A stretch of DNA of 52,591 nt from an uncultured Ectothiorhodospiraceae bacterium (GCA_947258515.1 CAMYIO010000040.1:1-52591); one strand, 5' to 3'. Counted from the first letter of the stretch, positions 1 to 52,591 are shown. Notes: generated by a model not told the origin, from the letters alone. Program-made: numbers and translations.

Positions 1-1275
1 TGCACTGGCCGGATCCTCGAAGTGCCGATCGGTGAGGCACTGTTGGGCCGGGTGGTGGACTCACTCGGTAATCCCGTTGACGGCAAGGGTCCGATCGAGG
101 CAAGCGAGACCTCGCCGATTGAAAAGATTGCACCGGGCGTAATTGCCCGCCAGTCGGTGGATGAGCCGGTACAGACGGGTCTGAAATCCATCGATGCCAT
201 GGTGCCGATTGGCCGTGGCCAGCGCGAGTTGATCATCGGTGACCGCCAGACCGGCAAGTCCGCGGTCGCCATTGACACCATCATCAACCAGAAGGGCACC
301 GGCGTGAAGTGTATCTATGTCGCTATCGGCCAGAAGAACTCATCGATTGCGACGGTGGTCCGCAAGCTGGAAGAGCACGGTGCCATGGCGCACACCATCG
401 TCGTGGCCGCGGCCGCGGCCGAGTCGGCTGCCATGCAGTACATTGCCCCGTATGCCGGTTGTTCCATGGGCGAGTACTTCCGCGACCGCGGCGAGGATGC
501 CCTGATTATCTATGATGACCTGACCAAGCAGGCCTGGGCCTACCGCCAGGTGTCGCTGTTGCTGCGGCGTCCACCGGGCCGTGAGGCCTATCCGGGCGAC
601 GTCTTCTACCTGCACTCTCGCCTGCTGGAGCGTGCTGCGCGCATCAATGCCGACGATGTGGAGAAACGTACCAATGGTGCGGTCAAGGGCAAGACCGGTT
701 CGCTGACGGCGTTGCCGATCATCGAAACCCAGGCCGGTGACGTATCCGCCTTCGTGCCCACCAACGTGATTTCCATTACTGACGGCCAGATCTTTCTCGA
801 GTCGGACCTGTTCAACGCCGGTATCCGCCCGGCCATCAACGCCGGCCTGTCAGTATCGCGTGTTGGTGGCGCCGCCCAGACCAAGATCATCAAGAAGCTC
901 GGTGGTGGTGTACGCCTGGCGCTGGCGCAATACCGTGAACTGGCAGCGTTTTCGCAGTTTGCATCGGACCTCGATGAAGCCACCCGCAAGCAGCTGGAAC
1001 GCGGGCAGCGCGTCACCGAGCTGATGAAGCAAAAGCAGTATTCACCACTGTCGGTTGCCGAAATGGCAGTATCGCTGTTTGCCGCGGACCAGGGGTACAT
1101 TGATGACGTTGACAATGAAAAGGTTATCGACTTCGAACATGCCCTGCTCGGTTACATGCGTGCCAGCCAGACGGAATTGATGGACAAGATCAACGACTCC
1201 GGTGATTACAATGATGAAATCGATGCCGGTCTGCGTGCCGCAATCGAGGACTTCAAGGCAACAGGCTCGTGGTAA
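1..1275 (+). CDS. atpA: ATP synthase F1 subunit alpha (5' truncated by window edge)
   Basis: Alpha subunit of the F1 catalytic head of the proton-translocating ATP synthase; it forms the alpha3beta3 hexamer and carries the non-catalytic nucleotide sites. The reading frame is open from base 1 ([11 protein letters not shown]), so the N-terminal part, roughly 95 residues by comparison with the usual length near 513, lies outside the window. An internal GTG at 22 is not the real start. The Walker A loop GDRQTGKSA is encoded at 241-267, and the adenine-binding and C-terminal helical parts follow to a TAA stop. It is followed by atpG after 103 bp, the standard atp operon order. The identification is secure. 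Confidence 0.98.
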
Positions 1276-1296
1276 CGGTAATCAACAGGGAACACC

Positions 1297-1346
1297 GCAG
1301 GCGCGGATCGCATCCGCGAAGCGCGCTTGCAAAGCGCTGCTGCACT
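1297..1346. repeat. Degenerate REP-like palindrome between atpA and atpG
   Basis: The spacer contains a GGATCGCATCCGCGA core followed by a GCGCTTGCAAAGCGC palindrome. The core matches the better-preserved GTAGGAGC-type elements at 2262, 11668 and 46126, but the GTAG head is lost. As RNA it would form a hairpin inside the atp transcript. Confidence 0.55.
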
Positions 1347-1378
1347 ATTTTATTTCACATTAACCACAGGGTAAGGTA

Positions 1379-2239
1379 ATGGCAGGCTCGAAGGAAATCC
1401 GCACCCAGGTTGCCAGCATCAAGGGCACGCAGAAGATCACCAAGGCGATGGAGATGGTGGCTGCCAGCAAGATGCGCAAGGCACAGGAACGAATGCTGGC
1501 CACCCGCCCTTATGCGGAAAAGATCCAGAACGTGGTCGAGCATCTGTCGCAAGCGCACCCGGAATACCACCACCCCTACCTGCAGATGCGCGAGCCAAAA
1601 CGCGTCGGTCTGATCATTATTTCCACTGATCGAGGTCTCTGCGGCGGTCTCAACATTAACCTGTTCAAATCAGCCATTACTTCCATGAAGGAGTGGGATG
1701 CGGCCGGACTGGAGATCGACCTGACCCTGATCGGCACCAAGAGCGGTGCCTTTTTCAAACGCCTCGGTGGCAATATCGTTGCCACCGCCACGCACCTCGG
1801 TGATACCCCGTCGATCGTCGAGTTGATCGGTACCGTCAAGGTCATGCTGGATGCCTATGAAGCGGGCACAATCGACCGCCTCTACCTGGCGCATAATGAA
1901 TTCGAGAACACCATGACCCAGAACCCGCTCCTGAAGCAGTTGATACCGGTGGCGGCTGAGCCGGACGAGCAGCTGAAAGACCACTGGGACTATATTTACG
2001 AGCCTGACTCAAGGCCGGTCATGGATGCCCTGATGATTCGCTATATCGAGTCGCTTGTGTACCAGGGCGTGGTTGAAAACGTCGCCTGTGAACAGGCGGC
2101 ACGCATGGTGGCCATGAAGTCGGCGACGGAAAATGCAGATGACCTGATTGACGAGCTGCAACTGATCTACAACAAGGCACGGCAGGCGGCGATTACCCAG
2201 GAGATCTCCGAAATCGTCAGTGGTGCAGCGGCGGTGTAG
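1379..2239 (+). CDS. atpG: ATP synthase F1 subunit gamma
   Basis: Central rotor shaft of F1 that couples c-ring rotation to conformational change in the beta subunits. The 286-residue product has the family's usual length. Its N-terminal coiled-coil helix begins [20 protein letters not shown] and the C-terminal helix ends near [11 protein letters not shown] conserved DRGLCGGLN segment lies near residues 84-92. The ATG at 1379 is preceded by a purine-rich AGGGTAAGG element. It lies between atpA and atpD, and a REP palindrome separates it from atpD. Confidence 0.98.
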
Positions 2240-2261
2240 CACAGGAAGCACTATTTATTGC

Positions 2262-2333
2262 CGTAGGAGCGGATCGCATCCGCGATTTCGCAGCTGCGTG
2301 AATCTAAATCGCGCTTGCGATCTGCTCCTGCGG
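2262..2333. repeat. REP/BIME palindrome, GTAGGAGC family, between atpG and atpD
   Basis: The left arm reads CCGTAGGAGCGGATCGCATC and the right arm ends GATCTGCTCCTGCGG, giving an imperfect palindrome of about 72 bp with the GTAG head typical of REP elements mobilised by RAYT (TnpA-REP) transposases. It lies inside the atp operon, 32 bp before the atpD start, so its hairpin would be transcribed and could stabilise or attenuate the mRNA. No RAYT gene is present in the window. Confidence 0.8.
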
Positions 2334-2347
2334 CGGCAGAAGATTAA

Positions 2348-3742
<1,395 letters not shown>

Positions 3743-3754
3743 GGGAATACACAA

Positions 3755-4174
3755 ATGGCCATGACACTGCATGTTGACATCGTCAGCGCCGAGGCAGAAA
3801 TCTTTTCTGGTACGGCGACAATGGTCTTCGCGCCGGCGGAGATGGGCGAGGTCGGTATCGCGCCGCGCCATGCGCCGCTGGTGACGCGCCTGAAGCCCGG
3901 TGAAGTACGGGTACAAACGCAGGAAGGCGATGAAATGTCATTCTTTGTATCCGGTGGCATGCTGGAAGTGCAGCCGCATGTCATCACGGTGCTGGCCGAT
4001 ACCGCCATTCGTGCTGATGACCTGGATGAGGCGCAGGCAATGGAGGCCAAGGAGCGTGCAGAAAAAATGCTCTCCGACAAGAGCGCCGAACTCGATTATG
4101 CCAAGGCACAGGCCGAGCTGGCGCAGTCTATTGCACAGCTGGCCGCAATCAAGAAGCTGCGCGCAAAAAGCTGA
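3755..4174 (+). CDS. atpC: ATP synthase F1 subunit epsilon
   Basis: Epsilon subunit, which joins gamma to the c-ring and acts as an intrinsic brake on ATP hydrolysis. The 139-residue protein has an N-terminal beta-sandwich ([19 protein letters not shown], with the conserved [16 protein letters not shown] loop) and a C-terminal two-helix region rich in Ala, Glu and Lys. Its stop codon overlaps the start of the next gene as TGATG at 4172-4176, which suggests translational coupling with the FKBP-type isomerase. Confidence 0.98.
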
Positions 4175-4662
4175 TGACCGGCCTGTTCGTCGAGAAAAAC
4201 AAGGTGGTGTCATTCACCTATTCGATTGTCGACAAGGATGGCGGGTTGCTGGAACAGTCCGATATCCCGATCAGTTATGTCCACGGCGGCAAACATGACC
4301 TGTTTGAAAAGGTCGTGGAGGAACTCGATGGCAGCGTCATTGACGATACCGTCGAAGTGTCCCTGACACCGCAAGAGGGCTTCGGACTACATGACCCGGA
4401 TCTGACCTATACGGATGAGCTTGCCAATGTCCCGCCTGAATTTCACCGCATTGGTGCGCAGGTGGAAATGATGAATGACAAGGGCGATTCCAAAACATTT
4501 ACCGTGACCCATATCGAAGACGGCAAACTGACTGTCGATGGCAACCACCCGATGGCCGGCAAGGTCATCACTTTCAAGATCAAGGTGGTCGATATTCGCG
4601 ATGCCACGCCGGACGAGCTTGAAAATGGCGTTGCCGCCATGCAGGCACCGGTCCTTCACTGA
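4174..4662 (+). CDS. FKBP-type peptidyl-prolyl cis-trans isomerase, SlyD-like
   Basis: A 162-residue protein of the SlyD type: an FKBP isomerase domain interrupted by an insert-in-flap chaperone domain. Visible landmarks are the N-terminal strand NKVVSFTYSIVDKDG, the SYVHGG and E-x-L-D-G segments of the FKBP half, VSLTPQEGFGLHDPDL entering the flap insertion, and DGNHPMAGKVITFKIKVVD returning to the FKBP core. The His-rich metal-binding tail of enterobacterial SlyD is absent. The ATG overlaps the atpC stop, so it is probably co-translated with the ATP synthase genes. Prolyl isomerase and holdase activity is expected from the family; a special role for F1 is only suggested by position. Confidence 0.88.
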   Translation: MTGLFVEKNKVVSFTYSIVDKDGGLLEQSDIPISYVHGGKHDLFEKVVEELDGSVIDDTVEVSLTPQEGFGLHDPDLTYTDELANVPPEFHRIGAQVEMMNDKGDSKTFTVTHIEDGKLTVDGNHPMAGKVITFKIKVVDIRDATPDELENGVAAMQAPVLH

Positions 4663-4680
4663 ACCGCCAGCCGGTGGTCA

Positions 4681-4689
4681 TGCTATGAT
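4681..4689 (+). promoter_or_regulatory. Candidate extended -10 promoter for glmU
   Basis: TGCTATGAT matches the extended -10 form TGnTATAAT at all but one base and lies 68 bp before the glmU ATG, in the 94-bp spacer after the isomerase gene. No good -35 box was found at the normal distance. A separate TTGACA at 4705-4710 has no well-spaced -10. Confidence 0.4.
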
Positions 4690-4756
4690 CGCCCGCATTC
4701 CAGATTGACAAATTAATGCCGCTAACTTCGTGTATTGATTTGATGATTCATCCCGC

Positions 4757-6127
4757 ATGAAACTAAGCATCATTATTCTCGCCGCTGGCCAGGGCACCCG
4801 CATGAATTCCGCGCGTCCGAAAGTGCTGCACCCGCTGGGTGGGCGGCCGTTGCTGGCGCATGTGCTGGATACGGCACGCGCGCTGCATGCCATGGATATC
4901 CATGTCGTCATCGGTCATGGCGCCGGGCAGGTGCGAGACGTGCTGCCGGATACCGATATCCACTGGGTATTGCAGGAGCAGCAACTGGGAACCGGTCATG
5001 CCGTGGCCCAGGCGATGCCGGCCGTGCCGGATGAAAACACGGTACTGGTGATGTACGGCGATGTCCCGCTGATCAGCAAACAGACACTGGAGCCGCTATG
5101 CCAGATGGCAGGGCAGGGGATGGCGGCATTGCTGTCGGCCGTGCTGGATGATCCCGCCGGTTATGGCCGTATCCTGCACCATGCCGATGGCAGCATCTGC
5201 GGCATCGTGGAAGAAAAGGATGCCACCCGGAAACAGCGTGCCATACAGGAAATCAATACCGGTTTTCTGGCCGCGCCGGCCGCACGTCTGCGCGGCTGGC
5301 TGTCTGCACTGAATAACAACAATGCACAGGGCGAGTATTACCTGACAGACACTATCGCACGTGCCGTTACCGAGGGCACCAGTGTGCGTGGACTCACCAC
5401 GGATGCTATAGATGAAGTCATGGGTATCAATGATCGCAAGCAGCTGGCGGCGCAGGAGCGCTGTTTCCAGATGCGCCAGGCTGATGCCTGTCTGCAGGCG
5501 GGCGTTACCCTGATCGATCCGGCGCGGTTTGACCTGCGCGGTCGACTCGATGCCGGGCAGGATGTGGTGATCGATATCAATGCGATACTGGAAGGCCAGG
5601 TCACCCTCGGAGACCGTGTCAGTATCGGTCCCAATGTTACCCTGCGGAATGCCACGCTGGGAGATGATGTGACCATCCTGGCAAACTGCGTCATCGAGGC
5701 CGCGGTCATCGGTGCCGGCAGTCGCATCGGTCCGTTCGCACGGCTGCGCCCGGATACCACACTGGCGGCCGCCACGCACATCGGCAATTTCGTCGAGATC
5801 AAGAAATCCGAGGTCGGCGAAGGTTCCAAGATCAACCATCTCAGCTATGTCGGCGATACCACCATCGGGCGCGGGGTGAACATCGGTGCCGGCACCATTA
5901 CCTGTAATTACGACGGTGCCAACAAGCACCGTACCCTGATTGGCGATGATGTGTTCATCGGCTCGGATACCCAGCTGGTGGCACCGGTCGAGATACAGGA
6001 CGGTGCCACCATCGGCGCGGGTTCAACCATCACGCGAGATGCGCCGGCACACGAGCTGACCCTGAGTCGTGCGCCACAGAAAACCCGCAGCGGCTGGAAG
6101 CGGCCGGTGAAAGAACCTAAAGGGTAG
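4757..6127 (+). CDS. glmU: Bifunctional GlcN-1-P acetyltransferase / GlcNAc-1-P uridylyltransferase
   Basis: Makes UDP-N-acetylglucosamine for peptidoglycan and lipopolysaccharide in two steps. The N-terminal pyrophosphorylase domain shows the signature LAAGQGTRMNSARPKVLHPL at residues 8-27 and the MYGDVPL metal-binding motif near residue 100. The C-terminal half is a left-handed beta helix of hexapeptide repeats ending in the acetyl-CoA site (NYDGANKHRT and IGSDTQLVAP segments). The length of 456 residues is normal. The TAG stop at 6125-6127 lies inside the left arm of a long inverted repeat that separates glmU from glmS. Confidence 0.98.
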   Translation: MKLSIIILAAGQGTRMNSARPKVLHPLGGRPLLAHVLDTARALHAMDIHVVIGHGAGQVRDVLPDTDIHWVLQEQQLGTGHAVAQAMPAVPDENTVLVMYGDVPLISKQTLEPLCQMAGQGMAALLSAVLDDPAGYGRILHHADGSICGIVEEKDATRKQRAIQEINTGFLAAPAARLRGWLSALNNNNAQGEYYLTDTIARAVTEGTSVRGLTTDAIDEVMGINDRKQLAAQERCFQMRQADACLQAGVTLIDPARFDLRGRLDAGQDVVIDINAILEGQVTLGDRVSIGPNVTLRNATLGDDVTILANCVIEAAVIGAGSRIGPFARLRPDTTLAAATHIGNFVEIKKSEVGEGSKINHLSYVGDTTIGRGVNIGAGTITCNYDGANKHRTLIGDDVFIGSDTQLVAPVEIQDGATIGAGSTITRDAPAHELTLSRAPQKTRSGWKRPVKEPKG

Positions 6128-6414
6128 TACTCCTTCAAGATGATATTGCCATGTTCAGAGCTACCCAGATAATCCAAGACAAGGCACAGTCCGCAGGGAA
6201 TGGCCATGTCCTTTTCAAGGGCTGTAACGCTGTATTGGATTATATGGGTAGCTCCCTCCGGGCGAGCCGGGAAGCGCTTGCCCGCGGTGTTGCACCTCTT
6301 GGAAAGGGCGGGCCATTCCCTGCGAGGTGCGCCTCGCCTAAAGCGCCTACTGTTGGTGCGGTCAAACGCTTCCCGACTCGCTGAACATGGCAATATCATC
6401 TTGAAGGAGTACTA
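6125..6414. repeat. 290-bp element with 34-bp perfect inverted repeats and paired inner arms
   Basis: The terminal arms 6125-6158 and 6381-6414 are exact reverse complements over 34 bases. Inside, 6159-6177 pairs with 6235-6253 (19 bases, one mismatch) and 6263-6276 pairs with 6367-6380 (14 bases, one mismatch), giving a three-way junction. The loops of these two arms are complementary to each other: 6192-6205 with 6311-6324 (14 of 14) and 6210-6219 with 6298-6307 (one mismatch, a G-U pair in RNA). A small GCGAGG/CCTCGC hairpin lies at 6322-6337. The glmU stop is in the left arm and the glmS Shine-Dalgarno AAGGAG (6404-6409) is in the right arm. It could be a miniature transposable element or a structured leader controlling glmS; the sequence does not decide. 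Confidence 0.85.
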
Positions 6415-6419
6415 GTTTC

Positions 6420-8255
6420 ATGTGTGGAATCGTGGGTGTTGCAGCGCGGCGAAATGTTGTGCCGTTGCTGATAGACGGTCTGAAGCGACTTGAATACCGC
6501 GGCTACGATTCCGCCGGTGTCGCCGTGCAGAGTGAACAATCCTTGCTGGAGCGGGTACGCAAGGTCGGCAAGGTTGCCGAACTGGTTCGGGCGCTGCAGG
6601 AAACACCGGTCAGCGGGTACACCGGTATTGCCCATACCCGCTGGGCAACCCACGGCGAACCCAGTGAGCAGAATGCCCACCCGCATGTATGCCATGAACG
6701 GGTGGCGGTGGTGCATAACGGCATTATCGAAAATCACGACGCCCTGCGGACGCAGCAGCAGCAGCAGGGTTTTCGCTTTACCTCGCAAACCGACACCGAG
6801 GTCATCGTGCACCAGATTGACCATTATCTCGGCCAGGGTCAGGATCTGCTGGCAGCAGTCAGTTCTGCGGTCGCCGACCTGGAAGGTGCCTTTGCGCTCG
6901 GCGTCATCAGCAAGGACGAACCCGGCCGTCTGATCGCCGCGCGGCGTGGCAGTCCACTGGTGATCGGCGTCGCTGACGGTGAAATGCTGATTGCCTCGGA
7001 TATCGCGGCACTGATAGCGGAGACCCGGCAATTCGTGTTTCTTAAAGACGGTGATATTGCGGATATCAACCACCGTGGCATGGTGATCCATGACGCCAGC
7101 GGCAACGAGGTGCAACGGCCCGTTCAGACCTCTAATGTGACGCTTGATGCCACCAGCAAGGGCAACTACGCGCACTACATGCTCAAGGAGATCTTCGAGC
7201 AGCCACGCGCCATTGCGGATACCCTGGAGGGCAGGATAGGCGCTAACCAGGTCATCGAAGATGCCTTCGGTGCCGCTGCCGGCGAGATTTTCGACAAGGT
7301 GGCCGGCGTGCATATTATTGCCTGCGGTACCAGCTACCATGCCGGCATGGTCGGGCGTTACTGGCTGGAGTCCATCGCCGGTATCCCCTGCAGCGTCGAG
7401 GTTGCCAGTGAATTCCGCTATCGCCACCCGGTGGTGCGTAACAACTCGCTGATCGTTACCCTGTCCCAGTCCGGTGAAACCGCGGACACCCTGGCCGGTC
7501 TGCACGAGGCCAAGCGGCTCGGTTATGGGCACTCGCTGTCCATCTGCAACGTGCCTGAAAGTTCGCTGGTACGTGAATCCGACCTGGTACTGATGACCCA
7601 TGCCGGCCCGGAAATCGGGGTGGCCTCGACCAAGGCCTTTACCACGCAGCTGGTCGCGATGCTGTTATTGACCATCGTGCTGGGGCGGCGCCACCGCATT
7701 TCGAGTGAAACCGAGGCCTTGCTGGTTAATGAGTTGCGCAGTGTGCCGGGCAAGGTGGAGCATGCGCTGACCCTGAATGATCAGATCAGGACCCTGGCCA
7801 GGGAGCATTTCGGCGACAAGCAGAATGCCCTGTTTCTCGGCAGGGGTGCCCAGTTTCCGGTGGCCATGGAGGGTGCCCTGAAGCTCAAGGAAATCTCCTA
7901 TATCCATGCCGAGGCCTACCCGGCGGGTGAGCTGAAACACGGACCGCTGGCACTGGTGGACAAGGCGATGCCGGTGGTGGTGGTTGCGCCGAACAATGAA
8001 CTGCTGGAAAAACTCAAGTCCAACCTGCAGGAAGTTCGCGCACGGGATGGCCAGCTGGTGGTGTTTGCAGACGCGGAGCTCGGCATGATCAGTTCCCCGG
8101 GTATTATCGCAATCCCGGTTGCGCCGACAGAAGACAGTATTGCGCCGATTATCTTTTCTGTGCCGTTACAGCTGCTGGCCTATCACGTCGCGGTCATCAA
8201 GGGTACGGATATTGACCAGCCGCGTAATCTCGCCAAGTCGGTCACCGTCGAATAA
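6420..8255 (+). CDS. glmS: Glutamine--fructose-6-phosphate aminotransferase (isomerizing)
   Basis: Converts fructose-6-phosphate and glutamine to glucosamine-6-phosphate, the first step toward UDP-GlcNAc; GlmU acts two steps later. The 611-residue protein starts MCGIVGV, whose Cys2 (Cys1 after Met removal) is the glutaminase nucleophile. It continues with the RGYDSAG motif, two SIS sugar-isomerase domains (ACGTSYHAG, and LSQSGETADT near residue 350), and ends with LAKSVTVE, the usual C-terminal tail. The ATG at 6420 follows AAGGAG by 10 bases. That ribosome binding site belongs to the inverted-repeat arm of the upstream element, so folding of the leader would hide it. Confidence 0.98.
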   Translation: MCGIVGVAARRNVVPLLIDGLKRLEYRGYDSAGVAVQSEQSLLERVRKVGKVAELVRALQETPVSGYTGIAHTRWATHGEPSEQNAHPHVCHERVAVVHNGIIENHDALRTQQQQQGFRFTSQTDTEVIVHQIDHYLGQGQDLLAAVSSAVADLEGAFALGVISKDEPGRLIAARRGSPLVIGVADGEMLIASDIAALIAETRQFVFLKDGDIADINHRGMVIHDASGNEVQRPVQTSNVTLDATSKGNYAHYMLKEIFEQPRAIADTLEGRIGANQVIEDAFGAAAGEIFDKVAGVHIIACGTSYHAGMVGRYWLESIAGIPCSVEVASEFRYRHPVVRNNSLIVTLSQSGETADTLAGLHEAKRLGYGHSLSICNVPESSLVRESDLVLMTHAGPEIGVASTKAFTTQLVAMLLLTIVLGRRHRISSETEALLVNELRSVPGKVEHALTLNDQIRTLAREHFGDKQNALFLGRGAQFPVAMEGALKLKEISYIHAEAYPAGELKHGPLALVDKAMPVVVVAPNNELLEKLKSNLQEVRARDGQLVVFADAELGMISSPGIIAIPVAPTEDSIAPIIFSVPLQLLAYHVAVIKGTDIDQPRNLAKSVTVE

Positions 8256-8275
8256 GCAAGAATATCAGGACCTTG

Positions 8276-8356
8276 CGGTAGGAGCGCCGTCCCCGGCGCG
8301 ATTGATCTTATGGCGACAAGTATTACCGATTCGCGCCGGGAACGGCGCTCCTGACG
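8276..8356. repeat. REP-type palindrome downstream of glmS
   Basis: GTAGGAGCGCCGTCCCCGGC begins at 8278 and its partner TCGCGCCGGGAACGGCGCTC ends near 8350, so the two halves form a long imperfect hairpin around a spacer of about 30 bases. It belongs to the same GTAGGAGC family as the other repeats but has a different stem sequence. It lies just after the glmS stop and could act as an mRNA 3' end. Confidence 0.75.
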
Positions 8357-8506
8357 CAGTATTCCAGCGCACGACAAAAGCCCTGTACAGACTAAGCATT
8401 TGATATTTAAAGTATAGTTTGCGCGGGATCAGACATTGTGGTAAAATTTCACGTTTTAGTGAAGAGATGCCCGTCTGTTGCTGGCGGGCAACACAGGAGT
8501 AGTGAT

Positions 8507-8776
8507 TTGGATACGGATTCAATGTTTTACTGCATTCCCCAGCAGGCCTACCTGAGTGTCACCACCTGCAAGAACCTGCGCGAGCGGCCGGTTGGCAAGG
8601 CTCCGGCAGGTGCCCCGCCGAAGCTGATTGCCTGCGAAAAGTGTCAGATGCACCCGCTGGTCGATATGGCCCAGATACCGGTGGTGACGCTGGAGGCCTA
8701 CCTTGGTGGCTCCAAGCCAAGGACCGTCAACCTGAATTCCCCGAAGAACAGGAAGTTACTTGCACAGGTCGCCTGA
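8507..8776 (+). CDS. Small Cys-containing protein of unknown function
   Basis: A product of about 89 residues. The frame is open from 8438, but the best start is a TTG at 8507, because AGGAG at 8495-8499 lies 7 bases before it; an ATG at 8522 is the alternative. Cysteines occur as FYC, TTC and a C-x2-C-x-M-H-P cluster near residues 49-55, so metal binding is possible but unproven. The rest is Pro- and Lys-rich with no recognisable catalytic motif. The gene converges on the next one with a 7-bp gap. I do not recognise the family. Confidence 0.65.
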   Translation: MDTDSMFYCIPQQAYLSVTTCKNLRERPVGKAPAGAPPKLIACEKCQMHPLVDMAQIPVVTLEAYLGGSKPRTVNLNSPKNRKLLAQVA

Positions 8777-8783
8777 TTACGCC

Positions 8784-9242
8784 TCACAGCGTGTGATCGT
8801 TCCAGCTATCACTGCGCCGCCGGTTCTTGCGGGACCGGCGGTCAGGCTTCTCCTTTTCAAAACGCACTTCAACGCGACGCTCTTCCTGTTTGCGCCGATG
8901 CTGGGTGCGCCGGTTTTTCAGGCCCTTGAACTGGCAGGTACACATGGCGGAACTGCAGCCCTCCAGTGGCAGCGGCGGTGCCTCGTCAAAGGTAAATTGC
9001 TGGTCCAGTAACGCCATCGCGGCCTTACAGCCTGGCTGGCCCATTTCGACACCCCAGAAGAGGGGGTTATTTTTTAATTTACCCAGGCCACCGAGGTGCG
9101 CCCCGGGATCATCGCCGGGATTGATTTCCTCATATTTCTGCAAGCTGGCGCGGCGGCGGACAGCAGGTTGTCTGCCGCGAACCATCCATATCAGCCCGGC
9201 AACGATGCCGACAATAACCAGCAGAAGCAGTATTTTTAACAT
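8784..9242 (-). CDS. Membrane-anchored basic protein of unknown function
   Basis: A 152-residue protein with one N-terminal transmembrane helix (LKILLLLVIVGIVAGLIWMV), followed by a soluble region with a GCSSAMCTCQFKGLKNRR segment containing three close cysteines and a strongly basic C-terminal tail rich in Arg, Lys and Glu (QHRRKQEERR, PDRRSRKNRRRSDSW). The Arg-rich repeats resemble the R-x3-R entry motifs of some PilZ-linked proteins, but no PilZ domain is present. The topology suggests an N-in anchor. The small Cys-containing gene converges on it. No function can be assigned. Confidence 0.7.
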   Translation of the reverse strand: MLKILLLLVIVGIVAGLIWMVRGRQPAVRRRASLQKYEEINPGDDPGAHLGGLGKLKNNPLFWGVEMGQPGCKAAMALLDQQFTFDEAPPLPLEGCSSAMCTCQFKGLKNRRTQHRRKQEERRVEVRFEKEKPDRRSRKNRRRSDSWNDHTL

Positions 9243-9427
9243 GGATGCTCCATCATCAATTCTTCCTTCCCTCGGGTGACAGGTAATGACTGCTCATGAA
9301 ATCATTGGCCAGGTAAGCCCCGACAGTCACACGCACAATACATATCAGAAACATTCCTGTAGCACAAGAATACCCCAAGTGTAGAACACCAGGGTTGTGA
9401 ATACCGGAATACGGGCACAATACGATT

Positions 9428-9436
9428 TGCTAGAAT
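9428..9436 (+). promoter_or_regulatory. Candidate extended -10 promoter of the helicase gene
   Basis: TGCTAGAAT fits TGnTATAAT at most positions and ends 9 bases before the ATG at 9445. Transcription would then start at or beside the ATG, giving a leaderless or very short leader. No Shine-Dalgarno sequence is visible before the ATG, which agrees with that reading. No LexA-type box was noticed. Confidence 0.4.
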
Positions 9437-9444
9437 CACCCGCC

Positions 9445-11628
9445 ATGGATGTCTCCCGAATAATTGAATCGCTGAATGACGCCCAGCGACAGGCGGTGTG
9501 CGCACCCGCGGATCCCTTGCTGGTACTGGCCGGTGCCGGCAGTGGCAAGACACGGGTACTGGTACACCGCATTGCCTGGCTGATCGATGTCGAGGGCCTG
9601 TCGCCGTACGCGGTGCTCGCGGTGACCTTTACCAACAAGGCCGCCGGTGAAATGCGTGCCCGTATCGAAGCGATGATCAATACGCCGGCATCCGGCATGT
9701 GGGTCGGGACCTTTCACGGGCTGGCGCACCGCCTGTTGCGCAGTCACTGGCAGGAAGCGGGATTACCGCAGGGGTTCCAGATTCTGGATTCGCAGGATCA
9801 ACTGCGGCTGGTGAAACGCGCCATGCAGACCATGGAACTGGATGAGGCGCAGTGGCCACCGAAACAGATGCAGTGGTTTATCAACAGCTGCAAGGATGAA
9901 GGCCGCCGACCGCAACATATCGAACACCGCAATGACCCCTATTTGAAACGGCAGCTGGAGATTTATGCCGCCTACGAGGCGCTTTGCCAGCGCGCCGGGC
10001 TGGTCGATTTTGCCGAATTGTTATTGCGTTCCCACGAGCTGTGGCTGAAGTGCCCGGCGTTGCTGGATCACTACCGGGCGCGTTTTCATCACATCCTGGT
10101 GGACGAGTTTCAGGATACCAATGCCGTGCAGTATGCCTGGTTGCGCATGCTGGCCGGTGAAACCGTGAATATCACGGTCGTCGGCGATGATGACCAGTCC
10201 ATCTATGGCTGGCGCGGTGCGAAGGTCGAAAACATCCTCAGCTACCAGAAAGATTTTAAAAATACCCGCGTCGTACGGCTTGAACAGAATTACCGTTCCA
10301 CGGCAAATATCCTCAACGCCGCCAATGCCGTGATCGAAAACAATGCCGACCGCATGGGCAAGCAATTGTGGACGGACGGCCATGACGGCGAGCTGATTCA
10401 GCTCTATACCGCCTATAACGAGCAGGATGAGGCGCGTTTTGTTGTCGGCCGTATTGAAGACAGCGTTGACAAGGGCGGTGTCCGCAACGATGTCGCGATC
10501 CTGTACCGTTCCAATGCACAATCACGCGTCTTTGAAGAGCGCCTCATGCAATGCGGCATTCCCTACCGTGTCTATGGCGGTCTGCGCTTTTTCGAGCGCG
10601 CGGAAATCAAGGATGCACTGGCCTACCTGCGGTTGACATGCAATCGCGATGATGATGCCTCCTTTGAACGTGTGGTCAATCAACCGCCGCGTGGCATTGG
10701 CGGGCGCACGGTGGAAGCCATCCGGCAACAGGCGAGGGATGACAACACTTCCCTGTGGCGGGCAGCCATTACCGTGGTCAACGAGAAACTGATCGCGGCA
10801 CGTGCCTGTAATGCCATTCTGGTATTCCTGCAGCTATTCCTGCAGCTTGTTGATGAACTCGCGGCGGGGGTGGACAAGCTGCCACTGGGTGAACAGGTCG
10901 AACACGTCATGCACCCCAGCGGTCTGGTCGATCACTTTGGGCGTGAAAAAGGTGAAAAGGGCCAGACACGCCTGGAAAACCTGCAGGAACTGGTGAATGC
11001 CGCCCGGGAGTACGAGGCCGATCCGGACAGCGACATGGATGACCTGTCCGAGTTTCTTGCGCATGCCTCGCTGGAAGCCGGCGAGGGGCAGGCCGATGCC
11101 TGGGAAGACTGTGTGCAGTTGATGACGCTGCATTCCGCCAAGGGGCTGGAGTTCCCACTGGTATTTTTATGCGGTATGGAAGAAGGCCTGTTTCCGCACC
11201 AGCGTTCCATTGCCGATCCGGGGAAGCTGGAGGAAGAGCGCCGGCTTTGCTATGTCGGTATTACCCGCGCACGACAACAGCTGGTGTTGAGTTGTGCTGA
11301 ACGGCGGCGCCTGTTCGGTTCAGAGACCTATTGCCTGCCGTCCCGCTTTATCGATGAGATTCCCGGGACGCTCATTGACGAGGTGCGCCCGCGTCCCGGC
11401 GTCAGCATGCCACGCGAATCGCGGCCGGCCGCGTCGGCGGACAGACACGCGACTGCCGCGGGCGGCTTGCGTCTCGGACAGCATGTTCATCATCAGAAGT
11501 TCGGTGACGGTGTGGTCACCAACTGCGAGGGCCAGGGCAGCCATGCCCGCGTGCAGGTCAATTTCTCAACTGCCGGCAGCAAATGGCTGGTACTGGCGTA
11601 TGCGAATCTGGAAAACGTCGGTGCCTGA
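9445..11628 (+). CDS. uvrD: UvrD/Rep-family 3'-5' DNA helicase
   Basis: Superfamily 1A helicase that unwinds DNA in nucleotide excision and mismatch repair. The ATG at 9445 gives MDVSRIIESLNDAQRQAV, matching the UvrD N-terminus; the frame also opens upstream at 9397, but that start would add 16 unrelated residues. Motifs in order: Q motif (LNDAQRQAV), Walker A GAGSGKT near residue 30, motif II VDEFQDTN, motif III GDDDQSIYGWRGA, motif IV LEQNYRST, motif V LMTLHSAKGLEF and motif VI GITRAR. The last 50 residues (LGQHVHHQKFGDGVVTNCEG) match the Tudor-like tail of UvrD/PcrA. The length of 727 residues is normal. UvrD is more likely than Rep because of this tail. Confidence 0.93.
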   Translation: MDVSRIIESLNDAQRQAVCAPADPLLVLAGAGSGKTRVLVHRIAWLIDVEGLSPYAVLAVTFTNKAAGEMRARIEAMINTPASGMWVGTFHGLAHRLLRSHWQEAGLPQGFQILDSQDQLRLVKRAMQTMELDEAQWPPKQMQWFINSCKDEGRRPQHIEHRNDPYLKRQLEIYAAYEALCQRAGLVDFAELLLRSHELWLKCPALLDHYRARFHHILVDEFQDTNAVQYAWLRMLAGETVNITVVGDDDQSIYGWRGAKVENILSYQKDFKNTRVVRLEQNYRSTANILNAANAVIENNADRMGKQLWTDGHDGELIQLYTAYNEQDEARFVVGRIEDSVDKGGVRNDVAILYRSNAQSRVFEERLMQCGIPYRVYGGLRFFERAEIKDALAYLRLTCNRDDDASFERVVNQPPRGIGGRTVEAIRQQARDDNTSLWRAAITVVNEKLIAARACNAILVFLQLFLQLVDELAAGVDKLPLGEQVEHVMHPSGLVDHFGREKGEKGQTRLENLQELVNAAREYEADPDSDMDDLSEFLAHASLEAGEGQADAWEDCVQLMTLHSAKGLEFPLVFLCGMEEGLFPHQRSIADPGKLEEERRLCYVGITRARQQLVLSCAERRRLFGSETYCLPSRFIDEIPGTLIDEVRPRPGVSMPRESRPAASADRHATAAGGLRLGQHVHHQKFGDGVVTNCEGQGSHARVQVNFSTAGSKWLVLAYANLENVGA

Positions 11629-11697
11629 TCGCGGACACGGTCCGCTCCTACGCCAGTTTATGCACCTGTAGGAGCGCATCGCATGCGCGATTGCGGC
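11627..11697. repeat. Pair of GTAGGAGC-family REP units after uvrD
   Basis: An inverted unit (GATCGCGGACACGGTCCGCTC, then CTACG) is followed by a direct unit starting GTAGGAGCGCATCGCATGCG at 11669. The head-to-head arrangement is a small BIME. The first unit overlaps the uvrD stop codon, so part of the repeat is the gene's own 3' end. Confidence 0.7.
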
Positions 11698-11781
11698 TGA
11701 ACCATCAGGAGCAGCTGACCTGACTCGCTGATATCTGTTGCGGATTTTGCACCTATACGCTACTCACAATAAGGAGTGAGC

Positions 11782-12756
11782 TTGCCAGTCACGATTAATA
11801 GTCTGCTGCCGAGAGGCAAGGTTCTGAATCTTGTGGTGGTCTTGGCCATGGCGCAGACAAGCCTGTCATATGCGGCATTTGTGGCAGCGCAAAACAGCCA
11901 GCCAGAGATAGACAATCCTGTCTCATTGAACTGGCGCAAGCTGGAGTTACGCGACTCCGGGATGACCGGGTCGGTGACAACCCGGATCGAGCAGAGAACA
12001 CTCGCGGCAGCAGCGGCGCAACCCGCGCTGCTTGATACGCCGGGCACGATGTCACCAAGGGGGGAGGGTACCCGAATACAGGAGCTGCTGGTCACCGGCT
12101 CGATTCGCCCGTTACTGGGCAGGGGTATCGAGACCGAGGAGCGTCTCTGGTTCAACGTCGATGACGGTTTGCCGCTGCAGCTGATGCGACTGCGTCAGGG
12201 GCGCAAACCGTCTCAGAAGCTGTACCGCTTTGGCAGCAGCCAGGTCTACCGGCAACGCAGGCAGCCGGCTGACAAGACGCAGGCCGGGCAGCCTGCAGGG
12301 CACTGGAGCGAGATCAGTGAATCCTTCTACCCATTGCCGGATGCTGAGGGAGGAGGGTGCCCGGTTATCCTGGAATCATCACAATTGCTCTATCTGTTAT
12401 CCAGGCCGGACCTTGTGTTCAGCGAGCGTACCAGGGAATTTTGTGTATTCGACCGACAGCGTGTCTATCGTGTGGGATTCCGGCTGCAGGGGCGTGAGTC
12501 GCTTGATGTCGATTACCTGCAGGTCGATGCCAGTCAGGAGACCAGGGTGAAGCGCACGCTGCAGGTCTTGCGCGTGGCACTGACCAGCCGCCCGCTCGAC
12601 GATGCAGAGGGAGATGTGCAGCCGTTTTCGTTTCTCGGTCTGAACGACGACATTCATCTGCTGCTTTCCGAACCGGGCCGGATCCCGCTGCGTGTCCGTG
12701 GTCAGGTGTCCGGATTCGGGAAGATTGACCTCAAGCTCGAGAAACTGACCCGGTAA
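11782..12756 (+). CDS. Exported protein of unknown function
   Basis: A protein of about 324 residues. The best start is a TTG at 11782, since AAGGAG at 11771-11776 ends 5 bases before it; a GTG at 11776 would overlap that site. Residues 14-37 form a hydrophobic stretch (VLNLVVVLAMAQTSLSYAAF) that looks like an uncleaved anchor or signal peptide. The mature part reads as a beta-rich periplasmic domain with patterns such as LLVTGSIRPLLGRGIETEER and LNRKLELRD-type strands, somewhat like DUF3108/DUF6134 periplasmic proteins, but I cannot place it firmly. No catalytic motif is visible. It is the last intact gene before the decayed glycan region. Confidence 0.65.
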   Translation: MPVTINSLLPRGKVLNLVVVLAMAQTSLSYAAFVAAQNSQPEIDNPVSLNWRKLELRDSGMTGSVTTRIEQRTLAAAAAQPALLDTPGTMSPRGEGTRIQELLVTGSIRPLLGRGIETEERLWFNVDDGLPLQLMRLRQGRKPSQKLYRFGSSQVYRQRRQPADKTQAGQPAGHWSEISESFYPLPDAEGGGCPVILESSQLLYLLSRPDLVFSERTREFCVFDRQRVYRVGFRLQGRESLDVDYLQVDASQETRVKRTLQVLRVALTSRPLDDAEGDVQPFSFLGLNDDIHLLLSEPGRIPLRVRGQVSGFGKIDLKLEKLTR

Positions 12757-13059
12757 ATAGCGCGTGTGAAATCACAGGGGTGGGAGCGGCTGGCGCATCC
12801 GCCTCATTCTGCCGGTGGGTCTATACGGTACCTGTCGCGGGTAGAACAGGGATGGCTGCTTATGGCAATTTTTCCGAAACCATTGTAAGGCTGCGGCGCA
12901 GCGGCTGGGGTCTCTCGCGACCATCCTGTAACAGGGAATGATGTTGCACCCCGTCACTTGCTCAAGGTCGAACGGAATCGCAAGGCCGCTACGCCGTTGC
13001 TTGGGGGCTTGCCCCTGAGAATTCGTCCCGGTTCGGACCATTTTCTACGCAAAAGGTAT
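12757..13059. other. Spacer without a recognisable gene
   Basis: About 300 bp between the exported protein and the ELM1-like fragment. Open frames cross it on both strands but carry no family motif and differ from the neighbours in composition. No terminator or repeat was recognised. It may be leftover from the deletions that shaped the next 2 kb. Confidence 0.5.
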
Positions 13060-13338
13060 ATGACGTCGCCGCGGATTTCGGTATTGCTGGATGATCGTAC
13101 GGGGCATCAATCCCAGGTCCTGGGATTCGCTGAACTGTTGGAGTGGGGCTACGAGACGCGTTCCCTGGCATTTAAAGGCTCCAACCAAATCCACAACGGC
13201 ATTCCGGGTGCCCGGGCCCTGAGTCTGGACAAGTCAGCTTCGGACGACTTGTCGCCACCCTATCCCGATCTGCTTATCGCGAAGTGGTGCCGTTGTCTTC
13301 CCGTCGCACGCTGGAACCCGACCGTTACATCGAACTGA
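13060..13338 (+). pseudogene. N-terminal fragment of an ELM1-like (mitochondrial fission ELM1 family) protein
   Basis: From the ATG at 13060 the frame reads ISVLLDDRTGHQSQVLGFAE and continues with NGIPGARALSL and PPYPDLLIA, matching the N-terminal third of bacterial ELM1-family (GT-B-like) proteins, normally over 300 residues. The frame ends after 92 codons. Beyond about 13290 the family pattern is lost, and another frame gives SRRTLEPDRYIEL, which may be a fused remnant of the C-terminus or of another gene. It is read as a deletion-born pseudogene. Confidence 0.6.
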
Positions 13339-13397
13339 CGGCGCTGTTAATGTAAACTCACCGTGCGGTACCTCAACAGGGGATAGAACATTTACAG

Positions 13398-13660
13398 ATG
13401 AACAGCCAGACACAGAAACTGGTCGTCGGCAGCGGCTCGGCCGGGCAACGTCACGGGAAAAATTTGTGCGAGCTGGGTTGCAGCATAAGCTACTTTGACC
13501 CTCGGGCCGACCGGCTCAAGGAGGCCGCCGCAGACGACACAGCGGCCGGCCGGTTGACAAGTGCTGCACCGTGGAAGACGGGGTCGCCGCGCTGAAGATC
13601 GTGGATGCCTGTCGTCTGGGTTCTGCCGAAGACCGGACGGTCGCACTTGGGGACCAGTGA
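13398..13660 (+). pseudogene. Internally deleted Gfo/Idh/MocA-family oxidoreductase
   Basis: The first part (13398 to about 13540) encodes KLVVGSGSAGQRHGKNLCEL, the NAD-binding Rossmann start of a Gfo/Idh dehydrogenase. After a frame change near 13560 the sequence reads VEDGVAALKIVDACRLGSAE and ends in TGA at 13658. That is the typical C-terminal helix of the same family. About 200-250 residues between them are gone. In nonulosonic-acid loci such enzymes modify the sugar precursor, which fits the neighbouring neuB remnant. The gene cannot be functional. Confidence 0.75.
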
Positions 13661-13687
13661 GTAAGCGGCGGCGTTTCCTCAGGGTAC

Positions 13688-14791
13688 TTGCAGGGCCTTG
13701 TCTCTTTATTGTGTCACCGGTTGAACGGCATGGCAGTTGACAGTCCGTCGAGTTTCACGCCTTACTTCGGCGGGCCAGACCTGCCTCGCGGATGTCTGCG
13801 CGATGTGCTGGCGCAACGCGTGGCAGCCATGCCGGCGGGCGGCGAGATCGACTGGGTCACCTACTATTTTCGTGACCGGCGGCTGGCACAGGCATTGATA
13901 GATGCCCGCCGCAGAGGGGTCAGAGTGCGCGTCACACTGGACGCAAAGCCGCGTACCGGACACGCTAACAACCGGGTGCTGGACATGCTGTCAGGACCCG
14001 ATGGTCTGGGTAGTGATCTGCGCACCGTGCAGCACCGGCCGTTCCCCGGTTCCCGCAGGAACCCCCGTCTGCATGAGAAACTCTACTGTTTCTCCCATCC
14101 GGCACCCGAGGCGCTGCTTGGGTCGTTCAATCCTTCTGGCGATGATCCGGAGGAACAGCCGGACATTATCGACGAGATCCTGGACCAGAATCAGGGCCAC
14201 AACTTCCTGGTGGCAATCAACGATCCGAATCTGGTCAACGGGCTGATGCGGCACGCGCGCCATATTCACCACTGCCGCCATGGTTTGCTGGAGCGCTTCG
14301 GTCCTGCTATGAACAGGTGCCTCAGCAGTGGGGATACAACCATACACTTCTGGCCGCGTATCTACCCCAACCCGTTTTCACGCCTGCTGCAAGGTGTTGG
14401 CAGTCGCGCCCATGTGCGGGTGGCGGCCTCCCACATCAAGGGACCGGGTGGTGTGCGCGATCTTGTCGGCCTGACCCGGCGTGGAGCGAGGGTGGAGGTT
14501 CTGGCGGAGAGCACCCAGCGTCGGGTTCCCGGTGATATTGAATCCACGCTGCTGCGTGCGGGGGTAAGGCTGCGGCGCTTTGACCACCCCGAGGGACTAC
14601 CCATGCACAACAAGTTTGCACTGGTCGAGAACGGCAACGAGTACTGGACCCTGTTCGGCAGCTGCAACTGGACATCCCGCTCCCGCTGGCTGAATCATGA
14701 GATCGGCGTTATCACACGTAATCGTGTGCTGTTCGAGACATTCTCGCAGCGCTGGGATACTATGCTTGGCCAGTTCACCACCCATGATTGA
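13688..14791 (+). CDS. Phospholipase D-like domain protein
   Basis: A protein of 353-367 residues with two HKD-type motifs. The first is RLHEKLYCF near residue 127, followed by LLGSFNPSGDD. The second is MHNKFALVENG near residue 309, followed by FGSCNWTSRS. His and Lys are kept in both, but the Asp of H-x-K-x4-D is Ser in the first and Glu in the second. The family cleaves or transfers phosphodiester groups using the two His residues. The start is unsure: TTG at 13688 follows AGGG, while ATG at 13730 gives MAVDSPSSF. There is no clear signal peptide. It lies between two decayed genes but is itself intact. Its substrate is unknown. Confidence 0.78.
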   Translation: MQGLVSLLCHRLNGMAVDSPSSFTPYFGGPDLPRGCLRDVLAQRVAAMPAGGEIDWVTYYFRDRRLAQALIDARRRGVRVRVTLDAKPRTGHANNRVLDMLSGPDGLGSDLRTVQHRPFPGSRRNPRLHEKLYCFSHPAPEALLGSFNPSGDDPEEQPDIIDEILDQNQGHNFLVAINDPNLVNGLMRHARHIHHCRHGLLERFGPAMNRCLSSGDTTIHFWPRIYPNPFSRLLQGVGSRAHVRVAASHIKGPGGVRDLVGLTRRGARVEVLAESTQRRVPGDIESTLLRAGVRLRRFDHPEGLPMHNKFALVENGNEYWTLFGSCNWTSRSRWLNHEIGVITRNRVLFETFSQRWDTMLGQFTTHD

Positions 14792-14803
14792 CCCGATATC
14801 CAA

Positions 14804-15234
14804 GTGACCGATACCTGGCTGCACAATCCACGTAACGCGGCTCCCTGTAACATCATTGCCGAAGTCGCCCAGGCTCATGACGGCAGCCTGGGTATGGCGC
14901 ATGCCTGCATCGACTCGGCAGCCGATGCAGGTGCTGATGCCATCAAGTTCCAGACCCACATCGTTGCAGCCGAGAGCACCCTGGCCGAGACCCGGCGGAA
15001 ACGCTTCAGTCTGCAGGACAAAACGCGCCTCGATAGCTGCAGCTGGTGGTGGCCGCATCAGCTTTGCTGGAGCGCTACGGCAACGCCCATATGGTCCTGG
15101 AGCAGGAGGGTTTCCACATCGACCGCAAGCACTACATGATCGTCGAAGGGGAGTTTGCTGCGTTGCAGTATCAGTGCGGCCCATACGACCGAACAGATCG
15201 ATTTTATTCTGAAGGTCTTCACTGAAATCCATTG
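14804..15234 (+). pseudogene. Fragment of a second NeuB-type synthase joined to unidentified remnants
   Basis: From the GTG at 14804 the frame reads CNIIAEVAQAHDGSLGMAHA, then ADAIKFQTH and RKRFSLQDKT. This is the first 80 residues of an N-acetylneuraminate/legionaminate synthase, a TIM-barrel family of about 350 residues. After about 15040 the homology stops and a different frame gives LERYGNAHMVLEQEGFHIDR up to a TGA at 15223-15225, from a gene I cannot identify. A third frame gives TEQIDFILKVFTEI, perhaps the end of a PLP aminotransferase. Several genes seem to have been collapsed by deletion here. Confidence 0.7.
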
Positions 15235-15378
15235 TTTGGTGATGGCATCAGAGTAAATTGCTGGTTTGCAATCAGGAATAATGCCCAGCCTTGTTTGCCG
15301 ATTAGGCAGTAATAAAGAATCACTATGACAACAACACTTCGAGCCGACAGCTTAATTCACAACCCGAAAGGAGATCCA

Positions 15379-16245
15379 ATGCTTACAAAGAATATAGCCG
15401 AAATCGGCTGTAACCACATGGGACAGATGGATATCGCCCGTGAGATGATCAAGGTTGCAGCGCAATTTAGCAAAGTTAATGTTATCAAATTCCAAAAGCG
15501 CACAAACCGCGAATTATTATCACCCGAAGAATACCGTGCGCCTCACCCTAACCCGGCGAATTCATACGGACCAACCTATGGCGAGCACCGCGAGTTTCTG
15601 GAATTCGACATTGAACAACATCGGCAGCTCAAATCCTGGTGTGAGGAGTGGGGAGCAGAATACAGCACCTCGGTATGGGATCTGACTGCTGCCAAGGAGA
15701 TTGCTACGCTTGAGCCGAAGATGCTGAAAATCCCTTCTGCGTGCAACCTTGACCATGGGTTGCTTGAATGGCTTATAGCGAATTATCAAGGAGAAATACA
15801 TCTCTCCTTCGGCATGACGACACATGCTGAAGAGGTGCAGATTGTCGATATGTTCCAAAAAGCCGGGCGTCATCAGGATTTGGTCATCTATGCCTGTACC
15901 TCGGGTTATCCGGTTCCTTTTGAAGATATCTGCCTTTATGAAATTAAAAGATTGGCTGAGACGTTTGGGGGGACTGTTCGTGGTATCGGCTTTTCCGGCC
16001 ACCATCTCGGCATTGCAGTTGATGTGGCCGCCTTGGCACTCGGGGCGACTTATTTCGAACGCCACTTTACACTGGACCGCACATGGAAAGGGACTGACCA
16101 CTCAGCCAGTTTGGAACCTGACGGTATGAGGCGGTTGTGCCGTGACTTGGCCAATGTTTCAAAGGCCTTGACGTACAAGAGTGAAGAGATTCTGCCAATT
16201 GAGGCGGTGCAGAGAGCTAAACTCAAAAGGGTGGTTAATGGGTAA
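15379..16245 (+). CDS. NeuB-family nonulosonic acid (9-phosphate) synthase, SAF domain absent
   Basis: Condenses phosphoenolpyruvate with an N-acylhexosamine (or its 6-phosphate, or mannose-6-phosphate) to make a nine-carbon sialic-acid-like sugar. The start is the ATG at 15379, because AAAGGAG at 15367-15373 lies 5 bases before it; the frame also opens upstream at 15325. The 288-residue product shows IAEIGCNHMGQMDIAREMI, the VIKFQKR lysine strand, MLKIPSACN, GYPVPFEDICL, the GFSGHHLG loop and FERHFTLDRTWKGTDHSASL, all typical of the NeuB TIM barrel. The C-terminal antifreeze-like SAF domain of many NeuB proteins is missing. It overlaps the next gene by 8 bp (ATGGGTAA), so the two are co-translated. 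Confidence 0.88.
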   Translation: MLTKNIAEIGCNHMGQMDIAREMIKVAAQFSKVNVIKFQKRTNRELLSPEEYRAPHPNPANSYGPTYGEHREFLEFDIEQHRQLKSWCEEWGAEYSTSVWDLTAAKEIATLEPKMLKIPSACNLDHGLLEWLIANYQGEIHLSFGMTTHAEEVQIVDMFQKAGRHQDLVIYACTSGYPVPFEDICLYEIKRLAETFGGTVRGIGFSGHHLGIAVDVAALALGATYFERHFTLDRTWKGTDHSASLEPDGMRRLCRDLANVSKALTYKSEEILPIEAVQRAKLKRVVNG

Positions 16246-17401
16246 TTGTGTTGCACTGGTGCCCCTTCGTGGTGGCTCCAAAAGCATTCCTGACAAGAAT
16301 ATTCGACTGATCGCCGGTAAGCCCTTATGCGCATGGGTCCTGGAGGCCGCTTGTCGGTCAGGGGTTTTTGATAAAGTTGTCGTTTCCACAGATTCCGCCA
16401 AAATCGCAGATGTTGTACAAAGCCTCGATTTGCCGGTTGAAATTCTCGACCGTCCTGCCGAATTGGCCACGGATGAGGCCTCAACCGAGTCGGTTATGCT
16501 GCATGCTGCACAGGTACTCGACTTTGATGTGCTGGCGACCATTCAGGCCACTTCGCCTTTTGTGCAGGCAGATGATTTTCAAAAAGCTTATAGCCTTTTC
16601 AAGTCTGGTAGCCATGACTCTCTCTTAACCGCTGTGCGAACCAAAAGGTTCTTCTGGAACGATGACGGGACGGCATTGAACTACGCTCCTCAACAGAGAC
16701 CCCGGCGGCAGGATTTTTCTGGCAGCTTGATGGAAAACGGCGCGTTTTACTTTACTAAACACAGTGTCCTGGAGGATACAGGCTGTCGACTGGGAGGTCA
16801 TATCTGTATTTACGAAATGGCGGCTGAAAGCGCTGTTGAAATTGATGAACAAGAGGACTGGGCGCTCGTTGAACGCGCCTTGCTTGACCGGAGCACGCAA
16901 TCTCTGCACAAGATATTGGCGCAGATCAAATTGCTGGTCGTTGATGTTGACGGCACCCTCACTGATGCAGGAATGTACTGGTCTGCGGAGGGAGATCAAC
17001 TTAAAAAGTTCAACACGAGAGATGCCAAAGGTCTCGAACTGGTGCGTAAAGAGGGAGTAGAGGTGGCGATCATAACGAGTGAAAACTCACCGATCGTTAC
17101 GGCGCGGGCCAGCAAACTTGGCATCCAACACTGCTTTGTCGGGGTCGAAAAAAAGCAGCAATGCCTTGAAGCCCTTGCGTGTGAATTAAGAGTTGGATTG
17201 ACCAGGGTCGCCTACATAGGGGATGACATCAATGACCTTGAATGCCTGAACATATCAGGATTTTCTGCTTGCCCTGCTGACGCAGTTGAGGCTGTCACTG
17301 CGACGGTACAGTATATTTCAAGGTATGCCGGGGGAATGGGGGCTGTACGAGAAATATGCGAGTTAATCTGTGCCGCCCACGCAGATCACAACACGAACTA
17401 A
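16238..17401 (+). CDS. Fusion of CMP-acylneuraminate cytidylyltransferase and KdsC-type HAD phosphatase
   Basis: A 387-residue two-domain enzyme. Residues 1-225 form a NeuA cytidylyltransferase: VALVPLRGGSKSIPDKNI (CTP loop), VVVSTDSAKIADV and LATIQATSPF. Residues 230-387 form a KdsC-like HAD phosphatase: LLVVDVDGTLTDAGMYWSAE with both catalytic Asp residues, IITSENS and YIGDDINDLECL. The same order occurs in animal CMP-sialic acid synthetases and in Bacteroides CMP-Kdn enzymes. With the NeuB gene just upstream this suggests synthesis of a 9-phosphate sugar, dephosphorylation by the HAD part, then CMP activation. The start at 16238 overlaps the end of neuB. The specificity (Neu5Ac, Kdn or other) is not visible. 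Confidence 0.88.
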   Translation: MGNCVALVPLRGGSKSIPDKNIRLIAGKPLCAWVLEAACRSGVFDKVVVSTDSAKIADVVQSLDLPVEILDRPAELATDEASTESVMLHAAQVLDFDVLATIQATSPFVQADDFQKAYSLFKSGSHDSLLTAVRTKRFFWNDDGTALNYAPQQRPRRQDFSGSLMENGAFYFTKHSVLEDTGCRLGGHICIYEMAAESAVEIDEQEDWALVERALLDRSTQSLHKILAQIKLLVVDVDGTLTDAGMYWSAEGDQLKKFNTRDAKGLELVRKEGVEVAIITSENSPIVTARASKLGIQHCFVGVEKKQQCLEALACELRVGLTRVAYIGDDINDLECLNISGFSACPADAVEAVTATVQYISRYAGGMGAVREICELICAAHADHNTN

Positions 17402-17478
17402 TCTGACAATCTCTTTCAATTGCCAGCGACAATGTTCCGGACGTTGATGATTCAGTTTTGAAGGAACAGGATACAAAG

Positions 17479-18876
17479 ATGAAGGGACATGCAACGCCCC
17501 TTATTATTCCGGTTGAAAATCAGGTGCGTGAGCTGGACGCAAAAATTCTATTGTCCTGTATCGCCGCCGAACGCGGTTTTCCCGTTATCATGGGCTCTCG
17601 GGGGTATATTCATTACAAGATGGCCGCCATGCCCCGGGGTATTTATCTCGCAAAAAGCATGCGCAAACTCAGTAACAAGATGTTTCGAATTATTCGCCTT
17701 CTGGGTCATGAAATTATCGCCTGGGACGAAGAAGCACTTGTCCATCCACCTGCAGAAATCTATTTCCCCTTGCGTCTTTCGCCGGTAACGGTACCGATGG
17801 TTTCACACCTGATTTGCTGGGGCCAGGAAAATGCAGATCTGTTCCGGCAATACCCGCAGCTGCCACTAACCACGCCAATCCACGTTGTCGGAAATCCTCG
17901 GGGCGATATGCTCAGACCGGAACTGCGGGGTTACTTCGACGATCAGGTCGAGATGCTGCAAAAGCAATATGGCAACTTCATTCTCGTCAACACAAACTTT
18001 ATCGACGTGAACCCATTTATCCCTGGTCTTGGGCTATTCCTTTCCGGAACGAAGGAAGGCGAAACGCAATTCGGCCAGGCGGGTAAAGGGATGACCCTGG
18101 AGTTCGCAACCGGACTGCGTGATCATAAACTGGCGATTCTTGATGATTTCCTGCAGATGGTACCGACACTGCACCAGGCATTTCCAGACCACACAATTGT
18201 GCTCCGCCCACACCCAAGCGAGAACCATGATATTTACAACGAACTTGCAACCCGTTTCAAAAAGATTAAGATCGACAATTCTGGCAACATCATTCCCTGG
18301 CTGCTGGCCTGCAAAGCAATGATCCACAATGGTTGCACTACGGGCGCCGAGGCCTATTTGTTGCGAGTTCCGGCCATCTCCTATCTTACCTCTTTCAATA
18401 AGAAATACGACTACGAGTGGCAGGGCCTGCCAACCAAGCTTAGCTACCAGTGCTTCAGTTTCGACGAACTGAAACTGATTCTTGGCCAGATCCTCTCTGG
18501 TGAAAAAGCTGCTGCTGGAGGTGAGGAACGCAAGATGCTAATTGATCACTACCTGACTGCGCAAGAAGGCCCTTTGGCCTGCGAGCGACTGGTTGATGTG
18601 CTGATGGATTCTGGTTACGACCAGCAGGCACCTTTACCGTCTCCGGCGCTGTCCCGCACAATAGGGTGGTTGAAATGCAACTTCAGGACGACCAAGAAAC
18701 TGCTCAAGACCAACCGTCCCGGGTCCAAACGACAGGCCTATCACGATCATCGCTTTCCGGAACTTACCGTAGCCGACATTGAGCGGCGCGTAGAACGCTT
18801 CAGAAAACAGCTCAATCGCTTTGATTCCATTAAAGTCAGTGTCCGCTCGCGACATATTTTCAACATTAGCGGATGA
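17479..18876 (+). CDS. Surface carbohydrate biosynthesis protein (putative GT-B-like transferase)
   Basis: A 465-residue protein of the family often annotated as surface carbohydrate biosynthesis protein, found beside sialic- and legionaminic-acid genes. Visible segments are PLIIPVENQVRELDAKILLS, HLICWGQENADLFRQYP, VVGNPRGDMLRPELR, IVLRPHPSENHDIYNELA and MIHNGCTTGAEAYLLRVPAI. The R-P-H-P-S-E and N-G-C-T-T-x-x-E-A motifs are the usual donor-site signatures of CDP-glycerol-transferase-like GT-B folds. The start at ATG 17479 follows ACAGGA by 7 bases; the frame also opens at TTG 17458. It is probably cytoplasmic and adds or polymerises a surface sugar. The acceptor is unknown. A paralogue lies at 22345-23715 on the other strand. 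Confidence 0.75.
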   Translation: MKGHATPLIIPVENQVRELDAKILLSCIAAERGFPVIMGSRGYIHYKMAAMPRGIYLAKSMRKLSNKMFRIIRLLGHEIIAWDEEALVHPPAEIYFPLRLSPVTVPMVSHLICWGQENADLFRQYPQLPLTTPIHVVGNPRGDMLRPELRGYFDDQVEMLQKQYGNFILVNTNFIDVNPFIPGLGLFLSGTKEGETQFGQAGKGMTLEFATGLRDHKLAILDDFLQMVPTLHQAFPDHTIVLRPHPSENHDIYNELATRFKKIKIDNSGNIIPWLLACKAMIHNGCTTGAEAYLLRVPAISYLTSFNKKYDYEWQGLPTKLSYQCFSFDELKLILGQILSGEKAAAGGEERKMLIDHYLTAQEGPLACERLVDVLMDSGYDQQAPLPSPALSRTIGWLKCNFRTTKKLLKTNRPGSKRQAYHDHRFPELTVADIERRVERFRKQLNRFDSIKVSVRSRHIFNISG

Positions 18877-18899
18877 GAAAACCTGTTTTGTGAGCGGTC

Positions 18900-19093
18900 T
18901 TGCCTGTTATGACCAGACAGACAAGCAGGTTATCGCCCGCCAGCAGCGGGTTCCTGTGTATCACCGCAATGGGGTTGCCTGCGCCATCCGGCGCAGCTAT
19001 CTTTTGGACCAGCAAAGTATCATGGGGGAGCGAGCCGCTTCCATGGTCCTGAATAAATTCATGGAAAGCAACGATACTTACCGGGACCTTTAA
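18900..19093 (+). pseudogene. C-terminal remnant of a second NeuA-type cytidylyltransferase
   Basis: The frame reads QRVPVYHRNGVACAIRRSYL, then LLDQQSIMGERAASMVLNK, to a TAA at 19091-19093. This matches the end of CMP-sialic acid synthetases, where a YYRNGAIYAI-type strand is followed by the I-M-G-x-R segment. The first two thirds of the gene are missing and nothing in the 24 bp upstream replaces them. With the neuB fragment at 14804 it shows that an earlier nonulosonic-acid pathway was here and has been lost. Confidence 0.7.
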
Positions 19094-19221
19094 CTGGCTG
19101 AGTTTATTTATACGAAGCAACGAAAATAGCACTGACCATTACGACTCTCTCCCTGATGACGGGATCCCTGGCCTAGAGCGCCCTCCCGGCACATCAGCCT
19201 GGATGATAGAGAACAACTCGT

Positions 19222-20400
19222 ATGCTAAAGAAAAAACTGACGCGATTGTATGCTGACTTTATTACCCTAATCGCCCCATTTTACCGTTTTTTTTATAAAA
19301 CCTTTTGTAAAGTACAACGAGGTTATCCTCAGCGACGAATTGTCCTGCTCATCAGCAGGCCACATGATGTTGAATTACTGATAGGCTTGTATGGAAAAGC
19401 CCAAGCTGATCGAAATTTAAGTCCCACATTTTGGGTAGTCAACAAGTGTGTGAGAAGGTATCCAAACGTCCTGACCGTGTTGAGAGAAAAAAATGCAAAT
19501 ATTGAGATGGTCGTCAGTATAAATCACCTGGGAAAGATCCTGAACAAGCTGATGTGGACCGATATTTTCCTGTCCACAGTAGAGTCCACCGGAGCAAGGC
19601 GTAAATTGCCCTATATCATCACTCGGTTGGCCAACGCGCTCGGCCTCTCGACCTACACTATCCAACATGGCTTCGAGAATCCTGGCTTGACGTACTGTAA
19701 GAATATTCATGGCCCCAACGTCAGGTTTTCTGCAAAGACTTTACTGACGTGGGGTCCGACGGAGGAACTTCCGGCTTGGGTCAGTAGTGACACCCGAGAC
19801 AAAGCCATTGCCGTAGGCTGTCCGAAGACTCTGTTCGTTAAAGAAAATGCCTCACCAGTAAAAGCAGGTGCGCGCCCAATTATCGGAGTCTTCGACAACC
19901 TGCATTGGGATCGATATGACAAGGCGTATGTTGCATTATTTCTCAACCATTTGGATGAGACTGCCAGGCAGCAGCAGGAGTTTCGCTTCGTCTTGAAGTC
20001 CCATCCCCTCTCAGTGCGTAGACGTAGCAAGGAACTTACAGCCAGACTCATCAGTATGGAGAATGTCGATGTTGTGGATTTGCTTGAAAGGGAAGAGCCC
20101 GCGTTGACGACCCCCTGGTTGCTGGCTCATGCTTTGGGAGTAATTACCACTCCCTCGACCATAGCTCTTGACTGCACGCTGGCCAATACTCCCGTAGCCG
20201 TAACAAGATATGGACTTGATCTGAGTTATTATTATCCATTGAGTCTGCTCGACAGTGCTGATGATTGGTTAAAATTCCTCGATCATCTCACAGAAAAATC
20301 CAGTTACAACCAGCTGATACAGAATGGAGGACATTTTCGTAGCCGAGTGCTCATTCCTGGCGATCCGGCGGCCAAAATTCTCAAGCTCATGACCAGTTGA
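19222..20400 (+). CDS. Putative glycosyl/glycerophosphotransferase of the surface-glycan island
   Basis: A 392-residue protein, noticeably more AT-rich than its neighbours. It begins MLKKKLTRLYADFITLIAPF, which may be a membrane-associated helix. A GT-B-like fold is suggested by YTIQHGFENPGLTYC in the middle, the GVFDNLHWDR loop, FRFVLKSHPLSVRRRSKEL (K-x-H-P motif) and VITTPSTIALDCTLANTPVA near the C-terminus, the pattern of CDP-glycerol glycerophosphotransferase-like or polysialyltransferase-like enzymes. No signal peptide is seen. The ATG at 19222 has only a weak ribosome binding site. The function is inferred from fold-level motifs and context only. Confidence 0.65.
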   Translation: MLKKKLTRLYADFITLIAPFYRFFYKTFCKVQRGYPQRRIVLLISRPHDVELLIGLYGKAQADRNLSPTFWVVNKCVRRYPNVLTVLREKNANIEMVVSINHLGKILNKLMWTDIFLSTVESTGARRKLPYIITRLANALGLSTYTIQHGFENPGLTYCKNIHGPNVRFSAKTLLTWGPTEELPAWVSSDTRDKAIAVGCPKTLFVKENASPVKAGARPIIGVFDNLHWDRYDKAYVALFLNHLDETARQQQEFRFVLKSHPLSVRRRSKELTARLISMENVDVVDLLEREEPALTTPWLLAHALGVITTPSTIALDCTLANTPVAVTRYGLDLSYYYPLSLLDSADDWLKFLDHLTEKSSYNQLIQNGGHFRSRVLIPGDPAAKILKLMTS

Positions 20401-20442
20401 TGATCTGAAAAGGAAGGATTTCCGGGAAGAAGTGTTCAGGGG

Positions 20443-20696
20443 TCAAAGTTTATTGCTAACCGTATTGATCAGTTTAAGATAGTTGTCCGTTGCCCTTTCT
20501 ATAGAAAATACACAACCCCTGACAATAAGTTTTGGTTTCTTGTGAGAGACCTCAAGGGCATTCTCAATTGCTGTCGCCAGGGCCTTTTCATCGCCCCAGG
20601 GTAGCAATGCACGGTAGCGTCCCTGAGCGAGGATCTATTGCGGACCGCTCGGACAATCGGTGCTGATGACCGGGCAGCCGCATGCAATAGCCTACA
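20443..20696 (-). pseudogene. C-terminal remnant of a GT4-type glycosyltransferase with an in-frame stop
   Basis: Read on the minus strand the sequence gives AIACGCPVISTDCPSGPQ, a TAG stop, then ILAQGRYRALLPWGDEKALA and a normal end at TGA (20443-20445). This is the nucleotide-sugar binding region of group 1 (GT4) glycosyltransferases, where G-P-x-E-I-L is expected at the stop. The N-terminal two thirds are missing: homology ends where the 68-bp insertion-sequence remnant begins at 20697. It is therefore both truncated and interrupted. Confidence 0.75.
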
Positions 20697-20772
20697 CTAG
20701 GAGCCTGTCGGACTTAGGTACTCGTTCTCCCATCATGCTCGCTACGATCACCTAAGTCCGACAGGCTCCTAG
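20697..20772. mobile_element. 68-bp miniature insertion element flanked by CTAG
   Basis: CTAG at 20697-20700 and 20769-20772 borders a 68-bp unit with 19-bp perfect terminal inverted repeats (20701-20719 and 20750-20768, GAGCCTGTCGGACTTAGGT). The minus-strand reading of the terminal repeat plus 30 internal bases is identical to the first 49 bases of the element ends at 36790, and differs by one base or fewer from the copy at 52444. It looks like an internal-deletion derivative of that insertion sequence. The CTAG borders fit target duplication of the IS5-like type, which is inference. It separates a dead glycosyltransferase from the pyruvyl transferase gene. Confidence 0.85.
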
Positions 20773-21984
20773 AACATCGCGAATGCTCCCCGATAATCGG
20801 AGTGCTTCCTCCCGCAGTTCAGCAGCGCGCTGCTTGTACGCGGTGCGTAGCGAATCTCCTTGCTGAAGAATCGCGCTGGCGTGGTTAAGTACCAACTTTT
20901 CCTCATTCCAAAGGTCGGTAGGATCAATAGGCTTTGGCATCGTCCCGTTGAACAACGAAGCAAGGCCATATATCTTTTGGGATGAAGTATGCAATGGAAT
21001 CACAGGACATCCCACCTTGGTTGCGAAAATCGAGTTATGATATCGGCCGGAAACAAAGAATTTAGCGTGTTTGAGGATATTCAAAACACTCTGATAATCG
21101 TACGAGGGACCGACAAAGAATGACCCGGTAAGCCGTGCTACTTCTTTGAGTATTTGGTCTTCCTTATCTTTCCCCAGCAATACCGCGTTAGGCACGATCT
21201 TCTTGAGTTCTTGTATCATGTGAACCAGCGACGAAGTATCTTTCGTCCTGCAAAAATCCACCGGGAGCATACTGAGGCTTAATGCAAAGAAGTTCAGGTC
21301 AAGAAACTTGCAATCTCCCTGCGTTAGTTGATCAAGCTCAAGGTCAAGCGCATATGTCGAGTCAGGAACCATGCGTATCTTGCCCTTTAACTCCGGGTAG
21401 TACTCAAGTATGTTCTGGTAGGAATCTGGCTCGCGTACAGCTGCAATGTCGATGGCACTAAATACCTTCTTGACCATCGCAGGTAACGTAGAATCCACTC
21501 TCGTCAATGTGACGCTCCCATTGAGAAACAAGGACCTCTTGCCGAGTTTTATTTTGGCAAGCCAGAGCATGAAAAGACCCTTAAGCGCGCAGATATTGTT
21601 GTCGCGATACGTGCTGCCCTCGGCATTAAAGATGACGGCATCTGCTCCGCGGGCCTTTTCAAGGAACTCGTCGGCACCAAGCCCTCCTTTTCCTTGCAGC
21701 CACAAATCGGCAATATATTCAAATTCGTCAGCCACCCGCGGGAGCACATGAAATACCGGAAAGTATTTTTTGGCTACCCGGCTGTTGTATGCAAAAAGCT
21801 TCTTGCCGCCAAAAAATCTCGGCTCGAAAGAATACCTTCGATGCATATACGCATGGTCAAATTGCATGAAATCCGCATCACGGTTTTCATGTGCGACGAT
21901 ATGCAACAACCCTTCGGTGCACGCCTGCAACCCCCAATTTTGACAGCGGCTTCCTTCATTGAGAATGAGGATTTTTGTTGTCAT
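20752..21984 (-). CDS. Polysaccharide pyruvyl transferase family protein with altered C-terminus
   Basis: A 410-residue protein of the pyruvyl transferase family, which puts ketal-linked pyruvate on surface sugars using phosphoenolpyruvate. The start is ATG at 21984 (MTTKILILNEGSRCQNWGLQ), preceded on the minus strand by GGAAGGAA; the frame continues upstream to 22089 without support. Further segments are IFNAEGSTYRDNN, AIDIAAVREPDSYQN, and KHAKFFVSGRYHNSIFATKV with the conserved S-G-R-x-H-x-x-I-F motif near the end. The last residues (G-A-C-R-T-stop) come from the insertion element at 20701-20768, so the original C-terminus has been replaced. Activity may be kept because the catalytic core is complete. 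Confidence 0.8.
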   Translation of the reverse strand: MTTKILILNEGSRCQNWGLQACTEGLLHIVAHENRDADFMQFDHAYMHRRYSFEPRFFGGKKLFAYNSRVAKKYFPVFHVLPRVADEFEYIADLWLQGKGGLGADEFLEKARGADAVIFNAEGSTYRDNNICALKGLFMLWLAKIKLGKRSLFLNGSVTLTRVDSTLPAMVKKVFSAIDIAAVREPDSYQNILEYYPELKGKIRMVPDSTYALDLELDQLTQGDCKFLDLNFFALSLSMLPVDFCRTKDTSSLVHMIQELKKIVPNAVLLGKDKEDQILKEVARLTGSFFVGPSYDYQSVLNILKHAKFFVSGRYHNSIFATKVGCPVIPLHTSSQKIYGLASLFNGTMPKPIDPTDLWNEEKLVLNHASAILQQGDSLRTAYKQRAAELREEALRLSGSIRDVLGACRT

Positions 21985-22344
21985 ATCTATTCCTTCCCGG
22001 CGCGCGCGCTGTTTGTGTAGTGACGGGCAATCTCGAGATTCTGTGGTGTTACCTTTGTAGACGCCATATTGGCGGATAGTCCGAGGCAACTTAGGGTTAT
22101 CCCCACTTATTAAAACCTTCGCAGGAGAAGTGGCCGTTCTTGCAAAGAAAGGTCTCTATCGAGACCTTTCGGAAGCTTGGTGGGCAGAGACAAGGCCAAG
22201 TCGAGATCGCCGAAGTGAAACAGGATGGCCGCATGTGGCTACTGCAACGAGCAGCGCTTCCGTACGGTCTCTCATGTGCCTCTGTGTGAGCAGGAGAGAA
22301 GCGCCTCGGGCACGATTCGACAAGTGGCACCATCAAAGTATGAG
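21985..22344. other. Spacer between two minus-strand glycan genes
   Basis: About 360 bp with no recognisable gene. The part next to 21985 should hold the promoter of the pyruvyl transferase gene. The part near 22148 holds a hairpin that probably ends the upstream gene. Open frames here show no family pattern. Confidence 0.5.
22140..22170 (-). terminator. Rho-independent terminator of the minus-strand carbohydrate gene
   Basis: AAAGGTCTC and GAGACCTTT form a perfect 9-bp stem around a 4-base TATC loop at 22148-22169. On the minus strand the stem is followed by CTTTGC, giving a T-rich tail. It lies about 175 bp beyond the stop of the gene at 22345-23715, so the distance is long but the shape is right. 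Confidence 0.5.
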
Positions 22345-23715
22345 CTAGTTGTTGTCGGGCCTCTGAGAGAGTCGCTGCTGCCATTCTAGGATGTCGCGTT
22401 TATGGAAATATTTGTCGAATCGGCCCAGTTTATCAACATAGCTCTTGTTCAATGTATTCATTAGTCCATAGACACGAAGGTCGTGACCAAAATGATCTCC
22501 CGATGTCAGAAGGTAATAGTAGATCCTTCGTTTCCAGTCCGCGGTCAGGTCAGCATCAGTTTTCCGGATCCAAGTGTTATCGTTAAGGAGATGATGAATA
22601 TGATCTACCACCGTCTTGGTTGACTTGCCATCCGGTGAATTGCACCACTTGCGGAGAAATTGATCCCTGGCTTTCTGAAGGTCTTCAGGAATTGAGGCTC
22701 CGGCAAGATAGTTAGAAACCTTCTCAATCAGCTCGTCGGAAGACCTTACCATGTCACTGCCAGAAGCAAACTCTGGAGAGAAATAATATTCATCCGGATT
22801 AAGCTGCATCTCGATTGTCGGCTTGCCAAGAAGCCAGGATTCGATTGCTGTTGTGCAGGAACGATTCAATTCTATATCGGTTGCATTCAGAACATCCCAG
22901 CTATACTCATGAGCGATAATTCTCACCCTGCTGGCAGAAGAGGATAAATCCTTTCTGAGGAGGTCCTTATAAAACTGGTGGTCTTCTGTGGGGTGGAGTT
23001 TTAGAGCAAAATTGACTTCAGGAAAGTTCCGCACGAGCGAGACAAACGCATTGAGGAAAAGCTCTCTGGATATGTAATCCCTGTTGGGAACATCACCAAG
23101 GTCGCCGTACAATTCCTCAAATACTTTGTCTCGGCCATATTTTTTTGCATTTCTTAAATAGAAGTCTTGATTGGATGTGTGGAATGATGCTTGAGTGAAA
23201 TTGGTGGCGAAAGTAACCAATGGGTAACGGGAATCCAGTTCGTACTTTTTAAGGAAAGCAGACTTGGTTAAAAGGATTGCCTTTAATGGTTCTTTATAGA
23301 AATCAAAGCGAGGGACGCCTGCCACGACTATTTTGTCATCAGCCAAGGTCTGATTCTCCTGCAGAATATCAGCCATTGGCTGGTTCCAAACGAAATGGAG
23401 ATCCACTCCGCTCAAATCGCAATCTTTCCCCCCCATATGATTCCTCATTCCATCCAATGTTGGCATGCCTTCAGTAGGCAAGATGACAACACGAATATTT
23501 TGGCTTTGAAGATATTTGGCAAACTCTTGCTTTTTGGGAGGTATAAGGTGATTCATTAATACCAGATCTGGTTTTATGGTTGAAATATAGTTTTTCTCCA
23601 GATTGTTTCTTGCATAATGAACCACGTGGCCAAGTTGCTCAAGCAACAGTCCAGCATAAACATGGCCAGCCAAGTCTCGCCACTTGTGATCAACCGCTAT
23701 AAGAATTTTAGCCAT
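22345..23715 (-). CDS. Second surface carbohydrate biosynthesis protein (putative GT-B-like transferase)
   Basis: A 456-residue relative of the protein at 17479-18876. The start at ATG 23715 gives MAKILIAVDHKWRDLAGHVY; the frame is open to 23763 but the extra 16 residues fit no family. Similar landmarks are VDLHFVWNQPMADILQENQ, VVAGVPRFDFYKEP, LVTFATNFTQASF, VNFALKLHPTEDHQFYKDLL (K-L-H-P donor motif) and IELNRSCTTAIESWLLGKPT (N-x-S-C-T-T-x-x-E). The role is probably assembly of a surface polysaccharide. It is divergent in orientation from the neuB-neuA operon. The sequence is AT-rich like the rest of the island. Confidence 0.73.
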   Translation of the reverse strand: MAKILIAVDHKWRDLAGHVYAGLLLEQLGHVVHYARNNLEKNYISTIKPDLVLMNHLIPPKKQEFAKYLQSQNIRVVILPTEGMPTLDGMRNHMGGKDCDLSGVDLHFVWNQPMADILQENQTLADDKIVVAGVPRFDFYKEPLKAILLTKSAFLKKYELDSRYPLVTFATNFTQASFHTSNQDFYLRNAKKYGRDKVFEELYGDLGDVPNRDYISRELFLNAFVSLVRNFPEVNFALKLHPTEDHQFYKDLLRKDLSSSASRVRIIAHEYSWDVLNATDIELNRSCTTAIESWLLGKPTIEMQLNPDEYYFSPEFASGSDMVRSSDELIEKVSNYLAGASIPEDLQKARDQFLRKWCNSPDGKSTKTVVDHIHHLLNDNTWIRKTDADLTADWKRRIYYYLLTSGDHFGHDLRVYGLMNTLNKSYVDKLGRFDKYFHKRDILEWQQRLSQRPDNN

Positions 23716-24032
23716 TTCGACAATCCTATCAGTAGTCTGCTCTGAGGCAATTACTTTTAACAAGTGAACCTATTGCAAAAGTATATTCAGCCTTTTGAAA
23801 ATACTTGGTGAATTTGTATAAAAGTCGAGCTTCAAAGGTACTTGAGAGTACAGAATTCTCACCCGGAAGCGATGCGGAAAACATGCAGTCTATCAAGGTC
23901 TTGTCGTTTGGCAATGAATTTTATGTAACATAAAAACCGTGGATATCGGCTCTTTCATCACCTATAACCGTATGTTTCATTATTTCTGACTACGGCTCAT
24001 CAACATGTAATGCATAATCGTCCACACTACCG
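23716..24032. other. AT-rich spacer between the glycan island and the sphingolipid locus
   Basis: 317 bp without a convincing gene. It must hold the promoter of the minus-strand gene ending at 22345. Composition changes sharply at about 24.03 kb, where the GC-rich ABC exporter begins. That step marks the edge of the more AT-rich island. No att-like repeat or integrase was found. Confidence 0.5.
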
Positions 24033-25766
24033 CTAGCCAGCAACATCCTTTACCAGCAGCGCACGTCCATCCTGCAACCGGTAGGCCCGCTCGGCGGCGT
24101 CCAGCAGGGTGGGTTGGTGCGAGATGGCCAGGATCGTATGCGCGCCGCGCAATTTGTGCAGGGTCTCGCAAATCGCCTTTTCACCCTGCGGGTCAAGCGC
24201 CGAGGTTGCCTCGTCCAGTATCAGCAACCGCGGCCGGTGCACCAGGGCACGTGCAATCATGATCCGCTGCCTCTGGCCGCCGGACAGTTTACCGCCGCGT
24301 TCACCGACAATGTCATGGATGCCCTCGGGCAGAGCCTCCACGAAGACCCAGGCACCCGCTTCCTTGAGGGCCGAAATGACATCGGCTTCACTGATAACGG
24401 GGTCACCCAGCGCCACATTGTTGAGTACTGAATCATGCAGCAAAACGGTTTCCTGTGGCACGTAACCGATGGTGCGCCGCCAGCGGTGCCTGTCGAGTTC
24501 GTTTAGCGGAATATCATCGACCAGCAGTATGCCACTGTCCGGCTGCAACAATCCGATGATCAGGTCGAGGCAGGTGGTCTTGCCCGATCCTGAAGGTCCA
24601 ATAATGGCGGTAAACGAACCGACGGGGATGCTGATATTTATCCGCTCCAGTATCTGTTTATCCTTGTAGGAGAAACTGACATCCTGCAACTCGATACCCT
24701 GTTCGAGTGTTGGTGCACGATCTCCCCCCGGGTCCTCGCGCGCCTCTTCGGCCTTGCTGATAGTCTTCTGGATCGACCAGTAGGCAGACTCGCTGACCGC
24801 CATCTTCTGGTAACTGCGTTGCACCTGGCCGGTCCTCTTCAATATCCTGGAGAGAAGAAATCCCAGCACCATCACCGTTGCAATCGGCAGTTCCCACTTT
24901 ACCAGCGTGACATAGATACCGATCGCCAGCACCAGCGCGAACAGTATTTCCTGTCCGGCTGAAAGCAATTCGGAGCTCACCACCTCGCGGCGCAGTGCCC
25001 GGTTTATATTTTTCGTCTCGGATACCAGCACGGTATCCACCAGGCCTTCCCGTCCCATCGACTTGAGCGGCTTGACCGACAGCAGGGTATCGGCGAGTCG
25101 CGCGATCATCAACTTGGTAAAGCTTGTCTGGCGCTTGCCGGCCTTGCGTGACATCTTCACCAGGCGGTTCAGTGCGACATAGATAAGGGTGCCCATCAGA
25201 ATAGAAAACAGGGCGGCCTGCCACATCAGCATTGTCGCGATAATGACATAGACAAGGGCCTGGATAAGCTGTGATATCAGGGTAGCGCCATGCAGGTAGG
25301 CATTGGCGGCCCTGACCGCCTCGATCGACATGGAATTGGTTAACTGTCCAATCTGTCGATGCAGAAAGTATTCCCAGCGCGATGCCAGCATGGCCCGCAG
25401 CATCGACAGACGCAGGTCAGTGGCGACCTGTGCAACGATGTAGCCAACCCTTTTCTTGGCCAGTAGCACCAGGCCGCCTTTGATTACCGCCCCGATTATG
25501 ATGACCACCAGTAGCATCTCGACACTGGGCGTCAAGCCCAGGGCTTCAATACCCTTGAGCAGTGTATCCCCGACCTCGGAGTCGGAGCCGGCCGCAACTG
25601 CTGCCGTATCATCCCCGGGCGGATCCGTCCTCACCAGGACCCGGTTCAGCAGTGGCAGCAGCGCGGTCAGGCTGATGCCCTCGACCAGACCGGCAACCAG
25701 CAACGCAACCAGCATGATGGTGCTCTGCAGCGGGTAGGCACGGGCAAAGGTCTTCAACAGGTGCAT
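24033..25766 (-). CDS. MsbA-like ABC exporter (permease fused to ATPase)
   Basis: A 577-residue half-transporter that should work as a homodimer in the inner membrane. The N-terminal 330 residues carry about six transmembrane helices, starting with ARAYPLQSTIMLVALLVAGL. The ATPase domain has Walker A GPSGSGKTT near residue 390, the Q-loop GYVPQETVLL, signature LSGGQRQRIMIARAL near 490, Walker B LLILDEATSALD and the H-loop AISHQP. It is of the MsbA/lipid-flippase type. It is the downstream neighbour (66-bp gap) of the serine palmitoyltransferase gene on the same strand, so flipping of a sphingolipid is a reasonable inference. Export of a glycan of the neighbouring island (PglK-like) is the alternative. 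Confidence 0.85.
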   Translation of the reverse strand: MHLLKTFARAYPLQSTIMLVALLVAGLVEGISLTALLPLLNRVLVRTDPPGDDTAAVAAGSDSEVGDTLLKGIEALGLTPSVEMLLVVIIIGAVIKGGLVLLAKKRVGYIVAQVATDLRLSMLRAMLASRWEYFLHRQIGQLTNSMSIEAVRAANAYLHGATLISQLIQALVYVIIATMLMWQAALFSILMGTLIYVALNRLVKMSRKAGKRQTSFTKLMIARLADTLLSVKPLKSMGREGLVDTVLVSETKNINRALRREVVSSELLSAGQEILFALVLAIGIYVTLVKWELPIATVMVLGFLLSRILKRTGQVQRSYQKMAVSESAYWSIQKTISKAEEAREDPGGDRAPTLEQGIELQDVSFSYKDKQILERINISIPVGSFTAIIGPSGSGKTTCLDLIIGLLQPDSGILLVDDIPLNELDRHRWRRTIGYVPQETVLLHDSVLNNVALGDPVISEADVISALKEAGAWVFVEALPEGIHDIVGERGGKLSGGQRQRIMIARALVHRPRLLILDEATSALDPQGEKAICETLHKLRGAHTILAISHQPTLLDAAERAYRLQDGRALLVKDVAG

Positions 25767-25832
25767 GACAGTAACCTAGTCTGACGGCAGGCGGGCGGTT
25801 TAACCGGGGATACAGAATATCCTGGCGCGTGC

Positions 25833-27035
25833 TCAGGCGTGCGCCTGCAGTTTTTCCTTGAAATGCGAAAAGGCGTCCAGCATGGCGTTGATCTGCGCCT
25901 GGCTGTGGGCCGCGCTGAGACTGCAGCGCAGCAGCGGTTTGCCGCCCGGTGTGGCCGGGGGGAGGACCAGATTGACATAGATGCCCTGTGACAGTAACTC
26001 ATTCCATAGTGCGGTTGTCTCGGCAACGGTTGCGGGCAGTCGCACGGCGATCACCGGGCTGATTTCAGGGCCGAGTTCAAAACCCATGGCCGCCAGACCC
26101 TGGTATAGCTGCGTGGCATTGTCCCAGAGTTTTTTGCGCAGTGCGCTGCTGCGGTGGAGGATCTCGAGGGCTTTACGGGTCGAGGCTATCAGCGACGGTG
26201 AAGAGGATGCGGTGAATATATAGGGACGCATGGCATAGCGCACAGTTTCCAGCTCCGGCCAGCGGCTGACGCAGAATCCACCGATAGACCCAAGGCTTTT
26301 GCTGAAGGTGCCGGTAATGAAGTCCACCTCGGCCTCGACTTCGAGCGCTTCAGCGAGCCCCCTGCCTTGCTGGCCGAGAACGCCCAGCGAATGGGCCTCG
26401 TCCACCAGCAAGAAGGCGCCATAGCGGTTCTTCATGTCTACAATCTCGCGTAGCGGCGCGCGGTCACCGAGCATGCTGTAGATCCCTTCCACCACCACCA
26501 GGGTATTCCCGGCACGGTCACCGAGTCGTTGCAGGCGTTTCTCCAGGTCTGCCGGGTTGTTGTGCTGGAAACGGATTACCTGGGCACTACCGAGTCGGGT
26601 GCCATCATAGATACTGGCATGGCAATCGGCATCCAGCAGGATGACATCCTCGGAACCTGTCAGCGTCGAGAGTATCGCCAGGTTCGCGATGTAGCCTGTT
26701 GAAAAGACAATCGCCGCGGGACAGTTGAAAAAGGCCGCCAGTTCATTCTCCAGCGCCACATGCGCGGCATAGCTGCCGTTCGCCATGCGCGAGCCCGTGG
26801 TGCCTGTTCCCTCTTCACTGACTGCCCTGCAGGCAGCTGCAACGCATTCCGGATCGAAGGTGAGTCCCAGATAGTTATTGGTGCCGGCCATGATGACCTT
26901 GCGGCCATTGATGATCGCTTCAGTGGCCGAAACCACGCGCTCTACGACGACATGAAAGGGGTCCACGCCGCTGCCGGCTACCAGCCCGGCACGCGTTTCC
27001 TCGAGGGAACGGAATTTATTGAAAAGGTTTGCCAT
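25833..27035 (-). CDS. spt: Serine palmitoyltransferase (alpha-oxoamine synthase family)
   Basis: PLP enzyme that condenses L-serine with an acyl thioester to give 3-ketosphinganine, the committed step of sphingolipid synthesis. In its 400 residues the PLP-lysine motif reads GTFSKSLGSIGGFCVSRWPE. The G-T-F-S-K and G-G-F-C-V-S forms are those of bacterial serine palmitoyltransferases such as the Sphingomonas enzyme, rather than of KBL, BioF or ALAS. The matching RPYIFTASSSPSLIAS segment, the GTNNYLGLTFDPE N-terminal pattern and DADCHASIYDG (PLP-stacking His) support this. It follows the acyl carrier protein gene by 3 bp, so the acyl donor is probably acyl-ACP. It is expected to be cytoplasmic. 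Confidence 0.9.
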   Translation of the reverse strand: MANLFNKFRSLEETRAGLVAGSGVDPFHVVVERVVSATEAIINGRKVIMAGTNNYLGLTFDPECVAAACRAVSEEGTGTTGSRMANGSYAAHVALENELAAFFNCPAAIVFSTGYIANLAILSTLTGSEDVILLDADCHASIYDGTRLGSAQVIRFQHNNPADLEKRLQRLGDRAGNTLVVVEGIYSMLGDRAPLREIVDMKNRYGAFLLVDEAHSLGVLGQQGRGLAEALEVEAEVDFITGTFSKSLGSIGGFCVSRWPELETVRYAMRPYIFTASSSPSLIASTRKALEILHRSSALRKKLWDNATQLYQGLAAMGFELGPEISPVIAVRLPATVAETTALWNELLSQGIYVNLVLPPATPGGKPLLRCSLSAAHSQAQINAMLDAFSHFKEKLQAHA

Positions 27036-27038
27036 CTA

Positions 27039-27287
27039 TCAGCTGTCTTTCAGCAATTGTTGCAATTGTTCTGCCAAATCACCAAGGCTGTTTACCCTGG
27101 GAAGGATATTCAAGGGCACTGAGATATCGAAATGATCCTCGATCTGCGTCATCAGTTCCATGACCTTCACTGAATCCAGGCCCACTTCGTTGATCAGGCC
27201 GGTCTCTGCACAGAGCTCAATCGGTTCACTGGCGTATGGACGAATCAGCACGTACAGCTGATCAAGGATAGCCTCTTTGCTTTGCAT
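27039..27287 (-). CDS. Dedicated acyl carrier protein
   Basis: An 82-residue acidic carrier protein with the phosphopantetheine site GLDSVKVMEL; Ser39 in G-L-D-S is the attachment residue. It is flanked by a 3-bp gap to the serine palmitoyltransferase and a 105-bp gap to the SDR gene, all on the minus strand. It diverges from housekeeping AcpP in the helix I region (LYVLIRPYASEPIELCAET). The expected job is to receive the acyl chain from the ligase at 28367-30148 and present it to Spt, as AcpR does in Caulobacter. It differs from fatty-acid AcpP, which lies elsewhere in most genomes. Confidence 0.9.
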   Translation of the reverse strand: MQSKEAILDQLYVLIRPYASEPIELCAETGLINEVGLDSVKVMELMTQIEDHFDISVPLNILPRVNSLGDLAEQLQQLLKDS

Positions 27288-27392
27288 CTTTGTCTATCTC
27301 CGTGCTTCTATGGGTGCGGCTGGCCGACATCCAGCATGCACGTTATCGGTCATCGGCGAGATACGCAATAAAATTTTCTGACGTGGCCGGTC

Positions 27393-28340
27393 TCACGCTC
27401 CACGCCCGGGCCCACCCCAGCCCATGGTGCGCTGCAGACCCTCCTGCAGGGAAAATCCCGGCTGCCAGCCGATAGCGGCCGTCAACGCCGTGTTATCCGC
27501 CACCCAGTCGGGATGCCGCAGCTCGCGCACCTTTCCCGGTGTCAGCATGGGAGCATAACCGATCAGTCGTGCAGTGGTGGCATTCATGGCTGCAAGCGAG
27601 CGCAGCAATGCTGCCGGCAAGGGCACCCTGATAATGCGTCTGTCACGCAGCGCCGAGACAACGGCGATGATTTCATCCCAGCTGTAACCTCCGGCCCGGG
27701 TGTCATTCAGTTCATAAATTCCGCTACGGCACTGTCCGGCATCCAGCCACCTGAGTACGGCCGCGCACAGGTCTTCGACATACAGCAATGACACCCGGGC
27801 ACCGGTTTCGCCCAGTACCGGTGCTATGCCACGGCCCATCCACTGAAACAGCGGCAGCATTTCCCGGTCACCCGGCCCGTAAACGGCGGGAGGACGAAAC
27901 GCAACCCACTCCATGTCACCTGCCATGCCGGCCAGGGCCTCTTCACCGAGGTGCTTGCTGGATGCGTAATGGGAGAGCTGCGGCGCACGCGCTGCCAGTG
28001 ACGAGAGCGACAGGAACCTGGGTCTGGGCGACTGCGCGAGTGCCACCCGTACCAGCTGTTTCACACCCTCGACATTGACGGCGTTGAAGTCGGCTGCCGT
28101 GACGCCACGAACGGCGCCGGCACAGTGCACCACGGCATCGGCACCCTGCAGCAAGCAATCCAGGGATGCGCTGTCCTGCAGAGAACCGCTAACGGGTTCT
28201 AGCCCGGCTGACGCGGGGAGTCTATGGGCGGAATGCGGACGAGTCAGTGCTTTTACATGCCACCCGGCGGTCACCAGGTGTTTTGTCAGCATGGTGCCGA
28301 TAAATCCGGTGGCGCCGGTTACAGCAATGGTTCGTGACAT
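27393..28340 (-). CDS. NAD(P)-dependent epimerase/SDR, probable CerR-like ketoreductase
   Basis: A 315-residue extended short-chain dehydrogenase. The nucleotide-binding loop is TGATGFIG at residues 8-15, LSSLAARAP provides the catalytic Ser strand and HYASSKHLGEE gives the Tyr-x3-Lys pair. In the known Caulobacter ceramide cluster a gene annotated as NAD-dependent epimerase (cerR) reduces the 3-keto group of the acylated or free ketosphinganine. The present gene has the same place between the acyl carrier protein and the acyl-activating enzyme. The assignment therefore rests on family plus order. A sugar epimerase is the alternative, but no sugar genes lie in this operon. Confidence 0.78.
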   Translation of the reverse strand: MSRTIAVTGATGFIGTMLTKHLVTAGWHVKALTRPHSAHRLPASAGLEPVSGSLQDSASLDCLLQGADAVVHCAGAVRGVTAADFNAVNVEGVKQLVRVALAQSPRPRFLSLSSLAARAPQLSHYASSKHLGEEALAGMAGDMEWVAFRPPAVYGPGDREMLPLFQWMGRGIAPVLGETGARVSLLYVEDLCAAVLRWLDAGQCRSGIYELNDTRAGGYSWDEIIAVVSALRDRRIIRVPLPAALLRSLAAMNATTARLIGYAPMLTPGKVRELRHPDWVADNTALTAAIGWQPGFSLQEGLQRTMGWGGPGRGA

Positions 28341-28366
28341 GGAGAACCAGCGACGTCTACGCGTTG

Positions 28367-30148
28367 TCAGCCGGCCTGTTTTTGTGACAGGACAGCCGTC
28401 GCTTGCCTCTCTATCTGAACACCAGCCTGGTTTAGCGGGTGAGCGTCGATGTAATTCTGCCTTGCCTTGGAGCGGGACAGCTTGCCCGACGAAGTCCGCG
28501 GCAGCGTGTGTAACGGTGCCAGCTCGATGTGACAGTCGACACCCACCTCGGCATGGATCAGTCCCTGCAGGCGCCTGATCAATTCCGCTCGCTTGTCACT
28601 GTCATTGTCGCGGTACTGGACCACCATCACGGCTACGTCAGCGCCACCCGCACCGGGTACCGCAAATGCCAGTGCATCTCCGGGACGCACATCCGGCTGC
28701 TGCTCCGCAAGCTGCTCCAGATCCTGCGGCCAGATATTGCGGCCGTTGATGATGATCAGGTCCTTGCTGCGCCCCGTGATCATGATGCTATCGTCTACCC
28801 GGTAGCCGATGTCGCCCGTGTTCAGCCAGCCATCCGGCGAGAGCGTTTCGGCGGTGATTTCCGGCTCGTTGAAATAACCCGACATGACACTCGGCGCGCG
28901 CACGTGGATTACACCGATATGGCGTTCCGGCACGACATCACCCGCGGCATTTCTTACCTCCACTTCAAACGCCGACAGCGGCACACCACAGTTCACAAAT
29001 TGACTGAGGCGCTCTTTGACCGCATCCGTCGCCGGTCGTGCATGGTCGAGCAGCGCCAGGTGCTCCGCATCCACATGGTCAACCGACAGCCCGCCATCCA
29101 GCGGTGCAAAACTCACCGCCAGCGAACACTCGGCCATCCCGTAACAGGCAAGAAACGCCTTGCGATCGAAACCGCTCGGGCCCAGGGCCTCGGCAAAGTC
29201 ATACAGAACCTGCGGCCGGATGGTCTCGGCACCGACACCTGCGACTCGCCAGGCGCTCAGGTCAAAGGTCTCGGCCTCACCTTCACGCAATCGCCGGTTG
29301 CACAGTTCATAGCCAAACGGCGGACTGAACGAGATCGTTGCCTTGTTACGTGACATCAGTGACAGCCACTGGCGTGGACGCATTGCAAACTCACGCGTGC
29401 CAAGGTAGTCCACCGACAACTGCGAGGCCAGCGGCGCAAGCACCAGGCCGACCAGGCCCATGTCATGATAGAAGGGCAGCCAGGAGACACAACGGTCCGT
29501 CGTGCGCATGTCCATACCCTCGGTGATGATTCCCGAGAGATTGTTGAGCACGGCACGCTGGGTAATCATTACACCCCGCGGAAAACGGGTGCTGCCCGAG
29601 GTGTATTGCAGATAAGCCAGCTCATCTACCTGCATCGGCGACAGCTCACCCGCCTGCTGAGGCAGGGTGTCATAGGTTGCCGATGTGCCGACAAACGTCA
29701 GCCCCAGCCCCTCGGTTGCATCCGCAAGCAGCTCTGAATAATCCGCCGGTGCAACCGCCAGCGACGCCTGGCAGCCTCGTGTCATTGCCTGTATCTGCGC
29801 AACATACGCCTTGTGGCTGCCGGGGTTGTGGGGAATCGGCAGCGGCACAGGAACCAGGCCCGCGTACTGACAGGCAAAGAAAAAGCGCAGAAAATCGGGA
29901 TGGGTGTCCGCCACGATGACCATACGTGCACCGCGCGCAGCACCGAGGCCGCGCAGGCGTCGTGCCAGTCCCCGTGCCTGCTCTCTCAGCTGTGAATAGG
30001 TGAGCACCGCGTAGAGTTCGCCACGACTGGTATAGAAGTTACATCCTGTTCGCCCCAACGCAGCATAATCAAGGGCCGCTGCAAGATTCGGAAAATCCGC
30101 AGCCCTCAATGGCAGGTTGTTACCGGTTGTTGTTGCTTCCAAGCCCAA
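28367..30148 (-). CDS. Fatty acyl-AMP ligase / acyl-ACP synthetase
   Basis: A 593-residue ANL-superfamily ligase that activates a fatty acid as acyl-AMP and passes it to a carrier protein. The phosphate loop is YLQYTSGSTRFPRGVMIT and the adenylate-binding YGMAECSLAVSF follows. WLNTGDIGYRVDDSIMITGR is the hinge region, and the C-terminal TSSGKLSRSKAR carries the adenylation Lys. The FAAL-type pattern (LPIPHNPGSHK region and the insertion before the C-domain) fits transfer to ACP rather than CoA. The start is TTG at 30148, with AGGAG 7 bases upstream on the minus strand. It probably loads the acyl carrier protein two genes downstream. The Caulobacter counterpart is aasR. Confidence 0.88.
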   Translation of the reverse strand: MGLEATTTGNNLPLRAADFPNLAAALDYAALGRTGCNFYTSRGELYAVLTYSQLREQARGLARRLRGLGAARGARMVIVADTHPDFLRFFFACQYAGLVPVPLPIPHNPGSHKAYVAQIQAMTRGCQASLAVAPADYSELLADATEGLGLTFVGTSATYDTLPQQAGELSPMQVDELAYLQYTSGSTRFPRGVMITQRAVLNNLSGIITEGMDMRTTDRCVSWLPFYHDMGLVGLVLAPLASQLSVDYLGTREFAMRPRQWLSLMSRNKATISFSPPFGYELCNRRLREGEAETFDLSAWRVAGVGAETIRPQVLYDFAEALGPSGFDRKAFLACYGMAECSLAVSFAPLDGGLSVDHVDAEHLALLDHARPATDAVKERLSQFVNCGVPLSAFEVEVRNAAGDVVPERHIGVIHVRAPSVMSGYFNEPEITAETLSPDGWLNTGDIGYRVDDSIMITGRSKDLIIINGRNIWPQDLEQLAEQQPDVRPGDALAFAVPGAGGADVAVMVVQYRDNDSDKRAELIRRLQGLIHAEVGVDCHIELAPLHTLPRTSSGKLSRSKARQNYIDAHPLNQAGVQIERQATAVLSQKQAG

Positions 30149-30835
30149 GAGTCGTCTCCTGTTAACTAGCCGTTATCTACAATCACAATCATCAGTCCCG
30201 GGTTCACCCGCAGGGTTGCAGCGTACCTCGAAATTACACACCCGGGTCCCTGGGCCACGATCTTGTGCCGGGGGACCCACACCCACTACAGGTATCCAGC
30301 AAGTAATTGACCTGTAATAAAATTGGCTGCAAAATCATAACATAGGCAAATACTTATGCATTTTCCAAGATTTACTGACAAATCGCAACCCGCATCTCTA
30401 TGAAATACCTGGCTCGATGAAGATAGGGTTCGGAGTGCAACAGCCTGGTGTCGGTCATTGTGCCAGGCTTGCTGATTGCCACCGAACTTCAGCGACTGTA
30501 AAATTTGAGCCTGGTCACCTTACGCCAACTGTCCAACTCGACGATCCAATGCAGGTCACAGTTTCATACTATACGGACAGGTGATTGTTTTCGCGCCATT
30601 TCACGCCATTAGCTGGTCACCTTGTGCCATTCGGTGTAACAAAGATACCGCAGCAGCAGTGTACGTCTGGCAGCCGTCAGATATCCGCACTATGAGCCTG
30701 TCTCCCGCGCGCTCGGCCAGTGCCGGCCGCGAGGGCCCCGCACCTTCTGCTATGGCGGCATCGATCACTGAAATAATACACTCCGAGGCGAGCGGAGCGC
30801 TCAGCACAGGACTTGCGCTGACTTGCAGGCGACTA
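30149..30835. other. 687-bp spacer upstream of the acyl-AMP ligase
   Basis: No convincing gene is seen. The side next to 30148 is AT-rich (30310-30400) and should hold the promoter of the minus-strand operon. A short direct repeat, CTGGTCACCTT followed by ACGCCA or GTGCCA, occurs at about 30512 and 30613 and may be left from a mobile element. The region includes open frames on both strands, but they lack any family motif and have odd residue composition. Confidence 0.5.
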
Positions 30836-31252
30836 TCAGGGCCAGTCCGCTTTCAATGCAGTGAGGATCTGTGTGTTCTGTTCGGTACTGGTGGCGTTGA
30901 GACTGGCCAGATCCGGGGGGCCGGGCCAGCCAGGGTCAATGAATGTCTGTCCGGAGAATGTCCGCATTTCTTCATATCGCGGAATGACGTGGAAATGCAC
31001 ATCTGGATCAACCATCATCAACATCAGGTAGTTGATCCGGTCATAGTTGAACATGCGGCCAAGCACCCCTTCAATATGGCCGGTGATAGACTGTAATTCG
31101 GCAAAGGCGGCAGCGCTGATCATGGAGAAAGCCGTGCGCGGCTCTTTGCATACAAGTACCAGCGAACCAAGCGTTACCTGCCCGGGACGCAACAATACCG
31201 CCCAGTGATCATAATCCCTGATCAGGGTGGCCGGCGCACCGAATTTTTTCAT
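30836..31252 (-). CDS. HIT-family (histidine triad) protein
   Basis: A histidine-triad nucleotide-binding protein of about 138 residues. The triad is DVHFHVIPRYEE: H-F-H is kept and the third triad position reads I-P rather than His. The start at ATG 31252 (MKKFGAPATLIRDYDHWAVL) matches related proteins; an earlier ATG at 31312 would add 20 residues. HIT proteins hydrolyse or transfer nucleotidyl groups, for example releasing AMP from adenylates. Here it lies between the acyl-AMP ligase and the putative ceramide synthase, so a link to acyl-adenylate or CDP-headgroup chemistry is possible, but no substrate can be read from the sequence. Confidence 0.82.
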   Translation of the reverse strand: MKKFGAPATLIRDYDHWAVLLRPGQVTLGSLVLVCKEPRTAFSMISAAAFAELQSITGHIEGVLGRMFNYDRINYLMLMMVDPDVHFHVIPRYEEMRTFSGQTFIDPGWPGPPDLASLNATSTEQNTQILTALKADWP

Positions 31253-31440
31253 TGTCGCATTCAAGACGATTGCTCCCTGTTTCTGAAAAACCGGTTTGCA
31301 CCATTCCATCATGCCCCGGGGTATGGCGGTAAGCTGCAACCGTGACCTTCTGTTTATTGCTGCCAGATTTTGTATTATGCACGAAATACCAGCATACCCC
31401 GCCACGCAGAGGATGTAATGGCAGATCCGGAGCCCAGAAA

Positions 31441-32595
31441 ATGACCGCCCCCGAAAAGTTTGATCATAACGGCGAACTCGGCATCTTGCCGGTCCTGAAC
31501 GCAAAGGACCTGGAACGTTTCATTCGTGTGCCATGGCCCATCTATGCTGGCGATCCCTGCTGGATACCGCCGCTGTTGCTTGAGCGAAAAGAGCATCTGT
31601 CAGCGAAAAACCCCTATTTCAAACACGCCAGCTGGCAGGCCTGGGTGGCCTTTCGAAATGAAAAACCCGTGGGGCGCATCAGCGCCCAGGTGGACCAGTT
31701 GCGCCTGGAAAGGTATGACGACGCAACCGGCCTGTTCGGCTTTCTCGAGGCAGACGATGATGCGGCTGTTTTCCGGCTACTGCTGGAGACGGCATGCGAC
31801 TGGCTCAGGGAACAGGGAATGAAAAGGGTACAGGGCCCCTTCAGCTTTTCAATCAATGATGAATGCGGCCTGCTGGTGGAGGGCTTCGAAACACCGCCCT
31901 GTTTCATGATGGGACATGCACGACCCTATTATGCCGGCAGGCTGGAGTCGCTTGGTTACAGCAAGGCCATGGATCTGCTCGCCTATCGTCTGGATACCGA
32001 CTTTGTTGTGCCCGCGGCGATGCAGAAATTGACCGCAAAGAGTTCCACACGGATAACTGTCTCGCCCTTGAGGCGTTATCGTCTGCAAGAGGATCTGGTT
32101 GTTTTACGTGAGCTGTTCAATGACGCCTGGGCAGGCAACTGGGGTTTCGTACCCTTCACCCGTGAAGAATTTGATGAGCTGGGGCATAACCTGGTACGAC
32201 TGGTGGATGAGGATTTCATCCAGATCGCTTCGGTCGACGGCAAACCCGCGGCCATGATCGTGGCACTGCCCAACCTGAATGAGGCAGCCCGGGACCTCGA
32301 TGGACGCCTGCTGCCGCTGGGATGGTTGAAACTGTTGTGGCGCGTGAAGCGACACAAGCTGAAAACGGCCCGCGTTACCCTGATGGGTGTGCGCCAGGAA
32401 TACCAAAAGAGCGCGCTGGGACTCGCGCTGGCCTATACAATGATGGACGCTATTCGATTACCGGTGACGTCGCAGGGCATCAACGAGGTAGAGATGTCAT
32501 GGATCCTGGAGGACAATCGCAACATGCGGCATATTCTGGAATCACTTGGCGCCGATCCCTACAAGCGTTACCGGATCTATCAAAAAGAACTCTGA
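31441..32595 (+). CDS. GNAT-fold acyltransferase, candidate bacterial ceramide synthase
   Basis: A 384-residue protein with two GNAT-like halves. Segments such as FIRVPWPIYAGDPCWIPPLL, FGFLEADDDAAVFRLLLETA, GPFSFSINDECGLLVEGF, PPCFMMGHARPYYAGRLESL and NEVEMSWILEDNRNMRHILE are those of the hypothetical GNAT family that includes the Caulobacter ceramide synthase bCerS. That enzyme adds the N-acyl chain to the sphingoid base and is unrelated to eukaryotic ceramide synthase. The ATG at 31441 follows GGAG by about 9 bases. It is divergent from the HIT gene and about 1.3 kb from the acyl-AMP ligase. Family membership is moderately sure; the function comes from context. Confidence 0.72.
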   Translation: MTAPEKFDHNGELGILPVLNAKDLERFIRVPWPIYAGDPCWIPPLLLERKEHLSAKNPYFKHASWQAWVAFRNEKPVGRISAQVDQLRLERYDDATGLFGFLEADDDAAVFRLLLETACDWLREQGMKRVQGPFSFSINDECGLLVEGFETPPCFMMGHARPYYAGRLESLGYSKAMDLLAYRLDTDFVVPAAMQKLTAKSSTRITVSPLRRYRLQEDLVVLRELFNDAWAGNWGFVPFTREEFDELGHNLVRLVDEDFIQIASVDGKPAAMIVALPNLNEAARDLDGRLLPLGWLKLLWRVKRHKLKTARVTLMGVRQEYQKSALGLALAYTMMDAIRLPVTSQGINEVEMSWILEDNRNMRHILESLGADPYKRYRIYQKEL

Positions 32596-32660
32596 CTATC
32601 CGGCAACGTTGGCCTGAATTCCGGGTAGTGGCCGACAGCCAGGAGAAATAACAACCGAGC

Positions 32661-33482
32661 ATGCACAGCGCACTTCCCGCCACTCCCTTCAGCGCCATCG
32701 TCATGGCGGCCGACCGCAACCCCCATGACCCTGTCGCAAGGGCCGCCGCTGTGGCCTGCAAGGCACTGGCACCGGTCGCTGGCACGCCCATGGTGCTGCG
32801 GGTTCTGAATGCGCTGGGACAGAGCCTGCAGGTTGGACCGCGGTTGTTGTGTGGCCCGCCCAGGCCTCTGCTCGAACAGGACGAGGCGCTCATGTCCGGG
32901 GTCGATGCAGGTGACTACGGCTGGACGGCCAGCAGGGACAGCCCGAGTGCCAGTGCCGCCGCCGCCATGGAGCAGATCCCGGAATCACAACCGGTATTGC
33001 TGACGACCGCCGATCACGCTTTATTGAGCAGCCAGATTATCGATCATTTTTGCGGACAGGCACGCACTGCCGACTTTGACCTGGTGGTTGCGCTGGCTGC
33101 GCATGAACGGGTTGCGGCAGCCTATCCTGACATGCACAGGACGCAGCTGCGCTTCAGCGACCGGGACTACTGCAGCTGTAACCTGTTTGCCTTCATGACG
33201 CCGCGCGCACGCAGCATTACCGCCTTGTGGCGCAAGGTGGAGAGTCAGCGCAAGCATCCCTGGCGGGTGATCGGTATCCTGGGTTGGTGGCCGGTGTTCA
33301 AATACCTGCTCGGACGCCTGTCCCTGCAAGAGGCGCTTGCACGACTATCCGGCAGACTCGGGATGAAGATCGGCGCTGTCATCATGCCTTATGCCGATGC
33401 GGCCGTGGATGTGGACAGCGAGAATGACTGGCGCCTGGTACAGCAGATCGTGGCGCAAAAGAAAAAGCCCCGGGCAAACTGA
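32661..33482 (+). CDS. MobA-like nucleotidyltransferase, putative
   Basis: A 273-residue protein with an NTP-transferase type A fold: FSAIVMAADRNPHDP at the start in place of the classic L-A-A-G-x-G-x-R loop, ALAPVAGTPMVLRVLNAL, a metal-site strand VLLTTADHALLSSQIIDHF, and VDVDSENDWRLVQQIV at the end. The Gly-rich loop is not canonical, so nucleotide binding may be unusual. It lies 65 bp after the putative ceramide synthase gene on the same strand, and AGGAG at 32641-32645 lies 15 bases before its ATG. It could activate a headgroup precursor as a CDP derivative. It converges on the next nucleotidyltransferase. Confidence 0.68.
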   Translation: MHSALPATPFSAIVMAADRNPHDPVARAAAVACKALAPVAGTPMVLRVLNALGQSLQVGPRLLCGPPRPLLEQDEALMSGVDAGDYGWTASRDSPSASAAAAMEQIPESQPVLLTTADHALLSSQIIDHFCGQARTADFDLVVALAAHERVAAAYPDMHRTQLRFSDRDYCSCNLFAFMTPRARSITALWRKVESQRKHPWRVIGILGWWPVFKYLLGRLSLQEALARLSGRLGMKIGAVIMPYADAAVDVDSENDWRLVQQIVAQKKKPRAN

Positions 33483-33496
33483 TTGACCGGGGCCTT
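33462..33496. terminator. Bidirectional terminator between convergent nucleotidyltransferases
   Basis: GCCCCGG (33467-33473) pairs with CCGGGGC (33487-33493) around a 13-base loop. The minus-strand side is followed by a TTTTTCTTTT run, making a strong Rho-independent terminator for the gene at 33521-34276. The plus-strand side has only CTT and is weak. Confidence 0.7.
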
Positions 33497-33520
33497 CGTG
33501 CAGCGGTTCAGGCTATCGGA

Positions 33521-34276
33521 CTAAATAGCCTGGACGTCGCCTGCTTCACCGGCCAGCCAGCCGGCGGCCATCTTCAACGCCTTGTCCAGGTCAACAGGAT
33601 AGTCGAGTTCACCCCATTGCAGGCCATTGATCGACTGGCTCCAGACGTGTCCCCCGGATGCCAGCTGGTCGATAACGGACAGATACCACTGCTGCAGGGC
33701 TACCGGTGTGTACATGGTCTGCGCCACCGCATCCCTGAACAGTTCGCCGCCCTGTTCGCGGAATAACAGTATGCCAATGGATTCGCCGTCGACACTGTCG
33801 GCGTCAAGATCCTTGCCTATTCTCAGCAGGCGATTGCCATCCAGGCAAACCTTCATATCGTCGGAGTCATAACGCGATTTGTGGTCCCTGGCCAGGGTGA
33901 TGGGCCTGAGCGGTGAGCCCAGCAGGCGCTTCACGATAGCGGGCTCAAACAGGGTGTCACCGTTGAGCAGTAAAAAATCCCCGCTCATCGCTTCCCTGGC
34001 CATCCACACGGTGGCGAGGTTGTCGGCCACATCGAAAAACGGGTTATAGATCGTCCTGATGCGCTTCGCACCGTAACGCTGGTCCAGTAGCGACTGAACA
34101 CGCACGGCGCCATAACCGACCACAACCGTGATATGGTTGACACCATTCTCGAGCAGGTGATCGATCTGCCACTCGACAACGGTGCGACCCTCAATATCAA
34201 GCAGGCACTTAGGAATTTCGGCTGTCATCGGTAACAACCTTCTCCCATGCCCGGCACTCAGTATGATTGCTTTCAC
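33521..34276 (-). CDS. NTP-transferase, probable cytidylyltransferase for a headgroup precursor
   Basis: A 251-residue sugar-/choline-phosphate nucleotidyltransferase. The nucleotide loop is ILSAGHGRRLLPMTAEIPKC, followed by DIEGRTVVEWQIDHLLENGV and the metal-binding LLLNGDTLFEPA. LicC-like and phosphoglycerate-type cytidylyltransferases share this arrangement. In Caulobacter a cytidylyltransferase (CpgD) supplies CDP-glycerate for ceramide phosphoglycerate, so a similar job is possible beside the CDP-alcohol phosphotransferase at 37867. Its strand is opposite to the neighbouring lptF-like gene, 363 bp away. The nucleotide and acceptor are inferred. Confidence 0.75.
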   Translation of the reverse strand: MKAIILSAGHGRRLLPMTAEIPKCLLDIEGRTVVEWQIDHLLENGVNHITVVVGYGAVRVQSLLDQRYGAKRIRTIYNPFFDVADNLATVWMAREAMSGDFLLLNGDTLFEPAIVKRLLGSPLRPITLARDHKSRYDSDDMKVCLDGNRLLRIGKDLDADSVDGESIGILLFREQGGELFRDAVAQTMYTPVALQQWYLSVIDQLASGGHVWSQSINGLQWGELDYPVDLDKALKMAAGWLAGEAGDVQAI

Positions 34277-34639
34277 AATGTTTAATCTCTTTGCTGTAAA
34301 GGTAAGCGGAGTCCTGGTCTGTGCGGCCAGTTATCCGCGCCATGCCAGTGTGCAGGGGAATGGTCGTGTAGTTCCTGTCACCCTGCGCCAATTGCTTGTC
34401 CTGCCGAGTCACAACACCATCAATCGCGCAGTCAAACAGGGTTATGAGTCACAACTCGATGATCTTACATGCATAATCAGCAAATACAAGGTTGTATTTA
34501 TTGTAAAGTACCTGCCGCAGGCAAGTCGGCTCACCGGGCTTCACGACACCCGGGAGGCAAACCATAGCCGCCGGGCGGTTATTGGCCGTTACCGGCAGGT
34601 GCCACCGGAGCCACAGATTCTTTTGCACGAGCGACCGCA
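34277..34639. promoter_or_regulatory. Divergent intergenic region with a candidate minus-strand promoter
   Basis: 363 bp between the minus-strand nucleotidyltransferase and the lptF-like gene. On the minus strand TTGTAT (34484-34489) and TAAGAT (34462-34467) are 16 bases apart, an acceptable -35/-10 pair, though 185 bp from the gene. No clear plus-strand pair was found. No coding frame here carries a family motif. Confidence 0.3.
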
Positions 34640-35725
34640 TTGATTATCAACCGCTATCTAATCCGTGAAATGGCCATGCCGCTGGTTACCGTGACCGCGA
34701 TACTGGTTTTCATCTTTATGAGCTATAACGCGGTTCGCTACACGGCGGACGCGGCAGCCGGCCTGTTGCCGGCCAGTACGGTCATCTACCTGACGCTGTT
34801 AAGGTCGCTTATCGCCATAGAAGTGCTGTTGCCTGTCGCGCTTTATCTATCCGTCATACTGGGTATGGGGCGACTCTACAGCGATAACGAGATGGTGGTG
34901 CTGCAGGCCACCGGTATCAGTGAGCTGTGGGTGGTGCGCAGTGTGCTGTGGCTGTCGCTGGCGGTGGCGATTGTTGTCGCCGGACTGTCACTGGCAGTAC
35001 GCCCCTGGGCGTACCAGCAAAGCTATCTGCTGAAGGCGGAGGCGGAGGCGGATTTCAACCTGAACAAGCTGGAAGCGGGTCAGTTTTATTCAGCGGAAGA
35101 CTCCGGTACCGTGATCTTCGTGGAAGGCATCAACAAACGACAGAAGCGGCTCGAACAGGTGTATTTTTTCAGGATCAAGGAGCGCAAGGTAGACATCATT
35201 AATGCACGACAGGCCTGGCAGCCGGTGACAGACCCGTTTGCAGCCCCCGAGCTGCAATTCCTTGAGGGTACCCAATATCAGGTCGATCTCGACGGCACCC
35301 TTGATCTGACCCTGAAATTCAAGGAGTTGTCAGTGCTGCTCAAGCCTGATAACGAGTATCTCGAACGCTACAGGAGCAAGGCTGCAGGCACACTGCAGCT
35401 TGTCGGTTCGAGCGAGCCTGACGATCTTGCCGAGTTCCAGTGGCGACTGACCACACCCGTTACCACACTGCTGCTTGGTGTTCTGGGTGTGCCACTGAGT
35501 CGCAGCGCACCGCGCAGTGGACGTTATTCAAGGACCATCGTCGCCGCACTGGTGTTCGCCTTGTTTTACGGCTTGAATGTGATGGCAAAGACCTGGGTCG
35601 AGCAGGGTGTGGTCGGCATCATCCCCGGCGTCTGGTGGCCACACGTACTGCTTGGTTTGCTGACCGTGGTGCTGCTATTGTGGCCGCTATTGCGGTCAGT
35701 CTTGCGGCCAGGAATCAGGTCATGA
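34640..35725 (+). CDS. lptF: LptF-like permease
   Basis: A 361-residue LptF/LptG-family membrane protein. It starts at TTG 34640 (M-I-I-N-R-Y-L-I-R-E, the usual LptF opening). Transmembrane segments lie near residues 10-30, 50-75, 95-120, 270-290, 300-320 and 330-350, with a periplasmic beta-jellyroll between (VIFVEGINKRQKRLEQVYFF, LEGTQYQVDLDGT). In E. coli LptF and LptG form the transmembrane part of the LptB2FG ABC machine that pulls lipopolysaccharide out of the inner membrane. Here the pair sits inside a sphingolipid locus rather than beside pepA, so it may be a paralogue used for another lipid. No LptB gene is nearby. The stop overlaps the lptG start (ATGA). Confidence 0.82.
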   Translation: MIINRYLIREMAMPLVTVTAILVFIFMSYNAVRYTADAAAGLLPASTVIYLTLLRSLIAIEVLLPVALYLSVILGMGRLYSDNEMVVLQATGISELWVVRSVLWLSLAVAIVVAGLSLAVRPWAYQQSYLLKAEAEADFNLNKLEAGQFYSAEDSGTVIFVEGINKRQKRLEQVYFFRIKERKVDIINARQAWQPVTDPFAAPELQFLEGTQYQVDLDGTLDLTLKFKELSVLLKPDNEYLERYRSKAAGTLQLVGSSEPDDLAEFQWRLTTPVTTLLLGVLGVPLSRSAPRSGRYSRTIVAALVFALFYGLNVMAKTWVEQGVVGIIPGVWWPHVLLGLLTVVLLLWPLLRSVLRPGIRS

Positions 35726-36789
35726 TCCTGGATCGCTATATTGGGCAAATACTGGCACGCAGTATCCTGCTGGTGGCGCTCATTCTGGTGCCCTTGTTCA
35801 TGTTGCTGGATCTGGTGCAGCAGCTGGATGATGTTGGGGTCGGAAACTACGGGCTGTCTGATGCATTTGTCTACGAAGCCTTCATGATGCCGGGCTATTT
35901 GTTGAGCCTGGCGCCGTTTATTGCCCTGCTGGGGACCAGTGTCGCACTTGGCGGGTTGGCGCATACCAAGGAGCTGACCGCCATGCGGGCCTGCGGCATC
36001 TCAATCGCACGCATCGGACTGGCGACGCTCAGGTCCGGTGTCCTGTTTATGTTTATGGTCATCATTATCATGGAGTGGATTGCGCCGCCGCTGCATCAGC
36101 AGGCGCTGAAACGGCAGTCGCTGGCGCTGTCCGGGGTCGATGTCCTGATCGAGGAACATGGCTTCTGGATCCACAAGGACAATCGCTTCGTCAATGTTCG
36201 CAACATATACCAGGGGCATACGCCGGCAGATATTCACGTCTTTGAGTTTGATCCGGAAAATCACCAGCTCAGCCGCTATCTGCACGCGGACCGGGCCGAG
36301 ACGAACAACCGCAAGCAGTGGTTATACAAGGATCTGCTTGTAAAGAACTACCAGCAGGGGTCTGTCGAAACCCGGCATGAAGCGGGATTGGCCCGGGAGT
36401 CTTACCTCACGGAGAAACAGTTGCAGGTCCTGGAACTGCCCATCAACAGCCTGCCGCCATCAGACCTGTATCAGTATCTCAATTACCTGCGTGCCAGCGG
36501 GCAGATAACGGAACGGTTCGAGCTGGTGTTCTGGCAGAAAGTCACGCTGCCAATAATTGTCGTCGTCATGATGTTGTGCTCGTTTCCCTTTGTGTTCGGC
36601 TCCATGCGAGTCTCCACTATGGGAAAGAGGATCGTTCTGGCCACCATCACCGGGCTCTCCTTTCAGTTGATCAGCCAGTTACTGGCCAACCTCGGTCTCA
36701 TGCTGAACCTGAGTCCCCTGCTGATGGTGTTGCTGCCGATTGTTGCCATCGTGTTTGTTGGCGCTGTATCGATGCGGCGCGCTTTCTAG
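35722..36789 (+). CDS. lptG: LptG-like permease, 3' end at an insertion-sequence remnant
   Basis: A 355-residue partner of the LptF-like protein. The ATG at 35722 overlaps the upstream stop by ATGA. It begins ILDRYIGQILARSILLVALI and shares the LptG layout: N-terminal helices, a jellyroll domain (GFWIHKDNRFVNVRNIYQGH), then C-terminal helices with VTLPIIVVVMMLCSFPFVFG and LLANLGLMLN. The TAG stop at 36787-36789 is part of the CTAG that borders the insertion-sequence end at 36790, so a few terminal residues may have been lost, though the family pattern looks complete to the last helix. The frame is also open upstream, inside lptF, which is not meaningful. Confidence 0.82.
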   Translation: MILDRYIGQILARSILLVALILVPLFMLLDLVQQLDDVGVGNYGLSDAFVYEAFMMPGYLLSLAPFIALLGTSVALGGLAHTKELTAMRACGISIARIGLATLRSGVLFMFMVIIIMEWIAPPLHQQALKRQSLALSGVDVLIEEHGFWIHKDNRFVNVRNIYQGHTPADIHVFEFDPENHQLSRYLHADRAETNNRKQWLYKDLLVKNYQQGSVETRHEAGLARESYLTEKQLQVLELPINSLPPSDLYQYLNYLRASGQITERFELVFWQKVTLPIIVVVMMLCSFPFVFGSMRVSTMGKRIVLATITGLSFQLISQLLANLGLMLNLSPLLMVLLPIVAIVFVGAVSMRRAF

Positions 36790-36882
36790 GAGCCTGTCGG
36801 ACTTAGGTGATCGTAGCGAGCATGATGGGAGAACGAGTACAAATGGTCACGATTTCGAGGCGCATAGTGGGCCTACGCAACG
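36790..36882 (+). mobile_element. Solo insertion-sequence end, 93 bp
   Basis: From GAGCCTGTCGGACTTAGGTG the sequence matches the element start at 52444 with one mismatch (GAGTAC against GAGAAC) and stops matching after GCAACG at 36882. The element's other end and its transposase are absent, so it is a decayed or deletion-trimmed insertion. It is bordered on the left by CTAG, as are the other copies. It supplies the stop region of lptG on one side and the last codons of the phosphodiesterase gene on the other. Confidence 0.85.
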
Positions 36883-37767
36883 CGTGCGGCTTACCCGGCA
36901 GAGATTGTAGCGCGCCCTGCGCCCGGGCTTGTGTCCTATCGCAGAAGCCGAGGGCACGCCAATCACCGGTGCATGGCCGGCTGCTGTGTCGAGCCTGCCC
37001 AGGGTTGCACGATGAGCGTGTCCGTGCAGAACCAGTTCCACGCCGTGTCGTTCAAGGGTATGACGCAGGGCACTGCTATCCGTGAGGCGCTTGCGCCATC
37101 CCAGGGTTTCGGCCAGTGGTGGATGATGAATGAGCAATGCCCTGAAGAGTCGGCGTTCACCGGTCTCCGCCAGGATCCTGCCCAGGGCCTGCAACTGGGT
37201 ATTCCCCAGGCGACCCGTGGCGAGCAAGGGTGCCGATGGCCGCGCCGACGACAGGCCGATAAAGGCGATGTGGTCACGGATACGCAGACTGGGAAACAGG
37301 TCGGCAGGCGCAGCTGCCGGGACATCCGATGCGAGGTAAGGCAACCAGTGGGCAAAGGTCTCTTCCCAGGGCGACCTGGCATAGGTTTCGTGATTGCCGG
37401 GTATGACGGTGAACTGTTCGGGTGGGCCAAGACCGGAAAGCCAGCCGGCGACTTCCTGAAACTCGTCCGGCAAGCCGAGATGCGTCAGGTCACCGGTGAT
37501 CACGGTGTGTCGCGGCCGGCAGTGCTTGAGGTCGCTTACCAGTGCGGCCAGCACGTCGGCGCGGTGTTCGTCACGGCGGTGAGACCTCCATGACAAATAG
37601 CCGAGCAGCCTTTTATTCAGCAGGTCACGGCGCCTGACGCCCTCCAGCGTGGAGAGATGGGGATCCGATATATGGGCGAACAGATAGCCTTCTGTATCAC
37701 ACCCTGCGACCTGTTCATTGGGCTTGCCCTCGGCCGGGGAGGAGTCGGCTGACTTTACGATACTCAC
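36847..37767 (-). CDS. Calcineurin-like metallophosphoesterase with replaced C-terminus
   Basis: A 306-residue protein with all metallophosphoesterase blocks: FAHISDPHLS, VITGDLTHLG, IPGNHET (H in G-N-H-E), ALLIHHPPLAE and VLHGHAHRATL. Two metal ions are expected in the active site. The start is GTG at 37767. The family includes UDP-2,3-diacylglucosamine and cyclic-nucleotide phosphodiesterases, so the substrate is open; in this locus it could trim a phosphate from a lipid headgroup or precursor. The final residues (R-T-R-C-V-G-P-L-C-A-S-K-S) are read from the insertion-sequence remnant at 36790-36882, so the original end is lost. The metal sites are untouched. Confidence 0.82.
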   Translation of the reverse strand: MSIVKSADSSPAEGKPNEQVAGCDTEGYLFAHISDPHLSTLEGVRRRDLLNKRLLGYLSWRSHRRDEHRADVLAALVSDLKHCRPRHTVITGDLTHLGLPDEFQEVAGWLSGLGPPEQFTVIPGNHETYARSPWEETFAHWLPYLASDVPAAAPADLFPSLRIRDHIAFIGLSSARPSAPLLATGRLGNTQLQALGRILAETGERRLFRALLIHHPPLAETLGWRKRLTDSSALRHTLERHGVELVLHGHAHRATLGRLDTAAGHAPVIGVPSASAIGHKPGRRARYNLCRVSRTRCVGPLCASKS

Positions 37768-37866
37768 CGGTATACTATACGCTAATCCGTCACGACGACT
37801 GCCAAAAGGGTAACCCGGATAGACACTTCACCCCAGCCAGATTCTGCTCACTCATCGCCGCATACC

Positions 37867-39096
37867 ATGCCGTGCTATGTCCATGTCTTCGATGAAACCT
37901 CCGTTCAGCTGTGGGGGCTGTCTTCCTCGCAACGCATCAGGGGCGAACTTGAGTGGGAATTATCGACCCTGAAACGGAAACTTCCAGGTCTCGACCCCAA
38001 TCGCTCGATTGAGTTTGTCGACGACCTGCAGCAGCTGCCCGCGGACGCCGATGTTGTCCTGTTTCGGGGTGACTACCTGTATGACGTTCGTGTCATTACC
38101 AGTCTTGTTGCGGCCGCGGATACGCTGCTGGAGGCGGGCGGGGATGACAACCGGGTACCGGTCGCGGCACATACCACGGCAGCGGCGGCTGTGCGGGTGA
38201 TGGAATATATCAGGGGGAGTCGTCAGGAACCGCCGGTCGTGCTCAACATCGCAACCCCGGATACGCTTGTTCCGCAAACGCACATCCGGCTGAAGAAGGC
38301 GCATGCAGCCTTTGTGCTGCTCGTCAATGAAGAGAACAGCCGGGCGCTGGAACAGCATCTTTTCAAGACTGCCTACAAGGGCATCACCGACCTGGTGACC
38401 AAATGGGTCTGGCCGGCACCGGCCCGCTGGGCTACAAGACTCTGTGTCCGCCTGCGTCTGCTGCCGAACCACGTGACGGCACTGAGCTGGGTGCTTGCCA
38501 TCGTGGCCGGCGTGCTGTTCTACCAGGGTGAATTCGTCGCCGGGCTGTTGAGCGGCTGGCTAATGACCTTTCTCGACACGGTAGATGGCAAGCTGGCACG
38601 GGTGACGGTGACATCAAGCCCGCTGGGAAACTACTTCGATCATATCCTCGACCTGCTGCATCCACCCTTCTGGTATCTCGCCTGGGGGCTGGGGCTGACC
38701 TCATTCGCCCCCGCCTTTTTGAGCGTCGATTTGAATACCGTGATCACGCTGGTTTTTGCAGGCTATATCGCCGGCCGGGTGGTGGAGGGCATCTTCAGTC
38801 GTATGGCCAGGTTTGGCATTTACAGCTGGCGGCCTGTCGACTCTTTCAATCGTCTGATCACGGCACGCCGCAACCCGTGTCTTGTTATATTCACCATCAG
38901 CCTGTTGCCGGGACGTCCGGACCTGGGGCTGGAAGCCGTCGCCCTGTGGACGCTGGCATCCACTCTCTTTCTGCTGCTGCGGCTGGCCATGGGCATCTTT
39001 TCACGTGTCACCTCGGGCCCGCTGCAATCCTGGCTGACAGAGATCGACCTGACGCGCAGCGAACAGACGCTGGCGGCGCGCTGGTTTACCCAGTAA
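37867..39096 (+). CDS. CDP-alcohol phosphotransferase with an N-terminal nucleotidyltransferase-like domain
   Basis: A 409-residue protein. The C-terminal 210 residues are a polytopic CDP-alcohol phosphatidyltransferase with the full signature D-x2-D-G-x2-A-R-x8-G-x3-D-x3-D, read as DTVDGKLARVTVTSSPLGNY then FDHILD. Residues 1-170 look like a degenerate nucleotidyltransferase domain (VVLFRGDYLYDVRVITSL, with an R-G-D-Y metal-site-like strand) but lack a Gly-rich loop. Such enzymes join an alcohol to a phospho-group carried as CDP. In a ceramide locus the product could be ceramide phosphoglycerate, phosphoinositol or another phosphosphingolipid. The start ATG at 37867 has no strong ribosome binding site. 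Confidence 0.85.
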   Translation: MPCYVHVFDETSVQLWGLSSSQRIRGELEWELSTLKRKLPGLDPNRSIEFVDDLQQLPADADVVLFRGDYLYDVRVITSLVAAADTLLEAGGDDNRVPVAAHTTAAAAVRVMEYIRGSRQEPPVVLNIATPDTLVPQTHIRLKKAHAAFVLLVNEENSRALEQHLFKTAYKGITDLVTKWVWPAPARWATRLCVRLRLLPNHVTALSWVLAIVAGVLFYQGEFVAGLLSGWLMTFLDTVDGKLARVTVTSSPLGNYFDHILDLLHPPFWYLAWGLGLTSFAPAFLSVDLNTVITLVFAGYIAGRVVEGIFSRMARFGIYSWRPVDSFNRLITARRNPCLVIFTISLLPGRPDLGLEAVALWTLASTLFLLLRLAMGIFSRVTSGPLQSWLTEIDLTRSEQTLAARWFTQ

Positions 39097-39168
39097 GTTG
39101 CAGTTTGCCGGCCACATGAACGGCACCTGCAGGAGACGAGGTCAGCGTAACCCTTGTCCGACTCCGCT

Positions 39169-40131
39169 ATGAGCAGCGAGCACTCGTTGCAGCCGTTGAC
39201 AATGCTGCTTGCTGAAAGGACGTCACTGACCTGCAGCCGTGAACTGCTGGCGCTGCGCGATGCACTGCTGCAGCGTTACAGCGAATCCGTCGCTGCCATG
39301 CTGTTCTATGGCTCCAGCCTGCGCAGTGGCGATGCCCTGGATGGGCTGGTCGACCTGTACCTGGTGGTCGACGATTACCGCAAGGCCTATGGCAAATCGC
39401 TCCCCGCGCTTTTCAACAGGCTGCTGCCACCCAATGTCTATTACCTCGAGGTGGCGGTCAACGGGCAACGGGTACGCGCCAAGTATGCCGTCATCTCCCT
39501 GCGGGACCTGGAGCGCGGTACCTCCATGAAATGGTTCCATTCCTACCTGTGGGGGCGCTTCTCACAACCCTGCGGATTGCTCTACAGCCGCGACAGTGAG
39601 ACCGGCCGACGGGTACACTGGGCACTTGCGCAGGCACTGCTGACCTTCCTCACGCGGGTGCTGCCCGCACTGCCGGAACGGCTGGATTACGCTGCAATCT
39701 GGCAACAGGGACTGGCGCTCAGCTACCGTGCTGAATTGCGTGCGGAGAAGCCGGAGCGTGCCATTCATCTCTATGAAGCCTGGCAGGAACATTACCGTGC
39801 GGTCACCTCCCTGGCGATGAATGCAGTGCCGTTCGAGGTAAAGCACGAGCAGGGTGCATCATCGATGCACTATGTTGTCAGCATTCCACGGCACACCCGC
39901 CTGCTGGGCCGTGCAGGCTGGTGGCTGCGCCGCTTGCAGGGCAAGCTGCTGTCGCTGCTGAGACTGATGAAGGCGACCTTTACCTTCCAGGGCGGCATGG
40001 ATTACATCGCCTGGAAACTGGAACGTCATACCGGTGTTCACATCGAGGTGACCCCGAAGATGCGCCGTCATCCGCTGCTTTACAGCTGGGGGCTGGTGTG
40101 GCGACTGTACCGTCGTGGGGTATTCCGTTAG
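39169..40131 (+). CDS. Tam41-like nucleotidyltransferase, putative
   Basis: A protein of about 320 residues. Its N-terminal half shows MLFYGSSLRSGDALDGLVDL, the Y-G-S-S...D motif of nucleotidyltransferases such as mitochondrial Tam41, which makes CDP-diacylglycerol. RAKYAVISLRDLERGTSMKW and FHSYLWGRFSQPCGLLYSRD also match that family's middle section. The C-terminal third is basic with hydrophobic stretches. It follows the CDP-alcohol phosphotransferase by 72 bp on the same strand. Production of a CDP-lipid is possible. The start is uncertain: ATG at 39169 or TTG at 39154 are both in frame and neither has a good Shine-Dalgarno. Confidence 0.66.
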   Translation: MSSEHSLQPLTMLLAERTSLTCSRELLALRDALLQRYSESVAAMLFYGSSLRSGDALDGLVDLYLVVDDYRKAYGKSLPALFNRLLPPNVYYLEVAVNGQRVRAKYAVISLRDLERGTSMKWFHSYLWGRFSQPCGLLYSRDSETGRRVHWALAQALLTFLTRVLPALPERLDYAAIWQQGLALSYRAELRAEKPERAIHLYEAWQEHYRAVTSLAMNAVPFEVKHEQGASSMHYVVSIPRHTRLLGRAGWWLRRLQGKLLSLLRLMKATFTFQGGMDYIAWKLERHTGVHIEVTPKMRRHPLLYSWGLVWRLYRRGVFR

Positions 40132-40141
40132 TTCCCCCGTG

Positions 40142-40949
40142 TCAGCGCCAGTGACTGAGGTCACGATCCAGCAGGCGGCCGAGTTTCTCTATATCAGCGG
40201 CGAATGTCTCATGCAGCTGTTTGCGCATGGCCTGGTCCAGCGGTGGCCGTTTTCTGACCACGGTGTTCTTTCTGAGCAGCCATTTTCGCAGGCGCTTCAA
40301 CCGCGATTTTTTCTTGCCCTTGCGGCGGGCACGCTGTTCGATGTTGAGCGTGTATTTCACCACCCTTGTGGGTGGACGCTTCAGCAGCAGGTGCAGCCAG
40401 CGGTAACGATAGAATTTTGAGACTTCCAGCGGGGGGAATTCCGTCTGCCCGTCGTAATCCACCTTGATGAAATCCAGTATCTGCCGGTAGCTGCCGAGCG
40501 TATCCGTGCAGCTGTTCGCCCCGTGCCCTGGCCTCCTGAAGCCCCCAGGCCGTTGCGAAATCCTCCACGTCTTCATCGAGGATGGCCAGCAGCCGTGCGT
40601 GATAGGAGTGAATCATGTCGACCGGATTGCGCGCCATGACAATAAAACGCGCCTGCGGATTCAGCTGCTGGATGCGCCTGATTGCCTCTGGATAATAGAG
40701 ATAGGAGACCGAGCCTTCTCCTGTTGCCTGGTAGTCACCGCTGCAGTGAGGGAAAAACAGCTCCAGGTAGTCGCTGTGCAGGTCCGCGTCCGGCGTTTCG
40801 TGCAGGGTAATGGAGAAGAAGTGCGGTTCCTTGGGCCGGGAAAAGCAGATGTGCGGGTTCCTCGACAGGTACTTGCTGATCGCCGTGGTGCCGCAGCGCG
40901 GAGCGCCGACCACGAAGAAGTCGGGAAAGCGGTCTGTGCGTTGTTGCAT
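40142..40949 (-). pseudogene. Sulfotransferase gene broken by a frameshift and internal deletion
   Basis: The 5' part, from ATG 40949, encodes a P-loop sulfotransferase start: PDFFVVGAPRCGTTAISKYL (PAPS-binding loop) and FIVMARNPVDMIHSYHARLL (3'-phosphate loop). After about 40520 this frame turns into a low-complexity stretch. The correct continuation appears in another frame as FIKVDYDGQTEFPPLEVSK, then LKRPPTRVV and KLGRLLDRDLSHWR to 40142, the family's usual C-terminus. The segment that normally lies between (about 35 residues, ending in the E-D-L strand) is also missing. The gene therefore encodes no complete enzyme. It would have sulfated a lipid or sugar of this locus. Confidence 0.85.
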
Positions 40950-40991
40950 TATTCTGTTGCTCCTGTAGCGCCCGCCGGTCGGCAGAGCACG

Positions 40992-40997
40992 TATAAT
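40992..40997 (+). promoter_or_regulatory. Candidate -10 box before the hydroxylase gene
   Basis: TATAAT, a perfect -10 hexamer, lies 71 bp before the ATG at 41069 in the divergent spacer next to the broken sulfotransferase. No good -35 was found 16-18 bases upstream. Confidence 0.35.
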
Positions 40998-41068
40998 ACG
41001 ATGCGACAGTCCGCGCCTGATAGCCCGGGGCTGTCAGTCACGCGTTTACTGACTAGACAGGTGTCCAC

Positions 41069-41824
41069 ATGGGAACTGCATCAAGATTGGAAAAACTGCG
41101 CCGTGGCTGGATCAAGAAAACCGGCAAACGTGTCCTGCATCTGACCGACCGCTTCATAAGCAGTCAGTCATTGATTGCTACTACACCGGTTTTAGATCCT
41201 GCTATCTTCCCGTGGACCAGCGATTTCGAGGCCAACTGGGAAAAGATTCGCGCGGAACTGGACGTGGTGCTGCAGGACCGGGACTCACTGCCATCATTCC
41301 ATGACATCTCACCGGACCAGAAACGCATCTCGAAGGGCGACAACTGGAAAACCTTCATTTTTTATGGTCTGGGGCACCGCGTCGACAGCAATTGTGAGCG
41401 CTGTCCGGAGACCACCCGGCTGCTGGAAAGGTGCCCGGAACTGCAGAACGCCTGGTTTTCCATCCTTAAACCCGGTTACCGCATACCGCCCCATAAAGGG
41501 CCGACCAGGGGCATCGTGCGAATCCATCTGGGACTCATCGTCCCGGCGCAGCGTGAACAGTGCTGGATCAGGGTGGATGACCGGATTCTCCACTGGGATG
41601 AGGGCAAGTGCATCGTGTTCGACGACGCCTATGAACATGAGGTGCAGAACAATACCGGGGAGCAGCGGGTGGTACTGTTCTTCGACGTCATCCGGCCCAT
41701 GCGTACCGCGGGACGTATCCTCAACCGCATCATGCTCGCACTGCTGAAGCGTACCGCCTATTTCAGGGATGCGCGGGAGAATATCAGGCAGTGGGAGCAG
41801 CGCAACGGTATGAAGCTGGATTGA
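41069..41824 (+). CDS. Aspartyl/asparaginyl beta-hydroxylase family dioxygenase, LpxO-like
   Basis: A 251-residue Fe(II)/2-oxoglutarate dioxygenase. The metal ligands are expected in IPPHKGPTRGIVRIHLGLIV (first His near residue 142) and DDAYEHEVQNNTGEQRVVLF (second His near residue 191), with the Arg for 2-oxoglutarate in the latter. Bacterial members such as LpxO hydroxylate acyl chains of lipid A at the 2 position. Here, at the end of a ceramide cluster, the acyl chain or long-chain base of the sphingolipid is a plausible target. The N-terminus is basic and has no clear transmembrane helix. The start ATG at 41069 is in frame with no earlier good candidate. Confidence 0.8.
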   Translation: MGTASRLEKLRRGWIKKTGKRVLHLTDRFISSQSLIATTPVLDPAIFPWTSDFEANWEKIRAELDVVLQDRDSLPSFHDISPDQKRISKGDNWKTFIFYGLGHRVDSNCERCPETTRLLERCPELQNAWFSILKPGYRIPPHKGPTRGIVRIHLGLIVPAQREQCWIRVDDRILHWDEGKCIVFDDAYEHEVQNNTGEQRVVLFFDVIRPMRTAGRILNRIMLALLKRTAYFRDARENIRQWEQRNGMKLD

Positions 41825-41848
41825 AACAGGCCAGCCGGCTGGCAAGCG

Positions 41849-44731
41849 TTAACCGGCGCGGGTCGGTTGTGCGATTGCGTCGGCCGACGGGTCGTGGTGG
41901 CTGAAGCTGGCCAGCACATTGTTGGGGCGGCCCAGGTAATTTCCCTGTGCCAGGTCAACGCCCATTTCAGTGAGTAACAGCAGCGTTTCCTCGTTCTCCA
42001 CGCATTCAGCAACAGTGCGCTTGCCGAGTGCATGCGCGACCTGGTTCATGGATTCAACCATGGCCTGGTCAACCGTACTGTGTGCCATGCCTTTTACAAA
42101 GGCGCCGTCGATTTTCAGTTTGTCGACCGGCAGGTGTTTCAGGTAGGCAAAGGATGAGAAGCCGGAGCCGAAGTCATCCAGCGCAAACTGGCAGCCGATG
42201 TCCTTCAGGGCACTGATGAATTCCTCGGCGGCGGCGAGGTTGGCAATCGCCGCGGTCTCGGTGATTTCAAAGGTTACCCAGGTCGGGTCGAGGGCGGTGC
42301 TGTCCAGCAACTCCTGTATCAGGGGCAGCAGGGCGGCGTCTTCAAATGCCTTGCCTGACAGGTTGATGGAGAAGCTGGCGCGATGGCCGCTTTCATGCAG
42401 GCTGGCCAGCTGCCTGATTGCACGTCCGACGATCCAGCGGTCGACACTGTGAATGAGACCGAAGCGTTCCGCCGCCGGCATGAAGCCCCCTGGCAGGATG
42501 ATCTGGCCATCATCGCAGATCATGCGTACCAGTACCTCGTAGTCCTTGATCGCCCCGCTGGCGGTGCAAACGATCGGCTGGTAAACCAGCTGGAACTTGT
42601 CGTGTTCCAGCATATCGCGTACCTGCGATGCCCAGTTCATATCGGCCGCCATGTCGGCCTTGCCGAGATCTGCCGGGTCATACAGCGTGGCGCGATTGCG
42701 TCCCTGCTGCTTGGCCATGTTGCAGGCCATGTCGGCATGTGACAGCAACTCCGCGGCAGAACTGACGGAATCATCGATCATCACGGCACCGATGCTGCAG
42801 CTGATGGTGAAGGACTTGTCGTCCTCGGTGAAGCGGTACTCGTCACACAGGCAGCGAAAGTTGTCTGCTGCCCGCAGGACATCCTGCTTGTCAATGTTGT
42901 AGAGCAGCAGCGTGAATTCATCACCACCAAAGCGTGCCAGCAGGTCACCCTCACGCACATGGGATACCAGCAGGGCGGCGACATCGACCAGCAGGCGGTC
43001 ACCGGCCGCATGGCCAAGCGTGTCATTGATGTATTTAAACTGGTCAAGATCGATATAAAACAGTGCACAGTCAGAGCCATTGCGTGCCACACGTGCCACG
43101 GTACGTTCCAGCTCTTCCTGGAAATAGTGGCGGTTGAACATGCCGGTAAGCGGGTCATGTTCGGCGTGGTATGAGAGCTGGTGCTGAAAGGCCTTTTGTT
43201 CCGTGATGTCACGCGCGGTGCCGCTGATGCGAATGACATGCCCGCTGGCATCCTTGTGTGAGCGGGCGCTGAAACTGAGGAAGTGCGGCTTGCTGTCGCG
43301 GTCAAGATGCACCGTCTCAAACTGCACCGTGTCCTCACCCTGAATGAGTTGCAGTATGGCTTGCTGGTCAATGGGCGGATGATCGGGTGAGCGGTATTCA
43401 TGCAGCTGGTGATGCAGCATGGCATCTGCAGGGTAGCCGTAGATACCCTCGCAGGCCTTGTTTAAATAGGTCAGACGGCCCTCGGTATCCAGCGTCCACA
43501 CCATGTCGTGTGCCGTTTCCACCAGGTCGCGGTAGCGGCATTCGGCATCGCGCAGCCGGTCCTCCATGGCCTTGCGCTGGGTGATGTCGGCGACCAGGAT
43601 GGTGAACAGGCATTCACCGCTGATTTTCATGGCACTGACACGTACCGACATGTGCATGGGCGTGCCGTTGCGATGGTAGCCGATGATTTCACGCTCGGAT
43701 TCGGTGGTGTGACACTTGCCGTTGGCATCCAGCAGTGTCGGTAACAACAGCTTCAGCGGGCGCTCGCGAATTTCCGCCGCAAGGTAGCCGAAGAGTTTTT
43801 CAGCCGCCGGATTGAAGGTATCCACCAGGCCCTTGCGGTTGACGACGATGATGCCTTCCGCGGCGGTTTCAACGACCGCGCGCATGTGTGATTCCTGTTC
43901 GCCAAGACGCCGGAACAGTTTGCTCAGTGTTTGCGTCATGAGTCCGATTTCGTCGGTTGATTGTGGCTGCAACCGTGCCAGTTCGGCGTGCAGCGAGGCG
44001 CCGCTGCGCATGATCAGTTCCTGCATCGGTTCCAGTGACTGTGCGACGCTGCGTACGGAAAACAGCGTAATAATGCCCGTGATACACACCAGTGTCAGCC
44101 AGATGGCCATGTGCCCGGCAGACAGGTTGCCCGTTTGTTGCCAGTAATAATTCATCAGCACGGTATAGGATAGCAGCGGTACAAAACCACCCAGCAGCAT
44201 GATCTTGGATTTCAGGCTGACCTGGATGCTATGCAGGCTCAGGTGACCGGCGAGTTTGCCAATCTGGTCGAGTCCCAGCTGGTAGCCGGGCAGACCGACC
44301 AGCGCCACCACCGACAATTGCAGCAGTATCAGCTGCAGGAAGGTTCCCGCTTCGCTGGCGACGGGCTTTTCGATGGCGATAAACAACAGTGACGGGATGG
44401 CCAGGGCATAAAAGAGGAAGAAGCACCAGTAGTCGCGGCCGAAGCGCGCCAGCCGCCGCTGTTGCTGGTCCGGCAGGTTGCCGGTTAGCGCATGGCCGTC
44501 TTTATTTTTGGATATCGGGCTGAAATATCTGGAAAAATGGAGATAAGCCCAGCTGGCCATGATGGCCACAAAGGCGGCCAGCAAGACGATGGTTCGATCG
44601 GATTTCAGCTCCGCGGGGGTGATCAGGCCAAACAGCAATGCGCATACCAGGCCGGCCAGTGGAGCGAGCAATAAACCAATGATAATCAGGGAGATGAATC
44701 GCGCACGAATGCCTTTGATTTCGACTAACAT
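41849..44731 (-). CDS. Membrane PAS-GGDEF-EAL cyclic-di-GMP protein
   Basis: A 960-residue signalling protein. Residues 1-240 hold about six transmembrane helices and a HAMP-like stretch (SLEPMQELIMRSGASLHAEL). Two PAS domains follow (EGIIVVNRKGLVDTFNPAAE near 290 and DMVWTLDTEGRLTYLNKACE near 415). The GGDEF domain has an intact RFGGDEF site near residue 602 and the I-site region before it. The C-terminal EAL domain reads YEVLVRM where E-x-L is expected, with D-D-F-G-S-G-F-S and KLKIDGAFVKGM present, so it may hydrolyse cyclic-di-GMP. It is not part of the lipid operon and converges on the hydroxylase gene with a 24-bp gap. Confidence 0.93.
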   Translation of the reverse strand: MLVEIKGIRARFISLIIIGLLLAPLAGLVCALLFGLITPAELKSDRTIVLLAAFVAIMASWAYLHFSRYFSPISKNKDGHALTGNLPDQQQRRLARFGRDYWCFFLFYALAIPSLLFIAIEKPVASEAGTFLQLILLQLSVVALVGLPGYQLGLDQIGKLAGHLSLHSIQVSLKSKIMLLGGFVPLLSYTVLMNYYWQQTGNLSAGHMAIWLTLVCITGIITLFSVRSVAQSLEPMQELIMRSGASLHAELARLQPQSTDEIGLMTQTLSKLFRRLGEQESHMRAVVETAAEGIIVVNRKGLVDTFNPAAEKLFGYLAAEIRERPLKLLLPTLLDANGKCHTTESEREIIGYHRNGTPMHMSVRVSAMKISGECLFTILVADITQRKAMEDRLRDAECRYRDLVETAHDMVWTLDTEGRLTYLNKACEGIYGYPADAMLHHQLHEYRSPDHPPIDQQAILQLIQGEDTVQFETVHLDRDSKPHFLSFSARSHKDASGHVIRISGTARDITEQKAFQHQLSYHAEHDPLTGMFNRHYFQEELERTVARVARNGSDCALFYIDLDQFKYINDTLGHAAGDRLLVDVAALLVSHVREGDLLARFGGDEFTLLLYNIDKQDVLRAADNFRCLCDEYRFTEDDKSFTISCSIGAVMIDDSVSSAAELLSHADMACNMAKQQGRNRATLYDPADLGKADMAADMNWASQVRDMLEHDKFQLVYQPIVCTASGAIKDYEVLVRMICDDGQIILPGGFMPAAERFGLIHSVDRWIVGRAIRQLASLHESGHRASFSINLSGKAFEDAALLPLIQELLDSTALDPTWVTFEITETAAIANLAAAEEFISALKDIGCQFALDDFGSGFSSFAYLKHLPVDKLKIDGAFVKGMAHSTVDQAMVESMNQVAHALGKRTVAECVENEETLLLLTEMGVDLAQGNYLGRPNNVLASFSHHDPSADAIAQPTRAG

Positions 44732-45002
44732 GTTACCGCCCCGGACTCCCCTTGATCATGTAAGCCATATTCTGCCCGTCGGGTTGCATGAATGTTCGGA
44801 TTAAATATTATTTTATAATTTAGTACGCTAGACCTGATACCGAATGCGTTCGCTGAATACTATGTCATAACATTGCGTAATATCAAGGCTACTCGCGGAT
44901 TAATCGCAGTCGGGTAATTGACGCATGAAAGTGACGATCACCAGCGTTTTCCCTGCATCCACAGTACAATGCCCGGCTGATGAATTGACCACAGGTGCTG
45001 TT
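44732..45002. other. Divergent spacer between the GGDEF-EAL gene and dctP
   Basis: 271 bp, AT-rich around 44800-44880 (a run of A/T around TATTATTTTATAATTTAG). It should hold promoters for both genes, but no well-spaced -35/-10 pair could be fixed by eye. The frame of dctP is open here from 44925, but the codons before 45003 do not look like a signal peptide. Confidence 0.45.
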
Positions 45003-46112
45003 ATGAAACGACGACATTTTCTGGGCACAGCCGGGGCGGGCGCCCTGCTGACGGGCGGGCTAATCAGTGGCTGTGGACAGGAGGCGAAACAGGCGGGTGC
45101 CGGGGTTGCGTCGCAGCAGCAGACCTTCAGCTGGAAGATGGTGACCACCTGGCCGAAGAATTTCCCCGGGCTGGGGACGGGTGCCAACAACCTTGCCAGC
45201 CTGATCGAAGCGATGAGCGGTGGCCGCATCACGGTAAAGGTCTACGGTGCCAGAGAACTGGTACCGGCATTTGAAGTCTTTGATGCCGTCTCCAGTGGTA
45301 CGGTCGAGATGGGCCATGGCGCGGCCTATTACTGGAAAGGCAAGAGTGAGGCGGCACAATTTTTTGCTGCCGTGCCCTTTGGTATGACCGCGCAGGAAAT
45401 GAATGCCTGGCTGTATTACGGCGGTGGCATGCAACTCTGGGAAGAGGTCTATGCCCCGTTTGGCGTGATACCTGCGGCGGCGGGTAATACCGGCCTGCAG
45501 ATGGGTGGCTGGTTTAACAAGGAGATCAACGGTGTTGAGGATCTGCAGGGATTGAAGATGCGCATCCCGGGGCTCGGCGGCGAAGTCTTGAAGCGAGCCG
45601 GTGGCACACCGGTCAATTTGCCCGGCGGCGAGATTTTTACCTCCCTGCAGTCCGGTACCATCGATGCGACGGAGTGGGTGGGCCCCTATAACGACTTGGC
45701 GTTTGGCCTCTACAAGGCGGCGCAATACTACTATTACCCGGGCTGGCATGAACCGGGCACCACGCTTGAATGCCTGCTCAACAGGCAGGCGTTTGAGGCC
45801 TTGCCTGGGGATTTGCAGAGTATCGTCAGCAACGCCTGCCGCGTGGCAAATGCAGACATGCTGGCGGAATACACGGCGCGCAATAACACGGCACTGCAAA
45901 CATTGGTGAACGAACACCACGTCGATGTCCGTGAATTTCCCAAACCGGTATTGGACAAACTGCGTGTGATCTCGGAACAGGTGGTGGCCGAGATTGCCGC
46001 GCAGGACGCGCTATCGGCGAAGGTGTACGAGTCTTACCTGAACTTCAGGCAGCAGGTGGTTGCCTGGCATGACATCTCGGAGCGCACCTATCTCAATGTG
46101 CGCGGTGGCTGA
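45003..46112 (+). CDS. TRAP transporter substrate-binding protein, Tat-type lipoprotein
   Basis: A 369-residue periplasmic binding protein of the DctP family. The start ATG at 45003 gives MKRRHFLGTAGAGALLTGGL, a twin-arginine signal, ending in the lipobox L-I-S-G-C, so it should be exported folded and anchored by lipid. The mature part shows WKMVTTWPKNFPGLGTGANN, LQGLKMRIPGLGGEVLKRAG (the Arg of the R-I-P segment binds the ligand carboxylate), and GPYNDLAFGLYKAAQYYYYP followed by G-W-H-E-P-G. These features fit the TakP-type clade that binds alpha-keto or other organic acids. The matching permease genes are on the other strand at 46863-48806. Confidence 0.88.
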   Translation: MKRRHFLGTAGAGALLTGGLISGCGQEAKQAGAGVASQQQTFSWKMVTTWPKNFPGLGTGANNLASLIEAMSGGRITVKVYGARELVPAFEVFDAVSSGTVEMGHGAAYYWKGKSEAAQFFAAVPFGMTAQEMNAWLYYGGGMQLWEEVYAPFGVIPAAAGNTGLQMGGWFNKEINGVEDLQGLKMRIPGLGGEVLKRAGGTPVNLPGGEIFTSLQSGTIDATEWVGPYNDLAFGLYKAAQYYYYPGWHEPGTTLECLLNRQAFEALPGDLQSIVSNACRVANADMLAEYTARNNTALQTLVNEHHVDVREFPKPVLDKLRVISEQVVAEIAAQDALSAKVYESYLNFRQQVVAWHDISERTYLNVRGG

Positions 46113-46125
46113 GGTCATTGCTAAC

Positions 46126-46192
46126 CCGTAGGAGCGCATCGCATGCGCGATTTCCGTAAGGCGTTTTTCGCGCATGCGATGCGCTCCTACGG
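46126..46192. repeat. Perfect REP palindrome between convergent dctP and pagL-like genes
   Basis: The arms 46126-46150 and 46168-46192 are exact reverse complements over 25 bases, CCGTAGGAGCGCATCGCATG then CGCGA, with a 17-base loop. It is the best-preserved GTAGGAGC-family unit in the window. Its position between two stop codons suits a bidirectional transcript end. Confidence 0.85.
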
Positions 46193-46214
46193 TATAAATA
46201 TCTTAGGCTGTCAA

Positions 46215-46787
46215 TCAGTCAAAGGCATAGCCCAGCCGCAGCAGGTGCTGGTTCATGCCGTCGTTCGGCTTTTTGATATCGAGATTGGAGAGGTACTGGT
46301 AGCGATAGGACAGTTCGTACTGGCCGCGCGCACCGAAGCCAATACCGAAGCCGACCGTGGTGCCGATTTGCAGCGCCGTGGAATAGGCCTGGTCAGTGAG
46401 CCGCGTTTCCGACAACAGGTGCGGGCCAATACCGGCCTCGGCAAACGGGGAAACACCGCTGGACAGACTGGCATCGCGCTGCCAGCGAAACACCGGAATC
46501 AGGCTGATGTCGAACAGGTCACCGTTTTCGCCGCTGTCGGCATTGGCATTCAGATAGGCCAGTCCCGCATCCCAGTAACCGCCAACATACCAGGCGCCAC
46601 CATTAAACCAGGTGCGGTTCCATTTATGCTGCATGCTGAGCTGGAAGATGTCGGCATCATTGGTATTCGATTCCTTGCCGTAACCAAGGGTCACTGTATC
46701 GATCCAGTGGTCAGCGTTTGCACACCATGCCGTCAACGGTGACAGTAGCAGTGTGATGGCAAGCATGAAGCGTGGTGTTGAGAACAT
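46215..46787 (-). CDS. PagL-like acyloxyacyl hydrolase family barrel, catalytic residues doubtful
   Basis: A 190-residue outer-membrane beta-barrel with an N-terminal signal peptide (MFSTPRFMLAITLLLSPLTA) cut near W-C-A-N-A. The C-terminal strands YELSYRYQYLSNLDIKKPND and LLRLGYAFD match the PagL/acyloxyacyl hydrolase family, which removes the 3-linked acyl chain from lipid A. The family's catalytic motif is His-x-Ser followed by a Glu; here the corresponding stretch reads Q-Y-L-S-N, with Tyr where His is expected, and no clear Glu in G-M-N-Q-H. It may be inactive or use other residues. It interrupts the TRAP transporter genes. Confidence 0.78.
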   Translation of the reverse strand: MFSTPRFMLAITLLLSPLTAWCANADHWIDTVTLGYGKESNTNDADIFQLSMQHKWNRTWFNGGAWYVGGYWDAGLAYLNANADSGENGDLFDISLIPVFRWQRDASLSSGVSPFAEAGIGPHLLSETRLTDQAYSTALQIGTTVGFGIGFGARGQYELSYRYQYLSNLDIKKPNDGMNQHLLRLGYAFD

Positions 46788-46862
46788 CTGCAGATCCTCG
46801 AGTAATGCCTTGTCTGCGTGATTCTCGCATGAAGGCGCCGAGGCTGCAAAACTGCCTGCTGT

Positions 46863-48251
46863 TCAGTTACGGTAGATGAGGTCCGGCAGCCAGGTGGCGA
46901 TCGCCGGCCAGACAGCAAGCATCGTCAGCATTAAGAGTTGCAGGGCGATGAAAGGCGCCACGCCGGCGTAGATTTGCCGGGTACTGACCTCGGCGGGGGC
47001 GACGCCGCGCAGGTAAAACAGCGCAAATCCAAACGGCGGGGTCAGAAACGAGGTCTGCAGGTTTATTGCAATCATAATGCCGAGCCAAACCGGGTCTACC
47101 CCCATGGCCAGTAGCACCGGGCCGACGATGGGGACAACGACAAAGGTGATTTCTATAAAGTCGAGCACGAAGCCCAGCAGGAACATCAATAGCATCGTTG
47201 CCAGCAGGGCGCCGAACAGGCCGCCCGGCAGGCTGTTGAGCAGGCCGGCGACCACTTCATCACCGCCAAAGCCGCGGAATACCAGTGAAAAAAGCGATGC
47301 GCCGATCAGGATCATAAACACCATGCAGCTGATGCGCGTGGTACTGCGCATGACTTCCTGCATGATGGTCAGTGTGCACTGGCGCTGCGACACTGCCAGC
47401 AGTATCGCGCCGATAGCACCCACGGAGGCGGCCTCGGTGGGGGTGGCAATGCCTGCCAGGATGGAGCCGAGCACGGCAACGATCAGCAGCAGGGGTGGCA
47501 GCAGGCTGTAGACGACGCGCTGCAACAGGTTGCCACGATCAGTGTTTGCTGTGCTGTCGTCGTTGATCGCCGGCATCGCATCGGGTCGTCTCCAGGCGAT
47601 AAATCCCAGGTACAGCAGGTAAAACGTCACCAGCATCAGGCCGGGGATCAGGGCGCCGCTGAACAGGTCGCCGACGGAGACGGTTTCCGGTGAGTAGATG
47701 CCCATGTCCAGTTGCGCCTGCTGATAGGCGGATGACAGTACATCGCCGAGCAACACCAGCACTATGGAGGGCGGGATAATCTGGCCAAGGGTGCCGGAGG
47801 CGCAGATGACACCGCTGGCAATACGCGGGTCATAACCGCGCCGCAACATGGTGGGCAGCGACAGCAGGCCCATGGTAACCACGGTGGCACCGACAATACC
47901 GGTACTGGCAGCCAGCAGCATGCCGACCAGGGTCACCGAGTAGCCGAGTCCGCCGCGCAGCCGGCCGAACAGTTCAGTCATGGTGTCGAGCAGGTTTTCA
48001 GCCACCCGCGAACGTTCCAGCATGACGCCCATGAAGACGAACAGCGGTACGGCAATCAGGGTGACGTTGGTCATGATGCCATACAGGCGGTTCGGCAGTG
48101 CTTCCAGGAAGGCCGCGTCAAAACTGCCGCCGAGCTGGCCAAGCCAGGCGAATACCAGTGCCGTACCGGCCAGTGAAAAAGCCACCGGGTAGCCGGCCAT
48201 CAGCACCATGCAGACGACAACAAACAGCAGTAGCGGGATCAGGTCTGCCAC
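46863..48251 (-). CDS. TRAP transporter large permease (DctM-type)
   Basis: A 462-residue inner-membrane protein with about 12 predicted helices. Typical segments are MADLIPLLLFVVVCMVLMAG, IVGATVVTMGLLSLPTMLRR, CASGTLGQIIPPSIVLVLLG and FIEITFVVVPIVGPVLLAMG. It forms the translocation pathway and uses sodium or proton gradients to take up substrate delivered by the binding protein. It follows the small permease gene by 3 bp on the same strand. The cognate binding protein gene is convergent at 45003-46112. Confidence 0.95.
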   Translation of the reverse strand: MADLIPLLLFVVVCMVLMAGYPVAFSLAGTALVFAWLGQLGGSFDAAFLEALPNRLYGIMTNVTLIAVPLFVFMGVMLERSRVAENLLDTMTELFGRLRGGLGYSVTLVGMLLAASTGIVGATVVTMGLLSLPTMLRRGYDPRIASGVICASGTLGQIIPPSIVLVLLGDVLSSAYQQAQLDMGIYSPETVSVGDLFSGALIPGLMLVTFYLLYLGFIAWRRPDAMPAINDDSTANTDRGNLLQRVVYSLLPPLLLIVAVLGSILAGIATPTEAASVGAIGAILLAVSQRQCTLTIMQEVMRSTTRISCMVFMILIGASLFSLVFRGFGGDEVVAGLLNSLPGGLFGALLATMLLMFLLGFVLDFIEITFVVVPIVGPVLLAMGVDPVWLGIMIAINLQTSFLTPPFGFALFYLRGVAPAEVSTRQIYAGVAPFIALQLLMLTMLAVWPAIATWLPDLIYRN

Positions 48252-48254
48252 GTC

Positions 48255-48806
48255 CTACAACTCCCGGTCGAGGCCGCTGTCCTGCTGTTGCGGTGGCGGC
48301 CAGCCCGCAATCACCAGCAGGTTGCGGATCAGCAGTGAACAGCCCTGCAGCAGTAACAGGACGGCCATCACCGGTATGGCGCTTTTCAGCAAGTACACGC
48401 CATCCAGTCCACCGGCTTCGCGCGAGCCTTCCTGTATCGCCCAGGCAGCAGTGACGTAACCCATGCTGGTATAGAGCATGAACAGGCACACGGGGAACAA
48501 CAGCAGCAGGGTGCCAAGCAGGTCAACCCAGGCACGTGCGCGTGGCGCCAGTTTTTGATAAATGATGTCGACGCGCACATGGCCGTCGTGCTTCAGCGTA
48601 TAGGCCGCTCCCAGCATGAACACCGTGGCATGCAGGTAAGATACCGATTCCTGCAGGGCAATGGAGCCGCTGTTGAACAGGTAACGCAACATGACAATGG
48701 TTGCGGTCGTCAGCACCATTGCCAGGGTCAGCCAGGCAATGACGCGACCGGTTGTCTCCGCAAGACGATCAAGCGCGTCCGCGATGACTTGCAGCTGTGC
48801 GTACAT
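48255..48806 (-). CDS. TRAP transporter small permease (DctQ-type)
   Basis: A 183-residue protein with four predicted helices. It begins with a leader MYAQLQVIADALDRLAETTG and carries the WLTLAMVLTTATIVMLRYLF and ALQESVSYLHATVFMLGAAY helices typical of DctQ, with HDGHVRVDIIYQKL between helices. It partners the large permease encoded 3 bp downstream. The sequence upstream, at 48832-48964, contains a tandem duplication that may overlap its promoter. Confidence 0.92.
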   Translation of the reverse strand: MYAQLQVIADALDRLAETTGRVIAWLTLAMVLTTATIVMLRYLFNSGSIALQESVSYLHATVFMLGAAYTLKHDGHVRVDIIYQKLAPRARAWVDLLGTLLLLFPVCLFMLYTSMGYVTAAWAIQEGSREAGGLDGVYLLKSAIPVMAVLLLLQGCSLLIRNLLVIAGWPPPQQQDSGLDREL

Positions 48807-48831
48807 ACTCAGGGGTTCCGATTTGGGCTAG

Positions 48832-48964
48832 GCTAGCCTGATGTGGGATATATTGTCGTCATTCGCGCCCGGTGACAGCCGGGTCCGGGCTGGCTCCTAG
48901 GCTAGCCTGATGTGGGATATATGGTCGTTATTCATGCCCGATGACAGCCGGGTCCGGGCTGGTA
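48832..48964. repeat. Two-copy 69-bp tandem duplication
   Basis: Two units starting GCTAGCCTGATGTGGGATAT lie at 48832-48900 and 48901-48964, with a few differences (ATTGTCGTCATTCGC against ATGGTCGTTATTCAT). Each ends in a GACAGCCGGGTCCGGGCTGG segment that can form a small hairpin. The copies lie between dctQ and the DUF2782-like gene and may contain regulatory sites or a transcript end. Confidence 0.85.
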
Positions 48965-48967
48965 TGT

Positions 48968-49336
48968 CTACCAACGGTGGATCATCCAGTTGGGCACCAC
49001 CGGCGCGGGCTCGAGTGGCAGCCTGCTGGACTCCAGTGAACCGTTACCGTCACGGTCAAACAGGTAGTAGGGCGGGCCGAAGCGTGGCTCAACCCTGACC
49101 ATGTAAAGGCGACCATTGATGCGGTATTCGTGAAGGACTGCATCGTTGCGCTTGATGATCTTCACCTCGGGTTCCAGACCCTCATCCTCCAGTCCTGTCG
49201 GTGGTGGCGGTGTGTATTGAGGCGACGGAGGTGGCGGTACCTCGGGGAGCGGTTGCAGGTCTGCGGGCTGTGTCTGCTGGGCGGCCAGCAGGGTCAACGG
49301 GTTGGCGAGTAACATTACAAGCAGGTATTTAATCAT
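48968..49336 (-). CDS. DUF2782-like periplasmic protein next to polA
   Basis: A 122-residue exported protein. The start ATG at 49336 gives MIKYLLVMLLANPLTLLAAQ, a signal peptide. A proline-rich linker (LPEVPPPPSPQYTPPPP) follows. The conserved end reads VKIIKRNDAVLHEYRINGRL and MVRVEPRFGPPYYLFDRDGN, as in DUF2782 proteins, which are commonly next to polA in gammaproteobacteria. The function is unknown. The frame runs upstream to 49369, but the extra residues do not look like a signal. Confidence 0.82.
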   Translation of the reverse strand: MIKYLLVMLLANPLTLLAAQQTQPADLQPLPEVPPPPSPQYTPPPPTGLEDEGLEPEVKIIKRNDAVLHEYRINGRLYMVRVEPRFGPPYYLFDRDGNGSLESSRLPLEPAPVVPNWMIHRW

Positions 49337-49453
49337 TTTTATGGGTCCTGTGGCTGCGGCTGTTGTCAAGTGTGGCAGTGCCTGAGGCCGTGCTTGCTAA
49401 TAATGGTAACATGACGGCCTCCGCCACCCTGTGGTTCAAGCATAAAGTGAATC

Positions 49454-52180
49454 ATGTCCGAGAAACAATCCCGACCCCTGCTGCTGGTTGACGGGTCATC
49501 CTATCTTTACCGGGCCTTTCATGTCCCCAATCTGCAGCAACTGACGAATTCGCGCGGTGAGCCCACCGGCGCGGTGTATGGCGTTACCAACATGCTGCGC
49601 AGCCTCATCAAGGAGTACCAGCCGCAACTGATGGCAGTGGTATTCGACGCCCGTGGCAAGACTTTCCGCCACGAGCTGTACAGCGATTACAAGGCGAACC
49701 GTCCGTCCATGCCGGAGGAACTGGCCGCACAGGTCGAGCCCTTGCACGCGTTGGTGCGCGCCATGGGCCTGCCGTTGCTGCAGGTCCCGGATGTGGAAGC
49801 CGACGATGTCATTGGTACGCTGGCCGGTGAAGCGGCCCGACTGGGCATGGAGACCGTGATCTCGACAGGGGACAAGGACATGGCGCAGCTGGTTGATGAC
49901 CACGTGACGCTGGTGAACACCATGTCACGCACCACGCTGGATAGCACCGGTGTGGAGGAAAAATTCGGTGTCACGCCGTCACAGATCATTGACTATCTGG
50001 CCCTGACGGGCGACAGCTCCGATAATATTCCGGGCGTCCCCGGGGTCGGGCCAAAAACGGCGGCCAAGTGGCTGCTGACCCATGGATCGCTGGACAACAT
50101 CATGGCGCATGCCGGTGACATCAAGGGCAAGGTGGGTGAAAGCCTGCGCGAGCACCTCGACAGGTTGCCGCTGTCAAGACAGCTGACAACGATTCGCTGT
50201 GACGTCGAACTGGAAAGCGGCCCGCAGGATTTGCAGATGCAGGTGCCGGATGTTGAGCAGCTGCGACAGCTTTATTCCGATCTTGATTTCATTCGCCTGC
50301 TGGAAGAGCTGGATAGGGCAGCGGCCGCAGACGGCGAACCCGACAATGCCACGGCTCCAGGGGGCGACGCGCCGGACTACCAGACGGTGCTCACACAGGG
50401 GCAACTGGATGACTGGCTGGCGCGCCTGCAACAGGCCGGTGTGTTTGCCTTCGATACCGAGACCACCAGCCTGGATTACATGGCGGCACGCATCGTCGGG
50501 GTGTCGTTTGCAGTTGCCGCCAACGAGGCCGCGTATGTGCCGCTGGCGCATGACTACCCCGGCGCGCCCGAGCAGCTGAATCGCGAGGCGGTGCTGGCCC
50601 AGCTGCAGCCGTTGCTTGAAAATAGTGAATTATCAAAAATTGGTCATAACATTAAATATGACCGTAACGTGTTGGCAAACCATGGAATTAAACTGGACGG
50701 GCTGGGCTATGACAGCATGCTCGAGTCCTATGTACTGGACAGCACGGCGGTGCGTCATGACATGGACTCGGTGGCCCTTAAGTACCTCGGGCACAGCAAT
50801 ATCAAGTTTACGGACGTCGCCGGCAAGGGTGCGAAGCAGCTGACATTCAATGAAGTCCCCGTGGAGACGGCCGCGCCCTACGCGGCGGAAGATGCGGATA
50901 TCACCTGGCAGTTACATGCCGCCATGTGGCCGCAACTCACGGCGACCCCGGCGTTGCAGCATATCTTCACCGACATGGAAATGCCGCTGGTGACCGTGCT
51001 GTCGGACATGGAGCAGACCGGTGTGGTCATCGACACCGGCATGCTGGCAAAGCAAAGCGGCGAACTGGCGAAACGTATCACGGACATCGAGCAGGAAGCG
51101 CACCGCGAGGCCGGCCAGCCCTTTAACCTCGGGTCGCCGAAGCAGATTCAGCAGCTGTTGTTCGACAAGTTGCAGTTGCCGGTACTGGCCAAGACACCGA
51201 AAGGTGCACCGTCAACGGCGGAATCTGTGCTGCAGGAACTGGCGCTGGACTATCCACTGCCACGGCTGATTCTGGAGCACCGTTCCCTGAGCAAACTGAA
51301 ATCCACCTATACCGACAAGTTGCCGCAGCAGGTCTGTCTGGATAGCGGCCGGGTACATACCTCCTACCACCAGGCGGTGGCAGCCACCGGCCGGCTGTCC
51401 TCATCTGATCCTAATTTGCAGAATATCCCGGTGCGCACCGAGGAGGGGCGGCGCATACGTCAGGCCTTTGTGGCACCGCCGGGCAAGGTGTTGCTTGCTG
51501 CAGACTATTCACAGATTGAACTGCGCATTATGGCGCACCTGTCAGCGGATAAGGGATTGCTGCAAGCCTTTTCCGAGGGACAGGATGTGCACCGCGCCAC
51601 GGCGGCAGAAGTCTTCGGTGTGACGCCGGATGCGGTCAGCAACGAGCAGCGCCGTTCCGCGAAGGCGATAAATTTTGGCCTGATCTACGGCATGTCCGCG
51701 TTTGGACTGGCGAAGCAGTTGAGTATTGCGCGCGGCGCGGCACAGGAATATATCGATGTCTATTTTGCACGCTATCCGGGGGTACAGGGCTACATGGAAG
51801 CGACCCGGGAGCAGGCACGCCAGCAGGGTTACGTGGAGACCGTGTTCGGCCGGCGTCTGTACCTGCCGGATATCAATGCCCGCAACGGCCAGTTGCGCGC
51901 GGCTGCCGAGCGCACGGCCATCAATGCACCCATGCAGGGTACGGCCGCCGATATAATCAAGCGCGCCATGATCGACATGCACCGCTGGCTGGTGAGTGTT
52001 AACGGGCTCGATATCACCATGATCATGCAGGTGCACGATGAGCTGGTCTTCGAGGTGGCTGAAGCCGATGTGGAGGCCGTGAAGACACCCGTCACCGAGC
52101 GTATGTGCGGCGCGGCATCACTGAAGGTGCCACTACTGGTGGATATCGGCGTGGGCGCCAATTGGGATGAGGCGCATTAG
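49454..52180 (+). CDS. polA: DNA polymerase I
   Basis: A 908-residue family A polymerase for Okazaki-fragment processing and repair. Residues 1-300 form the 5'-3' exonuclease (LLVDGSSYLYRAFHV; STGDKDMAQLV). The 3'-5' exonuclease begins FAFDTETTSLD, so both acidic catalytic residues are present and proofreading should work. The polymerase carries motif A LLAADYSQIELRIMAHLS, motif B RRSAKAINFGLIYGMSAFG and motif C MIMQVHDELVFEV near residue 860. The start ATG at 49454 is in the expected place, with no strong Shine-Dalgarno. It is divergent from the DUF2782-like gene. Confidence 0.98.
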   Translation: MSEKQSRPLLLVDGSSYLYRAFHVPNLQQLTNSRGEPTGAVYGVTNMLRSLIKEYQPQLMAVVFDARGKTFRHELYSDYKANRPSMPEELAAQVEPLHALVRAMGLPLLQVPDVEADDVIGTLAGEAARLGMETVISTGDKDMAQLVDDHVTLVNTMSRTTLDSTGVEEKFGVTPSQIIDYLALTGDSSDNIPGVPGVGPKTAAKWLLTHGSLDNIMAHAGDIKGKVGESLREHLDRLPLSRQLTTIRCDVELESGPQDLQMQVPDVEQLRQLYSDLDFIRLLEELDRAAAADGEPDNATAPGGDAPDYQTVLTQGQLDDWLARLQQAGVFAFDTETTSLDYMAARIVGVSFAVAANEAAYVPLAHDYPGAPEQLNREAVLAQLQPLLENSELSKIGHNIKYDRNVLANHGIKLDGLGYDSMLESYVLDSTAVRHDMDSVALKYLGHSNIKFTDVAGKGAKQLTFNEVPVETAAPYAAEDADITWQLHAAMWPQLTATPALQHIFTDMEMPLVTVLSDMEQTGVVIDTGMLAKQSGELAKRITDIEQEAHREAGQPFNLGSPKQIQQLLFDKLQLPVLAKTPKGAPSTAESVLQELALDYPLPRLILEHRSLSKLKSTYTDKLPQQVCLDSGRVHTSYHQAVAATGRLSSSDPNLQNIPVRTEEGRRIRQAFVAPPGKVLLAADYSQIELRIMAHLSADKGLLQAFSEGQDVHRATAAEVFGVTPDAVSNEQRRSAKAINFGLIYGMSAFGLAKQLSIARGAAQEYIDVYFARYPGVQGYMEATREQARQQGYVETVFGRRLYLPDINARNGQLRAAAERTAINAPMQGTAADIIKRAMIDMHRWLVSVNGLDITMIMQVHDELVFEVAEADVEAVKTPVTERMCGAASLKVPLLVDIGVGANWDEAH

Positions 52181-52443
52181 TCCAAAACGTGCCGAACAGT
52201 GAGATACTGCAATAGGAAAAATATTTAAGTTATTGTATTAATGAAAATATTTATTAGTGTTTTATATAATAATATTGTATTCAGTATATAATTCTGCCTG
52301 CTCTGGGTAAACGCCTGGGTTCGGGCGATGGTTTCAGGCCTGTCCAGCTGCTCACAAGCTTAACAGAGAAATATTCATAATCCATTGTATTAATTATATA
52401 AATAAATATATAACACCCTATTATTTAGTATCTATCTATCTAG
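52181..52443. other. AT-rich spacer after polA
   Basis: About 260 bp with long A/T runs (52220-52290 and 52385-52440) and a short CTAT tandem at 52429-52440. No gene or obvious terminator was recognised. It ends at the CTAG that borders the insertion sequence. Confidence 0.5.
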
Positions 52444-52591
52444 GAGCCTGTCGGACTTAGGTGATCGTAGCGAGCATGATGGGAGAACGAGAACAAATGG
52501 TCACGATTTCGAGGCGCATAGTGGGCCTACGCAACGAGGAATCGGGGGTATTTGGGCCGTTCTCCCATCAGCGCAGTAGATTAATCCTAAG
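52444..52591 (+). mobile_element. Left end of an insertion sequence, cut by the window edge
   Basis: Beginning GAGCCTGTCGGACTTAGGTG just after CTAG (52440-52443), this is the longest copy of the end also seen at 20701-20768 and 36790-36882. It continues past the point where the other copies stop (AGGAATCGGGGGTATTTGGG), so the internal part of the element, including any transposase, may follow outside the window. The transposase family cannot be told from this sequence. Confidence 0.75.

Follow-up and report, generated by a model that had tools for sequence, protein, structure and literature searches.

Does this stretch of gammaproteobacterial DNA encode the synthesis of ceramide, how far does the functional unit extend, and what would become of the ceramide once made? 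The window, i.e., the whole stretch of 52,591 nucleotides, is the entire contig G000:C40 of a draft genome of 3.59 Mb that is 97.9% complete. An earlier note had proposed a five-gene ceramide cluster at positions 24033-32595. We compared the window with 80 named spt loci from Nitrospirota, Desulfobacterota/'Deltaproteobacteria', Acidobacteriota, and beta- and gammaproteobacteria, clustering their neighbouring genes. A sister genome (G013, 93% complete; locus L106) and a genome of the same genus (G011; locus L107) served as close references, and orthology to the genes of Caulobacter crescentus was drawn via the sequences of P. luteola and E. coli BL21. Taken as a whole, we give a probability of roughly 85% to a Caulobacter-type sphingolipid island with a phosphoglycerate-type head group, hydroxylation and export.

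Core genes for ceramide synthesis

All five proposed genes are intact open reading frames that lie clustered and retain their catalytic motifs. The serine palmitoyltransferase (spt, 25833..27035, minus strand) scored 617.9 bits against the Spt equivalog NF047599 (cut-off 500), and stayed below the cut-offs of the BioF (328 vs 426) and Kbl (316 vs 460) models. Its nearest PDB relatives were bacterial Spts, with 2x8u and 2jg2 leading the ranking (404-424 bits); Kbl (237 bits), cysteate acyltransferase (214) and BioF (165) came well behind. A 50-row tree, in which the outgroup branches are long, grouped it with the Spts and separated it from E. coli BioF, Kbl and a BioF-like protein encoded in the same genome. 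The PLP lysine K246 and residues H139, D212, H215, and R370 align with those of 2jg2. Readings as BioF/Kbl or CqsA were rejected on these scores and the tree; the grouping with BioF or KBL that the earlier note had named as a refutation did not occur.

A gap of 3 bp separates spt from the gene of a dedicated acyl carrier protein (acpR, 27039..27287, minus strand), which has a PF00550 PP-binding domain with its serine in a DSV motif. Next to it lies an epimerase-type SDR (cerR, 27393..28340, minus strand; PF01370, 88 bits) with GATGFIG and YASSK motifs, 48% and 46% identical to the cluster SDRs of P. luteola and E. coli BL21, respectively. Its orthologue occupies the same position in 57 loci, and the CerR-type assignment follows from family and position. 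The fatty acyl-AMP ligase/acyl-ACP synthetase (aasR, 28367..30148, minus strand) scored 790 bits against the fatty acyl-AMP ligase model NF006624 (cut-off 600), with the fatty acyl-adenylate ligase 3pbk as best PDB match (554 bits). On the plus strand, the tandem-GNAT bacterial ceramide synthase (bcerS, 31441..32595) was identified by alignment and by an AlphaFold2 model (pLDDT 85.4) that matches PDB tandem GNATs; the reading frame opens at 31342, and 31441 is probably the true start. Over its length, the protein shares about 50% identity with E. coli BL21 YghO and about 52% with the P. luteola GNAT; both come from loci for which the five-gene set has been published (PMC9386255, PMC11324152). 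A position outside the bCerS group, the other refutation foreseen, was not found either. Between bcerS and aasR lies a gene for a HIT-family protein (30836..31312, minus strand, starting at 31312 or 31252) that is kept in 19 loci. It carries the motif LMLMMVDP[DH]VHFHxxPRY, and its L022 orthologue matches PF01230.

Dozens of named loci, spread over several phyla, show the same order of these genes and, therefore, the clustering of the core is not due to chance. The Spt tree and the GNAT identities strongly support ceramide synthesis, although this describes only the core: genes for the head group, export and probable hydroxylation run on, and the functional unit reaches about 41.8 kb. Likewise, the proposed interval does enclose the five core genes, but its first 1.7 kb belong to an ABC exporter.

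Export and head-group genes

This exporter (24033..25766, minus strand; PF00664/PF00005, permease plus ATPase) is encoded directly downstream of spt and is a candidate sphingolipid flippase. It scored below the cut-off of every exporter equivalog tried, including MsbA; its Walker A/B and LSGGQ motifs are intact, and an exporter follows spt in about 40 loci. On the other side of the core come a CofC/MobA-like nucleotidyltransferase of the CC_1153 type (32661..33482, plus strand; PF12804), present in 40 loci, and a cpgD-type CTP:phosphoglycerate cytidylyltransferase (33521..34276, minus strand; PF12804/PF00483) with GHGRRLLPMTAEIPK and NGD motifs that is 60% identical to its P. luteola orthologue. 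They are followed by a second LptF (LptF2, 34640..35725, plus strand; PF03739) and a second LptG (LptG2, 35722..36789, plus strand), whose genes overlap by 4 bp (ATGA) and whose family scores (TIGR04407, 307.9 bits; TIGR04408, 310 bits) exceed the curated cut-offs. The canonical LptFG pair is encoded on another contig (G000:C16) and is only about 30% identical to them. Since the sphingolipid CPG2 can replace LPS in Caulobacter, we considered an LPS-free organism, which LpxC and the canonical LptFG in the genome rule out.

A calcineurin-like phosphoesterase (36847..37767, minus strand; PF00149; 13 loci) stands at the CC_1158 position and is a candidate counterpart of that protein. The segment continues with a cpgA-type CDP-alcohol phosphotransferase (37867..39096, plus strand; PF01066), identified by alignment and carrying the full CDP-OH-P motif, and a cpgC-type Tam41-like nucleotidyltransferase (39154..40131, plus strand; PF09139), a gene found in 38 of the 49 genomes searched.

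Relation to published sphingolipid loci

Together, these genes form an almost complete sphingolipid island of the Caulobacter type. Islands of this kind have been published, and the reactions are assigned by orthology. With the CC_1168-CC_1152 region of C. crescentus (PMC11324152) the window shares the AasR-CerR-AcpR-Spt order, bCerS, the CofC-like protein, cpgD, cpgA, cpgC, LptF2/LptG2, and an exporter, along with a phosphoesterase at the matching position. It differs in missing cpgB and in having a linked HIT protein and a linked OlsC-like hydroxylase, whereas the Caulobacter hydroxylase CC_0202, to which hydroxylation of the amide-linked chain has been attributed, is an unlinked protein of the DesA type (PMC11324152). 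For P. luteola and A. vinelandii, no fewer than 13 of the 17 Caulobacter genes are reported to have orthologues that lie contiguously (PMC11324152). In P. luteola (L093, genome G068) the order is almost identical but mirrored (cpgA, LptG2, LptF2, cpgD, CofC-like, bCerS, HIT, AasR, SDR, AcpR, Spt, ABC), down to the HIT gene, cpgD and an OlsC-like gene beside cpgC. Unlike the window, it keeps the kinase (G068:C8:69925-70869), lacks the phosphoesterase at the locus and has two OlsC-like copies. The E. coli BL21(DE3) cluster (ECD_RS14825-14855; PMC9386255) shares yghO (bCerS), FAAL, SDR, ACP, spt, LptG2, and LptF2, but has no cpgA, cpgC or cpgD at its spt locus and other flanking genes. Given these three published clusters, a gammaproteobacterial locus of this kind is neither new nor as little studied as the earlier note had held. 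Two aspects do look new, namely the absence of cpgB and the presence of an OlsC-like hydroxylase gene adjoining cpgC.

By analogy with the characterized orthologues, from which every reaction is taken, AasR would activate a free fatty acid and load it onto AcpR, and Spt would condense the acyl-AcpR with serine to 3-ketosphinganine. This would be N-acylated by bCerS, and its keto group reduced by the CerR-type SDR, to give (dihydro)ceramide. A phosphoglycerate-type head group would then be added at the ceramide 1-hydroxyl, with CpgD supplying CDP-glycerate, CpgA (the CDP-alcohol transferase) and the Tam41-like CpgC acting downstream, and the CofC-like protein and phosphoesterase as possible helpers. 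Of these, CpgD (CDP-glycerate synthesis) has a proven activity in Caulobacter, as does the ceramide kinase CpgB (PMC12275187, PMC10331486). The amide-linked acyl chain would probably be 2-hydroxylated by the OlsC-like enzyme, if ceramide is indeed its substrate; the ABC exporter would flip the lipid and LptF2G2 would take it toward the outer membrane.

Absence of the ceramide kinase

In nearly all other clusters, the ceramide kinase gene cpgB (PF00781) sits between cpgA and cpgC, where the window has a gap of 57 bp (39097..39153). We recognized the kinase family from other loci, in which a PF00781 protein is encoded next to cpgC or in the space separating it from cpgA. In this genome, a search with PF00781 (E <= 0.001) and one with the family profile (E <= 1) both found nothing. 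Both cpgC and the kinase occur in 33 genomes (the searches covered 49 genomes for cpgC and 39 genomes for the kinase), and in 31 of these 33 they lie at most 300 bp apart. The sister genome lacks the kinase as well and has the same cpgA-cpgC junction. In the betaproteobacterium AG20 (G040; L048/L120), too, cpgA and cpgC are adjacent, an OlsC-like gene stands beside cpgC, and a profile search of the genome found no kinase match; unlike the window, its Spt sits on a distant branch, in another clade, so its kinase loss is independent. Three members of the same family (G006, G007, and G009) still have the kinase. On these grounds, the absence of cpgB looks real and appears to have arisen at least twice. 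An assembly error was rejected as its cause, as no break interrupts the junction and two other genomes show it too, but an unassembled or strongly diverged kinase might conceivably exist elsewhere in these draft assemblies. Since no CpgB/DAGK_cat kinase was found, either CpgA would transfer phosphoglycerate from CDP-glycerate straight to ceramide, or another kinase, e.g., DgkA, would make ceramide-1-phosphate.

A hydroxylase gene beside cpgC

The last gene of the unit encodes a PF05118 protein (41069..41824, plus strand), a well-supported candidate for a ceramide N-acyl 2-hydroxylase. It falls below the NCBIfam equivalog cut-offs for both OlsC (246 vs 450 bits) and LpxO (119 vs 500) and, judged by its sequence, forms a distinct subfamily within the OlsC/LpxO Pfam family. 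Relatives of at least 43% identity are found no more than 1.3 kb from cpgC in 13 genomes (G000, G013, G007, G009, G027, G032, G040, G059, G062, G064, G065, G066, and G068), and G052 has an OlsC-like gene within 10 kb of cpgC. The LpxO-like paralogues of the same genomes (36% identity or less) never adjoin it. In Nitrospirota clusters, the genes for bCerS and HIT are instead separated by that of an unrelated fatty-acid hydroxylase (PF04116), and an OlsC-like gene was found in none of the Nitrospirota genomes tested. This pattern suggests that the OlsC-like enzyme is a dedicated ceramide hydroxylase; we predict it to be a third, non-homologous solution to ceramide hydroxylation, besides the DesA-type and PF04116 proteins.

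Between cpgC and the hydroxylase gene lies a sulfotransferase gene (40145..40949, minus strand; PF13469) that is frameshifted and, compared with the sister genome, has lost an internal piece; the intact copy there encodes 310 aa (L106:6828-7760). None was seen at the G040 locus. Sulfation in place of phosphorylation is thus left as speculation, given the broken gene here and its absence there.

Alternative readings

The missing kinase admits two further accounts. Ceramide-1-phosphate might still be made, by the membrane kinase DgkA, in which case the CPG route would be the standard one apart from the replacement of its first enzyme. In vitro, ceramide is a substrate of E. coli DgkA, and a DAGK_prokar gene is present here (G000:C57:3627-3932) as well as in G013 and G011. 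However, the kinase-bearing relatives G009 and G006 have DgkA too, which makes its presence uninformative, and we regard this route as quite possible while leaning against it. Alternatively, the cluster might make only ceramide or a non-phosphorylated (e.g., sulfated or glycosylated) sphingolipid, with cpgA, cpgC, and cpgD as remnants decaying after kinase loss. The kinase is missing genome-wide, the cluster has sulfotransferase and glycan genes on its flanks both here and in related genomes, and G011 has lost more cpg genes: its cpgC directly follows LptG2, and cpgA, cpgD, and the phosphoesterase are missing from the locus. As this genome of the same genus keeps cpgC without cpgA and cpgD there, a CpgA bypass would not be universal in the genus. 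Yet in the window the motifs of cpgA, cpgC, and cpgD are intact and the genes keep 76-86% identity and the same order in the sister genome, while the sulfotransferase is the one that is broken; decay therefore seems doubtful to us.

The identity of the lipid and the substrate of the hydroxylase can be questioned as well. With its dedicated ACP and FAAL, the alpha-oxoamine synthase could make another aminoketone lipid, of the 1-deoxy, sulfono or autoinducer type. It has Leu358 where the S. paucimobilis and 2x8u Spts have an arginine (yvnmaRppatp), so serine binding may differ in detail. A leucine also occupies the equivalent position in the Spt of E. coli BL21, an enzyme that produces 3-oxo-sphinganine (PMC9386255), and with the Spt equivalog score and the PDB Spts ranking far above CqsA and cysteate acyltransferase, a different product is very improbable. 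As for the hydroxylase, it could be a mere neighbour of the cluster acting on lipid A or ornithine lipids, which are the substrates of LpxO and OlsC, and lipid A genes (LpxC) are present. Against this stand the 13 genomes in which it adjoins cpgC, a place never taken by the LpxO-like paralogues, and the lack of an OlsB-type match in G013 or G009, which together make such a role unlikely.

The neighbouring nonulosonate cassette

On the other side of the exporter lies a cassette (15.3-23.8 kb) of surface-carbohydrate genes. The surrounding segment (15.0-25.0 kb) has a GC content of about 0.49, down from about 0.58. The cassette includes genes for a NeuB-like synthase, a CMP-nonulosonate cytidylyltransferase/HAD phosphatase fusion and a TIGR04396 surface-carbohydrate protein (15325..18876, plus strand), as well as surface glycosyltransferases, among them one of the BFO_1060 family (22345..23763, minus strand; NF046086, 313 bits vs a cut-off of 200; GC 0.49 vs about 0.58). 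The domain fused to the cytidylyltransferase resembles KdsC/Kdn-9-phosphatase. A reading of TIGR04396 proteins as KpsS-like Kdo/Kdn transferases gained no specific support: the likeness of the modelled structure to GT-B epimerases, TagF and capsule synthases is of a general sort, and there was no PDB sequence match. The sister genome holds different genes at the same place, which identifies the cassette as variable.

The NeuB-like, fusion and TIGR04396 genes also turn up repeatedly beside spt in other phyla. Of 80 other loci, 12 have a NeuB relative at most 10 kb from spt; most of these cases are Nitrospirota, but the gene orders vary from phylum to phylum. With about 30 NeuB copies in 50 such genomes of about 4 Mb (a few of the 50 chosen for having NeuB), we estimate that about 0.15 cases would be expected by chance against the 12 observed, a count inflated by shared ancestry. 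In the literature searched we found nothing relevant on sphingolipid genes of Nitrospira, or on sphingolipid genes linked to nonulosonic acid or LpxO-type hydroxylase genes. A joint reading would combine kinase-less phosphoglycerate-type sphingolipids made by direct CDP-glycerate transfer, dedicated OlsC-family N-acyl hydroxylation, and nonulosonic acid on the same lipid in several phyla, as a bacterial counterpart of gangliosides; all three together we consider decidedly improbable.

Implications

In the Caulobacter pathway, the mode of action of CpgC and CpgA has yet to be settled (PMC12275187). Naturally occurring clusters with cpgA, cpgC, and cpgD but no kinase offer ready test cases of whether ceramide-1-phosphate is an obligatory intermediate. 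In Caulobacter, sensitivity to polymyxin is governed by ceramide 2-hydroxylation, which an unrelated enzyme carries out (PMC11324152), and the OlsC-like gene provides a specific candidate for this modification. Judged by its genes, this little-known bacterium, a gammaproteobacterium, probably produces sphingolipids and exports them in much the same way as Caulobacter.

HIT protein and SDR of the sphingolipid cluster

The HIT protein encoded at 30836-31312 (minus strand) represents a distinct subfamily with the motif LMLMMVDP[DH]VHFHxxPRY. In 19 loci, a member of this subfamily is retained at the position separating AasR from bCerS. No counterpart was detected at the locus of the sister genome G013. 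This protein might hydrolyze acyl-AMP or a nucleotide by-product. Although a periplasmic location has been reported for Caulobacter CerR (PMC11087976), the SDR of the window (27393-28340, minus strand) has no obvious signal peptide.

Neighboring genes and Spt lineages

Several Desulfobacterota loci (L047, L073, L075, and L083) encode a relative of the protein at 11776-12756 (plus strand) beside aasR, and another is found near bCerS in locus L025; in the window, the gene for this protein is 12 kb distant. Across the nonulosonate/glycosyltransferase cassette (15001-25000) GC falls sharply (0.49 versus 0.58), and the sister genome carries other genes in its place (L108:2666-9508). The sulfotransferase gene beside cpgC (40145-40949, minus strand) is frameshifted and lacks approximately 38 codons compared to the intact sister copy (L106:6828-7760). 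Other sulfotransferases were located close to spt or cpgC in further genomes (G009, G011, and G027) and loci (L025, L041, L052, L054, L085, L092, and L101).

Finally, genome G022 (loci L020/L081), from the same genus, encodes a different Spt that grouped with those of Halieaceae and Thiogranum in the Spt tree, and therefore two Spt lineages occur within one genus.
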